NCBI GenBank assembly: GCA_009733575.1
Contig: ML769555.1
Coordinates: 85,461-149,460, forward strand
DNA length: 64,000 nt
DNA from: Gymnopus androsaceus JB14
Lineage: Eukaryota > Basidiomycota > Agaricomycetes > Agaricales > Omphalotaceae
Direction of reading: 5' to 3'
Position 1 is the first letter of the stretch, and every line of letters starts with the position of its first letter. This document shows positions 1-64,000 of this stretch, piece by piece. Position numbers and translations under genes: made by a program. Under the pieces are notes generated by a model, which was not told the DNA's origin, did no database searches, and saw only the letters and a list, made by a program, of their open reading frames with translations.

Positions 1-700
1 TTCATATCCTCCCAGAAATCCAAAAATTTTGCCTCTAGGACCTGCTCTTGGTACCACTGAACATTGATCCCACCTCTCTTCCCTCCTGGATATTCAAGCA
101 CTACCAATGGTCCCTTTTTCCCTTTCAAAATGCAAGCCCACACCATTACACAAATGGAGGACTGCTTGAAAGTTAATACTAAGTAGTTTTCATCATATTC
201 TTCATTTTTGCAGCATGTAACATAGATACGGCTGTGAGTGTTGTCAAGGTATACACAACACTCATCCAACCAGATGACTGTGGACCAGTCAACATCCTTT
301 ACAAACTCTGCCCACAATTTCCTCTTCATCTTCTGGTCCTTCTTTAAGTATGGCACCTTCTGAGCAACCCGTCTATGCTATCCCTTGGTCTCCAGATAGC
401 TGTGCACTGCAGTAGCCCCCAGTCTCAGTTCCACCTCATTTCCAATAGCTCCAAAGGGTTTACAACAGTCCTGCCATGCCTTCCATCAAGTTGATGACCT
501 AAGCATTTGGTTACTTTTGTTGGATGGCCACTGCGTGGTTGGTTCAAGGTGCTACCTGTCTTCTAAAATTTTTTCCAGATTTTCCTCACAGTGCCAAATG
601 AAATTTTGGCAATTTCTGCAGTGGCGAAAATGGATTTTCCAGACTGAATGACTTCTACTAGATGATTTTTCTTTGGAGAATTGTATTGAACACAAGTCAT
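1..700 (-). pseudogene. Tc1-like transposase remnant, cut by the window edge
   Basis: Minus-strand translation starting at 700 begins MTCVQYNSPKKN and continues into a helix-turn-helix-like stretch (SGKSIFATAEIAKISFGTV). This aligns by eye with the start of the Tc1-like transposase at 57336-58093. Further down, the catalytic part is recognisable only in pieces and in shifting frames: the region around 250-300 matches the WSDECYVYL region of the other copy, and 60-130 matches its EYLGGKEGG region. Multiple stops and frameshifts make this a dead copy, and its 3' part lies outside the window. Tc1/mariner transposases cut and paste DNA at TA sites using a DDE/D active site. The assignment rests on similarity to the better copy. 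Confidence 0.75.
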
Positions 701-879
701 AGGGATATAGATGTATATAGTCTAAAAAATAAACTAAACTTTCAATGTATTGAAATAGTCACATGGCTATTGGCCTGTTTAGAGGTGGGCAGCTGCCTCA
801 CTAAAATATTGGGTGGGCAGAATGCCCCAAAAATATACCTCTTAGGAACATTATTTTTCTATTCTAACTAGATCATATA

Positions 880-1295
880 CAGTGGCGGCGGATGCAGATT
901 CGCCACCTAAATCCGGCTATTTTTTCTCACGGCTCCCCAGCTCCTTGTACCTCCAGCGAATTGGCTCAAGATGGGCTATTCTCATTGGATTTCTTAGTGT
1001 AGAATTTACATAGTGGTACATAAACAAGCTCTATGATTCATTACCTTGTTGTGTTGCAGACTTGCAGACAGCTAACAGTGGTGCCACAAAATACTAGGTT
1101 TTATTCAATATTTTCTTGGGAATTTGTTGATATTGTACTACTAGACTGACTTGTATACTAGATAAACCACCAATTGTACATAGAATAACTATAAATACTT
1201 GCTCGTCGTCGACTTCGCTGGAGATACGAGGGACTGGGGCAGCTGTGAGAAAAAATAGCCGGATTTAGGTGGCGAATCTGCATCCGCCGTCACTG
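880..1295. mobile_element. MITE-like element with ~85-bp inverted repeats, TA-flanked
   Basis: Positions 880-965 (CAGTGGCGGCGGATGCAGAT...) are repeated in reverse complement at 1212-1295 with only scattered differences. Both ends are flanked by TA (TATA on each side), which fits a TA target duplication. The ~240-bp interior is AT-rich with no reading frame. It is a non-autonomous element; the superfamily is uncertain (TA suggests Tc1/mariner, the CAGTG start resembles hAT, but no 8-bp duplication is present). Confidence 0.75.
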
Positions 1296-1299
1296 TATA

Positions 1300-4200
1300 G
1301 TGGTTTCCTGAAGTGCTTATAGTGCAGTTTGAATTACTAGCTTATGTAATGGGATAACTAAATTCTTTCACAGCACCTGTATAAATATTTAACACCATAG
1401 ATTAATGTGTATCCAAAATTTCAGGGCCTCTCTTTGAAAGACAGGCTATTCTTTCCTGGATGTTTTCATGTTACTCTGTACTCAGTGCTTCCATCATTTT
1501 TGAAAACACTGTTGACCATGAAGATGATTCTTCTCTTCCTCAGCACCAGAATAATGACTGAGTAGTTCCCTTCCTTTGACAAATTCCCATTGCTACAATC
1601 ACTGCCACTTCTTACACATTCTACTAAGGGGTATCCCTTTCAGAATAGGTCCTTATTCTACAATTAAAAGGTCTTTACTTGAGCTGACTTTGAGTCTCAG
1701 CTTACCCTTGCATAACATAGGACTTTTACACATTTGAAAATAAGTAGTCAGTAGTAACGGAATGCAATGCAGTAAGTGAGCTTCCATAGTCTTGCATTGA
1801 ATTAGAAGCCATGTATATAATATCTCAAGGTACTGAGTGACCTAAGGTGCCTCCTGAGCAATTGATGATCATATCAATACAACCAGCATTTTTCTTGTAC
1901 CGCTCCCTCCAAGATTGCCATGAATGTTGCTTAACCCACTTTTACTTTTCTTAGTTGCTCTGTATATTGAAACGGCATTAGAGAACAGAAATATGTATAA
2001 TAAATTGACTTTCCTTTAAGTGCAACTTCTAATAGAGTGATTTGCTAGATTTACTGCAGGGAAGATTTGCAGCAATCCAATGTGCAAACTTTTGGTCATC
2101 ATCATCAGTAAACTCAACTTGCCTGTGTATTGAGGCATAAGAAAGCATGGCTACCATGACATATATCTGACATACCCTTGCCCCACTCTTCTTCCTTCAG
2201 GATTCTTGAGTAGAAGAGGAGTGAACACAACCTCTCCTTGGTCAAGACAATTCTTGAACCACCCAAGAGATTCAATGGCTTTGTTTGGTGTAAGTTGGAA
2301 CAGTGCCACCAAAGCCTCAAACATACGCTTTTGCAATTCATCTGCTATAATCACTTGCACTTTTTCAAGAGAGGCATAGGGAAAACCGCCATTATACTGT
2401 TCCCATTCAGTAAATTGGTGAGTTGGTATGAGATTAAGAAACAAGTACACACACCTCAATCTTGCTACATAATGAGGTCCTCAAGGGTCCTCAATGCTGA
2501 CATGTATATGAAAGGGCATGGGGATTCTGCCACAGCAAAAGAGTGGCTTCAGTAGTTTCCCAGCATCTATGCAGGCTTGCACAAAAGTGAAAGAAACAAT
2601 AAATAGCTCCAGAGCTAATGCTTTGGTATTCTGAAGTGGAGATCCAGGGATTGTCTTCATGAACCAATATCCTTTTGAGGGAGTGGTGTCATCAAATTCT
2701 CCCCCATGCTCCTACAAGGGTTCTAAGTACATTAACATGGCAAGAAAATGGCAAAGAAATTACTTTAATGGTTTGGTTCAGATCAATCTGAATCTCCAGG
2801 TCAATTCCAGAGTCGAGATAGAAATGAATCCCTCGGAAAATATCTTGAAAATTGGCTGCATCACTTTGTACTGTGGCCGTCATCAATGAAAGCAATCAAG
2901 TGTCACAGCAAGTAGACACTGCGATGTAGGCGGTAATTAAGCCCACAAGGCTTTTTGATCCGTGGACCAAAAATGCAACATTTTTGGGTCTCATAGGTAC
3001 TAATAGCATAATGTGTGTAGAACTGCCTGGCACTGTGACAGCTTGCAAACATTGTATCTCGCACTGCAACCACTTGTTTTTAATTCAAATCTTCAAGACT
3101 GAGCCTTGACATGGATGGGAAGTACACTTTCTTGAACCTATCAAATGTAGCCAGGTTCTAGGAATATATACTGGGTAGGTATATCATCCTTGTAGTCACC
3201 AGTGTAACTAACAGTAGTCTTAGACATTCACAGTGAAATTATGTATATTTCTGTTACTTTCATTCATGGTTGCAGCTCAAATTATAGGTAGTCTTAAGAT
3301 GGAGGCCACAGACAATAAAAAACCAGTAACAAATTCATGTTTAACTTACTTGTCACAAATCCTTATTGAAAAAAGTATACTATTGATGGCCATCTAAAAA
3401 GGAATTGAATGAGATGATTGAAGCATGTTGTTTCTTAACTGCCTTTGATAATGGGCTGATCAGTTCTTCCAGCCATTCTTGTTGCCCTAACATTGCTGTA
3501 TTGGTAATAAATTGGAATAAGGTGACCTCAGTGAGTACATCAATTAGTTCTTTCTTCATCAAAGTTCAACTTGTAACAGGAAAGTATCCCTAACTTGGTT
3601 TTCATTGCTTGTCATGATATACCACCAAGGACTAAGCTTGCCTTGAACTACTTCCCAGGAAAAAGAAAACCATGGATACCCTATGTGAGGGACTGCTTCT
3701 GTGGTCAGCAAAATGCCACAAGGTTATATAAAATCTAGCTATATAATGCATGATAGAGTATCTAGGAAAATTGTTTTGTATACTACACTTTGGCTATCCA
3801 AAAAGGATGTCATGTATATATTCAAGGTCTAGATTAGAAATGCCTTCAAAAGTGTCTTACACTTTGCATAAAATCTTAATTGACTAACCTTCCATCAGTT
3901 GCTATGAAGTGTTTCTTGATATCACTGCAACAATCAACTTATTATTTTGACTGTTAGTTTTGGATTTTTGGATCAATAATGTAAGAAGAATGAGCACAGG
4001 AACATATTTTGCTACTTTATCAAATCTGTATTTTCTTCATTGCATCTGAGATTACATTAATCTGTCTGCCCTAAAAGAAAGCATATATGAATATGTAGAA
4101 AGTATTGTTAAATGCATGCTTAACAGATGATACACAGTCCATCCTGAATGACCTGCAATTACATCAAAAACATATTATTAAAAGCATGCTTAACTGAGTA

Positions 4201-5080
4201 CACAGTCTATCTTGGACAACCTGCTATTGCATAGAACTCTTTTATCTGTGAAGATGGGACACTCTTAAATCATTCTTGGTTTAACTCTATGTTTAATGCT
4301 GTTATAGGTAAAGAATTTGGAGGGCACTCCTGCCAAGCTAGAGATGCTATATTTTATGCCAGCTTTGCACTAGTAGAAACCATTATCATGGCTCTTGGTC
4401 AGTGGTCTTCCACAGTTTGGAAGATTTACATTAGAGACTTGCATTCTCCATCCATTCTCCACTCTTGTGCACCTGCGGCTTTGTCAAGCTCCATGAGTTC
4501 CAGGCTTGCTTAACAAAATCCCATATTGCTGCCTTCACCATATTCTTACCTAAGGCTGGCTCCAGTTGCAACTCTGCTGCCTCCGTGAGTGTAGCACTAG
4601 CCATGGTTGTGACCACTGTGTGATTCCATACCACTTACCCCCACTTCTCACCAAGATACAATAAGTATCATTGCCATGCAGACCGGGTTCATTTTCTTCT
4701 CCAAAGACTTTTGCAGTTTCCTCACTGACTGAAGAGTATTTAGTGAAATTGTTGATCTTGGACTGTTCAGTAAGCCTCCGAAAGGTTCTTCGTAAGTGAC
4801 CCTTGAATAATATCAGGTCTTAAAATCATCAGGTATCAAGTGTGAAGACATATTGTCCAATTGACTCTCTATTGTTTAGGCAATGCTTTAAAAGCTCCCT
4901 GCTTGATGTTACTGTCATATGCCCAACTGTGTTTTGTCCGCTTCTGAAGTGTGTTTGGTGTGGAGAACCTGAACGGCAACAAGTTTGCAGCCATCAATTG
5001 CTCAATGGTCTCCTGGACAACAGCAGTAAGGTTGATTTGAGGATGATGATTGGTGGAGGAAGAAGCCCCAGGATTGGCTG
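1300..5080 (-). other. Gene-poor stretch with degraded minus-strand coding remnants
   Basis: No intact gene is visible. Several minus-strand pieces have protein-like composition: 2114-2459, 2692-3060 (in which the minus strand reads a run with CCIFGPRIKKPCGLNYRLHR), 3380-3562 and 4431-4634. They lie on one strand and could be fragments of a single old gene or transposon broken by stops and frameshifts. I do not recognise the family. The remainder is AT-rich sequence in which I see nothing. Confidence 0.35.
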
Positions 5081-5083
5081 AGA

Positions 5084-5749
5084 TACAGAGGCAGCCAAAA
5101 GATATTCCCCACCTTAATATGGAAAATTGTTCCCACAGCTAGCTGGTCTCCTTGTATATTCTGAAATCTGACTGAATACAATTCTAGAAACTGTTTCTAT
5201 TATATATAATGTATATATTGTAGCCCACTGAAGTAGAGCCAAGATAACATACTGTACCATTTTGATCACTTCGTTGGTCACAGGTCACAGGGGCCCCCAA
5301 CAAAACAAAATATCACGGTTTGTCCCGTGTCACAGTGGCCAGTGACGAAATTTTTTCGATGTTTGCGGGCGCCCTTTGGGCACCTGACCTAATTCGGCAA
5401 AAAAATTCTGTAAAATTTTTGTTTCGTCACAGGTCCTACCAATCCCAAACGAAATCTAAATTTGTTGGGTTGGTCACAGGTCACACCCCCAAACAAAGTG
5501 CTTGAAATAGTACAGTATTGAAAATTTGCACTTACAAGTTGTGATGTGGTTATTATGACATACTTATTGTGTTGGTTCATCACCCTCAAGCTGCTTAGAT
5601 GTCTCAAAATAAGAATTTACTGTTAAACCATTTTTTTTTTGTTCCTTTCAATTAAACTTCAAAAGGTATAGGAAGGTATGGGGAGGCCAGCTATCTGTGG
5701 GAATAATTTTCTATATTAAGGTGGGAAATATCTTTTGGCCACCTCTGTA
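5084..5749. mobile_element. Mariner-like MITE with ~60-bp inverted repeats
   Basis: The left end (5084-5145, TACAGAGGCAGCCAAAAGAT...) and right end (5690-5749) are near-perfect reverse complements, and each begins with TA. The end motif TACAnnGGnnGCCAAAA is shared with the element at 15104, which suggests the same Tc1/mariner-like end class. There is no coding capacity. A second inverted repeat lies inside (about 5246-5520, ACTGTACNATTT at each end) together with repeated GGTCACAGGTCAC motifs, so another insertion may be nested here. Confidence 0.75.
5246..5520. repeat. Inner inverted repeat with GGTCACAGGTCAC motifs
   Basis: The arms around 5248-5290 and 5480-5520 are imperfect reverse complements (ACTGTACC... 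against ...GTACAGTATTG). The same ~40-bp stretch (ATATAATGTATA..GCCCACTGAAGTAG) occurs just left of it (5203-5244) and again at 5749-5791. It may be a small nested element; the boundaries are soft. Confidence 0.4.
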
Positions 5750-6057
5750 TATATAATGTATACATTGTGGCCCACTGAAGTAGTTATACCCATATACCAG
5801 TTTTTCTCACTTGTGGGTTTTATGAGAATCTGCATTACACAGGGCAAGAATATACTCTGTGTAATCATTCCAGTCTGCCTGAATATATAACTAGTTAGAT
5901 AGTCCAGGGGCCTAGTCTGGAATTCATAGGGCTAGGACCTCTGGCACTCTGGATTCCATATCCCATTAGTATTGGCTACCAAATAGGTATTGATAGCTGT
6001 GGCAATGACTGTCTCACCTAGATAGGACAACCAACCTCTACTGATTCCATCAACATT

Positions 6058-6663
6058 GATGTGACACTGTCACATATGATGAATTAAACTTTTCCAAATG
6101 CTAGCAATAGTGAAACTCTCATCTACATCTACCAACCTATCTGTACTGATACTCCGACCATCAAGTCTCATGTGACAGTGTCACATATACTATGAATTAA
6201 AGTTTTGATTATTATGGTGATGGATTCCAGGAGGAGACCTAGAAATAAGATATAGAGTATATACAGTGTGACAGTGTGACATATGTCACACTGGAAAATC
6301 AACTGTTAGACTCTATAATTCGGCAAAAAATCATGAAAAATAGTGAAAATATTCAGGTGATGGGTTTGCAGTCTGTGCATGACTTTTTGTTCTACTATTA
6401 ATGGTTACTATTCAAGCCAGTTAAAGAGCTACAGTGGGTATGGCACCTGTTAATAGTTTGAGTGACACCTCTCCAAATGTTATGATATCATGTCACAACT
6501 TATGTGACATGTTAACGGTAATAGACATAATGTGAAATATGATCTGGATAGCATCAGGTTGATGTGATATAGTCACAGCTATGTCACATTCCTTTGAACA
6601 AGACACCTGACCATTGCCATATTCATACACCTTAACATAGCAAGTGTGACACATGTCACACTA
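6058..6663. repeat. Cluster of TGTGACA/TGTCACA palindromes
   Basis: Direct near-repeats containing GTGACANTGTCACATAT followed by ATGAATTAAA.TTTT lie at 6058-6100 and 6168-6206. A perfect 22-nt palindrome is at 6272-6293 and a near-perfect one (AGTGTGACA-CA-TGTCACACT) at 6642-6661. Related palindromes or half-sites occur just inside both ends of the outer element (7731-7744 and 21453-21470), so they look like subterminal transposon motifs rather than host sequence. Confidence 0.5.
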
Positions 6664-7031
6664 TAAATACAGTATGGAATCCAGAGTACAGTATGGAATC
6701 AATTGACTATTAAATATAGTACACTATGGAATCCAGAGTACAGTATGGAATCCAGAGTACAGTATGGAATCCATTCACTAGTAAATATAGTACACTGTGG
6801 AATCCAGAGTATGGTATGGATTCCATGGACTAGTAAATATAGTACAGTATGGAATCCATTGACCATTAAATAAAGTACACTGTGGAATCCATTGACCATT
6901 AAATATAGTACACTATGGGATCCAGAGTACAGTATGGAATCCACTGACTATTAAATATAGTATGCTATGGAATCCAGAGTACAGTGGAATCCATGAACTA
7001 TTGAATATAGTACACAATGAAATCCAGAGTC
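6664..7031. repeat. Tandem array of TATGGAATCCAGAGTACAG-type units
   Basis: Units containing TATGGAATCCA(GAGTACAG/TTGACTATTAAATATAGTACAC) repeat irregularly across the region. The array starts right after a TGTGACA palindrome, which mirrors the layout at 7731-8690. A short reading frame on the minus strand across it is just the translated repeat. Confidence 0.8.
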
Positions 7032-7039
7032 ATTCCAGT

Positions 7040-7628
7040 AGTGATGTGCCGGCTGGGGCCCGGCTCACAAGCCCCGGCTACAGCTCAGATAGCCCCGGCC
7101 AGGGCTCATGAAAATCTTGAGCTGGGCCCTACAAGACGGCTGGGGCTCGGCTAGGGCTCGGTTCAGGCTCAGGCCCCGGCTCAATGTACATGGGCAGATT
7201 CTCCATGTTTGGTCAAGAAAAATATTATTTTCCAAATGTAGTATACTACTAAATGCAAAATACACTGTGTACACCAAGTATAAACTTAGATAGACTGAAG
7301 AATTGCAACAGGCTAACACATACTTAATGTTTACATGGTTTATATACTCTTTACACTGCTTACAGCAACATAATATAGCATCTCCTTCCTTTGAATGATG
7401 TCCTTAATGTGGTAAAAGTTTAGTATTTGTAAAATTAAGTTCAAATTTGAACAAAAATCCTGCATTCAGTGATCGAAATCAAGCACCCTGAGCCCCGGCC
7501 TAAGACCCTGGCTCAGGGCTTTCAAAAATCTGAGCCGGGCCTTGAGCCCTCTTGAACCCTAGAGACGGCTCCGGCCAGGCCCGGCCCAGAGGGCTCAAGG
7601 GCTCTGAGCCCTAGCCGGCACATCACTA
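7040..7628. mobile_element. hAT-like MITE with 8-bp target duplication CATTCCAG
   Basis: The ends are TAGTGATGTGCCGGCT and its exact reverse complement (16 bp). The element is bracketed by CATTCCAG at 7032-7039 and 7629-7636. An 8-bp duplication with TAGNG-type ends is typical of the hAT superfamily. The interior is rich in CCCGGC/GAGCC motifs near both ends and AT-rich in the middle, with no transposase. It is inserted at the very first bases of the 97-bp terminal repeat of the outer element. Confidence 0.85.
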
Positions 7629-7744
7629 CATTCCAGGCTGCCCCAATTTATATCTTCTTAGTTAGACCAAAGTGTAACAATCCACTATCTAATATGAAGT
7701 AAATCCACAGGAAATCCAGGGCCCTGGATTGACAGATGTCACAC

Positions 7745-8692
7745 TATATGGAATCCATGGACTACAAAATATTGTAGTCTATGGAGTCCATGGTCTGTGG
7801 AATCCACAGACTGCAAAATGTAGTAATCTATGGAATCCATGGTCTCTGGAATCCATGGACTACAAAATATACTAGTCTATGGAATCCATGGACTACAAAA
7901 TATACTAGTCTACGGAATCCATGGTCTGTGGAATCCATGGTCTATGGAATCCATGAACTACAAAATATACTAGTCTATGGAATCCATGGTCTGTGGAATC
8001 CATGGACTACAAAATAAAGTAGTCTATGGAATCCATGGTCTGTGGAATCCATGGACTACAAAATATACTAGTCTATGGAATCCTGGACTACAAAATATAC
8101 TAGTCTATGGAATCCATGAACTACAAAATATACTAGTCTATGGAATCCATGGTCTGTGGAATCCATGGACTACAAAATAAAGTAGTCTATGGAATCCATG
8201 GTCTGTGGAATCCATGGACTACAAAATATACTAGTCTATGGAATCCTGGACTACAAAATATACTAGTCTATGGAATCCATGAACTACTAAATATACTAGT
8301 CTATGGAATCCATGGTCTGTGGAATCCATGGACTACAAAATAAAGTAGTCTATGGAATCCATGGTCTGTGAAATCCACACACTACAAAATGTAGTAGTCT
8401 ATGGAATCCATGGTCTGTAGAATCTATGGACTACAAAATATAGTAGTCTATGGAATCCATGGTCTGTGGAATCCACGGACTACAAAATGTAGTTGTCTAT
8501 GGAATCCATGGTCTGTGGAATTCATGGACTACAAAATGTTGTAGTCTATGGAATCCATGTAGTAGTGTGTGGAATCTATGGACTAGAAATTATCATAGTC
8601 TTGGAATCCATGAACTACTAAATGTTATAGTCTATGGAATCCATGGACTACAAAATATTGTAGTGTATGGAATCCATGTAGTAGTGTATGAA
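7745..8692. repeat. ~49-bp tandem array, left orientation
   Basis: About twenty irregular units of TATGGAATCCATGG(TCTGTGGAATCCATGG)ACTACAAAATATAGTAGTC. Each unit is itself partly palindromic around GGAATCC and CCATGG. The long plus-strand reading frames here (translating to GIHGLWNPW repeats) come from a unit length near a multiple of three and are not genes. Confidence 0.9.
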
Positions 8693-8869
8693 TAAGCTCT
8701 CTGTCCCTTTCTGAATATTATTGCTCTGTCCCACTCAGGAAACCAAGCACCTGAGAAAAACCCAATCTAGGGCTCCTTCACTGGTTCCATTGTATATATG
8801 CACCTGCAGGTACTTATTCTAAATTTTTACGATGCAATGAGTATTTTAGGGTGTATTAAATGACTAATC

Positions 8870-10135
8870 TAAGTACCACCACTGTACCGGAATTGGTAGT
8901 GATTTTCATCATCAGATTGAATGGTACCATTTAATTTTACTCAAAAATATGTTCATCTCAAGTGAGCAGAGTCCTTTCAGCCATCTAAAATGACTGGAAA
9001 TATCTCACAAGCATTGAATATTCTCAGGTGTAGGAAAGGTCCCATGTAAGTACCACCATACTAGAATCAGTAGTAATTTCTACCATCAGATTGAATAGTA
9101 TTACTTACTCCTTCTCCCAAATTCATTCATCTTGAGTGAGTGGAGGTGTTTCAACTCTCTGAAATGACAGGAAATTTGTCAGATGCATTGAATATTTTGG
9201 GATGTAGTAAATGACCCATGTAAGTACCACCACTTACTGGAGTCCAGTGTTCTACCAAAGGCCTAAGCCTTAAGTACATAGGCCTTAAGTTAAGGCCTTA
9301 TGTTAAGGCTTCAGGATTTTCCTCGGATCCCTTAAGGCCTTAACAAAGGCTTAAGTGGCTGTGTCCCAAGCCAAAAGGGAAATATGTAGGAATATTCAAT
9401 AAAGTCTCTTTTTTCTACCTTTTACTTGATATTCCCATAATCAATCAATAATCCAGAAGGATACTTAGTTGATGAAGTGCAGAGTTTATGGAGACACTGG
9501 TGTTGCACTGGGCTGTTGAAGGTGCTAACAAGATTGGCAATAATGAAGAATAAATTATAAATTATAATGTAGAAGTATTTTGTATAACACAAAATTTCAT
9601 TACTTTCCTGTGCACTGGCCTGACATGGTCAGTTTAAAAATAATAAAAAATCAATTATCAACCTAAGGCTTAATTAAGGCCTTAAATTAAGGCCTTAAAT
9701 GGGCTTAAGCCCTAAAGATTTTGAGATTGTTATTTAAGGGCTTATGGTAGAACACTGCTGGAGTCAGTAGTGATTTTCATTGTCAGATTGAATGGTACTC
9801 TTTATTTTTACTCCAAAATATGTGCATGTTGAGTGAACAGAGTCCTTTCAACTGTCTGACATGACTGGAAATATTTCATAAGTATGGAATATTCTGGGGT
9901 GTAGGAAATGACCTGTCTAAGTACCGCCGCCATACTGGTATCAGTAGTGATTTCTATCATCAGATTGAATGGTGTCACCTAGTCTTGCTTCTAAATACAT
10001 TCATTCTGGGTGATTAGAAGCTTTTCAACTATCTGAAATGAGTAGAATCTTTGGGTGCATTGAATCTTTTAAGATGTAGTAAATGACCCATGGAACCAGT
10101 AGCAATTTTCATTGTCAGATTGAATTGAACCCCTG
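8870..10135. repeat. ~170-bp satellite, interrupted by a MITE
   Basis: A marker reading AGTACC(A/G)CC...TAGTGATTTTCATCATCAGATTGAATGGTA recurs at about 8880, 9050, 9220/9766, 9930 and 10100. This gives a period near 170 bp once the 513-bp insertion at 9245-9757 is removed. Copies differ by about 10-20 percent by eye. No coding potential. Confidence 0.8.
9245..9757. mobile_element. hAT-like MITE with 8-bp target duplication CTGGAGTC
   Basis: The ends are CAGTGTTCTACCA and its reverse complement TGGTAGAACACTG. CTGGAGTC occurs exactly at 9237-9244 and 9758-9765. CAGTG ends with an 8-bp duplication fit the hAT superfamily. Both subterminal zones are packed with TTAAGGCCTTAA-type palindromes, possible transposase-binding sites. 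No reading frame. Confidence 0.85.
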
Positions 10136-10139
10136 CACT

Positions 10140-10436
10140 ACAAACTATAGTAGCACATGGATTCCATGAACTACTATAGTTCATAGTGTATGGAATCCAT
10201 ACACCACTATGCTGTATCTATTAGTCTGTGGCTACTTCATTGTGTAGTCCATGGATTCCATAGACAACTACATTTTGTAGTCCATGGATTCCACAGACCA
10301 TGGATTCCATAGACAACTATATTTTGTAGTCCATGGATTCCACAAACCATGGATTCCATAGACAACTACATTTTGTAGTCCGTGGATTCCACAGACCATG
10401 GATTCCATCAACTACTATATTTTGTACAGGCTTTGG
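10140..10436. repeat. ~49-bp tandem array, right orientation, first part
   Basis: Units GGATTCCATAGACAACTACA..TTTTGTAGTCCATGGATTCCACAGACC are the reverse complement of the array at 7745-8692. The array stops abruptly inside TTTTGTA at 10436 and resumes at 21047 after the retrotransposon. Confidence 0.8.
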
Positions 10437-10711
10437 AGGACCGTGGGAACAACGAAGCCGCGTTTTTGTTATATTGTGTTAGGTCACATGGAACCAGCTT
10501 TTCTCATCCTTCATCTTCAACACTCACCATCTCCACCTCATATTCCCTTCCCTCCAAATAAACTACCAAATTCTGTTTATTATACCTATATCTTCTTTTG
10601 CTGAGCTTTTCTCGTAATCGCTCAGTCTCCTTCTCGCAAATTCCTGCTTTGAACTCCACTGTTGCTCTTCCATGTGCACTCCTTTAGATTTGCTTTTGAT
10701 TCATTTTTCTG

Positions 10712-13300
10712 ATGTCTGCTCGTTGTCTCCGTTCTCGCACAAGGCAGGAGCAGTTAGATAAGGAGGTAGCTGATGCTGCCTCCACTGACTTCAGGGTTAT
10801 CCAACCTGCGGCCAGGGGACATACTGCTGGTAACCTGCGTTGCATGGACCTGCTTCACTCTCTGGGAGCGGACACCCAATCCAACGCCTTTGTCCCCATT
10901 GCTGGTACACGTGCAGCCACTGCTGCTGAGCTGGCGGCCATGTTGGACAACAAAGAAAAGGGCAAGGGCCACTGAGCCATATCGTGCTCCTCTGGGGCCT
11001 CTGCCCAATGGAGTGACCATTGTGTTGCCTCGACAGCCTCCCAAGGCTTCCTCATCTAGGGTCCCACCTCCTTCCACGAGCCACTCTCCAACGGTCTCAG
11101 CTCTGAGCCCATCTGTTTCCATACACAATGGGGCAGCAAGCACTCTGTCTCCGATGGTAAGTAGTTCTCGTCTGTCAGCTCCCTCTGCTCACACAGTACC
11201 GGTTGTTCAGTCTGGGGATCACGCCTTTGGCGACAGTCCTCCTTTCCATTCTCTGAGCCAATCTGCTGCATTTCCAACACCCAAACCTTCCAGGATGCCT
11301 ATGGTCCATAGCTCTCATGAGTACTCCACTCCACACATTCCTTTTCTCCCCTCACCTTGTTCCATACAGGTGGCTCCATCGCGGTTCCAGCGACTGGGCA
11401 GTCCAGGGCATCTTCCAGTTCCTCGAGTGCTTGTATCTCCCAGACAGCTGGCCGTCACGTTTCCATCCCAGGCTTGGTAACTTCCGTGGTATCTGGTTGG
11501 GCAGGATCTTGCCTCCTGGGCCCAGTGGGTGGGCATATTGGCTCTCTGGCCTTGCCCTTCCCTGGCCATGCCCTCTCCCAGTGGTCATTGTCAGGCAGAG
11601 ACACTCCTCGGGACCAATCCCGATACTCCATGTCGTGTACTCCAGCCACGAACCTTGGTACCTTTGCCCTAAACCATCCGGCAACGGGTAATTCTGATTT
11701 CCAGTCCAACGTGTCGGCCAGACGTTTCACTCCGCAATTCGCCACAGCTCTGTCTCCAGCTCCAGATTGGCCAAATATAACCACATTCATCAGGAAAAAT
11801 GGTCTGGGCCCAGGATGACCCCAGGTCACTTAGGCAGCCTAGGCCACCTATGAATAATGGAAAAACTTTGGACACCTCAGGTATCCTGAGCCTCCTAGGC
11901 CTCCTAAGCCTCCTAAGCCTCCTAGGAATTCTGAGGGTATCCTCAGGTTGCCTCAGGTTGCCCCAGGATGCCTCAGGACAGCCCAGAACAGCTCAGGATG
12001 GCCCCCAGAATGCCTAGGAGGCTTAGGAGGCTTAGGAGGCCTAGGATGCCTAGGTTACCTGAGGTGTCCAAAGTTTTTGCATTATTCCTAGGTGGCCTAG
12101 GCTGCCTAAGTGACCTGGGGTCATCCTGGGCCCAGACCATTTTTCCTGATGTTCCGGGGACCATCTCACTCCGTTCAGGGCCATATTCATTATCCACCTT
12201 CGCACCAGCAATACTCCACGTATCTGTCTCCAGTGCCCTCTCACCCCAGTCTCCAGCAAGCTACCTTCCCACCACCCATGCCACACCCACATTACCAGAT
12301 GGGGTGCAGCATGCTGGTGTACACGAACACACAGCTGGCAGTGCAGAACTTTGTGCCTCCACTACCGCAGCTCATGCACATGCACACAGCACATCCAGGT
12401 ATGGCAATGGATACTGAAGAGGACAACAGGAGCGATTTCAGAGATCCTCAATTCGTGGTAGTCCCATCCATTGCAACCCCTTACGCAATCGAGATGGCCT
12501 TGAACTCCTCGGTCATTTCATGCCTGCGGAAAGGCTGGGGGGAATACATCCCCATGGCTTATTTTGCAAGTCGATTTGCGGATAGCTCCTCTGTCACTGA
12601 CCAGGGGGAATCGTTAGTCTTCGAGGTGGACAAGGTCAAGGTAAAGTCAAAGAGGCTGGTGGACTACCCGATCTCCAAGATCATGGCCACTGACTTCACA
12701 GAAATTGCAGCTGCCTATCCCAGGGCTGTCTTTAACCACTTCATCCCTGGAAAGTCCGGTTGCGTTGGCACTCCCAAGGTGGTGAACATCGCTTCGATGA
12801 TCAAAGGACTATTCCGTTTGGTGACCACACGCCCTGACTTCATCCAGAACTTCGAGACGTACAAACAATACATTGAGAAGGCCCTCAGGGACTGGTTCAA
12901 TAACAAGGAGAAGAATAATCAGATCAATCTCTTCCATGAGAATCTCTACCAGATGACGTTCAACACCGAGTGCAGGAAGCTTGCCACCGCTGTATCTGAG
13001 GAACAATGTCCCAGTTCTTCCAGTCCCTCTCGATCCCGAGCATCCAAACGTTCCTTTTGAGACAACGGGCCTCCTGGAGCAGACTCGAGCAGTGAAAGCT
13101 CCATGTCTCGAAACTGTACAATATGCTGGCTCTGTCTCTCCAACTCGCATCACCACAAAGATCACTGGTTCAAGAAGGGTGACTGGCTGCACAGGGAAGG
13201 AAAGAAGTTCGTTGACAAGGAAGGTCGCTGCTACTGTATTGGTTTCAACAGTCCCAATGGTTGCAAGGACCCCTCCTCCTGCTCCTACAAACATTGATGC
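10712..13300 (+). pseudogene. Gag-like protein of the YR retrotransposon, broken
   Basis: Reading starts at ATG 10712 (MSARCLRSRTRQEQLDKEV). It moves to the next frame around 10960-11350 for a Ser/Pro-rich stretch and returns to the first frame from about 11357. It is interrupted by a MITE at 11788-12151 and continues through a globular part (12410-13000, including VPMAYFASRFAD-like and NFETYKQYIEKALRDWF segments). A TGA at 13061-13063 separates this from a Cys/His-rich tail in the same frame (13103-13300: CTICWLC, then HHHKDHW, CYC, C, CSYKH) that looks like a zinc-binding nucleocapsid-type region. Two frameshifts, one insertion and at least one nonsense codon mark it as a pseudogene. The Gag role is inferred from position upstream of RT and the Cys/His cluster. 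Confidence 0.65.
11788..12151. mobile_element. CCTAGG-rich MITE inside the gag region
   Basis: The ends CATCAGGAAAAATGGTCTGG and its reverse complement match for about 60 bp inward. The centre is built of CCTAGG/CCTAAG/CTCAGG motifs that form an overall palindrome. A relative with the same ends lies at 57020-57335 in a Tc1 transposase gene. No reading frame of its own; the apparent gag start at 12110 is inside it and is not real. No clean target duplication is evident. Confidence 0.8.
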
Positions 13301-14488
13301 GGCGCCTGTGGTTCTTCCAACCATGGGTCCCAGCAACACCCTCGCTGACGTTAAGGCCATCACATGCTTCAAACCAGAAGCGTGGGCGAGACTTTTCAAG
13401 GAGACAAATGCTCCTGAGAAGTTCTCTGAGGTTCCGAAAGGCCTTGTGGAAGGTGTTCATATTGGCGTTGAGAATTTCGTCCTATCCTCCTCCTTCATCC
13501 CTCCAAATCATTTCAAATCCAAACGAGACGCATCAGTAGTCCGTGCCAAACTTCTAGATGAGATCAACCTTGGTAGAGTATCCAAAGGTTCCGATCCGGC
13601 AGTCCTTGAATTGCAGTTAGGGCATATTCGAACTGCTCCCATCGCTGTAGTCAAACAGCAACCAGGCAAATCCTGTCTTGTTATCAACCACTCGTTTCCA
13701 AAATCAAAGCCTTTCATTCCGGAGGAATTCCCTCCCTGTATTCCTATTCCCGCAGATATCACAAATCCTGTACCATCACCCTCTCCACATAGCAATACCA
13801 CACCTCCAGACCTGCCCACAAAGTTCACTGTTAATCTAGCAGAAATATCCATGAATGCACTTATTGATTCAGACAACTTCCCGTGCGATTGGGGCACTTT
13901 TGCAGACTGTTTCCTCCTAGTAGTGGAAGCACCAGAAGGTACGATGGCCATTCCGGCTCGTGATATGGTACTAACTCAATACTCATATCACCAGGAACTC
14001 AGGTGGCAGTTTTTGATGTCAACGCCGCATTCAGAAATGTTCCGATTCACCCTTCAGCATGGGCTTTCGCTGCGCTCTCCATTGACAGCAAAGTCTTCCT
14101 GAATCTGTGTCTAAACTTCGGTAAATGATCCTCTCCTGGCCTATGGGGCTGGATTGCCGATGCAATGGCATGGATACTGAAGCACCGAGGAGTCGAGGCC
14201 CTGCTTAAATGGGTAGACAACTTCATCTTCTTCAGATACCCAAAGCGGAAACTCTCAGATGAGACCTTCGAATACTCCTACAACGAATCAATCATCTGGG
14301 AGACAGCAGAAATCCTTGGCTGGCCTTGGGCCCCCAAGAAGTTTATGCCCTTTGCCTTCTCATATCTCTACATCGGCTTTTTCTGGGACCTCGCGAAATG
14401 AACTGTGGAACTCCCTGAAGAGAAGAAGTTGAAATACATTGACCGCATCCTCCCTTGGCTGTCCCTGGAGAAACAAAGCATGGACAAT
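13290..14488 (+). pseudogene. Reverse transcriptase of the YR retrotransposon, 5' part
   Basis: The N-terminal half reads in one frame to about 13950 (LLDEINLGRVSKG, then PGKSCLVINHSFPK). It must switch frame near 13950-13990 to reach FDVNAAFRNVPIHPSAWAF, which corresponds to the first catalytic Asp motif. The YxDD-equivalent reads WVDNF at 14209-14223, so the second catalytic Asp is Asn. In-frame TGA codons occur at 14123 and 14399. The frame runs on to LPWLSLEKQSMDN at 14488, where the 4158-bp element begins, and resumes at 18654. RT copies the element RNA; this copy cannot, given the frameshift, stops and Asp-to-Asn change. Confidence 0.75.
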
Positions 14489-14779
14489 CAGCTGATTCAG
14501 CCAGCCTAATGCTAAATATCCTGATAGTTATCGCAGAGCATTTTGCAAAATATCACAATAAGAATTTGCACTTGAAAAAAAACACAATGGAAAAATATTT
14601 GGTGAAGATTCTGGCCGGCCCAGCCGTGATGTCGGCAAGTCAGCAAAATAGGTGCTCTTGATTTTCCTCTTCTTCCAGCGCCTATTTGATTCTTTTGCCA
14701 GATATCTGGCATATTTATTAGCTTCTATGTCTTTTGCCAAATATTTGGCATGATCATTAATGCTTAATAAAAGTGGCGG

Positions 14780-16290
14780 GCCAGGCGCTTAGTTTGCACG
14801 TATGCCCGCCCACTGGCCCACTGCTTATGGGCGCTTATTTTCCGAAAAAAATGGATTATTGGGTCCCATAAATCCCCAAAAAATCACTAAAAATGCTAAA
14901 AATATTCAGGGGGCGGGGTCAGGTGCACTGGCACATAATTTAGACATGTATATACATTGCTGGACCCTTATGGGCGCTTATTTTCCAAAAAAAAAAAAAA
15001 AAAAAAATCACTTACTGGATCCCATAAATCCTCAAAAAATCCCGAAAAATACCAAAAATATTCGGAGGTGGGGTCAGGTACACTGGCACATGATTTGTAT
15101 ATGTACACTGGCGGCCAAAACTGATGGACCCCCCAAATCGGGAAGGTGGGCGCTAAAACGATCAAAATTCGTCGTCATTGAGAGAAATAGCGAGCAGTGG
15201 TGCATGCAGTAGATTTTATATATTCTAATGTACATAGGCTGGTGTAGAATGCTTCAAAGTGCCCATATTCCAGAAAGAACAACCACAAAGCTCAAAAATT
15301 GAGTGACAACAGCAAGTACATTTTCAAAACTTGTGGAGGTCGTTGAAGCACAGTTTGGGTGAATTATCTTGCCATAAGTCATGTATATGGCTTAGAAGAT
15401 CAAGTAGTAATCCTAAAGATAGTAAAAAGTGAGATTGAGCCACAAAAACTTCAAGGCAGCATGCGTACCTGTCACCCAGAGCTTTTCCTGCCCTTCAGTG
15501 CAACAACACTCAATACTCTGCCACAAAAAGTTTCTCTGTAGCATTTACTACCATCCTAGGACCCATTGGCATCTTTTCCTTGTTCCAAAAAGCCCATCTT
15601 TGCTGCGAAACACATGAGGAAGCTATCCAAATTGTTTGGAGCGTTGTCGGCAGAAAATAAGAAAAAATGCTCCGGAATTTTGGGCTACCAGCGATGAGGA
15701 GTGGTCCGGGTTGCATAGAGTAAAATTTGAAGCAATTTTGAGGTCAGTTGTTGAGCTGCTCACAAAGGACGATGATGACGATGAATTTTGACCATTTTAG
15801 CGCCCACCTTCCCGATTTGGGGGGTCCATCAGTTTTGGCCGCCAGTGTACATATACAAATCATGTGCCAGTGTACCTGACCCCACCTCCGAATACCTTCC
15901 CAATTTGGGGGGTCCATCAGTTTTGGCCGCCAGTGTATATGTATGCTGGATGCTTATGGGCGCTTATTTTCCGAAAAAAAACAAGGTCAATTATTGGGTC
16001 CCATAAATCCCGAAAAATCATGAAAACTGCTAAAAATATTCAGGGGTGGGGTCAGGTGCACTAGCACATGATCTATTTATAAAGTACTAAAAATATTCAG
16101 AGAGTGGGGTTGGGTGCACTGGCACATGATTTATGTATGTATATATTGTTGGGTACTAATGGGCACTAATTTTCCAAAGAAAAGTCAGTTATTGGGCCCA
16201 TAAATCCCAAAAAAATTGTGAAAAATGCGAAAAATATTCAGGGAGTGTGGTTAGGTGCACTAGCACATGATTTATATATATATAACAAGT
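14780..16290. repeat. Left array of ~140-bp subterminal units
   Basis: Units share TTATGGGCGCTTATTTTCCG, then a poly-A tract, GGGTCCCATAAATCCC, AAATATTCAGGGGGTGGGGT and GTGCACTGGCACATGATT. They appear at about 14820, 14960, 15950 and 16150 and are inverted relative to 17340-18365. The mariner-like element at 15104 splits one unit. Confidence 0.8.
15104..15937. mobile_element. Mariner-like element with a fold-back right end
   Basis: The left end TACACTGGCGGCCAAAACTG runs to about 15185 and is repeated inverted at 15770-15849. Next comes a 43-bp inverted copy of the sequence left of the element (15061-15103 against 15850-15892), followed by a third, partial inverted end (15894-15937) ending in TA. 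The array unit continues normally after 15937, so the whole block is one TA-bracketed insertion. The ~590-bp interior has short plus-strand reading frames around 15359-15717 with no recognised motif. Confidence 0.65.
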
Positions 16291-16590
16291 GATTAGTAAA
16301 AAAATTCCCACACTCAGTAGAAAAACAAAGTGGTAGTGCCCTATATTGTCACCTGACTGATACCAAGATTTCCTTACTTGGGTTGAAAATGCCCTCAGGA
16401 ATCACACTTTACTTGCTCAATCCAGAGTCTTTGAAAATTTGACGTCCTCAAAAATGAAAATTTTCAAAGTCATTTTTATTCAAGAGCATCATTCAAATCA
16501 AGTTACTGTCATTATTTATGCAAAGACTCCATCTGGCGCTGCATGAGTAACCACTACATGCCAGCATTGACCCACTTTCACCCTAGCCCA
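16290..16590. other. Unique spacer inside the 4158-bp element
   Basis: AT-rich single-copy sequence between the left array and the ACTAGTAA satellite. An imperfect local inverted repeat (CTTTGAAAATTTGACG..GAAAATTTTCAAAG) is the only structure seen. Confidence 0.4.
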
Positions 16591-17300
16591 AACATATCAA
16601 CTAGTACTAGTTACTACTAAGTAATTTGGAGTTACTAGTACTAATTGCTAGTAAGTAACTCAGATTTGATAGCACTAATTACTAGTAACTTAAGTAACTT
16701 GGAGTTGATAGCACTAATTACTAGTAAGCAACTCAGAGTTACTAGTACTAATTACTAGTAAGCAACTGAAAGTTACTAGTACTACTAATTACTAGTAAGT
16801 ATCCCAGAGCTACTAGTTAGCACTAATTACTAGTATGCAACTCAGAGTTACTAGTACTAATTACTAGTAAGTAACCTGGAGCTACTAGTTAGCACTAATT
16901 ACTATTAAGCAACTTGGAGGTACTAGTACTCATTACTAGTAAGCAACTGAGAGTTAGTACTAATTACTAGTAAATAACTCGGAGTTGATAGCACTAATTA
17001 CCAGTAAGCACTTGAGAGTTAGTACTAATTACTAGTAAGTAACCCAGAGCTACTAGTACTTATTACTAGTAAGTAACTCGGAGTTGATAGTACTGATTAC
17101 TAGTAAGTAACTCGGAGTTACTATTACTAATTACTAGTAAGTAACCCGGAGCTACTAGTACTCATTACTAGTAAGTAACTTGGAGTTGATAGTACTAATT
17201 ACTGGTAAGTAACTCGGAGTTACTATTACTAATTACTAAGGGTGACCTGGAGCTACTAGTAGTCATTACTGGTAAGTAACTCAGAGCTACTAGTCAGGGC
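16590..17300. repeat. ACTAGTAA-based satellite
   Basis: About twenty units of roughly 34 bp built on AATTACTAGTAAGTAACTCGG-AGTTACTAGTACT. Most units contain ACTAGT and TTACTAGTAA palindromes. It ends abruptly at about 17296 in front of the right-hand array. Pure repeat with stops in all frames. Confidence 0.9.
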
Positions 17301-17339
17301 CGGTGGGCAGATATGTGCACCTCTTTTGCAAACTAAGCT

Positions 17340-18365
17340 CCCTTAAGGAGCCAATAATAGATAAATTAAGGGCTAGTGCACCTAACCCCACCCCCTGGAT
17401 ATTTTTGGTATTTTTTTAAATTTCTTGGAGATTTATGAAACTCAATAATTGACTTTTTGTTCTTGGAAAATAAGCACCTATAAGCACCCAGCAATATATA
17501 TACATACATAAATCATGTGACAGTGCACTTGACCCCACTCCCTGAATATTTTTAGTATTTTCTATCCTTATATAAATCATATGCTAGTGCACCTAACCTC
17601 ACCCCCTGAATGTATTTTTTGCATTTTTCATGATTTTTTGGGGATTTACGGGACCCAATAGGTATTTTGTTTTCGTAAAATGAGCATGCATAAGTGGCCA
17701 ACAATATATATATATGAATCATTTGCCAGTGCACTTGACCTCACCCCCCGGATATTTTTTGCATTTTTCACAATTTTTTGGGGATTTATAAAACCCAGTA
17801 ATTGACTTTTTTTTGAAAAATAAGTGCCCATAAGTACCCAACAATCTATATACATACATAAATCAAGTGCCAGTGCACCTGACCCCACTTCCTGAATATT
17901 TTTAGTATTTTATATACATATACAAATCATGTGCTATTGCACCTAATCCCACCCCCTGAATATTCTCAGTATTTCTCATGATTTTGTGGGGATTCATGGG
18001 ATCCAATAAGCAACTTTTCCAGAAAATAAGCACTCATAGGCGTCCAGCAATGTATATACATATATAAATCATGTACCAGTGCACCTGACCCTACCCCTGA
18101 ATACTTTTAGTATTTTCATGATTTTTTGGGGATTTATGGGACCCAATAATCCATTTTTTCGGAAAATAAGCACCCATAAGCAGCGGGCCAATATATAAAT
18201 CATGTGCCAGTGCACCTGACCCCGCCCCCTGAATATTTTTAGCATTTTTCACGATTTTTTGGAGATTTATGGGACCCAATAATCCATTTTTTCGGAAAAT
18301 AAGTGCCCATAAGCAGCAGGTCAGTGGCTGGCATACGTGCAAACTAAGCGCCCGGCCCGCCACTT
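17340..18365. repeat. Right array of ~140-bp subterminal units
   Basis: Six or more units containing ATCATGTGCCAGTGCACCTG, ACCCCACCCCCTGAATATTT, ATGATTTTTTGGGGATTTAT and GGAAAATAAGCGCCCATAAG, in inverse orientation to the left array. A diverged relative of the same unit is at 21600-21970. Confidence 0.85.
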
Positions 18366-18653
18366 TTATTAAGCATTAATGATAATGCCAAATATTTGGC
18401 AAAAGACACAGAAGCTAATAAATATGCCAGATATTTGGCAAAAGAATCAGATAGGCGCTGGGGGAAGGGGAAAATCAAGAACACCTATTTTGCTGACTTG
18501 CCGACATCACGGCTGGGCCAGCCAGAATCTTCACCAAATATTTTTCCATTGTATTTTTTTCAAGGGCAAATTCTTATTGTAATATTTTGCAAAACGCTCT
18601 ACGATAACTATCGGGATATTTAGCATTAGGCTGGCTACATCTAGTGGGACAAT

Positions 18654-19330
18654 GCTGAGACTCTCATTGGGACGCTCAACCATGTCTGTCTCATTGTTCC
18701 TGCGGGCCGTTCACACCTGGTCAATCTGTATGGTTTCCGCTCCGGCTTCAAAGGCTCGAGAGCACAGTCATTTTCACACCACTCCATCCCATCAAAACTA
18801 CGCAATGATCTCCAATGGTGGCATGAATACCTGAGCAGACCATTCATCAGCTTGGACATCATCAAGCTCCCACCAATGTCAGACACTGAACTCTTCATTG
18901 ACGCATCTACAGGCTGGGGCATTGGCCTGATCCTCAACAGAAAATGGCTGGCCTGGGAGTTCAAGGATGGTTGGGACAGCAACCCAGACCGCCACATCGG
19001 CTGGGTGGAGATGGTTGCCATCGAGCTAGCCATCCAGATGCTCATTGCCACGGGCCACTGCAGAATCTGAGTGCGTATCTGATCCGACAATAAAGGTGTT
19101 GTAGGCACACTGAAGAAGGGCTGTTCCCGCGGACCGGAAATCAATCTCATCCTCCGAAAAATCATTGAGCTCATGCAAGAGCATGAGATATGGGTTGAAT
19201 GCAAATGGGTTTCTACTCACAAAAATCCCACGGACGATCCATCCAGAGGAATCCTAGGACCTCGAAAATGCATGCACACCCATCCACCTGCCGTTCCATG
19301 ACACCTAAAAGCCTTCGTCAACAACTCCAT
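18654..19330 (+). pseudogene. RT C-terminal part and RNase H of the YR retrotransposon
   Basis: This continues the RT frame after the 4158-bp insertion (ETLIGTLNHVCLIVPAGRSH), then enters an RNase H fold. FIDASTGWGIGLI (18890-18925) carries the first catalytic Asp, GWVEMVAIELAIQ (19000-19035) the Glu and RSDNKGVVG (19080-19100) the next Asp. An NPTDDPSRG motif near 19230 matches the conserved end of RT-linked RNase H domains in YR elements. A TGA at 19068-19070 and later stops break the frame. RNase H would remove the RNA strand during reverse transcription. Confidence 0.75.
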
Positions 19331-19556
19331 TACTCCGAATGATCCTCACGTTCCATCTGCATAATCCAAATATAGAGATACTTCCATCCATACTGTTGTA
19401 CTCCTGCAATACCAACAAATATCCTAATGTACTGCATTTTCAAAGGAACTCCCTCATAGCGATTAGCGCCTAACTAGAGGCGCCTACTTAGTAGCACTGG
19501 AAATTGACACCCAAACTTAACCCAAACCGCCATCCTCTATACTACAAATCTGCGAT

Positions 19557-20640
19557 ATGCCATCCCACCGTCACGACAGGGCCAAGTCTTCCGCATCTCG
19601 CGCTAAGGAAAATACAAGACCCAAGCCTGCCACAGCTCTATCATTGTCCACGAAAGATGTCATGGACTCTTCCATCACTGCAGCCACCCAAAACAGAAAA
19701 TTGAGGAACGTCGGCGAGTTTCTGAACTGGGCAGACAGTGCAGGTTTAGATCAACAAGACGTTCTCCCTCCTGCTGAAGCCACACTATGCAATTTTGCTG
19801 CATCCTTTGCTGGCCGCCTAGCAGGAGCAACCGTGAAGGCCAAGATCTCAGCAGTGAAAGGTTGGGTAGCTCGAAGAGGAATGCAGTGGAAAGGCAGAGT
19901 GAACCTTGGCAGGGTTGTTTCAGGAGTAGAACGCAGAGCTCCTGCTTCCTCCTTCAGGAAGGAAAGAGATTCAGTCGAAGAAGACCACCTGCGCCTTCTA
20001 CATGAAGGTCTAGATTTATCTGGGAAATGCGGAAAGGATCGCGCAATTGCAGCAGCAGCCAAAGCTCTTTTCGCGGGCCAAATGCGTGCTGGCGAGCCAC
20101 TAGGTTCATCCCCAGCCCTTTCTGACTTCGACCACAACACCTTTCCCACCGTCGGAGATCTTCTCCCCCCAAACAACACAGGAGAGCACATCCTCTGCCT
20201 TCCAAAGACCAAGACTCCCCAGTCAAGGGGAGAAAAGGTCATCCTAGTGTCCAAAGCAGGTCGAACCTGCCCAAACTGCGCCTTCCGCCACCACCTGCAG
20301 GTCAATCATTTGGGAAGCAAGCATCCCCTCATGGCCTACCAAAATGAACACAACAAACTGGCCATCCTGATGAAAAGCAATTTCCTTGCTCACTGCAATG
20401 ACATCTGGTCTTCGAAAGGGCTACTGAGAATGACAGGCCACTGCTTCCGCATTGGAGGCACGACTCACCTGCTTATCTCTGGTGTGCCACCAGATGTAGT
20501 TAAAGCTCTCAGACGCTGGAAGTCCCATGCTTTCTCAAGTATTGGAGGAATCTAGACTCCCTTGCATCTATTCACCTCCACCGTCACCACACACAACAGA
20601 AATACCACGATTGTATCCAACGTTGCAATCGGTCTGCCCC
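19557..20640 (+). pseudogene. Tyrosine recombinase of the YR retrotransposon, catalytic Tyr out of frame
   Basis: An open frame from ATG 19557 encodes 332 residues with the layout of a phage-type integrase: an N-terminal SAM-like part (NVGEFLNWADSAGLDQQDVL) and a catalytic domain with Arg in GQMRAGEPLGS (about residue 176) and the box II signature GHCFRIGGTTHLLISGVPP (His and Arg about residues 295-298). The frame ends at SSIGGI* (20553-20555). The expected nucleophile motif FLKYWRN reads in another frame at the same place (about 20528-20550), so one base has been lost after KSHAF. The recombinase would integrate circular cDNA. This copy lacks an in-frame Tyr and should be inactive. Confidence 0.8.
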
Positions 20641-21046
20641 ATACTAAACCAGTGTTCAGCATCTCCGCTTGTTAATCCTACATATCTCTCGCCAGCTCCA
20701 GACTATTCTGCACACATACAGATACATATCAATTTGTCTCTCATATGAATCACGTTACCTTCGATACACTTTCCTGGGTCATCTCTAGGAACTCAATGCC
20801 CTTGGCTAGGTTGCACCTTCTGGGCCTGTCCTCTAAATTTCCGACGCGCCTGCAGCTTCTTTGCATGGGTTGTCTGAAAATTTATCCTGAGCACCCCCAG
20901 GCCAGTATATTAATTCTACCTTCCATATATTTATTCACTAGCAGAATTACTATACCCGTAGCTTCACCCAACACACATATCCAGGGTGTTTATACAAATT
21001 TGTTCTGAAAAGTCAAAAGTGTGACTGTAAGCAATCCAGACAAAAG

Positions 21047-21455
21047 GGATTCTACAGACCATGGTTTCCATAGACTACTACATTTTGTAGTGTGTGGATT
21101 CCACAGACCATGGATTCCATAGACTAGTATATTTTTAGTCTATGGATTCCACAGACCATGGATTCCATAGACTATATTATTTTTTAGTCCATGGATTCCA
21201 CAGACCATGGATTCCATAGACCACAGACCATGGATTCCAAGACCATGGATTCCATAGACTAGTATATTTTTTAGTCCATGGATTCCACAGACCATGGATT
21301 CCATAGACTATATTATTTTTTAGTCCATGGATTCCACAGACCATGATTCCATAGACTACTACATTTTGCAGTCTGTGGATTCCACAGACCATGGACTCCA
21401 TAGACTACAATATTTTGTAGTCCATGGATTCCACAGACCATGGATTCCATATAGT
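21047..21455. repeat. ~49-bp tandem array, right orientation, second part
   Basis: Continuation of the 10140-10436 array after the retrotransposon: GGATTCCACAGACCATGGATTCCATAGACTA units. It ends at the TGTGACACCTGTCACA palindrome, followed by the right 97-bp terminal repeat. Confidence 0.85.
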
Positions 21456-21592
21456 GTGACACCTGTCACACCATGGATTCCAGGCTGGCCCCTGGAATCC
21501 AGGGCCCTGGATTTCCTGTGGATTTACTTCATATTAGATAGTGGATTGTTACACTTTGGTCTAACTAAGAAGATATAAATTGGGGCAGCCTG

Positions 21593-21990
21593 AAGTGCTG
21601 CCTAATCTAATTTTTTTTTCCATATTTTCATGATTTTTTGGTAATTTATAGGGCCCAATAGCGACATTTCCTTTTTTAAGTGCTGGTAGCACCTATTAAT
21701 GTATTCCCACTCCCGCTGCCCGAATCCCGCCCAATCTAATTTTTTCAATATTTTTTATGATTTTTTGATGATTTTTAGAACCCAATGCCAACACTTTTCT
21801 TTTTTAAGCACCCATTGGCATATTCCCGCCTTCCCGGCCCCAATCCCGCCCCAATTTAATTTTTTTGACTTTTTTTATGATTTTTTGGTGATTTATGGGA
21901 CCCAATGCCACTTTTTAATTTTTTTAAGTGCCAGTACCATCCTCCAGCACTTTAAGCGCTGGTGAGCGGGCAGACACATGCCCGTGCCTA
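21593..21990. repeat. Degenerate ~130-bp tandem units
   Basis: Three copies of a unit with CCAATCTAATTTTTT, TATGATTTTTTGGTGATTTA, GGGACCCAATGCCA and TTTTTAAGTGC. The ATGATTTTTTGGNGATTTAT and GGGACCCAAT parts match the arrays in the 4158-bp element, so this is probably the subterminal array of a related element. The outer element appears to have landed in it. Confidence 0.65.
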
Positions 21991-22394
21991 GCCTGCACCC
22001 CCTGAAGTGGTCACGAGGTATGTCTGCAATAGCAGCTACCTATCCAGCTAATATTCCCTGCTATACTAGTTATTGGGATTTGCTACAATAGCAAATCCTA
22101 AGTTATCAGGTTTTGCTATAGCATCCTAGCTGCCTCTGGTGACTTTCAGAGCTCTGGCCTCGGACCAAGAAGAAAGCACACACCGACCATGTACAATGTA
22201 TTTGCACCTGTTACTCAGTGTTGACAAGTGGAAAGTGTCTACATGAATCTTTTGAAACAATGAAGGAGTGTGGGTTAAAGTGGGTGGGGATTCCATCGGT
22301 ACAAGTGTTCTTCATCATCAAGGAAGAACTTAATAGCTTTCTTTTCAAGTTGGGAGTAATCCCTTACTGAGCTGCTTGGTAGAGTGATCTGGCC
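21990..22394. other. Non-coding spacer
   Basis: No gene or clear repeat. A short inverted motif (GGATTTGCTACAATAGCAAATCC, 22078-22100) is the only structure noted. Confidence 0.3.
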
Positions 22395-22755
22395 TTTATT
22401 TCAGCCATGGTAGCTAGGGATCACATCAACCTTGAGTAGTTGCTCAAGCTCGGGATTGATCAGGAAGGGTAATTCCCCAACCACCCAATTAGAGAGCAAA
22501 CGGGTGATTAATTCCTAGTGAGCAACTGCCTGACAGCCCAAATTAATATCTTATCTACCAGTAGTAGATATAGATCAAAGTAATCAGTTCCGAGCCACCG
22601 ACAATGATCATACCGGGCCCGGCCACCCAACCGGGCGGCCCAGATCCAGTAAAAACAATGTTAATGGGTAAGACAAGGAATCGAACGATGTACTCATCAC
22701 AATGAAGGGATATTAGCGCCGATTCGACGCATTTAACCCACTTCACTAAGACATT
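22395..22755 (-). mobile_element. tRNA-derived SINE candidate
   Basis: Reading the minus strand from about 22755, a tRNA-like head has a box A-like TTAGTGAAGTGGG and a box B-like CGTTCGATTCC (about 22676-22686). It is followed by a GC-rich body (GGGCCGCCCGGTTGGGTGGC) and a tail ending CAATCCCGAGCTTGAG...GGTTGATGTGATC (about 22418-22465). The tail is shared, in the same order relative to a tRNA-like head, with the copy at 41885-42240. A head plus shared tail is the hallmark of a SINE, moved by a partner LINE not seen here. End points are approximate. Confidence 0.55.
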
Positions 22756-25700
22756 AGATATTATAGGTTAACTTAATCGGAACATATGTCCTATTTTTGT
22801 GCCAAATAAGCCATATTTTCCATACAGTACAGTCCAAAGTATGATTGCAATACAAACTACACCCAACCGAAGTTTTCACCCTCATCATCATCCAATCCTT
22901 GTCCTTCACCTCCTTCCTCCTCCTCATCCTCTTCCTCCTCCTCCTCGTCTAGCGCAGCTGACACTCCCAGCATCATACGGAGGTCAGTGTTGATCGTGTC
23001 CTCCCCATGCTCCTTCGAATCAAGCGGCTTTTTCCAAGTATCAATGCAAGTCTTCTTCAGACCTCTCTGAATTATTGCCTGCTTCAACGCGTAGGCCTTC
23101 AACCCTTCCTGAAGCGCTTCACTCTCCACGATCCTCCGGCCACCACGGTCATCCCAGAATTGCACCTTTCGCTCCATGAACTCCACCATACGTCGCATTT
23201 CTTCCCGCACATACCGAACCTCTTCCAAACCCCTGGCCATACGCACGCGACTCCTTCCCCATTCTACCCGCAACAATTCGTTATTGTTATCCGCTCCATC
23301 CTCCACACTGACTGGCGTAGTCCTCCATATCCAAGAAATCACTTCCCGCGATTGGCCCGTCCCTTCTCGGCGATCCCTCTCCTCACTCAACAGGTTCATC
23401 TCCTCCTCCTCCACCTCCAAAATCCCATCCATTGGCTCTTCCCCCAATTTTTCCGCATCTTCTTCATTTGTACCCTGTCTACCGGGTCCCTTCTTCCTTG
23501 CAACATCGGTGTAGCTTCTTACATCTCCGTTATGGAGTGGTTGCAGTTCCAACTCCCAATCCCCTGGTCCCAGTAACGCTAGCAGTGCAGAACGATTCCT
23601 GCAATAACGCTCTGCCCACCCCTTCGCACGTTGGTGTATTCCGTCGATGACTTCTTGAGAACGCCCCGAGTCTCTTTGTCCCCTGACGTTCGCATTCTTG
23701 AATATCAACATGCGTGCTTTTACCCATAGCGTATGACAAAGGCCTTGAAGAGCATCATGGCAACGAGCTTTGCGAAGGCGAATTTCCATATCGCATAGTC
23801 CCTCGGTACAAACATGTTCCCGCTCTTGCGTTGTCAACAATGATGGAAACCAGATCTTTGCCTCCTCCAGGATAGCGTCGGAATCATGGCTTGTCGGAAG
23901 CTTCTTGTCCACCAAAAGCTGGAGTAGACCTGGCATGTAAATTGCCCGGAGCTCTTCAACGGTTTTGATACTCCCTGTCAGCATTGTACGGCGATCGACC
24001 AGAGTTGAGGATTGGCGAGTGGTCTGTAAAGACTTCTTGAAGACTTGCATGTCTTTACTGAGCTTCTCCCTAAACCGAAGTCAATAATGACACTCCTTAG
24101 ACAATCAAAAAACACTTACTGATTTTCCTCGATATCAAGCGAATATTTCATGAACTTTGCTGCACGAGTTTTGTGCAAAGGATCGCGTTTCCTCTCTCGT
24201 AGGCGTTGCTCATCCTCCAGCGCAAGTTCCTTCTCAACTTCGGCTTCTGACAAAACTACAGGCTCATTAGCATCTATTTTATTCCATCTCAATCAGACAC
24301 GTACATTCTTCCGATGTGGTCCATGGGTGCGTCACATTGTCTTTTGGATATGGCGCTGATTCCCATTGCACAAATAAGACCTCCCACTTCTGAACCAGTT
24401 CTTCAGGAAGGGAATTTGTCAGGCCCTCGTGTGCTTCGCGCTGACAATTCCTGTCTCGAAGCCTGTCCTTGTATTTCTGCCAAAGGGTTGCTCCATGCCC
24501 TACATACTTCTCCCAATTATGAGATCCAAAGTGAGCTTCAAGGACGTCAATACATGTTCCCAGTCCCATAGTCTTTGTTGCATTTCCCAGCACATTGTGG
24601 ATCGCCCACAATCGTTCCAAGAGCTCGAAGTTGGTCATACCCATCCATAGTATCAGGCAGCGCCTGAAAATTGTTCGTGGTTTTGATCTTGTGCACCAGG
24701 CTCATGGAACTTTCCCGATGACTGGGACAAACGTGACGTATAGCTAGGGAGGACGCAACTCCTGCAAGGCCATTGATTCTCCATCCTATGCGAGGAGATG
24801 GATGAACCATTGGCAGACGATGTCGTACCCAACAATCACCAGGAGTATACCGAGGTAATGCCGGAGAATACACGCGAATATGTAGTCCATATTTCCATAT
24901 CTGTGATAATTTTTAGATAAAATGCAAACAGATGATAGTGCACATACCGTTTCGCCTTTTTGAAGATTACCAGCGCCGTTTGGCAACCACATCTCACCTC
25001 GCGCACATCCTACAGCTCCTACACCTGTGTATCGCAACCCCTTTGAGAACCGCATAGTTGCTTTGATAATGGCCTGAAACCCAATGCAGGTACTTATCTG
25101 TATTCACAAATAGTTAGTAATGATTTGATATAACAATTAAGAAAAGTACATACATCATCTTCAGAGGCCAACGATAGGATGTATTTCTCATATGGTTCTC
25201 GTTGTACAAAGTAGCCTTTTCCATCGTTCAGTCCCGGGTCTCTCGAGTGCGACGAGACAAGCTGCTCTTTCAACCGAAAGTTCGCATCCATTGCCACGCG
25301 CAATGCATATAGATCAGCATTTTTCTTGTCGTTCTGCCACCCCTCCGGCAGATTTATACCTGGGTGAGGACATGAGGGGCACTGCACGACCAATTCGCCA
25401 TCAGCTGTGCCTGCTACACCACTTGGATCGTGTCCTCTACCGCACTGCTTGAGGAGTTTTAGGTGCCGCCATTGCAGTACCATTCATACGAGAGCACGAT
25501 ACCTCCAAGGATGTTGCGACAGTCCAGAGGCATCAGTCACTTTACAGAGACCACGATAAAAGTTGTACGTGGATGCCTTTGTCGTGAGCATCAGACAGCT
25601 GGTTCTTTAGCAGTATTAAAATAAACCCCGACAAGTTCTCGGAGGTGCATTTTAATATTTGGGACAACTTGTCAGCACCAAAGTTGTAATATCTATACAG

Positions 25701-25759
25701 AGAGAACGAGAGCCCGTGGGAAAAAAAGGACACTTTTCTCATGCTTGTACAGGTCACCT

Positions 25760-25890
25760 GCACCCAACCCTAACCCTACCTTGTATCCTAACCCTAATGA
25801 TGACTAATATTATAACAGTGGGGGCAAGCCCCCACACCCCCATTTTTATCCTCAACCCCTAAACCCTAACCACCCTAACCCTAACCTATG
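25760..25890. repeat. Interstitial telomere-type CCCTAA repeats
   Basis: Irregular CCCTAACCCTA units at 25765-25797 and 25855-25887, with TTAGGG on the opposite side of the core near 26014-26028 and 26133-26140. Copies are imperfect and interspersed with other sequence. They lie wholly within the 650-bp element, so they are cargo and not a chromosome end. Confidence 0.85.
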
Positions 25891-25906
25891 TGCACCGTTT
25901 GTTTGG

Positions 25907-25980
25907 CACTGTTTTGATCAGGTCTCTATGTTAGGGTAAGCACAAAGTGCTTACCCTAACGAGACCTGACCAAAACAGTG
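25907..25980. other. 74-nt hairpin with TTAGGG in the stem (copy 1)
   Basis: Arms 25907-25926 and 25961-25980 pair over 20 bp with one mismatch (CACTGTTTTG.TCAGGTCTC). Then comes a TAT bulge, and 25930-25943 pairs perfectly with 25947-25960 (GTTAGGGTAAGCAC) around an AAA loop. Copy 2 at 37291-37363 keeps the fold with compensatory changes. Confidence 0.85.
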
Positions 25981-27202
25981 TGAAAATTTCCTTTTTTGTC
26001 ATAACTCGCTTTTAGGGTTAGGGTTAAATGGATACCACCATCGGAAAGAGGGCCGAAAATAACGGGGTGTAGCCGTTTCCGTTTTTTCCCACGCCCCCTA
26101 GTTCCCGAGATATGGCCCCATCTTATCATACTATGGTTAGGGTTCCCCTGTCAGTACTGTAGGCTCTATATAGCTGTCGCAAATATTAAAATGCGCCTAT
26201 GACAAGTTGTCGGGCTTTATTTTAATAAGGCTAGAGCCTCAGGTGCATCAGATGATGCAGGAGCTCCAGATAGCAAAATGTGGCGACTGTCTTGATTCGA
26301 CCGTTGCCTTGGCTCGCCGGATAGTAGCCTCTGCGTAAGAGTTGAATGTGATCGTCGACTTTCTCTCCCCGTTCACAGCCACAGAAGACAAGCTGAACCT
26401 CGTGAATACCATTTGTATGTAAAACGCGGAACTGCTTATGACATGCACGGGGATTTGAGCACGACAAAGACTGGTGCATTAGCACTATTGGTAGTCCTAA
26501 AGACTTAAGCGACCGCTCAATAAACCGACCATCCTTCCATTCCTAAGCAAATAGAATTAATGTTGACTACGCTTCAATGAAAAATTACTCACCTCAACGC
26601 AATGCAATGGATTGAAGCGATGTCTTCTAAGACAGCACCTTCCGCATACCATATCCTCCATATTACAGTCTCTACAGCGGAACAGAGGCTTGCCTGGTTC
26701 AGGTGCCTTGCATGACCAGCACTCCCTGCATATCTTCAGGTCGAGGGAATCGCCTCTTCCATCGAATCGCAATAATTTGTCTAAAAACGTGTCCTGTGAG
26801 TGGAGCCTCCAGTACTGGTGTGGTCGTGACTAAAGACAATCAGCAATAATTACAGTAATCTGGTTAAAGGCTCACTGATTGTAAGGATTTCTTCTTTGCC
26901 TTTGATTGGACCGTTTGCGCTTGAGTTTGAGTTCCTTCGTCTGGATATATCGACTTATTCCACAAGTCCTCGTTGGGTTCGTCTGACGGAAGGTCCAGCG
27001 CATAATCCGAACGGTCTTCAGGCTCCCAATACGCGACCTTGATCCACGATCTGCTGCCTTTTTGAGGGAAAATAGGGACCGTTTTTGTCAAACCTGCTTT
27101 CACAACGACTTCCTGGGAGCGGCCAAACGTAAAGTCGTTGGTCCCGAGGGGTAACTCTTCAGTATAAGCGTTGTTTGTACGGCGACGTTTTTTGGGGTGC
27201 AT

Positions 27203-27995
27203 GAGAGGGAAGATAAACGAAAAGGCGCTTAATTGGTGCTAAGCGTTAGGCGTTAGGTAATTTCTTATTGATTTAGTTTTTGGCGCCAAATCTACACATT
27301 CTGTCTTTCTACTTCGAACTACACCAACAATTGTGCTCTCTCTTTTCTTTATACGTCTCGAACAATTCCATGAACGATGCCGTGAGTTTCTTGCTTGTAG
27401 ATCAGAGTGTACATATGCTCAACATTCAACGCTGAGTAGTGTAGAGCTGCGAAACATAGCCCATCAGTCCATGAACCTTCGCACTGGAGAAAAGTATGTA
27501 CTTTATTCATTCCATGCTCATGTATCTCATGTTTTACAGACATCTCCAAGAACCTTGTCTTAAAAATTACAAACCTATACTCGCTTCCTATGACTCCAAT
27601 TGTTCCTGCCACTGCTCCGGCAGGTTCGTAACGCAAATATCTTGACTTCGCAACCTGTATTCATGATTTATTTGCAGAGTCGTCACCGCACCCCTCGACT
27701 TTATTCCTTCTCTCGATATCAGCTCCCCTCTCGATGTCAACTCCCATAACCACTGTAAACATAGCGCATAGTACTTTCTGTGGCCCTCAATTCTAATGCT
27801 ATCTTTTCGTGAACACTACCACATCTCTGATTGTTATTTAATCATGTGAAAAATACCTGGATAATTGGATATTGTGACAAAAATTGGACGCCGATGTTCC
27901 GCTAGGAAAATTTACAGCTTCTCTGGTACTTCCATCATGAGTCCCCTCTCTCTCTCTGTTTGTTTGCGTTGTCTTTTACTGGATTAAATAGGTCC
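27203..27995. other. Intergenic region between divergently oriented genes
   Basis: It lies between the start of the minus-strand KDZ gene and a plus-strand gene. It has pyrimidine-rich tracts (CTCTCTCTCTGTTTGTTTG just upstream of 27995) typical of fungal promoters. Short reading frames are unconvincing. Confidence 0.4.
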
Positions 27996-28514
27996 ATGCT
28001 GGAACGCACAACTACCCGAAAGTCTTCCATGGGCTCTTATGGCAAATTACCCCCTTCTGATCCACCCGAGCCCGACTCTGACTCCGAGGACGCGCTCGTC
28101 TTCCCATCCTCCCCAACTCCCGCCTCTGCCCCATGTCAGTCAATGGACACCGATGAGATTGTCCCCACCTCCGAAGACACAGAGGTTTTACTAGTCGACT
28201 ACATGCGCGAGCTTAAAAGTAAACAGATGGCGCAATCGTTGAGCTCGAACACGAACCGGGTCTCCAGCACCAACCAGCAATCTTCTATGTCCAACGTGAA
28301 TGAGAAGTCTTCGACCACTAACATGAAAACCTCTAGTACGAAGTCTTCCAACTCGGAGGAGCCGCCTCTTAAAAATGGCTGTCAAGGCTCGAATAGCAGA
28401 CGCTCTAGAGCCCGTCGTTTGGAGGAGACCCGTCTAGGACCTGCTGCGTCTCGTCGCCGGCTGCGGTCCCAGACCAAGAAGGAAGGGGCCCACTTTGAAA
28501 TGTTTCTTTTGTAG
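27996..28514 (+). CDS. Ser-rich acidic/basic hypothetical protein
   Basis: A single open frame of 172 residues from ATG 27996 (MLERTTTRKSSMGSYGKLPP). The N-terminal third is acidic and Pro/Ser-rich (DPPEPDSDSEDALVFPSSPT). A short charged helix-like piece follows (LLVDYMRELKSKQMAQSL), then a Ser/Thr/Asn-rich low-complexity stretch and a strongly basic end (RRSRARRLEETRLGPAASRR). Such composition suggests a disordered, possibly nuclear protein. No domain is recognised. It lies 66 bp upstream of the RNase H1-N-like gene on the same strand and could be its upstream neighbour or a fragment of the same locus. An upstream in-frame ATG at 27960 is possible, but 27996 starts the more protein-like part. 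Confidence 0.45.
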   Translation: MLERTTTRKSSMGSYGKLPPSDPPEPDSDSEDALVFPSSPTPASAPCQSMDTDEIVPTSEDTEVLLVDYMRELKSKQMAQSLSSNTNRVSSTNQQSSMSNVNEKSSTTNMKTSSTKSSNSEEPPLKNGCQGSNSRRSRARRLEETRLGPAASRRRLRSQTKKEGAHFEMFLL

Positions 28515-28580
28515 GTAGTAGTTTATCCAGCTATAAATACAGCCTACCGGCGCTATTATCGCTCTTGTCCTTCTACTTCC

Positions 28581-29631
28581 ATGAGTCAAAACGGACGTCT
28601 CAAAATTCAACACATCGTCCTTAAACCGGGCGACTGTAAGTCTTCCATTTGATTTATTCCGTTGTCTAACCATCGATTGTAGCCATATTGATATCTTACG
28701 CATTACCTGAAGGCGTAACACCCAGGATATCACTCTCAGAGCCTGCAGATATCCAAGTGATTCGCATTCGACTGCCGCACACTGCTTTTGATACTGCTCA
28801 AGACTCTACGGACCCTCCTCCTCCTACAAATGAGGTCTGCGTTCCTGCCTTGGTCAACGTCGTCTCTATTGAGGGTTCTGAGGGAAATGACAATCCAGAA
28901 TCCCCTGCCTCCCCTCTGGTTGCGGAGTATGTGTTTTTCCATTGCGTTATGCCACTTCTAACAATGTCATTGGATAGCACCATTGCTCAATTTCCAAATT
29001 AGTCAGGTACGGGAGATGGCAGCCATCTCGCTTCACTGATGGAATATCCATCTCCTTTCTACACGGCATACAAGCGCATTCCTGAGCTGGATGAAATCAA
29101 CTGGATCGAGCGTTGGCCTCGTAAATACATCGTTGTGGGTAGAGGCTCGCGTATTGGTGTCTTTCCTGACTTGTAAGTTTTGGGTTTTTGATAGTTGAAT
29201 AGGCACTAAAAGAAACCTGTAGTGACTTTTTTCATCAGTTTGTTGATATGCCAGGCTCCATGTTCACACGTGTTCCAGACATGGACACCGCTCGTCACAT
29301 GTACCAAGAGTATCATTCTGGCTCTTTGCCAAAAGTCTTGCTCTTGACACCCAATCTTGATATCTCGGCCCCCCTCATTGACGAAACTGATCCGGACTGC
29401 GATGAGGATGTGCATGTCAGTGTATTGCCCCATCGGGGGCCGCTGCTTTTTCTCAAACAGGGTGACAACCTCAAGCGTCTTATGCGCATTGTAGAAGACA
29501 CTGTACCCTTGTCTTCTCAGACTCTAGAGAGCTACGAGAGCGATTATGGAAGCGATGACTTTGACTGGAGTGACCCCAACTCCGTCCAAGCTCTCAATGA
29601 AGCGGAAAAAAAGGCTATGTCGCAGGGTTAG
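28581..29631 (+). CDS. RNase H1 N-terminal-like (viroplasmin-type) domain protein
   Basis: My four-exon model is 28581-28635, 28683-28930, 29003-29172 and 29223-29631. It sums to 882 nt, giving 293 residues with a single terminal stop; introns are 47, 72 and 50 nt with GT/AG ends. The second intron uses the donor GTGTTT. The middle of the protein (KYIVVGRGSRIGVFPDF, then FVDMPGSMFTRVPDMDTARH) follows the pattern of the RNase H1 N-terminal hybrid-binding domain: Tyr-Val-Val, Gly-x-x-x-Gly-Ile/Val-Phe, later a helix with Ala near Tyr. The rest is low-complexity or acidic (DYGSDDFDWSDP near the end). No RNase H catalytic domain is attached. The minus-strand gene at 36636-38444 carries the same domain. 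Role unknown; nucleic-acid binding is inferred from the domain only. Confidence 0.6.
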
Positions 29632-29698
29632 ACAGATTTAGTTTTTTTTGGAAATTGTTTTCTTCGAATAGACATCAAATAGTAATATCACAGGTTGT

Positions 29699-30268
29699 TT
29701 GCAAGCCGCCATGGCATCTCTCGATCTCTTGCGTGTCTTCAATGAAAACCTCCGACTCGATCTTACTGGCCATGTAGAACGTCAATGGCTCGCGTTGGAA
29801 CTAGACACAGATGAAGATATCTCTGCCTTGGTCGAATTGCATGTTGAAATCCGTGCAGAATTCCGACGAAAGTTGCTGTAGGAGCTAGAAGTTGAAATGA
29901 ACAACATTGTGTATGTATTTATGACAAAATCGAATCCTCACTCATATGGCTTACATTGCACAGGAACAGTACTGTTTGGCAACTGAGGCTTCCCAGCCAC
30001 CTTGTGGATCATTACAAGGAAGTGGCGTACGTACAGGCAATGCAAATCATCAAGAATCGTCGCATGAGGGAGCATGAGGAAGCGCTTGAGGTGTGAGATA
30101 TCAAACGGCGCCTCGTTAAATGTTCTGTTCCCATGTAAGTGATCATAGATGCTTTCCACCAATGGTATAGATAACAGGTTTTGTTTTAAAAGTACGAACC
30201 CAACCGAGGAAGACATGGAAAAGTACAAGTACGTCGAGGTCTGCAATGACGACCTGACGATAGCTTAG
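29699..30268 (+). pseudogene. Small helical hypothetical gene with nonsense codons
   Basis: Reading from ATG 29711 (MASLDLLRVFNENLRLDLTG) gives a helical stretch with VELHVEIRAEFRRKLL, then a TAG at 29879-29881, after which the same frame continues (ELEVEMNNIV). After an apparent intron (from about 29909 to 29963) it resumes with WQLRLPSHLVDHYKEVAYVQ and meets a TGA near 30096. A last piece at about 30192-30268 ends KYKYVEVCNDDLTIA. It directly follows the RNase H1-N-like gene and may once have been its 3' part. Unrecognised family; two in-frame stops suggest it is decayed. Confidence 0.35.
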
Positions 30269-30805
30269 ACATCATAAAATTGCATGTTATATTATGGATA
30301 AATGATTGTAGATCCTATTGAGTTCTATATCAACTGAGAACCCTAAGCATCGCCCTATTTACTCCCACGTATGTCTCTTGCTCCTAGTCTGATCAAGATT
30401 AATGGGCCCTAACCGTAGTTCGATTTTTCACTCACGTGTGAGCGCCTAATTTCAGAAAATTTTCGACGCGAGTCCTATGTGAGCACGTTAATGGGCTCAC
30501 TATCTAACCAATTCAGCTCTAATGATGGCCATACATGTCTATGTGAAGAAATCATTATTGAACGTGAATCTTATGCTCACAGAGATAGAAATAAACGAGC
30601 AAGGAGCTGGCGCTTACTGGCGATGAGCCATCATTCCAAAAGGGAGATATTCAATATATAAGGGAATACTTGATATAAAAGGAAACAGCAGGCACTTGAA
30701 AATCGAGGTCCTGGTGATGCGGCGTGAATTTGTGCAGACTCTAAATATAGCAAGCTTGCTTGCGAGAGTCTGCCTACAGGAGACAATCTTGCTCCCAACC
30801 TGACT

Positions 30806-31986
30806 ATGGACGCTCCCATCAAATTGCGCTACCAGGAAGCAGTGGCACTTCACCATCGTCAACGAAAGGCCCACATTGCGTTTACAACTACTCTGCCTGC
30901 AGAGCATGTGCGGGTTTGGGAAGATCTCTGCGAGCAGTGGGTGAACTCGCCGCTCCCGAAGGACAGAGTGTTCAATCCCTTCGACTTCCCCGAGCAGAGT
31001 ACGTGATTTTTTTTTGTTTTCTGCCAAAGTCTTACATTCAAGAAAAAATTCTTCAGTCCTTTCCGAGACTGACTTGGCAGGAGGATTGTGCGCAGACAGT
31101 CCTATTATCGATCTAACCAAATTTATGACTATTGGCATAGATTTAGAACATTTACTGTAAGTCATTAAAAATACCACTTTGAACTGAACTAACGGGTGTA
31201 ATGTGCAACAGGGCTCAATGGCGCGACAATGTCCAAGCTGCTGAAGCCTCGCGTTGTACGCCCGTTCAAGCTGCTCAACTTGTTGAACACGCCTTTTTTC
31301 TACAAAAACTCCTCACCAGGTTCCAGGAGGTCCAGAGGGTCTATATGCCCGGACTCCAACAATATTTGGCAGACCACAATGAGTCATTGCCGAATTTTGA
31401 TGATGGTATTCCTGAGCCAGCAAAACTATGGTTCCCATTGGCGGTACCCCTTGTTTCCCGATTTACTGTGGGTTCAGTGCGTGCTGTGGAGACCGTGATC
31501 AAGTTGCGCCAGTATCGGTGCTTTGAAAGCTTGGCTTCACTTCGGCGCTACCTCAGCTTGCGGACTCGTATGATCCTAGATCAGTCTACTAAGCCTAATG
31601 GCCACCGTTTGTCGACTCGTTCACAGAAAGCTTTTTCTTCTGTGCTAGACCAGGCCAATAATACTGCTCAACGTTATCGACGCGATAGGAAGGCCATCTT
31701 GGAGCTATGTGGGCGAGGAGATTGGGAGCAGTGATTGCAGGTCCTCTGCAATGACAATGCCTTGAGCGCAGACCCCAGTTTACTCACGGATCGACGAGAC
31801 AACATTGAAAGGGAGAATGAGGTGGTAGAGCCATGGCACTCCTGGATCTGGTATACTGATATTGGTGGGACAGAGGAAGATGAGATCTTACATGCGGAAT
31901 GGTGTCGGAGCTGGGCCCGCATGCGCAAATCCAAGGAAGAGGCGGATGCCTTGCGGGAGGAATTACACAGATCTTCGTTCGATTAG
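30806..31986 (+). pseudogene. KDZ transposase C-terminal fragment
   Basis: Plus-strand exons at 30806-31000, about 31060-31150 and 31211-31986 encode the C-terminal helical part of a KDZ transposase. DAPIKLRYQEAVALHHRQRK, SETDLAGGLCADSPIIDLTK, VYMPGLQQYLAD, LWFPLAVP and ILELCGRGDWEQ parallel IYMPGLLQLLVD, IWFPSLLT and LLALLGPGDWEL in the copy at 22857-27202. A TGA at 31732-31734 interrupts the frame, which then continues to 31986. The catalytic N-terminal two-thirds and the CxC2 cluster are missing, so this is a 5'-truncated dead copy in opposite orientation to the larger one. Confidence 0.75.
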
Positions 31987-32130
31987 TAGTCAATTGTGTC
32001 ATACAAATAATTAAATTTGGTCCCGCCCTTGATTGCTTGAGCTGTGGCATACTAGAGTTGAGTAACATACTAGAGTTGATAAGGGACATGAAATACATTG
32101 ATTTGACATTCGCGATTCAATTGCACATAT

Positions 32131-32432
32131 ACGTTCAACTCAATACAGAAGAATACAGAATAGGATAGATATTGCATTGAGAATCGATAGTAATACTGGA
32201 TTGAGGCGAGCATATACCTTGAGCATATTCTTTGATATTCAACTCATTCGGTGAATTTTACTTACATTCAAGTTGGAAGTGCATTCAACTCAATAGAAGA
32301 ATACAAAGATAGATATTGCATTGAGAATTGATAGCGATACAATGGATTAACGTGAGCATATACCTTGAGCATATTCTGAGATACAACTCATTCAGCAAAG
32401 CTTACTTACGATCAAGTTGGAAGTCAGTAGGT
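32131..32432. repeat. ~150-bp tandem duplication
   Basis: Two copies (about 32131-32284 and 32285-32432) share CAACTCAATA, GATATTGCATTGAGAAT, GAGCATATACCTTGAGCATA and TCAAGTTGGAAGT in the same order, with about 10 percent differences by eye. Non-coding. Confidence 0.75.
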
Positions 32433-32446
32433 ATTATAATTCATAG

Positions 32447-32773
32447 TATGTAAGTAACGAACAATGCATGTAGTACAGCTATCGCTAACTTTTCATTTAT
32501 GGTTGTTCAATTTGATTATACCTTATAATTGGCATCAAATTCGAGTATATAACGGCCCCAGAGCGTTGTTATTGGGACTGACAAGCCTGCCGTGGTGATA
32601 TTCAAAAGTGTCATGTAAGTAACGGACAATGCATATACAGCTATCGCTAACTTTTCATTTATGGTTGTTCAATTCGATTATACCTTATAATTGACATCGA
32701 ATTCGAGTATATAACAGCCAGAGCGTTGTTATTGGGACTGACAAGCCTGCCGTGGTGATATTCAAAAGCGTCG
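32447..32773. repeat. ~165-bp tandem duplication
   Basis: Two nearly identical copies (about 32447-32611 and 32612-32773), each starting TGTAAGTAACG and ending GTGGTGATATTCAAAAGNGT. They share CAGCTATCGCTAACTTTTCA and GAGCGTTGTTATTGGGACTG. The second copy ends just upstream of the gene starting at 32870, so it may hold duplicated promoter sequence. Confidence 0.85.
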
Positions 32774-32869
32774 GGGGCGGCCTTACCAAATCGGGCAGAT
32801 TAGCATGCTCACGTGCTGTGAATCTATTTCGCTCCGACTTCCATTGCTCGACTTCATCGCATTTATTCT

Positions 32870-33374
32870 ATGAAGTTTCAAGACCAATACGCGCCCGAAC
32901 ATGTGAAACGGGACTACACCTATGAGGAGGACCGTGAAGAGGTTATCCGTGAAGGCTGGGCTCCACACATGACTGACAAAATTATCCTCGGAAGGCACGA
33001 ACAACGTCGGTATTATGGTAGGATTATGTACGGGAGAGAGTATTATCAAATGTATGCCACATTCAATGTTCTGTGCTATCTCAATCTATATACTGACGCG
33101 AGCTGGCAGCAACAAGGACGTGTTACTCGCACGTACTTCTGAGCGTAATAAAATGTACGTTCATCCTTTGGGAGCCGTATTACGAGCAGAAATGCTCAAT
33201 GTTTGCTTAGCCGGGCCCAAAAATTATCTGGGAGCCCCCCGGAAATTCAAGAGTTGGCCAAGGAAAGGCATTGCCAGGCTCAGGCGTGATATCGCAAAAG
33301 AAATCGTGCACTGCTTGCGCAAAAGGAGAAATCACGACGTGCAAAGAAATAGGTATGTACTTTGCATTCAATAA
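32870..33374 (+). CDS. Small basic hypothetical protein
   Basis: Model: exon 1 is 32870-33051 and exon 2 is 33110-33374 (447 nt, 148 residues, one terminal stop), with a 58-nt GT/AG intron. The N-terminus is charged (MKFQDQYAPEHVKRDYTYEE), followed by WAPHMTDKIILGRHEQRRYY. The C-terminal half is strongly basic (FKSWPRKGIARLRRDIAKEI). No known domain. It lies directly downstream of the duplicated ~165-bp unit. A different acceptor would change the join, so the C-terminal half is less certain than exon 1. Confidence 0.4.
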
Positions 33375-33478
33375 GCTTGATGATTGGCTCACTATGACTC
33401 CAAGCGCTCTTCTACCTTGGCTTGTATAGTATAAAACAAAGCATGAATTTTTGAATCTGCTGTGACCATTACACTAAG

Positions 33479-33988
33479 TTAACTCAAACCCCAAGTAATC
33501 AACTCAAGGTCGCGCAACTCTGCTAGGGCCAGCTCATACTCCTCCAGCTCCCACTCTTCCTGTTCCAACTTCTTTTTGCTTTCCTGTGCTTTAGCCTGAT
33601 GCAGAGCATGAATTTTGGTGGCCGCAGTAATCCGCCTTTTTTTCGCTTTGATCTTCACATCAATCTCAATGAGTTGTTCTTGGACCTGGGGACCGGTAAA
33701 AGTCGGCAAAGAAGCTCCCTGAAGCCTAGCTTTCTCACTGCAGCGGTGCACTGCAATGAGATTTTAGTTTTTTTGAGCAGAAGGTAAATATTAATCTGGC
33801 TTACGCTGGATGCTGGCCCAAAACGTCACATCAAGGATATCGAGGGACGTATCACGGTCTTCATGTCCCGCCCAGGTGAGTCCCTGTTCGTTGAAATCAT
33901 TGCGCATGTTGTTGAGCACATGAATCCTTGTCAAGGATCCAACATCAGGGGACGCTTGTGTTAATGTATCGTGGTTAGAGGGGCTCAT
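33479..33988 (-). CDS. Hypothetical protein, WAG/PTFTGPQ family, copy 1
   Basis: Exon 1 33988-33805 and exon 2 33750-33479 sum to 456 nt (151 residues, one terminal stop), with a 54-nt intron (GTAAGC...TTGCAG). Exon 1 encodes VLNNMRNDFNEQGLTWAGHE followed by RDTSLDILDVTFWASIQ. Exon 2 starts LHRCSEKARL, contains LPTFTGPQVQEQLIEIDVKI and continues as a long charged coiled-coil-like helix (AKAQESKKKLEQEEWELEEY). The intron position and both motifs are shared with the gene at 35649-36367. Function unknown; the second exon suggests a protein-protein interaction coil. Confidence 0.6.
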
Positions 33989-34121
33989 AATATGTTGGAT
34001 CTGGTTGCTCGAAGTTATATTATAACCGAAATTCGCTCACCAGAATTTTTCTAATTTGCAATGCGTACACCACATGGAGATACGATTTCGGAAAATAATG
34101 AGCAAGGTATCTACAAACGGG

Positions 34122-34222
34122 GTATATACTTAACTGGACACCTTCACATTCGTTCCTGGCGCTCATGCTCACAAAGCGCCAGCTCACGCTCACATTCGGC
34201 TGGCTCACGCTCACGGCACGTT
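34122..34222. repeat. GCTCACGCTCACATTC repeat, inverted partner of 35130-35277
   Basis: The stretch GACACCTTCACATTCGTTCC plus GCTCACGCTCACATTCGGCT is found as a reverse complement at 35130-35250 (GTGAGCGTGAGC..., GAACAAATGTGAAGGTGTC). Both copies sit beside members of the WAG/PTFTGPQ gene family, and the right copy interrupts one member. It may be a mobile element with a degenerate CTCACG repeat; its ends are not defined. Confidence 0.5.
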
Positions 34223-34340
34223 CATGTCCTGTACAGTCATTCTCATCATTTAGCGTGATTGAGGAATTTTGTTTGTTTAGTTTATGCACAAATAATACCA
34301 CACAAATCTTTCACTCCTGCTACCATGGTCTGCTACCTAA

Positions 34341-34975
34341 ATGACTGACCGAAACAATGAGGAGCTTGTCGCGCTCATCAATCGACTTCCCAGTAACATT
34401 CTGAACGTGTTTCGGGATCGAGTACGTAAATAATCTATGACAGAAGGGTATTTTGAGGCAAGTATCCAGTCTCTTAATGCTCGATTTTAATCTTACTCAG
34501 TATCATCGCTCGGAAACTCGATTTCAACACACTCCAAAAGGTCTAGAATTCCCTCAAAAGTGGTGTTCTCAGAAACTCCCGCAATTCGGAGTTTGACCGA
34601 ACCTTCCGCAAGCTGAATTGGGATACCAACAAAAACAAAAGAGAAGAAGACAATTCTCTTTCAGCTACTACAGGTAATGTATCGCCGCCCGACTGTGAGT
34701 TCTGATTTCCAAGTCTTTTGGTACAATTAATTCATTCATTACTATAGTATACAATGTCCCAGATCCACTTGTATGGTCATTCCGGGATAGCTTCGAATAA
34801 CAACAACTTTGGTGCTGTGGACTTTGATTGGCAATATGAATATGGCTGGGACCAGGTTTGACTTAAACGCTGGTGCCACCTTTGGTGCGAATATGGACTT
34901 TGGCATTGGTACGGGTATGAATTTCGGTGCTGGTAGTGGTATGAACTTTGGCGCGGGTTCTAATTTCTCAATGTA
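34341..34975 (+). pseudogene. Small Asn/Gly-rich hypothetical gene, frameshifted
   Basis: A first exon from ATG 34341 (MTDRNNEELVALINRLPSNI, ending near 34421) has a plausible donor GTACGT, and a second exon from about 34501 (YHRSETRFQHTPKGLEFPQK) runs into a stop in frame. Near 34753 MSQIHLYGHSGIASNNNNFG starts another open stretch. It needs a one-base shift near 34858 to reach a repetitive end (TFGANMDFGIGTGMNFGAGS) stopping at 34975. It could be one decayed gene or two; no family is recognised. Confidence 0.3.
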
Positions 34976-35129
34976 GTCAAGTCAACTTTATTATTATCAT
35001 AGCTTATGAATACTGTATAACTTTGAATGAATGTATTTCATTCAAATTTTAATCATAACTTCATACAATATCGACTACTTAATCTACGGCACCAGGGTTG
35101 TATGTGACTTTGAGGTCTGTGGATGTGAG

Positions 35130-35277
35130 TGTGAGCCGGTTATCAGTGAGAGTGAGCCTTGCAAATGTGAGCGTGGGCCATCTGAATGTGAGCGTGAGCT
35201 GGCGGAATGTGAGTGTGAGTGCCAGGAACAAATGTGAAGGTGTCTGGTTGTGTGGTCACCCCTACAAACGTTTAGGT
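35130..35277. repeat. GTGAGCGTGAG repeat, inverted partner of 34122-34222
   Basis: GTGAGNGTGAG units (TGTGAGTGTGAGCCGG, TGTGAGCGTGGGCCAT, TGTGAGCGTGAGCTGG). The plus-strand frame across it gives an artificial Cys/Glu-rich peptide. It ends where the coding remnant of the WAG family at 35278-35420 begins. Confidence 0.55.
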
Positions 35278-35420
35278 TGTTGAGGGAAGTGTCACGATGC
35301 TTTTTTCCTGCCCAGGTTCGGCCCTTATCATTAAAATCGCTCTGAATATTGTTCAGGGTAATCAAGGATCCAGCATCGGGAGAGAGCTGTGTTTGGGCTT
35401 CGGAAGTACGCTTTCCCCCA
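35278..35420 (-). pseudogene. Truncated WAG/PTFTGPQ family copy
   Basis: The minus strand encodes LSPDAGSLITLNNIQSDFND, then KGRTWAGKKHRDTSLNNLNV. This parallels exon 1 of the gene at 33479-33988 (SPDVGSLTRIHVLNNMRNDF, GLTWAGHEDRDTSLDILDV). The match stops exactly where the GTGAGCG repeat begins, and no second exon is found. It is a broken third family member between the two apparently intact ones. Confidence 0.65.
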
Positions 35421-35648
35421 TCTGAATGAAGTTACATGCTGAAGCTCGACTGCGCACGAAATCTAGTCGAGCTTTCGGTTTTTTTTTCTGGCTTTTATTT
35501 TACCCATTGTTCGCTCGACGATCTGGAGTGCACGAGCGCTACAGAAATTCCATGATAATTCCACGACGACTTCGACGACTTTTCAGGCTTATTTCACAGG
35601 GGAAACTTGCTGATTTCGGACCCGAAAACTATGTAACACAGCACTATT

Positions 35649-36367
35649 TCAAGTTAGATCTAAGAGGCCTGTGTAGGAGGATGGGGGGGGGAAGTATGTG
35701 AGTGCGATCGAACACAAGTCGCGAAGATGTTTCGAAGTGTCTTCCAGCTGCTCCACCCTTTTCTCAACCTTCCTGCGCTCATCCACTGCATTGTGATAGG
35801 TGTCCAGCAGTTTATCAGCGTCTTGAGTACACCGGGTGCACTCGAGCTTACGGGCAACGAGCTCCTCCTCAACGGATGCAAGCCACGACTCGATCTGGGG
35901 ACCCGTAAATGTTGGGAAGGGGGCATGAGCATGTTGTGCAACAAGGCTGCATGCATGGACTACAAATATTTCAGTACTCACTTTGCGGAATGTAATATGA
36001 ACTTACGCTGTATTTGTGCCCATCGCTCGGACTCTTCGCCATCGAGATGAGCTGGACGGTCCGAGCGACCATGCCAAGTAAGGAGAGCCATACGAAGGTC
36101 TTGTCGGACATGGTTCATGCTCAATTCTACTAGGGTACCATCCGGGAATGGGTTGTCTTCTGCATGTACTGGATCCCAAGAATTGCGGCGGGATTGATTC
36201 CAGCCGCCGTTGTTCTGCCCCCATTGTCCCCAATTCCCGGCTCCATCTTCTGCTCGGTGGGTACCAACCAACCAGCCACTTCCTGGGCCATTTGCAAGGG
36301 CTGAGTGTGCTACGTCCTCGTTATCTTTCTCAGAGGGAAGGTCAATGTCGGGGCTCGATGAGGGCAT
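35649..36367 (-). CDS. Hypothetical protein, WAG/PTFTGPQ family, copy 2
   Basis: Exon 1 36367-36007 and exon 2 35959-35649 sum to 672 nt (223 residues, one terminal stop), with a 47-nt intron (GTAAGT...TTGTAG). Exon 1 has an N-terminal extension rich in Gly/Asn/Trp (GNWGQWGQNNGGWNQSRRNS). It continues with LSMNHVRQDLRMALLTWHGR and ends WAQIQ at the same splice position as copy 1. Exon 2 begins LHACSLVAQHAHAPFPTFTG, then PQIESWLASVEEELVARKLE and a coiled-coil-like helix (VDERRKVEKRVEQLEDTSKH). It shares architecture and intron phase with copy 1. Unknown function. Confidence 0.6.
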
Positions 36368-36635
36368 CTGGGCAAAAGGAATAGCATGTCATCCAACATG
36401 TCCGACATGTTAATAAATGGGAGCGTATCGTGTGTATCGCGAAATCGATGGGATCGTATTCTGGTTAAGATCTCAATTCTCAAACGCAAAACTTTGGAGT
36501 GAGAGAGTCTGGACTCTGGGTAGGGATCTCAGTTGGCTTGCGAAACCTGGGAGTTGCGTAACAAATATGATATGATTAAGGGAGAAAGAAAGAGCGAATT
36601 GGATATTTTTACGACCAAATTGCACACCGTAGATA

Positions 36636-38444
36636 TCACTCCCCGAGCTCTAGGTCGGCCACTGAATCCTCCAAGTTATCTGTAGTTTCAAGAATTGTGA
36701 GCTCAGGAGCATCTGCATGACCGAAGTATGCACTGATATACGCTTCACGAGCGTCATTCCAGCTGTTGTAGCTCCTCTGGTGCGATCCCGATATACCGTG
36801 TGTATACGCTTTCGCTTGACCGTACCTAGACAGCTGATTCTGCCAGCTTAATGCAAAAAATCACGATAAGTGTCATGGGCCGTTTTGCAAAAGATCCCGA
36901 TAACTTTTAGCACTGATATTTTGGAAGCATTCACCAAATATTTGGAATAGGTAGATTGTGTTGCAGAATATTTGGTAAATAAATAACGATAAAATCACCA
37001 TAAATGCCTAAAATAGAAATGGCTATAGCGGGTGAAGGAGGGCCTGTGGGAAAAAAACTGACACCCCCCCCTACCCCGTGGTAGTGATGGCTATCCAACC
37101 ATAACCTTATTTCACCCCTATACCCTAATTATCCTAACCCTAACCCTGTATATTTTAACAGTGGGGGCAAGCCCCCACACCCCCATATCATCCTCAACCC
37201 CTAAACCCTAACCCCTAAACCCTAACCCCTAAACCCTAACCCCTAAACCCTAACCCCCTAACCCCTAACCAATGCTAACCCATAGTTTGGCAATGTTTTG
37301 ATCAGATCTCTATGTTAGGGTTAGCACAAGTGCTAACCCTAATGAGATCTGACCAAAACATTGCTTAAATACCCTTTTTGGTAACCCTAACCCTAACCCT
37401 AATCTTAACATAATCATAATATTTTGCAAAATATTGCTTCAACATGCTAATTGGGACAATATGCCCTAACCCTAACCCTAACCCTAACCTAACCTCACCT
37501 GACCTGATTACATAATCTTCCGGATATGGTCTTAAAAATATTTGGTAAACATAAATGTGGTTGCTAGAATATTTGGCAAATCATCTAGCCATATATTCCT
37601 ATTCCAAAATCTCAGTGCTAAAAGTTATCGGGATCTTTTGCAAAACGGCTCACCACACTTATCGTGATCTTTTGCAAAAGCCTAGCAACATCTAGTGACC
37701 TAGATAGATAGTAAATCTTAGTGAACGATTAATGAGGGATAACGCATACCAGTTGCCAAAGATACCAACGCGAGTACCAGCGAATACGACGTAGAACTTC
37801 GATCCATTCACTCGCTGAGGTTGCACAAGGTCCTGAGGGTGTGGGATTACAGCGTGTGTGGTTTCACCTATAAGGGAATCGGTCACAGAGGAGGTGGATG
37901 TCAGGGAAGGAGACTGGGGGAGCGCAGGATCCTGTCTCGAGCTTCGGGAAGGCGTATGCGCAGGAACTTGCCTCGAGCCTCGGTAGGGCGTAGGTGAGCT
38001 AGTAAGAGCATTGGGAGTCCTAGGCGTGCGAGGAGACGCAGGCGGTGGAGGAGGATTGGGAGTCCTGGGCGTGCGAGGAGACACAGGCGGTGGAGGAGGA
38101 TTGGGAGTCCTGGGCGTTTGAGGAGATGCAGATATGCTCGCGCTCAACCGGGGTGTTTGTGGCACAGCTGGAGAGATATGCTCAGTGTTGGTGGTTGTGG
38201 AAGGAGTATTTCCCTGAGTGTAAGGAGAGGAGGTGAATGTCCTCGTAGTGATTGTATCTAGTAAGGGGTTAGTTAGCGACAAAAAGAAATAACTCGGAGG
38301 AAACATACTGCAAGTAAAGCTGCGAGTGATCTCTACATCCATAAAAGAACCTAAAAGAACTTGAATGAGCTGAGTTTCATTGTCAAAGATAGAAGTGGTC
38401 AGACCGTCTCCCCAATCAACGTGCGTACGAACTGTTTGGGGCAT
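36636..38444 (-). CDS. Proline-rich RNase H1 N-terminal-like protein with element-bearing intron
   Basis: Model: exons 38444-38309, 38257-37750 and 36825-36636, 834 nt in total, giving 277 residues with one terminal stop. Exon 1 starts MPQTVRTHVDWGDGLTTSIF. Exon 2 holds repeats of TPRTPNPPPPP and SPRTPRTPN, then KFYVVFAGTRVGIFGNW. Exon 3 completes the domain with YGQAKAYTHGISGSHQRSYN and WNDAREAYISAYF. Together these fit the RNase H1 N-terminal/viroplasmin fold. Intron 1 is 51 nt. Intron 2 is 924 nt because an 867-bp element sits in it; without the element and one duplication it would be 50 nt. No catalytic RNase H domain. Coding appears intact, so expression depends on splicing out the element. 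Related to the gene at 28581. Confidence 0.7.
37130..37500. repeat. Interstitial telomere-type repeats
   Basis: CCCCTAAACCCTAA units (37190-37265) and CCCTAACCCTAACCCTAACC runs (37133-37147, 37384-37401, 37465-37487). CCCTAA is the complement of the TTAGGG telomere unit of many fungi. All lie within the 867-bp element. Confidence 0.9.
37291..37363. other. 73-nt hairpin with TTAGGG in the stem (copy 2)
   Basis: 37291-37310 pairs with 37344-37363 (CAATGTTTTG.TCAGATCTC, one mismatch at the same place as copy 1). The bulge is TAT, and 37314-37327 pairs with 37330-37343 (GTTAGGGTTAGCAC, one G.T at the base) around an AA loop. Compared with 25907-25980, three stem pairs change on both sides. Confidence 0.85.
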
Positions 38445-38676
38445 GAAGGATAGATTGATGTTAGGAGATAAGCGAAAGGAATCACAAGAAAGTGATCAGG
38501 TTCAAAAAATTGCCAATTCGGTTGAAGGGCGCCGAACGCAAAAAAAAAGATAGGGCTGTGACGCGTAAATGTGCCGCTGAACTCCAAAAACGAGCGGAAA
38601 AACGCGGAAAAGGAACGAACACTCTGCTCCTTCATTAAGCATCTTATTCTCAAAAGAATCGTCAAAATCACTCACA

Positions 38677-41600
38677 ATGCCTCCTCCTCCTGCTTTCAGC
38701 AATATGCGCATAGATTTCTTGAAAGGAGCTGTTGCTGAGTATGGTAAAGAGACCAGTGGGGAAGACTGGGAGAGTTTCGTCTTGCAGATGATTCGCCGGT
38801 TTATCAAGCGTTTCCCAGTCTCCTTGTGAGACAAAGAGGATCCCACAAAGGAGATCTACAACGCTGTAGATGACTCCGTTGTGGAGCCCGAGCTCCCCAT
38901 GTCAGAGCTGGGCACCAAGGAGTACGAAGAGGAGGTGATCGTCCGTAAGGAGCAGGCGGTTAGGCGCAAGGCGCTTGGAAAGGTATGACTCATGCGGCGC
39001 TTAATCCCACACGGCGCCTAATCCATCTCTCTTTCAGAGAGTTCGCTCATGGCTAAATTACCATGCCAAACATCTAAAATCTCCCAACCCTACTACGCTA
39101 CGCAGTGGTGAAGGAAAAGTTACCCAAGCTGTGGAGATGCGCACCCGTCTTCTCAATGGCGTCGGATTGGCCATCCCCAGAAAGAGCACAGGTCCGAACC
39201 TCTGGGCACGCGAAAACCCTGGAACCATCACGAAACTCCTTGCTCAACACGAGCTCGACGCGAAAGCCAAACACAATCGTCAAGCTGCAAAGGGTCCTTC
39301 GACTGCTACTGGAACATCTATGGAGGTGCATAATTCGGAGGGAAGCGACGCACCCAAGCGTAAAAGGAACGATTTGGCTATCAGGAATAGCATTGTTGCC
39401 TCGGGATTCAAGGTGCTACCGCTCAAAGAGAAGAACCAGTGGGAACAAAAGGCCATTGCTGAGATTGGGCGGGCGAGGGCCGAGTACGAATGACTCGTTA
39501 ATGAGCCTGCTTCCGAAGCACCCAAGGATTGTCAGACGTAAGTAGAGCTTTTGTTCTCAATTGGTCAATGGCTAATATCCCCTCAGTTGCATTGACAACT
39601 TGCCGGACTTCATGCAATCGGTATGCAATGTAGTTACTCAATGTACGGGCTGGCCTTGTGGAATATGGGCTGGTGGACCCCAACCAGCACAGGGCAGGAG
39701 GCCTATGGTTACGGCGTAAGTGGTCGACCATGCCCTTACCGAATAGTTTGTTTAAAAAATTTACTGTCTTACAGAGCATCCAGCGGGTCAGTTCCAGGTC
39801 ACCCAGAGATGACATTCTCCAAGATCGAGCAAATGGCTTGGAAGGAAAAGGTATTGCCAGCTATCGCTGTTTTTCTGCAGAAGGTTTTCTGTGCGTATTC
39901 TTGTATTTTATACGCCTTCTCTTATTCATTTGCAATATTTCACAGCTCCTGAGGACTGCAAGGCCTGGGCTCTAAGCGCGGAGGAACTTGCAACAAGAGA
40001 AGACGAATCTGCTGAGGACGCAGACAATATCTCGCGTTGTCACCTTAATATCCTCGGATTCGAGACTCCAGCGATCCCCGAGCTTAACGATACCCATACC
40101 AAAAGCTCAAACAACAAGAAATCTTCACCAAATGACTTGGCTGTTACTATTACAGATAATACCTCGAAAGCTTCTACACAGTCGGGAATTACCAAGGATT
40201 CCCCCCACTCGACTTTGCAGCAGTCTCGGGAAGTTCCACCAGGTTCGAGTAATGAGGTGGCAGGGAAGAATGCTGATAAAAAGGGCAAGTCGACAAAAAC
40301 GGTGGAAATGTCGTCCAATTCGAAAGAGAAGATGGGGGAGGTTTCAACGAACAAGGGAGTGACAGGGAAATCAAAGAGGAAAAGCAACCGATTGGCTTCG
40401 ACCCCACAAACGCTTTCCGACAAGGCAACTGAGGCCCCTGATCCACCAAAATCCTCTCCTCTTGTTACTACCTCACAGGAGAAATCCGTCCCCATTGCTC
40501 GTGATACGAGGGGCAGGTCTCCTACTCGAACAAGCTCACCTGCTCCTTCTCTTGCTGCGGAAGGACTGTCGGATAGTCTTTTTGGGTTTTCTCCCCCGCG
40601 CAAAATCGCCACTACAACCTCGATGGTATCTTCTTGTATGCCATCTCCTTCCCTCTCTTTTGGTCGCGCACCATCGAGTGCAGCAAGTCCCCCGACGGAT
40701 TCTATCTTTGCTTGCTCTTCACCTCCATGTTTGCCTGAACAAGGAATACCATCGGACAGTATGGATACTTCCTTGGGTAATAACGAGGCTGGATCTGATG
40801 TCGATTCTCTTGGGGACGCAAATATGGATGCTGGTGTTGGGGTTGTCAGTATAGATGTTGATGAGTCAAATAAGAAAAGAAGAAGCCAAAGCGAGCTTGG
40901 TCAAGACACGGATGTGTCTGTCAAACCTGCAAAGCGTCATCGTGGTACGCACGGTAAAATCACTGCCGCTGAGCAGCCTTGCCTGACGAGGTCAAGAGGA
41001 AAGGGTGTTGGGGTTGGAGCGGGAAAACAGAAGAGATCAACAAGAGCGAAGGGAGCGAAGCCGGACGGAGGAAAGGTTGCTGAAGAGGAGAGAGAGATTA
41101 AAGGGGATACCAAGAACACCTCGGACAAAGCTGAATTCCCAGCAACTCCTGCGCGCGCGCCTGAATACATCAGGTTGGCGTTGCAGCTGTTCGCAACAGT
41201 AGGGGGCAACGATTCGAGATGGAAGGCACTGGTTAGGGCTTGGCTCGATTTGGAGGTGAAAGCACGGTATACGGCAAAGTCGGGATCTGTGGGCATTTCG
41301 AAACAAAATTGTCCGGTGGCCGTAGGAATATGGATTAACCAAGGATGCAAGAGATTCGACCCCAACATCAATTTGAACAACCATGCCGTTAGGTTTAGCA
41401 ACTGGTGGCGAACAATGCAGCCAGAGGACCGAGCGGAAGAGAGAGATTCAGATTCTGAAGATGAAGATGAAGAATCATTCAACCTTCGCTATTCGCGGGA
41501 CGGTAACTGGAGCTGGGAAGATGTTTTGATTTTTGGACCTAATGGTGCGGTGAGTATCATCGCGGCATTGGTTTGGTGGATGGAAGGAGTGGGTAGGCTA

Positions 41601-41708
41601 AGGGACAGCATGAAGGGTAAGGGCTTTCGGCAGGAGCAAGATGTCCGGGTTCACGAGGAGAGGTTGTCGGATGCCCTTGAGGATGTCTACTATGTATTCG
41701 GTGTTTAA
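38677..41708 (+). pseudogene. Large multi-exon hypothetical gene with two in-frame TGA codons
   Basis: Exons at 38677-38982, 39038 to about 39539, about 39588-39718, about 39776-39889 and 39946-41708 keep one continuous frame across GT/AG introns. Two TGA codons interrupt it, at 38827-38829 and 39491-39493. The N-terminus (MRIDFLKGAVAEYGKETSGE) and middle (WPCGIWAGGPQPAQGRRPMV, MTFSKIEQMAWKEKVLPAIA) read like a multicopy mushroom protein family of unknown function. A long Ser/Lys/Pro-rich linker follows (40050-41150). The C-terminal globular part (41160-41708) has IWINQGCKRFDPNINLNNHA, WWRTMQPEDR and FGPNGAVSIIAALVWWMEGV. The long last exon is fully open, so decay is recent or the stops are tolerated. 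No biochemical function is assigned. Confidence 0.6.
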
Positions 41709-41884
41709 TTCATTGTTGCAACGCCAAAGGGCGTATTTTATTCTATTGTTTGACGCTCTCGGAGCGATTTGATATTTACATCGTTATGAAAGGTCCATTC
41801 TTCCTTTTAATAGTGGATTATAATCATTTGGCTCTTATGAGCGCTCGTTCAGTAGCTGGTATAAGCTAATTATCATACTCAATA

Positions 41885-42245
41885 TGTATCGGTCATATGG
41901 TGTAGATGTTTAGGCGTCCCAAATGCACTGCATATCATGAGACAAATATCGAAAGCTATGAGGGTTCAAACCTCCACGCTGCCAATATTTTACTCTGATT
42001 ATCTGCCGTCCCGGGCCAGATCTGTAAGGCGTCCGGCCCATCCGTTTCATCACGGAGGACGGTATTTGATAATCATTGATTTGCAGTGCATACGGGTTAT
42101 CAGCCGCGATAAATACACCAGATGATCCCCTTGGGCATTTGCCCAAGGGTTTGTATGGCCCTATATCCAAGCCCATGAGGAACTACCCTTGCTGATCAAT
42201 CCCGAGCTTGGGTAATTCTTCAAGGGTGATGTGATCAGATAGCTG
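41885..42245 (+). mobile_element. tRNA-derived SINE candidate, second copy
   Basis: A tRNA-like head on the plus strand has box A-like TGGTGTAGATGTTTAGGCG (41898-41916) and box B GGGTTCAAACCTCC (about 41962-41975). A GC-rich body follows (CCGTCCCGGGCCAGATCTG) and then a tail with CTGATCAATCCCGAGCTTGG and CAAGGGTGATGTGATC (about 42190-42238). The tail matches the copy at 22395-22755 in the same order. The SINE ends where the older Gypsy pol remnant begins. Confidence 0.55.
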
Positions 42246-43417
42246 CTACTGGTGTTTATTTTTCAGCCAATCTACTATCCAAGGTATGAGCTTGTCTTGT
42301 TCTTTAGCGAAGTCTTTACGGTGATCTTCTACATAAGAGTGTGCTTTGTTCCACTCTTTCATGTCCTTGGCTACAACCCATTTTGAGTGATCGACCTTCT
42401 CCACAGGTTTTATCGTGACAGCAAATTGCTCTGCTGTGATTCCGTTCAAGTTCCAGATCCATTCTGTATCCAAATGGCATTGCTTCTCTTCATCCAGTGC
42501 AAGTTGAATATCATCTTCTAAGTCATCACTAGACCCAGCTCTATCAAGACCATATTCCGTGTCGAGGAAGAAGCCTCTGTGGGTATCAATTTCGTCTTTA
42601 AACTCCTCGATATCCAGGGGCCATTCAGTTTCGCCTTTACCCATGAAAAAGGGCACAGGTTCACTGTCATCCTCGTCAGCAAAATCGTCCTCATTAGGAG
42701 ATTGCCTTTTCGACATTTTTCCTCCATAAGCTCGGTGAGATAAACCATTGGCAAGATCGTTTTCTTTTCCTTTAACATGGACTAGATCAAAATGGTACTT
42801 GCGTATTTCCTCAATCCAGCAATTAATGGTAGCATTAGGTCCACAGCTCGGGTTGTCTAGCATACCCTTGATGTATTTAGCATCTGTACAAACTGTTAAC
42901 CGCCTGCACCCATAGAGTTGATAGTAGCTCACTTGTAAAGCAATCTTCAATCCATATAGTTCACATTTAGACTGTGAGAAACGAGCCTCTCTTTCATTGA
43001 GAGTGCTTGACCCAAAGTAACAGAAGTAGACTTTTGTCTCATTGTTAGGGTCAATTTGATAGATATACCATCCGACTGCCATGTACAATGTGTCCACTAC
43101 AAGATAAACATCCCAATCATAGTTAATAGGTCTTAAACATGGAGCATTTTTGATACCTTCTTTTATGAGGTCCATTGCCATATCATGTTCAATTCCCCAT
43201 TCCCAAGGATTGTTTCCAGTTAATCGCGTCAACGGTACTGCTAGCTTAGCAAAATTCTTTATGAACATGCGTAGCTGACTTGCAGTTCCGAGGAACACCC
43301 TAACATCAGATTTGCTTTTACATCTTGGCCACGTTAGAATAGTCTCAACCTGACTCTCCTCAGGCAATCTTCCCTTGTAAGAGCATCTGTGACCAACAAC
43401 AGTTGTTTCTTTACAGC
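42246..43417 (-). pseudogene. Older Gypsy element: pol fragment (end of RT, RNase H)
   Basis: The minus strand continues the reading broken at 50620. It reads TTVVGHRCSYKG, then VRVFLGTASQLRMFIKNFAK (RT thumb), then RNase H motifs: VDTLYMAVGWYIYQID, FSQSKCELYGLKIALQVSYY and CTDAKYIKGMLDNP. An acidic connector follows and ends at a stop at 42246. No integrase follows; the SINE lies there instead, so the 3' end and left LTR are lost. These motifs parallel KTLIAAKEAVIMGHRCAYEG and following in the younger element. Confidence 0.75.
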
Positions 43418-43735
43418 TGTAAAGCTTCGTTCTGTGTATATGCAGGAACGTGCTTGGGTTCGAGAGGGTGATTCGAGGATGTACGCGGGATGTTAGAAGT
43501 TGTATTTTCAAGTAGGGAAATTCTCTATATGTATGTATGTTAATATGATCCTCGTTTATCTATGTACTGAGTCCTCTAGGTAACTATGGCTAAGTAAATG
43601 GTTGTGGTAGTAACACTGAGTAGCAAGGAACGGAACGTGCCCGAGAGCACCGAGAACTAGTAAGTATGTAGGATATGTAAGTCCAAGGGACTTGTCGCGT
43701 ATCCATACGCGTGTAGACGCGTATGAAGCGCGACA
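43418..43735 (-). repeat. 3' LTR of the younger Gypsy element
   Basis: 318 bp, TG...CA on the minus strand (TGTCGCGCTT...GCTTTACA). It differs from the right LTR (50302-50619) at six positions by eye, all transitions. It is bordered on the inside by a purine-rich tract (AAGTGAAGAGGGGA on the minus strand, 43736-43750), the expected polypurine tract. Confidence 0.9.
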
Positions 43736-43886
43736 TCCCCTCTTCACTTTAAAAATGACTATAGGGTATCAAATAAAACATTAAAGTGAAACGACAGCAT
43801 GAGAAAAACAAAAAAAATTATTCAAACTGTAAAACCGTCCGAGGAATTTGTACAAAAACACCTAAACTATACTTTACACCGATGCT

Positions 43887-46800
43887 CTAATCGGACTCTT
43901 CAACGAGAGGCAGATCATCATCAAGATCTGAATCCGCAGACTTCGTCATCTCCGTCAGCTCGTCGGTTGAGATGTCGAGGAATTTGTCCAGGTCCGGCAA
44001 GGGAAGAGATTGGCGAGCCAGATATGGTATAAGTCTGAAAGCCCCAACGGGCTTCCTCCAGACTGTACCATCGAGTTCAGAAACTATGTAGGCCCCACCC
44101 CGGTTACGTCGAATAACCACCAGTGGACCCATGTAGCGCATGCGATTCTTCCGCGTGAAAGTCTTTTCAACTCGCGTGTTACGAGCCAAAACCAAATCGC
44201 CAGAGTTAAAGATAAAGTTCTTGATAGTTGCAGCATGGTCGTGTTCGATTTTAGCGACCCAATCCAGACGTTTGCCGTGGACACGTTGTCGCATAGCCTC
44301 GAGGTCCTCCAGACGTTTCTGTAGTTCTCTTGCCCGACGTGCAATAAGGTCAGTTGTAGATAGAGTAGAGTTGGGTGGTGGAATGAGATACGTTGCTTCC
44401 TCGAGGTTGATAGGTAGCGTAGGGTGCACACCATGTGCGAGAAAGTACGGACTTGCCCCCAAGGAGCGACAAACCGTAACACGTTCTGCCCAGAATACGG
44501 AATGGGCAGAGGGTGACCATTTAGACGAATCCCCATCCACGGCCTTGATTAAACTCTCTCGTACATTGTAGTGTTTACGTTCGATAACACCCGCAGCTTG
44601 AGAGTTATAACCGGAAATGGTGATGTGGTGGATCCCGTACCGTTTGGCCAAAATATCAAGGGCTCGAAGGAAGGGAGTACCATTGTCGGTCACGATTTCC
44701 CGTAGTGAACCCCAACGGCACAACAGATCTTCAAAGATCCAAGTTGCGATTGCGTCTCCCGTTTGGCGACGCAATTTTCGAAATTCCGGGTATGCGCTAG
44801 AAGAACAGCGGCCATGGACAATGTACTTAAACCCCCCAGATGCAGGCATCTCCATAACGTCCATATAACATTTGGCAAAGAGCCCGAGGGGTTCAGCAAC
44901 GACTGGCGGAATACAAAATTTGTCCGTTTGGCGTAGCTGACACAGGTGACAGGTACGAATGTACCATTTGACGTCGTCGATAATGCGAGGCCACCAGAAA
45001 CGTTTGCGGATCAAGGCAGTAGTGGCCCAGATGCCCTTGTGGCCCATCTTGTCATGGCACTCCACAATTATTGATACACGGCAAATTTCAGGAATAACGA
45101 GTCGATGACAGCCTTGAGAGTCCTTACGCCAAAGTCGACCCGAGGCATCCACAAAGAACTGCAAGCAGAAACAAATAAAGGAATGGTATTGTGCATCCGT
45201 CAGGCTATCAGGACGCTCAAGAGAGATTAGATAGTCTCGCACTCCGTCGAGGCGAGAATCAGTACGCTTTGCAGCTTTCGCACGTGTAATCGATGAGTAG
45301 GGAACTGTGGTGGCCAAATCACCAGAAATTGGCTCGACTCCGAAAACAGGAAAGAGGGAGAGGTTGTTGAGGGAATTAGGAACCAGCGAAGATGAATTGA
45401 TTACGTGCATAAAACCATTTGCATGGTCAATCCAGTCTTCGAAGTCTTCCTCCGATTCAGGTGTGTCTTCAGACTGGGGCGTTCGTCGTGAAACGCCATC
45501 GGCAGCTATACGTTCTGAAGGCACATGAACCAGCGTGAATGAAAACAGAAGAATACCAGCAATCCAGCGATTGATTGTGGCATTCGGTTGAATATCCGGA
45601 TTGTTGAGCATTCCCCGTATGTAGAGGGCATCCACTTCTACGACGAAGTTGGGAGCACCAACAATCCATAAACGGGTAGCTCGTAACGAGCGGAAGAGGC
45701 CATACAACTCAAGCTTTGCTTGGCTGTAATTAGCCTCACGAGGTGTGAGCGTAAGGGAACCAAAACGGTTAATGTAGCGGATTCGGGGATCAAGGAGGTC
45801 AAGCTGCATCAGTACGAAACCGATGCAGATGTTACAGGAATCAACAGCAAGAATGATGACTGCACCATTCTTGTAGTCTAAACGTTGTATCACTGGCAAT
45901 TCGACAACGACTTTCTTGAGGGAAGCCTGAGACTGAGCTTCAAGCTCACCAAACTGAAAGGGAATATCCTTTCGGGTCAGACGGACCAACGGTTCAGCAA
46001 GTTCAGCAAAGTGGTCTATGAAAATACGGCAAAGACCAACAGTGCCAAGGAACGCGCGTACGTCAGAGAGGCGGAGGAGCGGACCCCAATTCACGATTTT
46101 CTCCAAACGAGAAGCATCTATTTTCCGCCCTTCGTATGCACAACGATGACCCATGATCACTGCTTCCTTAGCAGCAATCAGGGTTTTCTTCCCCGAGAAT
46201 GTCCCACCAGTGTAGGCCATACGCGTAAGGATACGGTTGACAGTCTGGAAGTGTTCCCAGATGAAACGGCGAATTCCAGGATTCTCGGAAATGGTCTCGA
46301 AACCACCTCCAGGGAGCTCGTAGCGAGTAGCGGGACCACGGACGTTGACATCATCAATGTATGGAATAGTGAATTCAGGGATTTCTGGTTGGAAGATGAA
46401 TGTGATGTCGGCGTGGAATATTTGAACAGAATTAGTCCAACCCATGGGTATGGACGTAAGTCGCAGCGCACCCAGTGGTGTCTGGAAGGTAGTGAGGTCG
46501 CGGGATGCAATAGCAATGGAACGGTGGTCATATCCAACAAAGATGTCAAATTGACCAAGTACAGAACGGCATGCGTACCACTCGCCTAATTGCTCGAGGA
46601 TTGGCGGTATCAACGAATCCCGGATCGTAACTGCATTCAAAGGTTGTAAGTCGTGTACTATACGGAGGGACTTACCGTCTTTCTTCACGACCGTAAACCA
46701 ACGTGAACGGTAGGAAGAGCTAGACGGCTCATAGATGCCAGCGTTGATTTTGTCCTTGACAATCTCAACGATCTGGTCCATTAAGCCAGGAGGAATAGGA

Positions 46801-47609
46801 AGGACAGGAACACGCCAGGGGACGTGTTCAATAACGGGAAACTCAACGGGAGGAAAGTACTCATGTTTGAATCGACCTTTCTCACTTTCATCCCATGCAA
46901 ACGCGTGTTCGTGAATGGACATGATGTGGTGAATCATTTTCATCTCCTCCGGCCAAAGGAATTCGTGGTTGTGGAGTTTATCGATTATCTCCATACATTC
47001 TTGCATGTATCGACTAGTTGGAGCGAATGGAGGCGGATTCGGATTCAGTGTGGGCAGATGTTCGAGGGGATCCGTTGGAAAGTGTCGCAAAATTCGAAAG
47101 TTTTCTGGCAAAGTAGTTGGGACTGGTTGGACTCGGCGATGCATGGGCTTGTAGCGCTTTTTCGAAGCAGCAAAAATCGGAATAGACAACGTGGTGTCAT
47201 CGGGTATACAAGGTTGAGAATGAATGGATTCAGGCCAGTTGGGCAAAACAGAGCCCAAGGATACAGAGGCAGCATTAGAGCAAGAATTAATATATTCAAA
47301 TGAATAATTATCTGGAATATCCAGTCCAGGGATAGCTGAGCATTGCAGAAGAGAGGAATATGTGGAAGAGTCACAGGAGAAGTAGGCGTACACGTGAATA
47401 AACGCCAAGTTGAGTTTATCGGAGTCCGGCGCCGGGCCAAGACTTTCAGATTTAAGAGATAACGAAATTGATGCACGGAGATTTGATAAATCAGATTTAA
47501 GGTTTGCTCTGTCCACCTCGATGATGAACGCAGCCTCATGACCTTCAACCAATTCGTCAAAATCCGCTAATGAAGGAGGCTTGGCATCCAACGTAAATGC
47601 CTCCTTCAT
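43887..47609 (-). CDS. pol: Gypsy Pol: reverse transcriptase, RNase H, integrase
   Basis: 1240 residues. RT: WFTVVKKDGKSLRIVHDLQP, the first catalytic Asp in LGQFDIFVGYDH (about residue 350) and the YIDD box in YIDDVNVRG (about 416). RNase H: AVDSCNICIGFVLMQLD, YSQAKLELYGL and EVDALYIRGMLNNP. Integrase: HHCC zinc domain in HDKMGHKG...CHLCQLR (about 850-890), then a DDE core with MDVMEMP, VTDNGTPFLRA (about 972) and GVIERKH (about 1007). The C-terminus has a GPLVVIRRNRGGAYIVSELD module and no chromodomain. It follows the protease frame after a TAA at 47622-47624 in the same frame, so it may be the 3' part of one polyprotein. All catalytic residues that I can see are present. Confidence 0.92.
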   Translation of the reverse strand: MKEAFTLDAKPPSLADFDELVEGHEAAFIIEVDRANLKSDLSNLRASISLSLKSESLGPAPDSDKLNLAFIHVYAYFSCDSSTYSSLLQCSAIPGLDIPDNYSFEYINSCSNAASVSLGSVLPNWPESIHSQPCIPDDTTLSIPIFAASKKRYKPMHRRVQPVPTTLPENFRILRHFPTDPLEHLPTLNPNPPPFAPTSRYMQECMEIIDKLHNHEFLWPEEMKMIHHIMSIHEHAFAWDESEKGRFKHEYFPPVEFPVIEHVPWRVPVLPIPPGLMDQIVEIVKDKINAGIYEPSSSSYRSRWFTVVKKDGKSLRIVHDLQPLNAVTIRDSLIPPILEQLGEWYACRSVLGQFDIFVGYDHRSIAIASRDLTTFQTPLGALRLTSIPMGWTNSVQIFHADITFIFQPEIPEFTIPYIDDVNVRGPATRYELPGGGFETISENPGIRRFIWEHFQTVNRILTRMAYTGGTFSGKKTLIAAKEAVIMGHRCAYEGRKIDASRLEKIVNWGPLLRLSDVRAFLGTVGLCRIFIDHFAELAEPLVRLTRKDIPFQFGELEAQSQASLKKVVVELPVIQRLDYKNGAVIILAVDSCNICIGFVLMQLDLLDPRIRYINRFGSLTLTPREANYSQAKLELYGLFRSLRATRLWIVGAPNFVVEVDALYIRGMLNNPDIQPNATINRWIAGILLFSFTLVHVPSERIAADGVSRRTPQSEDTPESEEDFEDWIDHANGFMHVINSSSLVPNSLNNLSLFPVFGVEPISGDLATTVPYSSITRAKAAKRTDSRLDGVRDYLISLERPDSLTDAQYHSFICFCLQFFVDASGRLWRKDSQGCHRLVIPEICRVSIIVECHDKMGHKGIWATTALIRKRFWWPRIIDDVKWYIRTCHLCQLRQTDKFCIPPVVAEPLGLFAKCYMDVMEMPASGGFKYIVHGRCSSSAYPEFRKLRRQTGDAIATWIFEDLLCRWGSLREIVTDNGTPFLRALDILAKRYGIHHITISGYNSQAAGVIERKHYNVRESLIKAVDGDSSKWSPSAHSVFWAERVTVCRSLGASPYFLAHGVHPTLPINLEEATYLIPPPNSTLSTTDLIARRARELQKRLEDLEAMRQRVHGKRLDWVAKIEHDHAATIKNFIFNSGDLVLARNTRVEKTFTRKNRMRYMGPLVVIRRNRGGAYIVSELDGTVWRKPVGAFRLIPYLARQSLPLPDLDKFLDISTDELTEMTKSADSDLDDDLPLVEESD

Positions 47610-47621
47610 CTCTCTCTCTTT

Positions 47622-48965
47622 TTACTTTCTCCTCTCCCTACTGTCCCCCTTGCAATATCGCGGAGGCTCTCGAGGGATTGTAGGAATAGTCACGGTCTTG
47701 TGACTGTTTGGGTCGGTCAGGGTGAAATGCTGGTCACCGGAGAGGAAGTTGCGGATGTGGGCTTGGGTCAGAACTTCGAATGGACGTCCCAGGAGGACGT
47801 CGTATGCAGGAGATGGAACGATATGGACTTGGAGGAATGCTAGGACCTCCCCGAAGCGAAAAGGTACGTCTTTCGCAACTCCGAGAGTCCAATCGGTCTC
47901 ACCGTTTGCGCTTTGCAGTGGAATTGTTCGACCAGGGTCGAATGCAATGCCGAATGCATTGCAGGCAGTATCGGACATCGCAACAATGCTACAGCCACTG
48001 TCTGTTACGCAGTGAACTGAGCGTTCACCGATTGTCGCGTTGATACCTCGAATACTCAATGAGTCCTTGGCGACATAGAACCCATCTCCCTCTTCAGAAT
48101 CTCCGAAATCCTGGAAGAAGACTGATACCGCGTCCCTAGACGCGTCAGATACAGGTTCTTTGCGACCTTTGGATGGATTGGCGGTGGACTTGGAACAAAC
48201 GGGGGTTTTGACTTTGGTGTCAAACGGAAGGGCTGGTTCCACAAGGTACATCGGATTTGCTTCTTCTAATAACTTTCCATCGAACCCAACGTGTCTTCCA
48301 GTGACGCTATCTTTCACCTTTTTACGGTACTCGGGGGTGATTGCGAGCAGATCGTCCTGACGAATGGACACCATACTCGACAATCCAGCTTGGACAGCGC
48401 GCTCGACTGTGGCTTCCGTCTCGATAGGAGCTCGGAAACAATAGTTTCGACTATCGTCCTTTGGAGGAGCACCCAGGCTGCGTTCAGCCGGAGGGACGTA
48501 GTTCTGCGGGAGCTTTCCGATAACTGGTTTCGGTGGCTTGGCAGGACCAGGGGGAGCAGGAGGAATGGATTGAGAGGGCTCTGGCTTGTTGCCAGTGGGG
48601 GGATTTGCGACTACGTCCGTGCCATCTGCAGAGGTACGATTCTTTGCAGACCTCCTCGTTTCCATTTTAAAAATTAACTTTCGTAGGATTTCTTCTTCTT
48701 CGTTTTCGAGGTCCTGGGCCTTGTTGGTCATAAATGACGCTACTTTCGATAGCATCCCCGGACCCTGGTACCCGTTCAGGGAGTACTTCGAGTGAGTACT
48801 AACTGCGACTCCGGCGAGCTGTGGGTATGGTGCTGGAGTCCGTGACGGACTCTCCAGAATCCACGATTTGGCAGACGGATTGTCTTCGAAGTAACATTTG
48901 AAGCGAGCCTTGATGAGTCCACCCTTATATCTGGACTCGTTAGGCAGACAATTTCCACCCTTCAA
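47622..48965 (-). CDS. Gypsy aspartic protease region
   Basis: 447 residues in the same frame as Gag and Pol. The protease active site is HCVTDSGCSIVAMSD (about 47990), followed by LQSANGETDWTLGVAKDVPF and VLLGRPFEVL, the usual flap-side and C-terminal motifs of Gypsy proteases, which cut the polyprotein. Upstream are a basic RSAKNRTS segment and a Pro-rich linker (PSQSIPPAPPGPAKPPKPV). The ATG at 48965 is probably not a true start: the frame is continuous with Gag through a single TGA at 48998-48996. Confidence 0.85.
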   Translation of the reverse strand: MKGGNCLPNESRYKGGLIKARFKCYFEDNPSAKSWILESPSRTPAPYPQLAGVAVSTHSKYSLNGYQGPGMLSKVASFMTNKAQDLENEEEEILRKLIFKMETRRSAKNRTSADGTDVVANPPTGNKPEPSQSIPPAPPGPAKPPKPVIGKLPQNYVPPAERSLGAPPKDDSRNYCFRAPIETEATVERAVQAGLSSMVSIRQDDLLAITPEYRKKVKDSVTGRHVGFDGKLLEEANPMYLVEPALPFDTKVKTPVCSKSTANPSKGRKEPVSDASRDAVSVFFQDFGDSEEGDGFYVAKDSLSIRGINATIGERSVHCVTDSGCSIVAMSDTACNAFGIAFDPGRTIPLQSANGETDWTLGVAKDVPFRFGEVLAFLQVHIVPSPAYDVLLGRPFEVLTQAHIRNFLSGDQHFTLTDPNSHKTVTIPTIPREPPRYCKGDSRERRK

Positions 48966-48995
48966 GACGACTTTCCCTTCCGAATTGCGCTCGAC

Positions 48996-50216
48996 TCAAC
49001 CCTTGGCGATCCATTCTGCAAAATCGGGGCAATCAGCAAACCTCAAAGCGGTGCATCCATCCCAGTAGCACGTATCAGAATGGTCTGAAGTGGATGGAGT
49101 GGGCTTGGAAGCCTTCGTCGACTTCCCAGAATTTCCGTCGACCATCTTCGCCACCAGCTGCGTCAAATGCGACAACGCAGCCACTACTGGGTCCTCGGGT
49201 TCCGTTTTGGGGACTAGGGCGACTGTGTGAGGAGATACGGGGACCACGGATTGGTCCCCTAGATTAAAATTTCCGACGATCAAGGAGGTATTGGCATCGG
49301 TCAGCAGGAAGTCAACTGCTGATTTCAGTTCCGCTAACGAGTAAGCTTCTCCTTTCTTCTTTCCGGTGTGCTGGAACTGAAGACGCATGTTCAGCTGTGC
49401 GCGAACCGAGTCAGGAAATACTTGAACGTAGTATCCTGCGACCTGGACACCCGAGAGGATCCCGTGCTTGGTCAGGGACTTCGCCACAGTGGCGAATTCA
49501 CGATGGTATTCTGCCAGCTCCTGGCTATCTCTTACGCCAGACTTCGTGTACTTCGCAACGACCTTTTTCAAGGTCTCGGTCGTTGTCTTGGGTAGCTGTT
49601 CTGCCCCAGGATAGTTGGAGAGGACTTCCATCTTGAAGTCCTTCCAGGTTTTCGTGTTGTCCTCGAACGTATCGAGTGACCTCCAGAAGCGCATTGTCTT
49701 CGCATCAACATAGCGAAGCGATTCCTTCTTCATTTTCACGTCATCGGAGTCGATGGCCGCATCTTTTGCCACCGTTTTGAACTCCTCGAAGAACGTTGGC
49801 AGTTGTTCTTCGTATTGCGAGTCCCACTTGGGGGCTTTTCGCTCATTGCGAGAGGGCAGAGGGATTGGAGTGGCCATAGCGGTTGGCTGTGTCAGGGATG
49901 GATGGTTATGATGAGTCGATGGTGGAGTCGTCGACGGTGACGGCTGTGTAGGTGGGCGGATTCCTTCTGCATTTGAAGGAGACTGATGAAGACCGTTGTC
50001 TTCTAGGTTCGGCGAGTGAAGACCGTTGTCTTCCGAGTCCGAGAGCAGAAGACGACGTTCGTCTTCTGTTAGGGGTTCTAGTAGCGACGGATGGTTGTGA
50101 GCAGCTTCGTCGTCTGGTACGGGCTCAAAAACGTCCGAGACCTCAAAGCTAAGTTCTGCTGAATGAAGAGCAGTGAGTAGTGCTTGCAATTCTGGGGAGA
50201 GACATCTGCTTCTCAA
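48996..50216 (-). CDS. gag: Gypsy Gag
   Basis: 406 residues from an ATG 86 nt inside the 5' LTR border. The N-terminus is acidic, followed by a capsid-like domain (WDSQYEEQLPTFFEEFKTVA, FKMEVLSNYPGAEQLPKTT, LTKHGILSGVQVAGYYVQVF) and a C-terminal Cys-rich segment CYWDGCTALRFADCPDF. This sits where a CCHC zinc knuckle is expected but lacks the His. The frame stops at TGA 48998-48996, and the protein would otherwise run on as VERNSEGKVVLKGG. It forms the virus-like particle coat of the element. Confidence 0.85.
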   Translation of the reverse strand: MRSRCLSPELQALLTALHSAELSFEVSDVFEPVPDDEAAHNHPSLLEPLTEDERRLLLSDSEDNGLHSPNLEDNGLHQSPSNAEGIRPPTQPSPSTTPPSTHHNHPSLTQPTAMATPIPLPSRNERKAPKWDSQYEEQLPTFFEEFKTVAKDAAIDSDDVKMKKESLRYVDAKTMRFWRSLDTFEDNTKTWKDFKMEVLSNYPGAEQLPKTTTETLKKVVAKYTKSGVRDSQELAEYHREFATVAKSLTKHGILSGVQVAGYYVQVFPDSVRAQLNMRLQFQHTGKKKGEAYSLAELKSAVDFLLTDANTSLIVGNFNLGDQSVVPVSPHTVALVPKTEPEDPVVAALSHLTQLVAKMVDGNSGKSTKASKPTPSTSDHSDTCYWDGCTALRFADCPDFAEWIAKG

Positions 50217-50288
50217 GCCTTCGCGACGAGATTGAGACGTCTTGGGAAGGAAGGGTTTCTTGCGGACAACACTGGATTACCCCCTCGC

Positions 50289-50301
50289 GGTGGGCTCCAG
50301 A
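50289..50301 (-). promoter_or_regulatory. tRNA primer-binding site of the younger Gypsy element
   Basis: On the minus strand the 5' LTR end ..TTTACA is followed by TC and then TGGAGCCCACC. TGG is the complement of the CCA tRNA tail, so this is the minus-strand primer site. The older Gypsy element uses the same 11 bases at 55673-55683. I cannot name the tRNA. Confidence 0.75.
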
Positions 50302-50619
50302 TGTAAAGCTTCGTTCCGTGTATATGCGGGAACGTGCTTGGGTTCGAGAGGGTGATTCGAGGATGTACGCGGGATGTTAGAAGTTGTATTTTCAAGTAGG
50401 GAAATTCTCTATATGTATGTATGTTAATACAATCCTCGTTTATCTATGTACTGAGTCCTCTAGGTAACTATGGCTAAGTAAATGGTTGTGGTAGTAACGC
50501 TGAGTAGCAAGGAACGGAACGTGCCCGAGAGCACCGAGAACTAGTAAGTATGTAGGATATGTAAGTCCAAGGGACTTGTCGCGTATTCATACGCGTGTAG
50601 ACGCGTATGAAGCGCGACA
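50302..50619 (-). repeat. 5' LTR of the younger Gypsy element
   Basis: 318 bp, the partner of 43418-43735. Its transcript would run on the minus strand. CAGC follows at 50620-50623, matching 43414-43417. Confidence 0.9.
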
Positions 50620-51457
50620 CAGCACAAAATGCTTTTGGTCCAGAAAAGGTTCCACCAACGTATTTGAACCTTTGGATAATCCTATTTACATTCAAAGCAT
50701 GTTCCCAAACAAACCGTTGAATTTTTGGATTCTCTGGTATAGTCTCATAGCCACCTCCTGGTAATTCATACCTAGTAGCTGGACCTCAAATAGGAACATC
50801 ATCAAGATATGGTCTGGTAACCCCAGTCACAATCTCATCTCAGTATATATAATTCATGTTGTCATGAAAGATAGGTACAGACTTTGTCCATCCCATTGGC
50901 AGTTTTACCAATCGGTACATTCCAAACAGTGTCTGGAACGCAGTGTAGTCTCGCAACAATATGTGCAAATCCTGTTCATTGTAATCAACAAACACGTCTA
51001 GGGTACCACCACATGCTCTTCCTGCAAAAGGTCTTGCGACATCTGCAGTGGCTGGGGGCACACCCAAAAATTGGATAGTGATTTTGTTAAGAGGTTCAAG
51101 ACTGTGTACAATTCATAAACTTTTCCCGTCCTTCTTAGTGACACAAAACCACTTTGTTTGATAAGACAATGTCGAAGGCTCATATACCCCTGCATCAATC
51201 TTATCTTTGAGAATACGACACACTTCTTCGAAAATTCCTGGTGGAATTGGAATATCTTTCTTGACATAGGGTTCATGAGGAATTACAGGCATTTTAACCG
51301 GTGGGAAGTACTCGTGTTTTAACAATCCTCCTTCCTCAGCACACCGTGCAAAACCTGACTCCTGATCCATCATTATATTGTGAAATAAGGCTAACTCCTC
51401 TTCCCAGAGGAATCCCTCATTATGGTTTTTGTCGAAAATTTCTTTCCTTTCTTGCAT
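50620..51457 (-). pseudogene. Older Gypsy element: reverse transcriptase part
   Basis: The minus strand encodes HNIMMDQESGFARCAEEGGL, LKHEYFPPVKMPVIPHEPYV and WFCVTKKDGKSL. It shifts frame, then reads VFVDYNEQDLHILLRDYTAF and MGWTKSVPIFHDNMNYIY, and finally VNRIIQRFKYVGGTFSGPKA before the nested LTR. Each segment has a clear counterpart in the younger Pol (HEYFPPVEFPVIEHVPWRVP; MGWTNSVQIFHADITFIF). The YxDD segment is disrupted. Dead copy. Confidence 0.8.
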
Positions 51458-51481
51458 GAACCTTCCAGTGGGAACAAATGG

Positions 51482-53600
51482 TCAAGGATGAGTAGGAAGC
51501 TCCGGTAAATCCTTAAGTGGATCTCCTTTGATATCCCTTTGCACTCTGTACTCCTCAAGCAATTCAGTTTTAACTGGTCGGACTTTTATTGCGACAGGTT
51601 TATATTTCCTAGCCCCAAAGACTCGGAACACATTATAATGCTTATTTCCTTTTTTGTCTTTTGGAACTTTGAAGTAGCGTGGTCGTGGTTGTGAGCATTT
51701 CCATTCTTCAGTGGTTTGTTCTCTCTTCTTCACCAAGAGAACTTGTTTAAAGGTATGCATTGAGTTAGGCTTTGGTTGATATGATTTAGTGCCATTGTAC
51801 GCCTTTTTTGGGTTTGACTCATCAGATACGGAAGTATGTCTAGTGTCTGGTTTTGAGGGGTCATTCTCCTTGATGTGAAAACTTTCCTTCAAGGCCTTGC
51901 CATTGTTGGCAAATGCTTCGAACTCTTGTGGGGTCATTTTAATAGACTGACTCTCAGGGGTCGGTAAATCTTCCCTCCATTCACTATAAAACATTTTCCT
52001 GTCTTTCATGGCTTCTTTATTCAACCATGTCTTAACCCTTGTGGCCGCAACAGGTTCGAATTCTTCCATCTCGTTCACCAATGCCATTACATAGGCCTCA
52101 GTGAGCTCTTGACTTTCAAACTCTTCCCCATTGTCTGGCAACTTATATCCCTCTAATACGAATTTTCCGTCTATTAAGCCTATGTTAAGCATTACCTCTC
52201 CCTGTTGGCTACTCAGATCTTGGAGGAAGGAAAATTTATTTCTTCCTCAGAGACTAGTTTTTCTGTTGACAAGGATCGAGCAGCCTGAAAGTGTGTTTCC
52301 ACAGCTGGCCTATCCATTGGCTCTAGACTGCCGTCAGGAGGAGGCTCAATGTGCTTTCCCTTTCCTCTGGCAAATGTCCCGATGGTACACCTATGTCCAT
52401 CATTGGGGTCAGTCATTGTAATGATCTGACCACTGTTGATGTTGTTCTTGATCCTTGTCCACGCCAGCGCATTGAAAGGTCTACCAATCAGCATCTCATA
52501 CGGACCATCCTCAAGAATATGGATTTGGAAGTAGATAGTCATATCTCTGATAAATACCGGTACGTTCCTCACCATACCAAACATCGAGTTTAGTCCCCCA
52601 TTTGCACTCATCATGTTAATGACAATGTCAGGGTCCCAAGAGACTCCACATCCTACTGCTATATGCTTCTTCATTGAAATGATTTGTGAGCTGGGATCCA
52701 GGACTCCTTCAACCTCTTCTTTCGAGCCATTCACTTTAGGATAAATAACTCTAAGACTGTTCGATTGGCGAGCAACAATTGTTATCTTTTGTCAAAGATC
52801 ATTCTCCGGTAAATCTTGCTTAAACATTTCAAGAACATCGCGATGAACATAGGATCCTTTTGCTAAACCACCTTCATCCTCTTCTAAGACTTTGATTTCA
52901 CCCAGAGCCATATCAGTAATCTCAATCCATTGGGCTGCTAGAGGCATAGTTGCATCAGGCAGATCAGTGAACCTATCCTTCCTCGATGAAACATCCTCTG
53001 GGTCAGGTACTTTGTAGAGGAACTGACTGGCTTTCTGAATTGGAACTTGAGAGTTGCGGTTCTTCCTAATCATCAGCTTTTTCAACTGAGGAGAGAGTTT
53101 GAACATCTCGCTAGTCGTGACTGAGATTGGGGTTGAAAGAATCCAATCAGCAACCTCCTTGACCAAACCAGGTCAATAATTCTGGCTCTGCAGCTTATAT
53201 GCTGGGCCATCATTTTTCTTCAAGGTTTGATTCAGTGGTTTACTGGGATTTGTACTTTGTCGTGGGGCAGGGAGCACACCTTTAGGTAAGTCCCTCGGAA
53301 TAGGAGTAACTGTAAGTGGTTTTATACTGTCAAAGGGTCTAGTAGCTGGTTGCGCAGCCCTTTCAACTTGTTCCTTCGATGGTACCGCGGTGCCAGGTAT
53401 TGAAACCTCTGCATTGCTTTCATCTTCAGAGTCACTTGAAGATGTCTCAAAGTGTACTTGCTTTGGTGCCACTTTAGTCTTTTCTTTTCCCATTGCCTCA
53501 CTTGATTTTTCCTTACCGTTGAGATCAAAAGGCTTGTATACCTCTCAATTAAAATTTTTGGTTTTTGGAATAACAACTTCCATTTTGTGAGATGTGGGTT
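51482..53600 (-). pseudogene. Older Gypsy element: protease and connecting regions
   Basis: Three consecutive open blocks (53493-53173, 53166-52792, 52734-52213) and a further one (52192-51482) are separated by single stops or shifts. The protease block has VLDPSSQIISMKKHIAVGCG, FQIHILEDGPYEMLIGRPF and TMTDPNDGHRCTI. These match DSGCSIVAMSDTACNAFG, FLQVHIVPSPAYDVLLGRPF and TLTDPNSHKTVTI of the younger element, but the catalytic motif reads DPS in place of D(S/T)G. The last block is a charged connector without a recognised domain. Confidence 0.7.
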
Positions 53601-53678
53601 TTATTTGGATAGTTGTGCCCTCCGGTTTCTTACCCATCCTACTAGGTTTTTCCCATTCAGTAGAAACCTTCATCGAGC

Positions 53679-55510
53679 TCAGTAGTTTTTCAACCAAGCG
53701 TCAGCCACATCTTTCCCAATCATTTTCTCATTCTCTTCACTCTTGGATTTGTTCAGGAAGAAATTAAACAGGTGCTTAGTGAAGGCATCCAGGTTAACGC
53801 CTTGGGAACCTTTAGCAGGCTCCTGATAAAATACTTCCTCGGGGAGCGGATTGTCTGGTTCTTCAAAGAAGTAACTAGACTGGTCCTCGACCATCCACCC
53901 TCTCTGTCTGGCGATTTGAAGGACTTTGTCCTTCCACAACATTTTGTCATTGTCCCGAGGCATATATCCTCCATCTTTGAGCATCATCTGATTCATGCCA
54001 TCTTTCATGACTAGAATTCCCTTGGACTTTAGATCTTCAATGCTCGGACACATCCTGACTCCATGCCCCTTTTCTCGACAGAAGTAACACATCATGTCTC
54101 CAATAGCAGTAGACTTAGCCAGAGTAAACAATGATAGTTTGCTAGTTGGCCGCGGTAAGTAAGAGCTAGATGAGGATTGCTGTGGGTAGGAGGGCACCCA
54201 TGATGAACTGGGTGCTCCTCTAGCTATCGACTTAATGCTATTCTTTAACGCTGCCAAGAAATTCTCGATTGCGGAGAGCTTTTGATCATGGTGTTTTATT
54301 TCCACGTTGTGACGATCTTTCAAAAGAGAGACTTTCCTCCCCCATTCATCGTCAGGTTCTCCCTTAACCTTTGCATTCCCTGTGACTACGTCTGGGTTAT
54401 ACACCGTGGCCACAACAGCAGGTTTACTTGTTGAGATCAACGACATAGAATAACCCTTCCACAATCTTGCTTGTTTCTCAACAGAGTCAATGATTTCTTC
54501 AAGGTAAAAGGATCATCTTCTCTTTGATCAACTGTATTCAGTGGATCTACTTCAGCTTTGTTGAGAATAGTATTCACAAAGGAACCATTGAATGCCATGA
54601 GGAACCATTGTACTGTCTTGTTATTCGAGAGTACAGGCTGCGGTCCACTCGTGAGTTTATTTGCCTCAATACTCAAAGCCCTAATGAACTTCTGGATCTT
54701 CTGCAACTTGTTCCTATATATGATTCCAACACTCTTTACTAACTTCTCAATTCTCTGTTTCAATCCTATTTCTTCACTCCCGGTCTCAGGGTAGCCTTTC
54801 TTCAACATTTGTTGGAAGTCTTCCCATGTAGTCATTGCACTAGTCACAATAGGACTGTCCTTCCATTCAAGCTGTGTTGCATACAACATCCAACTCACAG
54901 CAAGGAACTTTTTGGCAGTATCCTCCATGATTTTATTCAATGCAAAGAGCACTTTGCAAGCAGCTAGCCATGCCAACAAATTCTCGGGCTTATCACCGTT
55001 GAACTCGGGTGGGGCCTTTTTATGAATGCTCAGGAGCTTGTCATTTTGTAGTTCAAGCACGGCTCCCAGCGTGAGCTGAACCTTAATGTTACTGATTGTC
55101 ATAGGTATAGACATTCTTGTGGCTTGTGGGGTTTGAGTTTGTCTTTGTGGGACTTGCTCGGTGGGTCTTGTCTCAATGATAGGTATCTGAAACTCTTCAT
55201 TGTCTGACAATTCATCTGTCAATCTATTCCAAGATGAATTCCCTTTTGGTGAACGCGGGGCTCGACTCATAGATGATTCTGCTTGACTAGCAAGAACTTC
55301 CTCTATAGTCACTAAGGATGGGCTGTTACGCTCTTCCTTGGGCACAGGTGAAGGTCTAGTTGATGGCAAAGTTTGAATTGAATGAGGAGCTTGTGGTGCT
55401 ACCATGCTACTCTCGCTGTAGTTCTGTCCTTGGGCGTCTGCAGATAGGGTGGCTGTGGGTATGAAGGTACCTTTGGCTTCCTTTTCAGTAGCGCATCGGG
55501 ATTTTCTATT
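53679..55510 (-). pseudogene. Older Gypsy element: Gag with CCHC zinc knuckle
   Basis: The first block (55405-54437; the frame is open upstream to about 55510) has a capsid-like region: APPEFNGDKPENLLAWLAAC, TAKKFLAVSWMLYATQLEWK and TTWEDFQQMLKKGYPETGSE. The second block (54464-53679) carries a canonical CCHC knuckle CYFCREKGHGVRMC near 54080, followed by MCPSIEDLKSKGILVMKDG and a charged tail. A frameshift near 54450 separates them. Nucleocapsid and capsid functions are inferred from the knuckle and position. Confidence 0.75.
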
Positions 55511-55672
55511 GGCAGTAGTGGCTGTTCGCTGGAGTTACGTGTATGTCTCCCAGCTGGTGGATTATGCGATCAGCCAGAAATTTTGACTGCAATGGCGAAT
55601 CCTTTTAGTGCACTGACTGATCAACAGTTACTTGTGCTTAATAGTTTTTCAATCAAAAGTAGCTTCCCTTGT

Positions 55673-55683
55673 GGTGGGCTCCA
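55673..55683 (-). promoter_or_regulatory. tRNA primer-binding site of the older Gypsy element
   Basis: GGTGGGCTCCA, identical to the site of the younger element and likewise 2 nt from a putative LTR start (TGATGAG on the plus strand at 55686). Confidence 0.65.
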
Positions 55684-55685
55684 GA

Positions 55686-56400
55686 TGATGAGTTAGATTT
55701 GTGCTGGGTATGAAAACTGACCGAACAACAATCACCCCAATCAGATACAATCCAAAAGGTTTAATTTAATGCAAGGAAGGAGGTTGTCAAAGGTTCCCTT
55801 GACTACTAATTGATTCGAAGAGAAAAGCACTTGACAGTTGGCACAGACAGTGCAAGATGAACAAGGTTTTATATTTGGAGGGAGGTTTTGAAAAGTCAGC
55901 TAACGTATGATGATGCACTGAACTAATTGAGGGGAAAGCAAACACCAAAGCACAGGTCAAGTACACCGTCTCAACAAACAACTTTGCATATCCGCGGTGA
56001 AACACCAAAGCATGGGTCAAGTACGCCGGCTCAACAAACAACTTTGCATATCCTGGGAGCCTTTATGTCGCCGCGCAATGATACTCCAACTCTCAGGTAA
56101 TCCCGTGAGTTACCTAACAAGCTTATATGACCGCCATGCAAGTCACTTGAGTAGGCGTTTTTAACACACTCAGTGAAGAGCGGGCAAGGGGTAGAATCTG
56201 TTGGTAAAGCTAGGTAACACTCTGAGAAGCTTCCTCCCTAAAACTAGACCAAGCCGACACTTGGGTCCAAGACCTTTCCTAATCAACAATGGGCTCGTCA
56301 AGGTGTGCACGTTAGGCTCCACCTGTGGTCCTAAGACTGATGTGACCTCTCTTCGGCATGAAAACCAGGAATGCTCAACTTAATAACCAGGAAGTAGAAT
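55686..56400 (-). repeat. Probable LTR and leader of the older Gypsy element
   Basis: It begins TGATGAGTTAGATTTGTGCT next to the primer site. The far end is not resolved because the partner LTR is missing. It contains a ~57-bp tandem duplication (55942-55997 and 55999-56055: AACACCAAAGCA, GGTCAAGTAC, CTCAACAAACAACTTTGCAT). Confidence 0.45.
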
Positions 56401-56780
56401 GAACAGCCTCAGTATTATCGAGGTTACAAGAAGGCCACCCATTTCAAAGGTTGCAGAGGACAATGCAGACGCGTCTGAGCGTGTACAAATCACCACAGAT
56501 CCTAAGATAGAACTGCGTTTCAGGTATCAAGTCTAACTTATGGTAATAGGCTTGTAATAGGCTTTCATTTGGTATTTGGTATGTACTTGCACTTACGGAA
56601 AGTAATGGTCCAGGTCCATGCAACCAATTTCACATGTGTGTTGCTCTCAAAAACTTTCATCTCTTGTTCATTTCATCTGGCTTGTATCACCTCTATACTA
56701 TTATTGTAGGTAGACATACATCAATACAGCCAATCTGCACCCTCAAAAACATGTGCAACCTCCATTGGCTTTCAAAACTG
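56400..56780. other. Non-coding spacer
   Basis: AT-rich sequence between the old Gypsy LTR region and the Tc1 pseudogene; no feature recognised. Confidence 0.3.
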
Positions 56781-58093
56781 CAGCCACTACACTATCCATC
56801 CTGTTGACATACTTGTCAATGTCCTCAACACTTATTGCATCCCAAGCCTCCCTGACTGCCACTTGGAGCTCTTGAACAGTCTTAGTCTAGATGAAGGATG
56901 GTGTGGTTGAGCTCTTAGAAGCCCTTTGAGCTTGTGCCAAACAGGTTCAATAGGGCTGACATTGGGAGAAGATGGTGGATGTGGGAACACAGTGATCTTG
57001 TGGGACTTGAGCCATCATTCATCAGGAAAAATGGTCTGGGCCAGGGATAGCCTAGGTAACCTAAGCCTCCTAGGTTACAGGGGCTGGACTTGGGATGGCC
57101 TAGGCTGCCTAGGACTACCTCAGGCTGCCTGAGGTTTCCCCAGGGTTCCTCCAGGTTTCCTCAGGTTTTCTCAGGTGACTCAGGTTACTTCAGGTTGTCA
57201 AAAGTCTACCCCCCTAATTCCTAGGTCATCCTAAAGGAACCTAGGCAACCTAGGTGGCCTAGGAGGCCTAGGTGTCTTTGGGTTACCTTGAGGTTAACTT
57301 CAGGCCATCCAAGGCCCAAACAGTTTTTCCTGATGTTTGGTGGTTTTGGCAGTATGACTTGGTGCATTGTCCTGCTGGTATTGAACATTTCCTCTCTCTG
57401 ACTCCATAGCAGTATAAAACTGCCTCAGAGCACCCTCCAAAGCCTGTTCTTGGTACCTCTTTGCATTCATTCCTCCTTCTTTCCCTCCCAGATATTCCAG
57501 CACCACTAATGGCCCCTTCTTCCCCTTCATTATGCAACCCCATACCATGACTCTGATACTAGACTGTTTGAATGCTGGTACCAGGCAGTTATCTTCCAAT
57601 TCCTTGCCAATACAATGCATAACAAAGACTTGACCATGAGAGTCACCAAGGTACACATAACATTCATCTGACCAAATCACTTTGGACCAGTCAGAACCCT
57701 TTGCTTGCTTTGCCATGCTGCCCTCTTCTTCTTCTGAAGCTTTGTGAGGTACGGCACCTTCTTTGCAACCCATTGATGATACCCCTCCCTGGCAAGATGC
57801 TCCCGAACCATTGTAGCACTGATCAAGGGTTTTATCTCCAAATGGCATATGACAGTTGTTACGGACAGTCCTGACCAGTGCCCGCTTTGTTATTTCTGTC
57901 ACCTTTGATGGATATTCACTGTGCTGCCAATTTTTGTGACCCAGTTCAAAGTTGTACAACATTTTGACCAAATTTTCTTTGCTGTGCTGTATGGAATATC
58001 TGCAATCTGTGCAGCTTGGGGGATGGATTTTCCAGCCTGAATGGCACCAATTAGTCTGTTTTTCTTTGGAGAGCTGTGCTGGACATGAGTCAT
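56780..58093 (-). pseudogene. Tc1-like transposase gene interrupted by a MITE
   Basis: Minus strand from ATG 58093: MTHVQHSSPKKNRLIGAIQA and GKSIPQAAQIADIPYSTAKK form the helix-turn-helix paired-like DNA-binding part. The reading then shifts frame. RALVRTVRNNCHMPFGDKTL is followed by the DDE core: VIWSDECYVYLGD (first Asp, about 57680), IRVMVWGCIMKGKKGPLVVL, and YQQDNAPSHTAKTTKH (second Asp, about 57360). The C-terminal part, WLKSHKITVFPHPPSSPNVS followed by PIEPVWHKLKG, is found beyond a 316-bp MITE at 57010-56900. At least two frameshifts plus the insertion; dead. Terminal repeats of the element were not found. Confidence 0.85.
57020..57335. mobile_element. CCTAGG-rich MITE, second copy, inside the Tc1 gene
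   Basis: The left end CATCAGGAAAAATGGTCTGG equals that of the 11788-12151 copy, and the right end is CAGTTTTTCCTGATG. The interior is CCTAGG/CTCAGG-rich and palindromic overall but differs in sequence and length from the first copy. It interrupts the transposase between AKTTKH and the PIEPVW part. Confidence 0.8.
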
Positions 58094-58390
58094 GGCATAT
58101 ACATGTATGTACACTGCTGCACCGATCCTCTCTGATTTTATGAGAAGATGAATGCGAGAAATTTCTCAAAGCAGGAATTTGAGTATTTTCTCATATTTTG
58201 TGCGAATTTTCATAGCACCACTGATTCTGAGAAATTTCTCGTACCAATTCCTGACATAATCGAACAGTTCGCGAAAATTCTCAAAGAGCTTCGCATAATA
58301 TCTGCGAGCCTTATTTTGCGAAATTTATGAGTCTCACTGAGCATATGATCAAATGAAAAATCATTGAGTCCTTCAACTTGGCACTGCACC

Positions 58391-59441
58391 ATGAACCACA
58401 AAAAGTTAAACAAAATCTTTAAGCGCAATTATCAGGCGTCTTCGGGAGCAATGTCGGATGATTCAGACGCTTACGAACCGTCTCAGGTGATTCAGACAAT
58501 CAAAAAAAGGCGCCACGATGCATCCTCTCCGCTTCATCCACAATCCTCTCCACTTCCTCCGCGACCTAGTGCATTAGCCGCTCGCGAAGCCAACGAAGAG
58601 TAAGTATCTAGTCTATACAAGAGTAACTTCCATAATCTAATATCTATTCCTTTCAGACTCGCCAACACACATTACCTTGATGACGATGTAGGCTCTCAGA
58701 AAGCTCTAGAAGAGCTTTTCATCGCTAGGGGTCTCGATCAGGCTCTTTTACTCCCTGAGAACACCGACTACAAGGACGGAGCCTCCGATATTGATCAACA
58801 AGAGTATTATCCCGAATCGCAAAAGCCAGAGTTATATGGCTCGAGTCCACCCTCCTCACCTGTCAAACAGTCCCAGTACCACATCTGTGGGTTCAGATTT
58901 CCTTACTGCATCTTATTCCTCAAACGTTGTCCTCTAAATAGATCGGATTAATGTGGAGCCTCATAATGTGTATTTGGAAGAGGATGAAGAGGGAGTTTCG
59001 GGTGCGTTTTTTACACTTTAATCTAGTTATTTCGGCGGATGTCTAATGGTTATCTTTATAGACTTTTGTCCTCACTCGCATGAGGCTTGTCCATGCGCCG
59101 CCTGGCTATTCCAGCAGCGGCAACAACTCAACGAGTGCCTCAGACACGAGTGGAGGGAGAACGAAGAGGTTAAGGCCAAAAATTTTCAACTCAAAATCCG
59201 CCTGGAACGAACCCAAGAGACTCTCCGAAATACGCTCAACTTGCTCAATTCATCGGATGCCAAGGAACTCGAACGGCTCAAGGGTATTGAAGCGGCTCAG
59301 AAAGGAACAGAGGAAGCACTCAAGGCTGCCAGGCAGGAAGTAGAGGAAGCTCATGCAGCTAGGAAGGCAGCGGAGCAACGCATTGAACTTGCAAATAGTG
59401 TACACCGGGATATTATTCGGTGGGTTCAACCTCCGTTTTAG
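58391..59441 (+). CDS. Acidic/coiled-coil hypothetical protein
   Basis: Model: exons 58391-58599, 58657-58886, 58942-59001 and 59062-59441, total 879 nt, giving 292 residues with one terminal stop. Introns are 57, 55 and 60 nt with GT/AG ends. The N-terminal half is Ser/Pro-rich (PSQVIQTIKKRRHDASSPLH). The middle has EDEEGVS and a small Cys/His patch (FCPHSHEACPCAAW). The C-terminus is a long coiled coil (LNECLRHEWRENEEVKAKNF to ARQEVEEAHAARKAAEQRIE). No known domain. The ATG at 58451 (MSDDSDAYEP) is an alternative start. Located between a dead Tc1 element and a transposase-like locus. Confidence 0.6.
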
Positions 59442-59622
59442 ATACACTCGGATTTGCGCATCGCGGCAATTATGTACAGGTACCGTACAATCAAAATAGA
59501 TAAATCTTCCTCCAAAATAGGTCAATTGCAAGTAACCAGGGCTCCACTGCAGCGGCGGGCGCAGTGCAAACCGCTGCGAGCGCTAAAAGGGGCTATTTTT
59601 CCTTTCTTTCTTCGCTGTCATC

Positions 59623-60390
59623 ATGGGCAAGCAAAAAGGTCTGAGACGCGATACACCAATGCTTCGTCTCATCGCTCAGAGGCGTCAACGTATCTGGTAT
59701 CACCAGTTATACCATGATATACGATGCATGCGCCGGACTGAATATCGTCGCTTGAACTACTTGTTATATCTGATTTTGGCACTGTACTCTTTGCTTGCCT
59801 TTGTTCTTTTTGCTGTTTTCCCTTGCTGGCAACCTCTCTGTGTGGCTGCAAGTATGGCCGCCTCATGGGCTCATGCCATTGCAGTGGAAATTGTTCAATC
59901 CTGGTTGGCCTGCAATATGCTGCCAATAATCAATGCCTTTATAGATCCTCACTCTCAGTTGAAGAACTGTAAGTACTCTCTTTGTATGTTACACTTGAGG
60001 TGGCTAATTTCAGAAGTTTATGCAAACTCTGCCATTGTGCCTTGGAAGCAACCAATTCAGATTTTTGTTCAAGGTGCATTCAAGACACAAAAGCTGAGTA
60101 AGATGAATACCTTCATATCTGCTTCTTACTGCTCATTAAAGGACCAAAGACATCAACCACAGAACAACGGTTCAGCAGGTCAAATTTGAGCTGCGCCGCC
60201 GCCGTTTAATCAGTGACCCCACTGACCGCCGTACATACATAGTCACTGCGCCAACACGGATTCTACCTTTGCAAGATGATGAACGGCTCCATGCAATTGG
60301 CATTGGGGAGCTTATGACTATTCAAATCCGCACCAAGATCCATGGCGGCACTCGAGCTGACAAGACGCCATGTCAGTCACTTGCCCGTTA
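59623..60390 (+). pseudogene. Degraded hypothetical gene with hydrophobic segment
   Basis: From ATG 59623 (MGKQKGLRRDTPMLRLIAQR) the frame passes through a hydrophobic helix, YLLYLILALYSLLAFVLFAV, then a helical segment. Later pieces (VYANSAIVPWKQPIQIFVQG at about 60018; RRRRLISDPTDRRTYIVTAP at about 60190-60250; IGELMTIQIRTKIHGGTRAD at about 60300-60360) look like one protein. I could not join them in frame with consensus introns, so at least one frameshift seems likely. Unrecognised family, directly upstream of the transposase-like gene and possibly part of the same mobile locus. Confidence 0.3.
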
Positions 60391-60541
60391 ATAATGAATG
60401 GTTCAATCTGATCATTGCGTTCTAGCCTTCAATGGTGCCAGTACCCACTTCACAAGCAGAACAGGTATATTTCCTTCCAAGCACCCTGAACGTAAGCCTG
60501 TTTTTTCATTCTCAGATGAAACAAATGCTGATCATACCTAG

Positions 60542-63500
60542 GATGGAAGCCACATCCCACAGAGCTGGGTAAATTCCAGTGTATTCCATGTCTAGGTGTT
60601 GGTGCTGCGAACAATGCTTCTTTGCGGAAAAATATCACACGGCATGAGTCAAGTGCTCGCCACAGTGATGCTGTTCAGGACTGGTTACACTCACAAACAG
60701 CACAGTCCTGTGGTGAATCTAGTTCACAGACTCACGCAAATGTTCACGACATCTTAGGCTCCATCTTGTCTTCTGCAAAATCTCAAACAACAGCGGAATC
60801 ATCTTCACACGGTGAATCATCAGCTTCTCCATTAACAGCGGATATAGATATGGATGCCTTCAATGAGGCATGGGAGCAAGAAGGACCTGCAGAGCCAGAA
60901 CATCGGCTCCCACCTGCATTTATTACAACGCTGGAAGAGTACCTGGCTTATGATGATGATGCGAATCGTGATTCTGATGATGATGAAGAAGAACATAGTG
61001 ATAACGAGGAACCCGAAGCCTACCTTGGTAGGTGGTCATTTCATGAATTACAACGACCGGGCAAAGTCTGACGTCTCTGTATAGATAAGATATATCCAAA
61101 TCTTTTTGCTCACAGGCAGGAAAAAGTGAGCACTGACCCGGAAGCCCCTTATTTTCCCTGGCCTGATCGTGAAGTACGCCCAAGGCATTCATATGAATTT
61201 CATTTCTCAATTACCTCTAGACTTGTGTTCTCGATATTCTTCGCCATATTCCACGATGCGCTTTTTCGCGCAAGCAAAATCTCGCAATTCACTGGGCCAT
61301 GGTTGCTCTCGGTGTACCAAATCTACCTTCTGATCGCACCATGGACGACATTGATAGAGAACTTCAGAAAATATGTGGTATACAGACTCATAAATATAAC
61401 GGGAAGCTGGGCCATATTTACTATGTCAATGACTTGGCTGGTATCATTGCACAGGTAGAAACATATTCAGTCCAAGCTATATCCTACTGATTTGCTGCAG
61501 GAAATGTCAAACAAAAATGTTCGACCGCATCTGCATTTTATTCCTGAAGAAACGGATGGGAATCTTGCAGAGGCCTATCAGGCAGAATCCTGGCTGAAAG
61601 AGAAGGACCCGGATCTTCTCACTCCTGTACATTCGGCAGGTGGCCAGGATTTTTTCACCCTGGAGCCAGTGCTTCTTACTGATGGTAAGACTGTGTGTAT
61701 GCCATCGAGATGGTTCAAGCGTCATGGTTCAGTTCTTGCAAAGGCATGGCCTATGGAAGTTGTAGATCTTGAGGGTGATGGAGTAGGTTGGGCCGTTCAG
61801 ACTCATCGTGAGATTGAGATTGCAGAATCGGATCTCCTACTCTGCTTCCAGCAGCTCAAAGAGTCATACCAAAGGTTTAACCTTCTTAATCCATCTCAGA
61901 TTATTGGTATGTGACCAAACTACTTCATTTAAACATGTGCTTTAAATTTGCATATAGCCAATGAGTCCTCTCCCGACATGTATGATTCCTGGACTAAGAC
62001 CGATCCATCCGTTGGCAATCGCTGGCGACATAAGTCTCGGGGAAAACGGGTTGTAGCCTTTCCAATCTGGTTGTACTGTGATGATACATCTGGAAACGTA
62101 TCGAAAAAGTGGAACAAGCACAACTCGTTCCTATTCACTGCTGCCGGCTTGCCTCGTCATCTCGGAAGTCAAGAAACAAATGTTCATTTTCTCTGCACTT
62201 CTAATACGGCACCTCCACTTGAAATGTTAGATGGCATTGTTGAACAACTCGCGTATGTTTCTTTTATAAATTCATTGTTATATTTGCTGATAATGAGGTC
62301 AGAAAATCACAGTCCGAAGGTATCTGGGCGTGGGACTCACAACTAAATGATTTAGTCCTGGTTATACCTTCAGTTCTTGCAATGCTTGGAGACAATCCAA
62401 TGCAAAGTGAGTTCGCATGTCATATTGGTTTCCGTGGACGGCTGTTCTGTCGAGTCTGCCGGGTGTCAGGAAAAGCAGAGGATGATGATGAGGCTGATGC
62501 CAACGGAAATGACGGCAACAACTCGGATGCGTCAGTGGCTTCAGCCTCCAGTCAGAAAGGAAAGGGGCGTAGAAAAGCAGCTGCGGAGTCAATGAAAGAT
62601 ATGATAACCAGGATTACCGATTTCATGAAGGTATGTATATCGAGTTCAGTTGAAGTGATTCACGAATGTATTTTGCTATCTAGCGCGGTGTCCACGGACA
62701 AGAGAAGAGACATGCGAGGTGCTCCGTTCACAGTTTGTGGAAGCATCACGGGTTGGAGGAGGTGCGGAGTTCAAGAGACTGAAGACCAAATCTGGTATCA
62801 AAGATACCTACCAAGCTGTTTTTATTGACCGTCTCCAGGCTATTGCCACAAAGAAGGGAATCTCAAAAGAATGAAAAGGAACGTGAAATGATCAAGCTTA
62901 AACTTTCATTCCCCAAGTATACTACCAGTCCCGTTTGGCGTATACGTGGTATGTTCATACTCAAGCGTATACTGTTACTTGCTAATTTCATTTGAGTTCA
63001 GATCTTAATCCCCATCAGGACACTCCCGTTGAAGTTTTGCACGTAATCCTCCTTGGAGCGGTCAAGTACTTTTGGCGCGACTCTGTGAATCGAACAAAAA
63101 ACAAAAAAGACCAGCCAATTCTGATCGCCCGTCTATCTTCTTTCAACACATGGGGTCTCGGTCTTTCTCCATTGGATGGAAAGACCTTGGTTAATTACGC
63201 AGGCTCACTGACTGGGCGTGATTTCCGTGCGATTGCTCAGGCGGCACCATTCGTATTGGAAGGGCTTATAACTGATGACCAGCTAGAGGTCTGGAAAGCT
63301 CTCAGCGCACTTGTAACTTTGGTTTGGCAACCCCAGATACATGATATCGATGAATATATTGTAAGTCTGACCAGCGTAATTCCCATCTCTGGCTAATCAA
63401 TTGGAATAGACTGAACTCGAGAAGACCATTGACTACTTCCTTGACTGTACCTGTCGACTCACACCACGATGGTTCAACAAACCAAAATTTCATGTACTCC

Positions 63501-64000
63501 TTCATCTTCCAAGCCATATCCGTCGGTTTGGACCTGCCATGCTCTTTGCAACGGAAAGTTTTGAATCTTACAATGCTATTATACGTGCCAGGAGCGTACA
63601 CAGCAATCGACATGCTCCTTCGAAGGACATTGCACATAGTATGGCACGCAGTAATCGCGTTCGTCACTTACTCAATGGTGGGGCTTTCTGGACCAAAGCG
63701 GCCGTCGATACAGATTCGACTCCCGCATCAAATCCATCACATTCAAAAAGGGATATATCCATCTATGAACATTTATCAGAGGATCCTCTTCAATTTACGG
63801 AATCGATATTTTGGCGATCCGCCTCTAAAGAAGCACTTGATTTGTTAAAGATTTTGAACTTTGACGCAAAGCTCCTTGGTCGAGGAAATGACACGGAGGC
63901 GGATGATGGTGGGCTTACCTACGGAGGACCATCTATGGGTACGTTTGAATACTTATTAGTAGCTCTGAGCTCATCTTCTTCATTCAAAGGTACCGTCATT
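60542..64000 (+). pseudogene. Large multi-exon transposase-like gene (Plavaka/CACTA-like?), runs off the edge
   Basis: Exons joined by short GT/AG introns start with a zinc-finger-like segment (FQCIPCLGVGAANNASLRKN, then ITRHESSARH). Next come an acidic linker, EMSNKNVRPHLHFIPEETDG, then SRWFKRHGSVLAKAWPM, VVAFPIWLYCDDTSGNVSKK, a CRVC segment (FRGRLFCRVC) and DLNPHQDTPVEVLHVILLGA. GSLTGRDFRAIAQAAPFVL, TPRWFNKPKFHVLLHLPSHI and FATESFESYNAIIRARSVHS follow. The YCDDTSG and HVLLHLP blocks and overall layout match abundant mushroom proteins thought to be DDE transposases of the CACTA/Plavaka type; this class name is from memory and uncertain. A one-base insertion near 62865-62871 leads to a TGA at 62872, after which the next frame continues, so this copy is probably dead. 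The 3' end is outside the window. Confidence 0.6.

Follow-up and report, generated by a model that had tools for sequence, protein, structure and literature searches.

Three non-coding elements in the window (the whole 64,000-nucleotide stretch of Gymnopus androsaceus DNA that was analysed) are probably MITE-like DNA transposons that are non-autonomous and depend for their mobility on transposases of the KDZ superfamily acting in trans, of which Kyakuja is the most probable source. The elements, here called A, B and C, are as follows.

14489–18646, forward strand: element A, 4158 bp, non-coding, with inverted end regions of ~600 bp; TSD GGACAAT at 14482–14488 and 18647–18653.
25596–26245, forward strand: element B, 650 bp, non-coding, with inverted subterminal repeats of ~65 bp; TSD CATCAGA at 25589–25595 and 26246–26252.
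36831–37697, forward strand: element C, 867 bp, non-coding, with inverted subterminal repeats of ~75 bp; TSD ACCTAGA at 36824–36830 and 37698–37704.

The coordinates, lengths, CAGCTG(A/G)TTC ... TG termini and 7-bp duplications given for these elements in the initial annotation were exact on re-checking, and its view that they encode no protein agrees with the absence of any ORF of ≥150 amino acids within each of the three. At the extreme tips, the left and right ends of A agree at 5 of 10 bp, those of B at 5 of 9 and those of C at 11 of 21; good inverted homology starts just inside, at positions 11, 10 and 22, respectively, and runs over the lengths listed above. Element A is nested in an ORF that appears reverse-transcriptase-like by eye. 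With its flanks brought together and a single TSD kept between them, one frame crosses the junction, with a stop further upstream in frame.

Element B lies within a KDZ-type transposase gene of the window, the parts of which are listed below.

22857–27238, reverse strand: KDZ-type transposase gene in several reading frames, with B nested inside; outer limits set by eye.
26231–26542, reverse strand: CxC2 stretch of this gene, a profile match.
25094–25483 (just under the cut-off), 24786–25103 and 24279–24701, reverse strand: KDZ stretches of this gene, profile matches.

The insertion falls in the CxC2-coding stretch, where the profile match (positions 1–85 of 107) ends at B, and joining the flanks with one 7-mer lets the KDZ gene read on in frame. 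Among 15 candidates for the outer ends of this KDZ element, none had convincing inverted ends, and Pfam searches of several ORFs in the window were uninformative.

Copies of the elements were found across the assembled genome. The C-type left-end pattern CAGCTGRTTCTGCCAGC gave 140 matches at ≤2 mismatches, compared with 0 for the reversed control; 73 of these were exact, 17 had one mismatch and 50 had two, and part of the last group may be unrelated. The B-type left-end pattern CAGCTGGTTCNTTAGCAG (≤1 mismatch) gave 90 matches, CACTAGATGTWGCYAGSC gave 60 and CACCNGAGGCTCTAGCC gave 45, each against 0 for the reversed pattern. A search with B gave 271 candidates; of the 40 that were scored, 35 spanned the whole query. 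CA..TG tips are present in A, B, C and 27 of 30 B loci, the other three loci comprising two that are truncated and one with a mutated tip.

An exact 7-bp TSD surrounded 35 of 46 scored copies, and 41 of 46 when one mismatch was allowed, whereas mismatched pairings of 7-bp flanks gave no exact case in 1062 (0/756 + 0/306). For the B family, the TSD was exact in 22 of 28 copies (30 loci fetched, with L026 and L027 left out as truncated and the boundary of L020 moved by 2 bp); for the C/A group it was exact in 13 of 18, and two of these 18 copies (L037 and L041) had been found via their TSD and so introduce a selection bias. No copy among the 46 had an exact duplication of 8–10 bp, and a single case was seen at 4–6 bp (n=4, C/A group). 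The 35 exact TSDs have no common target sequence. When these 46 copies were checked for other duplication lengths or other boundaries of homology, the 7-bp pattern held. Together with an empty site described below, these copies and TSDs establish the proposed group as real: a dispersed set of non-autonomous transposons that make 7-bp duplications.

The initial annotation had further treated A, B and C as one family. On comparison of the ends, a single common family was set aside: the ends of A and C are related, whereas those of B are much more diverged and A is without the telomeric hexamer. Relative to the long element with C-type ends described next, the ends of A agree at 70–76% of aligned bases (z 8.6–12.5), and those of B show a weak resemblance (z 3.0–5.2).

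The annotation had suggested looking for a full-length, transposase-encoding copy that shares these ends, and a long copy with transposase domains was found for the C-type ends. The element at C12:136037–147981 is 11,945 bp long, has C-type ends and an exact TSD (GCATTGG), and matches the terminal 76 bp of C with 94.7% identity at both ends. It contains matches to CxC2 (PF18803, E 4e-39) and KDZ (PF18758, E 1.3e-26). The C12 element may not be an intact source, judging from its sequence, because the matched KDZ stretch has two stop codons. Two relatives are similarly bounded. The copy in C843 (91%) is bounded on the left by a C-type end of its own, 1.7 kb past the aligned part; in C418 (95–97%), a left end precedes the start of the alignment by 1468 bp, compared with 1463 bp in C12. 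The C418 copy is broken by two insertions, both with ends of these elements. One is 10,784 bp long with GGTGGTG on each side, and C12 has a single GGTGGTG at this position, which constitutes an empty site; the other is a C-type mini-element flanked by AGCATGG and AGCATGC.

The genome contains 161 KDZ matches. They are not enriched on the inner side of C-type left ends, with 7 matches inside and 8 outside over a distance of 6 kb (150 of the 161 matches and 90 of the 140 left ends used), and the case for KDZ is made by the specific copies in C12, C843 and C418. Four of the 7 inside matches are antisense at 2.7–3.2 kb, and a fifth lies at 3.6 kb. For A-type ends, KDZ and CxC2 matches were seen only 2.7–4 kb inside one right end (C518), and no element with exact B ends was found to contain KDZ. 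The paired B-type ends at C241:63309–70902 mark a candidate long element of 7594 bp. The long C12 element also contains a TET/JBP-like ORF of 198 amino acids, which has 933 homologues; PF12851 was matched in 2 of 120 among those listed. The ORF itself had no Pfam match at E values up to 0.1, the best Tet_JBP score among five scanned homologues was 30 bits (P0037) against a cut-off of 34.9, and a search of solved structures with the ORF and one homologue returned nothing useful.

The elements resemble Kyakuja, reportedly first named by Iyer et al. in 2014, in their 7-bp TSDs, CA..TG termini and Agaricomycotina host as well as in the KDZ transposase domains and the putative TET/JBP-like gene of the long element. 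The initial annotation had stated that a 7-bp duplication fits none of the superfamilies expected here. That statement is superseded by Kyakuja of the KDZ superfamily, for which 7-bp TSDs and 5'-CA..TG-3' termini are reported in Agaricomycotina (Kojima 2025, PMC12730594), and by the KDZ/CxC2 content of the long copy with C ends. TET/JBP genes are likewise published for Kyakuja and are carried by many members. Unlike described Kyakuja, the window elements are non-coding, B and C carry a telomeric-repeat hairpin as cargo, and inverted end repeats of 65–600 bp are present, whereas Kyakuja-1_LB and Kyakuja-2_LB of Laccaria are said to be without TIRs (PMC12730594). A transposase of this type would recognise the CA..TG ends together with the inverted subterminal repeats, excise the element and reinsert it at a staggered cut that gives rise to the 7-bp duplication; by extension from C, elements A and B would be mobilised in the same manner.

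We consider it improbable that a different branch of KDZ, Zisupton- or Dileera-like and cutting unusually at 7 bp, mobilises the elements instead. The large KDZ expansion in the genome and the fact that the profile matches identify the domain family and not the branch are consistent with such a source, as are the inverted end repeats missing from the two described Kyakuja families. Cryptococcus neoformans KDZ1–KDZ3 are also KDZ elements of ~9–11 kb that have TIRs and are mobile in a basidiomycete (PMC12810828), with TSDs of 4–8 bp in KDZ2 and KDZ3; they differ from the present elements in containing CxC1 rather than CxC2, in TIRs of 139–241 bp and in TSDs of 8 or 4–8 bp. Zisupton and Dileera belong to the same transposase superfamily, but their TSDs are reported to be 8 bp (PMC12730594), a length found in none of the 46 copies here. 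Kyakuja would be the likelier branch.

A hAT transposase that leaves 7-bp duplications, with the KDZ genes as mere neighbours, is a very remote prospect. Many hAT elements start with CAG, as do the left ends here. TSDs of 7 bp are also reported for Puccinia hAT7 (PMC12730594), which is described from rust fungi and has a hAT transposase, whereas the present host is an agaric and the KDZ domains lie within a TSD-bounded element that has the 76-bp ends of C on both sides, an arrangement repeated in two related copies. Two further systems were rejected. Plavaka needs TSDs of 2–3 bp, not 7 bp, and the 84 Plavaka places are all more than 14 kb away from each of the 104 places with C/A-type ends. 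Dada has TSDs of 6–7 bp and inserts in small-RNA genes (PMC3706591); the 35 exact TSDs here share no target, and no Rfam family matches the window at the gathering threshold.

The telomeric cargo proposed in the initial annotation is present in two of the three elements. B contains 7 CCCTAA and 4 TTAGGG (shuffle mean 0.3) and C contains 20 and 1 (mean 0.48), whereas A has no telomeric hexamer (mean 1.7). B and C have in common an internal stretch of 258 bp with 71% identity, and the following parts were delineated.

25906–25982, no strand: palindromic hairpin core of B, the stem of which contains telomeric hexamers; DNA fold of region 25900–25989, −34.4 kcal/mol, z −12.4.
37290–37364, no strand: hairpin core of C, homologous to the B core; fold of region 37278–37375, z −10.9.
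25763–25887, forward strand: CCCTAA-type repeats of B, surrounding the GTGGGGGCAAGCCCCCAC mini-hairpin, with two more TTAGGG at ~26013–26026.
37122–37494, forward strand: CCCTAA-type repeats of C, with a longest exact run of 4 units and a mini-hairpin at 37161–37178.

The CCCTAA repeats and the 75-bp hairpin form a module common to B, C and a further end-type (L047/L058). The number of CCCTAA units varies from 8 to 20 among C copies, a spread suggestive of slippage or unequal exchange. The module is probably a passenger that the elements tolerate rather than a part with a function. We regard as unlikely that selection keeps it for binding telomere-repeat proteins or for cruciform extrusion, either of which could aid the element by letting it escape silencing, by affecting its nuclear position or by stalling forks in a way that promotes excision. 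Consistent with such a role, families with weakly similar ends share a core that is ~90% identical between C and B copies, and, across 33 unique cores, 97.5% of 990 pair cells retain the stem pairing, while 3 pairs have changed in both partners. These two-sided changes are, however, few and explicable by arm-to-arm conversion, and A is without the hexamer altogether. Substitutions in B amount to 0.011 in telomeric hexamers compared with 0.028 at other non-CpG sites, but by circular shift the effect is not significant in B (49/648) and is absent in C (326/823). That the module is an independent nested element, inserted into several mini-elements, we find doubtful: it does occur with different ends and in loci without listed ends, but no duplication of its own or sharp common boundary was identified in the carriers that were examined. 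Transposition would have copied the module, which is carried by B and C as well as by one or more other end-types.

Dispersal of telomere-like DNA, which the initial annotation had ascribed to the group, is evident for part of it. In the assembled genome, 8 of 10 (CCCTAA)4 tracts lie inside C-type elements. The (CCCTAA)3 pattern gave 80 matches compared with 4 for the reversed pattern, and 27 of 57 (CCCTAA)3 loci are within 1.3 kb inward of C/A-type ends, compared with 1 locus in the outward control. Of the remaining loci, 1 is near a listed core and 29 have neither end nor core; among three of these 29 that were partly fetched, L104 holds the module and L101 and L102 do not. No (CCCTAA)3 was present inside B copies (0 of 40 among those listed). 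Such elements thus account for about half of the assembly's short exact telomere-repeat tracts, and C-type elements are a main source of its exact interstitial tracts, which would be because transposition copied the module.

MoTeR telomeric retrotransposons of Magnaporthe similarly tie interstitial telomere tracts to transposons, but they are retrotransposons that insert in telomeres (PMC7367193), whereas here a DNA transposon takes the repeats to dispersed sites. In a limited search of open-licence literature, no description of telomeric repeats inside KDZ elements was found in titles or abstract openings. It is conceivable, though we think it improbable, that several Kyakuja mini-element families recruited the hairpin module as a working part, such as a docking site for telomere-binding proteins or a cruciform that stalls replication, and that its spread seeds much interstitial telomeric sequence. 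Spread of the elements would then create potential sites of breakage and telomere healing, a consequence that is testable here because interstitial tracts of just three TTAGGG are reported to promote breakage in Magnaporthe (PMC7367193).

The ends and duplications of Kyakuja have been described completely only recently, from long TET-carrying elements (PMC12730594). The Marasmius oreades genome paper classified Kyakuja and non-autonomous elements (PMC8290104), and short relatives may already be catalogued. For Kyakuja, the present copies offer candidate partners of the non-autonomous kind together with end sequences and empty sites, which makes excision testable with a substrate of 650–870 bp, and they illustrate a simple way in which telomeric repeats reach dispersed chromosome sites, as cargo of a DNA transposon.

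Rechecking of the sequence reproduced exactly all coordinates, ends and duplications that the initial annotation had assigned to the three elements A (window 14489-18646), B (25596-26245) and C (36831-37697). The left and right tips of each element agree at about half of their positions, namely 5 of 10 bp for A, 5 of 9 bp for B and 11 of 21 bp for C. Just inside the tips begins good inverted homology, which extends over approximately 600 bp in A but over a short 65-75 bp in B and C. Telomeric hexamers number 11 in B and 21 in C (shuffle means of 0.3 and 0.48, respectively) and 0 in A (shuffle mean of 1.7). Nested within A (window 15059-15894) is an element with inverted arms of approximately 120 bp (97.5%), which by eye resembles a Tc1-type mini-element.

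We searched the assembly of this agaric of the Omphalotaceae (83.3 Mb in 934 contigs), in which the window corresponds to C173:85461-149460, with the ends. C-type left ends gave 140 matches at up to two mismatches, 73 of them perfect and 17 differing at a single position, although part of the two-mismatch matches may be unrelated; right ends of the C/A type numbered 60, and B-type ends 90 (left) and 45 (right), with 0 matches for every control. With B as the query, 40 of 271 candidates were scored, 35 of these 40 covering the entire query and 30 being fetched with flanks. After exclusion of two truncated B copies (L026 and L027) and a 2-bp shift in the boundary of a third (L020), target site duplications (TSDs) were scored for 28 B and 18 C/A copies. 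Exact 7-bp TSDs flank 22 of the 28 B and 13 of the 18 C/A copies, or 25 and 16, respectively, if one mismatch is allowed, with the C/A values biased upward by two copies (L037 and L041) that were located via their duplication. Two C/A copies (L035 and one on contig C187) have no duplication, none of the scored copies has one of 8, 9 or 10 bp, and left and right flanks from different copies yielded 7-bp matches in 0 of 756 and 0 of 306 combinations.

Three further features are listed here, in which KDZ denotes a transposase superfamily and CxC2 a transposase domain:

Contig C12:136037-147981, long partner element with C-type left and right ends and the TSD GCATTGG
Window 22857-27238, minus strand, broken-up KDZ transposase gene that holds B, with CxC2 and KDZ matches
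Window 42246-47609, minus strand, ORFs of the Ty3/gypsy type that contain RNase H and integrase zinc domains

When a segment of the C12 element was used as a nucleotide query, it revealed a copy on contig C418 that is broken up by insertions. One of these (C418:33913-44696), 10,784 bp long and bounded by C-type ends, is nested in the KDZ element and flanked on both sides by GGTGGTG, a perfect 7-bp duplication; the C12 copy contains GGTGGTG once and provides the empty site. Another is a C-type mini-element with the flanks AGCATGG and AGCATGC. Further breaks lie at C418 48332-48996 and, on contig C27, at 319292-319874. In the window, A splits an ORF whose flanks, joined with one copy of the duplication, form one continuous frame with a stop farther upstream, and B splits the CxC2 stretch of its host gene, the joined flanks likewise reading through. 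Joining the flanks of C leaves one minus-strand frame open, but the apparent continuation frame shifts at the site, and this case was not relied on. By eye, the ORFs flanking A (window 12110-20555) resemble a DIRS-type retroelement with reverse transcriptase and tyrosine recombinase, with no Pfam match for the three ORFs scanned there; a plus-strand ORF at 31201-31734 resembles, also by eye, the C-terminal part of a transposase similar to B's host gene, with 0 matches in a Pfam scan.

The terminal 76 bp of the C12 element are 94.7% identical to C at either side, and nothing of the interior of C appeared in the loci read there, L033, L062, L091 and L092 (all outside 143501-146463). Antisense relative to its left end, the element matches CxC2 with an E of 4e-39 and KDZ with an E of 1.3e-26, and the copies on contigs C843 and C418 keep the same order with respect to a C-type left end. 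Given two stops within its KDZ stretch, the C12 copy may be decayed. A 198-aa ORF farther inside has 933 homologues, of which 2 of the 120 listed match PF12851 (Tet_JBP); since Pfam scores for the ORF and five homologues were absent or below the cut-off, we refer to it merely as TET/JBP-like. A count based on 150 of the 161 KDZ matches and 90 of the 140 C-type left ends placed 7 matches inside and 8 outside at distances of up to 6 kb, and neighbourhood alone is therefore no proof of a link. The similarity of ends to those of the C12 element is clear for A (z of 8.6-12.5) and weak for B (3.0-5.2). On contig C518, KDZ and CxC2 matches lie approximately 2.7-4 kb inside an A-type right end. For the transposase-encoding copy with shared ends that the initial annotation had suggested seeking, the C12 element is a candidate as regards the C ends, and no KDZ match was located in a B-ended element. 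Genome-wide, these domains and Plavaka are greatly expanded, with at least 150 Plavaka, 161 KDZ and 119 CxC2 matches.

The initial annotation held that a 7-bp duplication fits none of the superfamilies to be expected here, a view that can no longer be maintained given the C-ended partner with KDZ and CxC2 and the published Kyakuja elements. According to Kojima 2025 (PMC12730594), two Laccaria Kyakuja families lack TIRs, their termini being CA..TG and their TSDs 7 bp long; TSD lengths given there are 8 bp for Zisupton and Dileera, 2-3 bp for Plavaka and 7 bp for hAT7. KDZ elements of Cryptococcus are described with CxC1, TIRs and TSDs of 8 bp or 4-8 bp (PMC12810828). A, B and C share the 7-bp TSD and CA..TG termini with Kyakuja, whereas they differ from the Laccaria families in having inverted end repeats. 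We consider it likely that A, B and C are KDZ-mobilised elements, most probably Kyakuja, with the telomeric-repeat hairpin as cargo in B and C; our confidence was lowered to this level because the ends are closer to inverted repeats than first judged. The elements would move by cut and paste, KDZ machinery acting in trans, and the mechanism would extend from C to A and B. A genome paper on Marasmius oreades (PMC8290104) classified Kyakuja and non-autonomous elements and may thus already list short relatives of Kyakuja.

The hairpin core is present in C copies, B copies, elements of another end-type (L047 and L058) and other loci. It folds far better than shuffled sequences (z of -10.9 and -12.4), and 97.5% of 990 pair cells in 33 unique cores are kept, with 3 pairs altered on both sides. 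Eleven C copies contain 8-20 CCCTAA units each; a circular-shift test of hexamer conservation gave no significant result, with 49 of 648 shifts for B and 326 of 823 for C. CpG sites in B and C copies (L001-L060) show 0.19-0.22 substitutions per site and copy versus 0.02-0.03 at other non-telomeric sites, an approximately 7- to 10-fold excess. Such a pattern would be expected from methylation decay, and the long partner of these elements appears to carry the TET/JBP-like gene.

Ten exact (CCCTAA)4 matches occur in the assembly, two of them outside C-type elements (C245:82657 and C677:13492). No two overlap, and the longest exact run found is therefore four units; true telomere arrays are thus either absent from the searched sequence or unlike the CCCTAA pattern. 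(CCCTAA)3 gave 80 matches in 57 loci (4 for the reversed pattern), of which 29 loci have neither end nor core, and 0 matches inside the 40 listed B copies. The proposal of a non-autonomous family that spreads DNA of telomeric type holds and can be quantified, as shares of assembled interstitial sequence only: 8 of the ten (CCCTAA)4 matches lie inside elements with C-type ends, and 27 of the 57 (CCCTAA)3 loci are located inward from a C/A-type end at a distance of at most 1.3 kb (outward control, 1). The finding is genuine and clearly delimited, and the telomeric-repeat hairpin of B and C would have been carried along during transposition.
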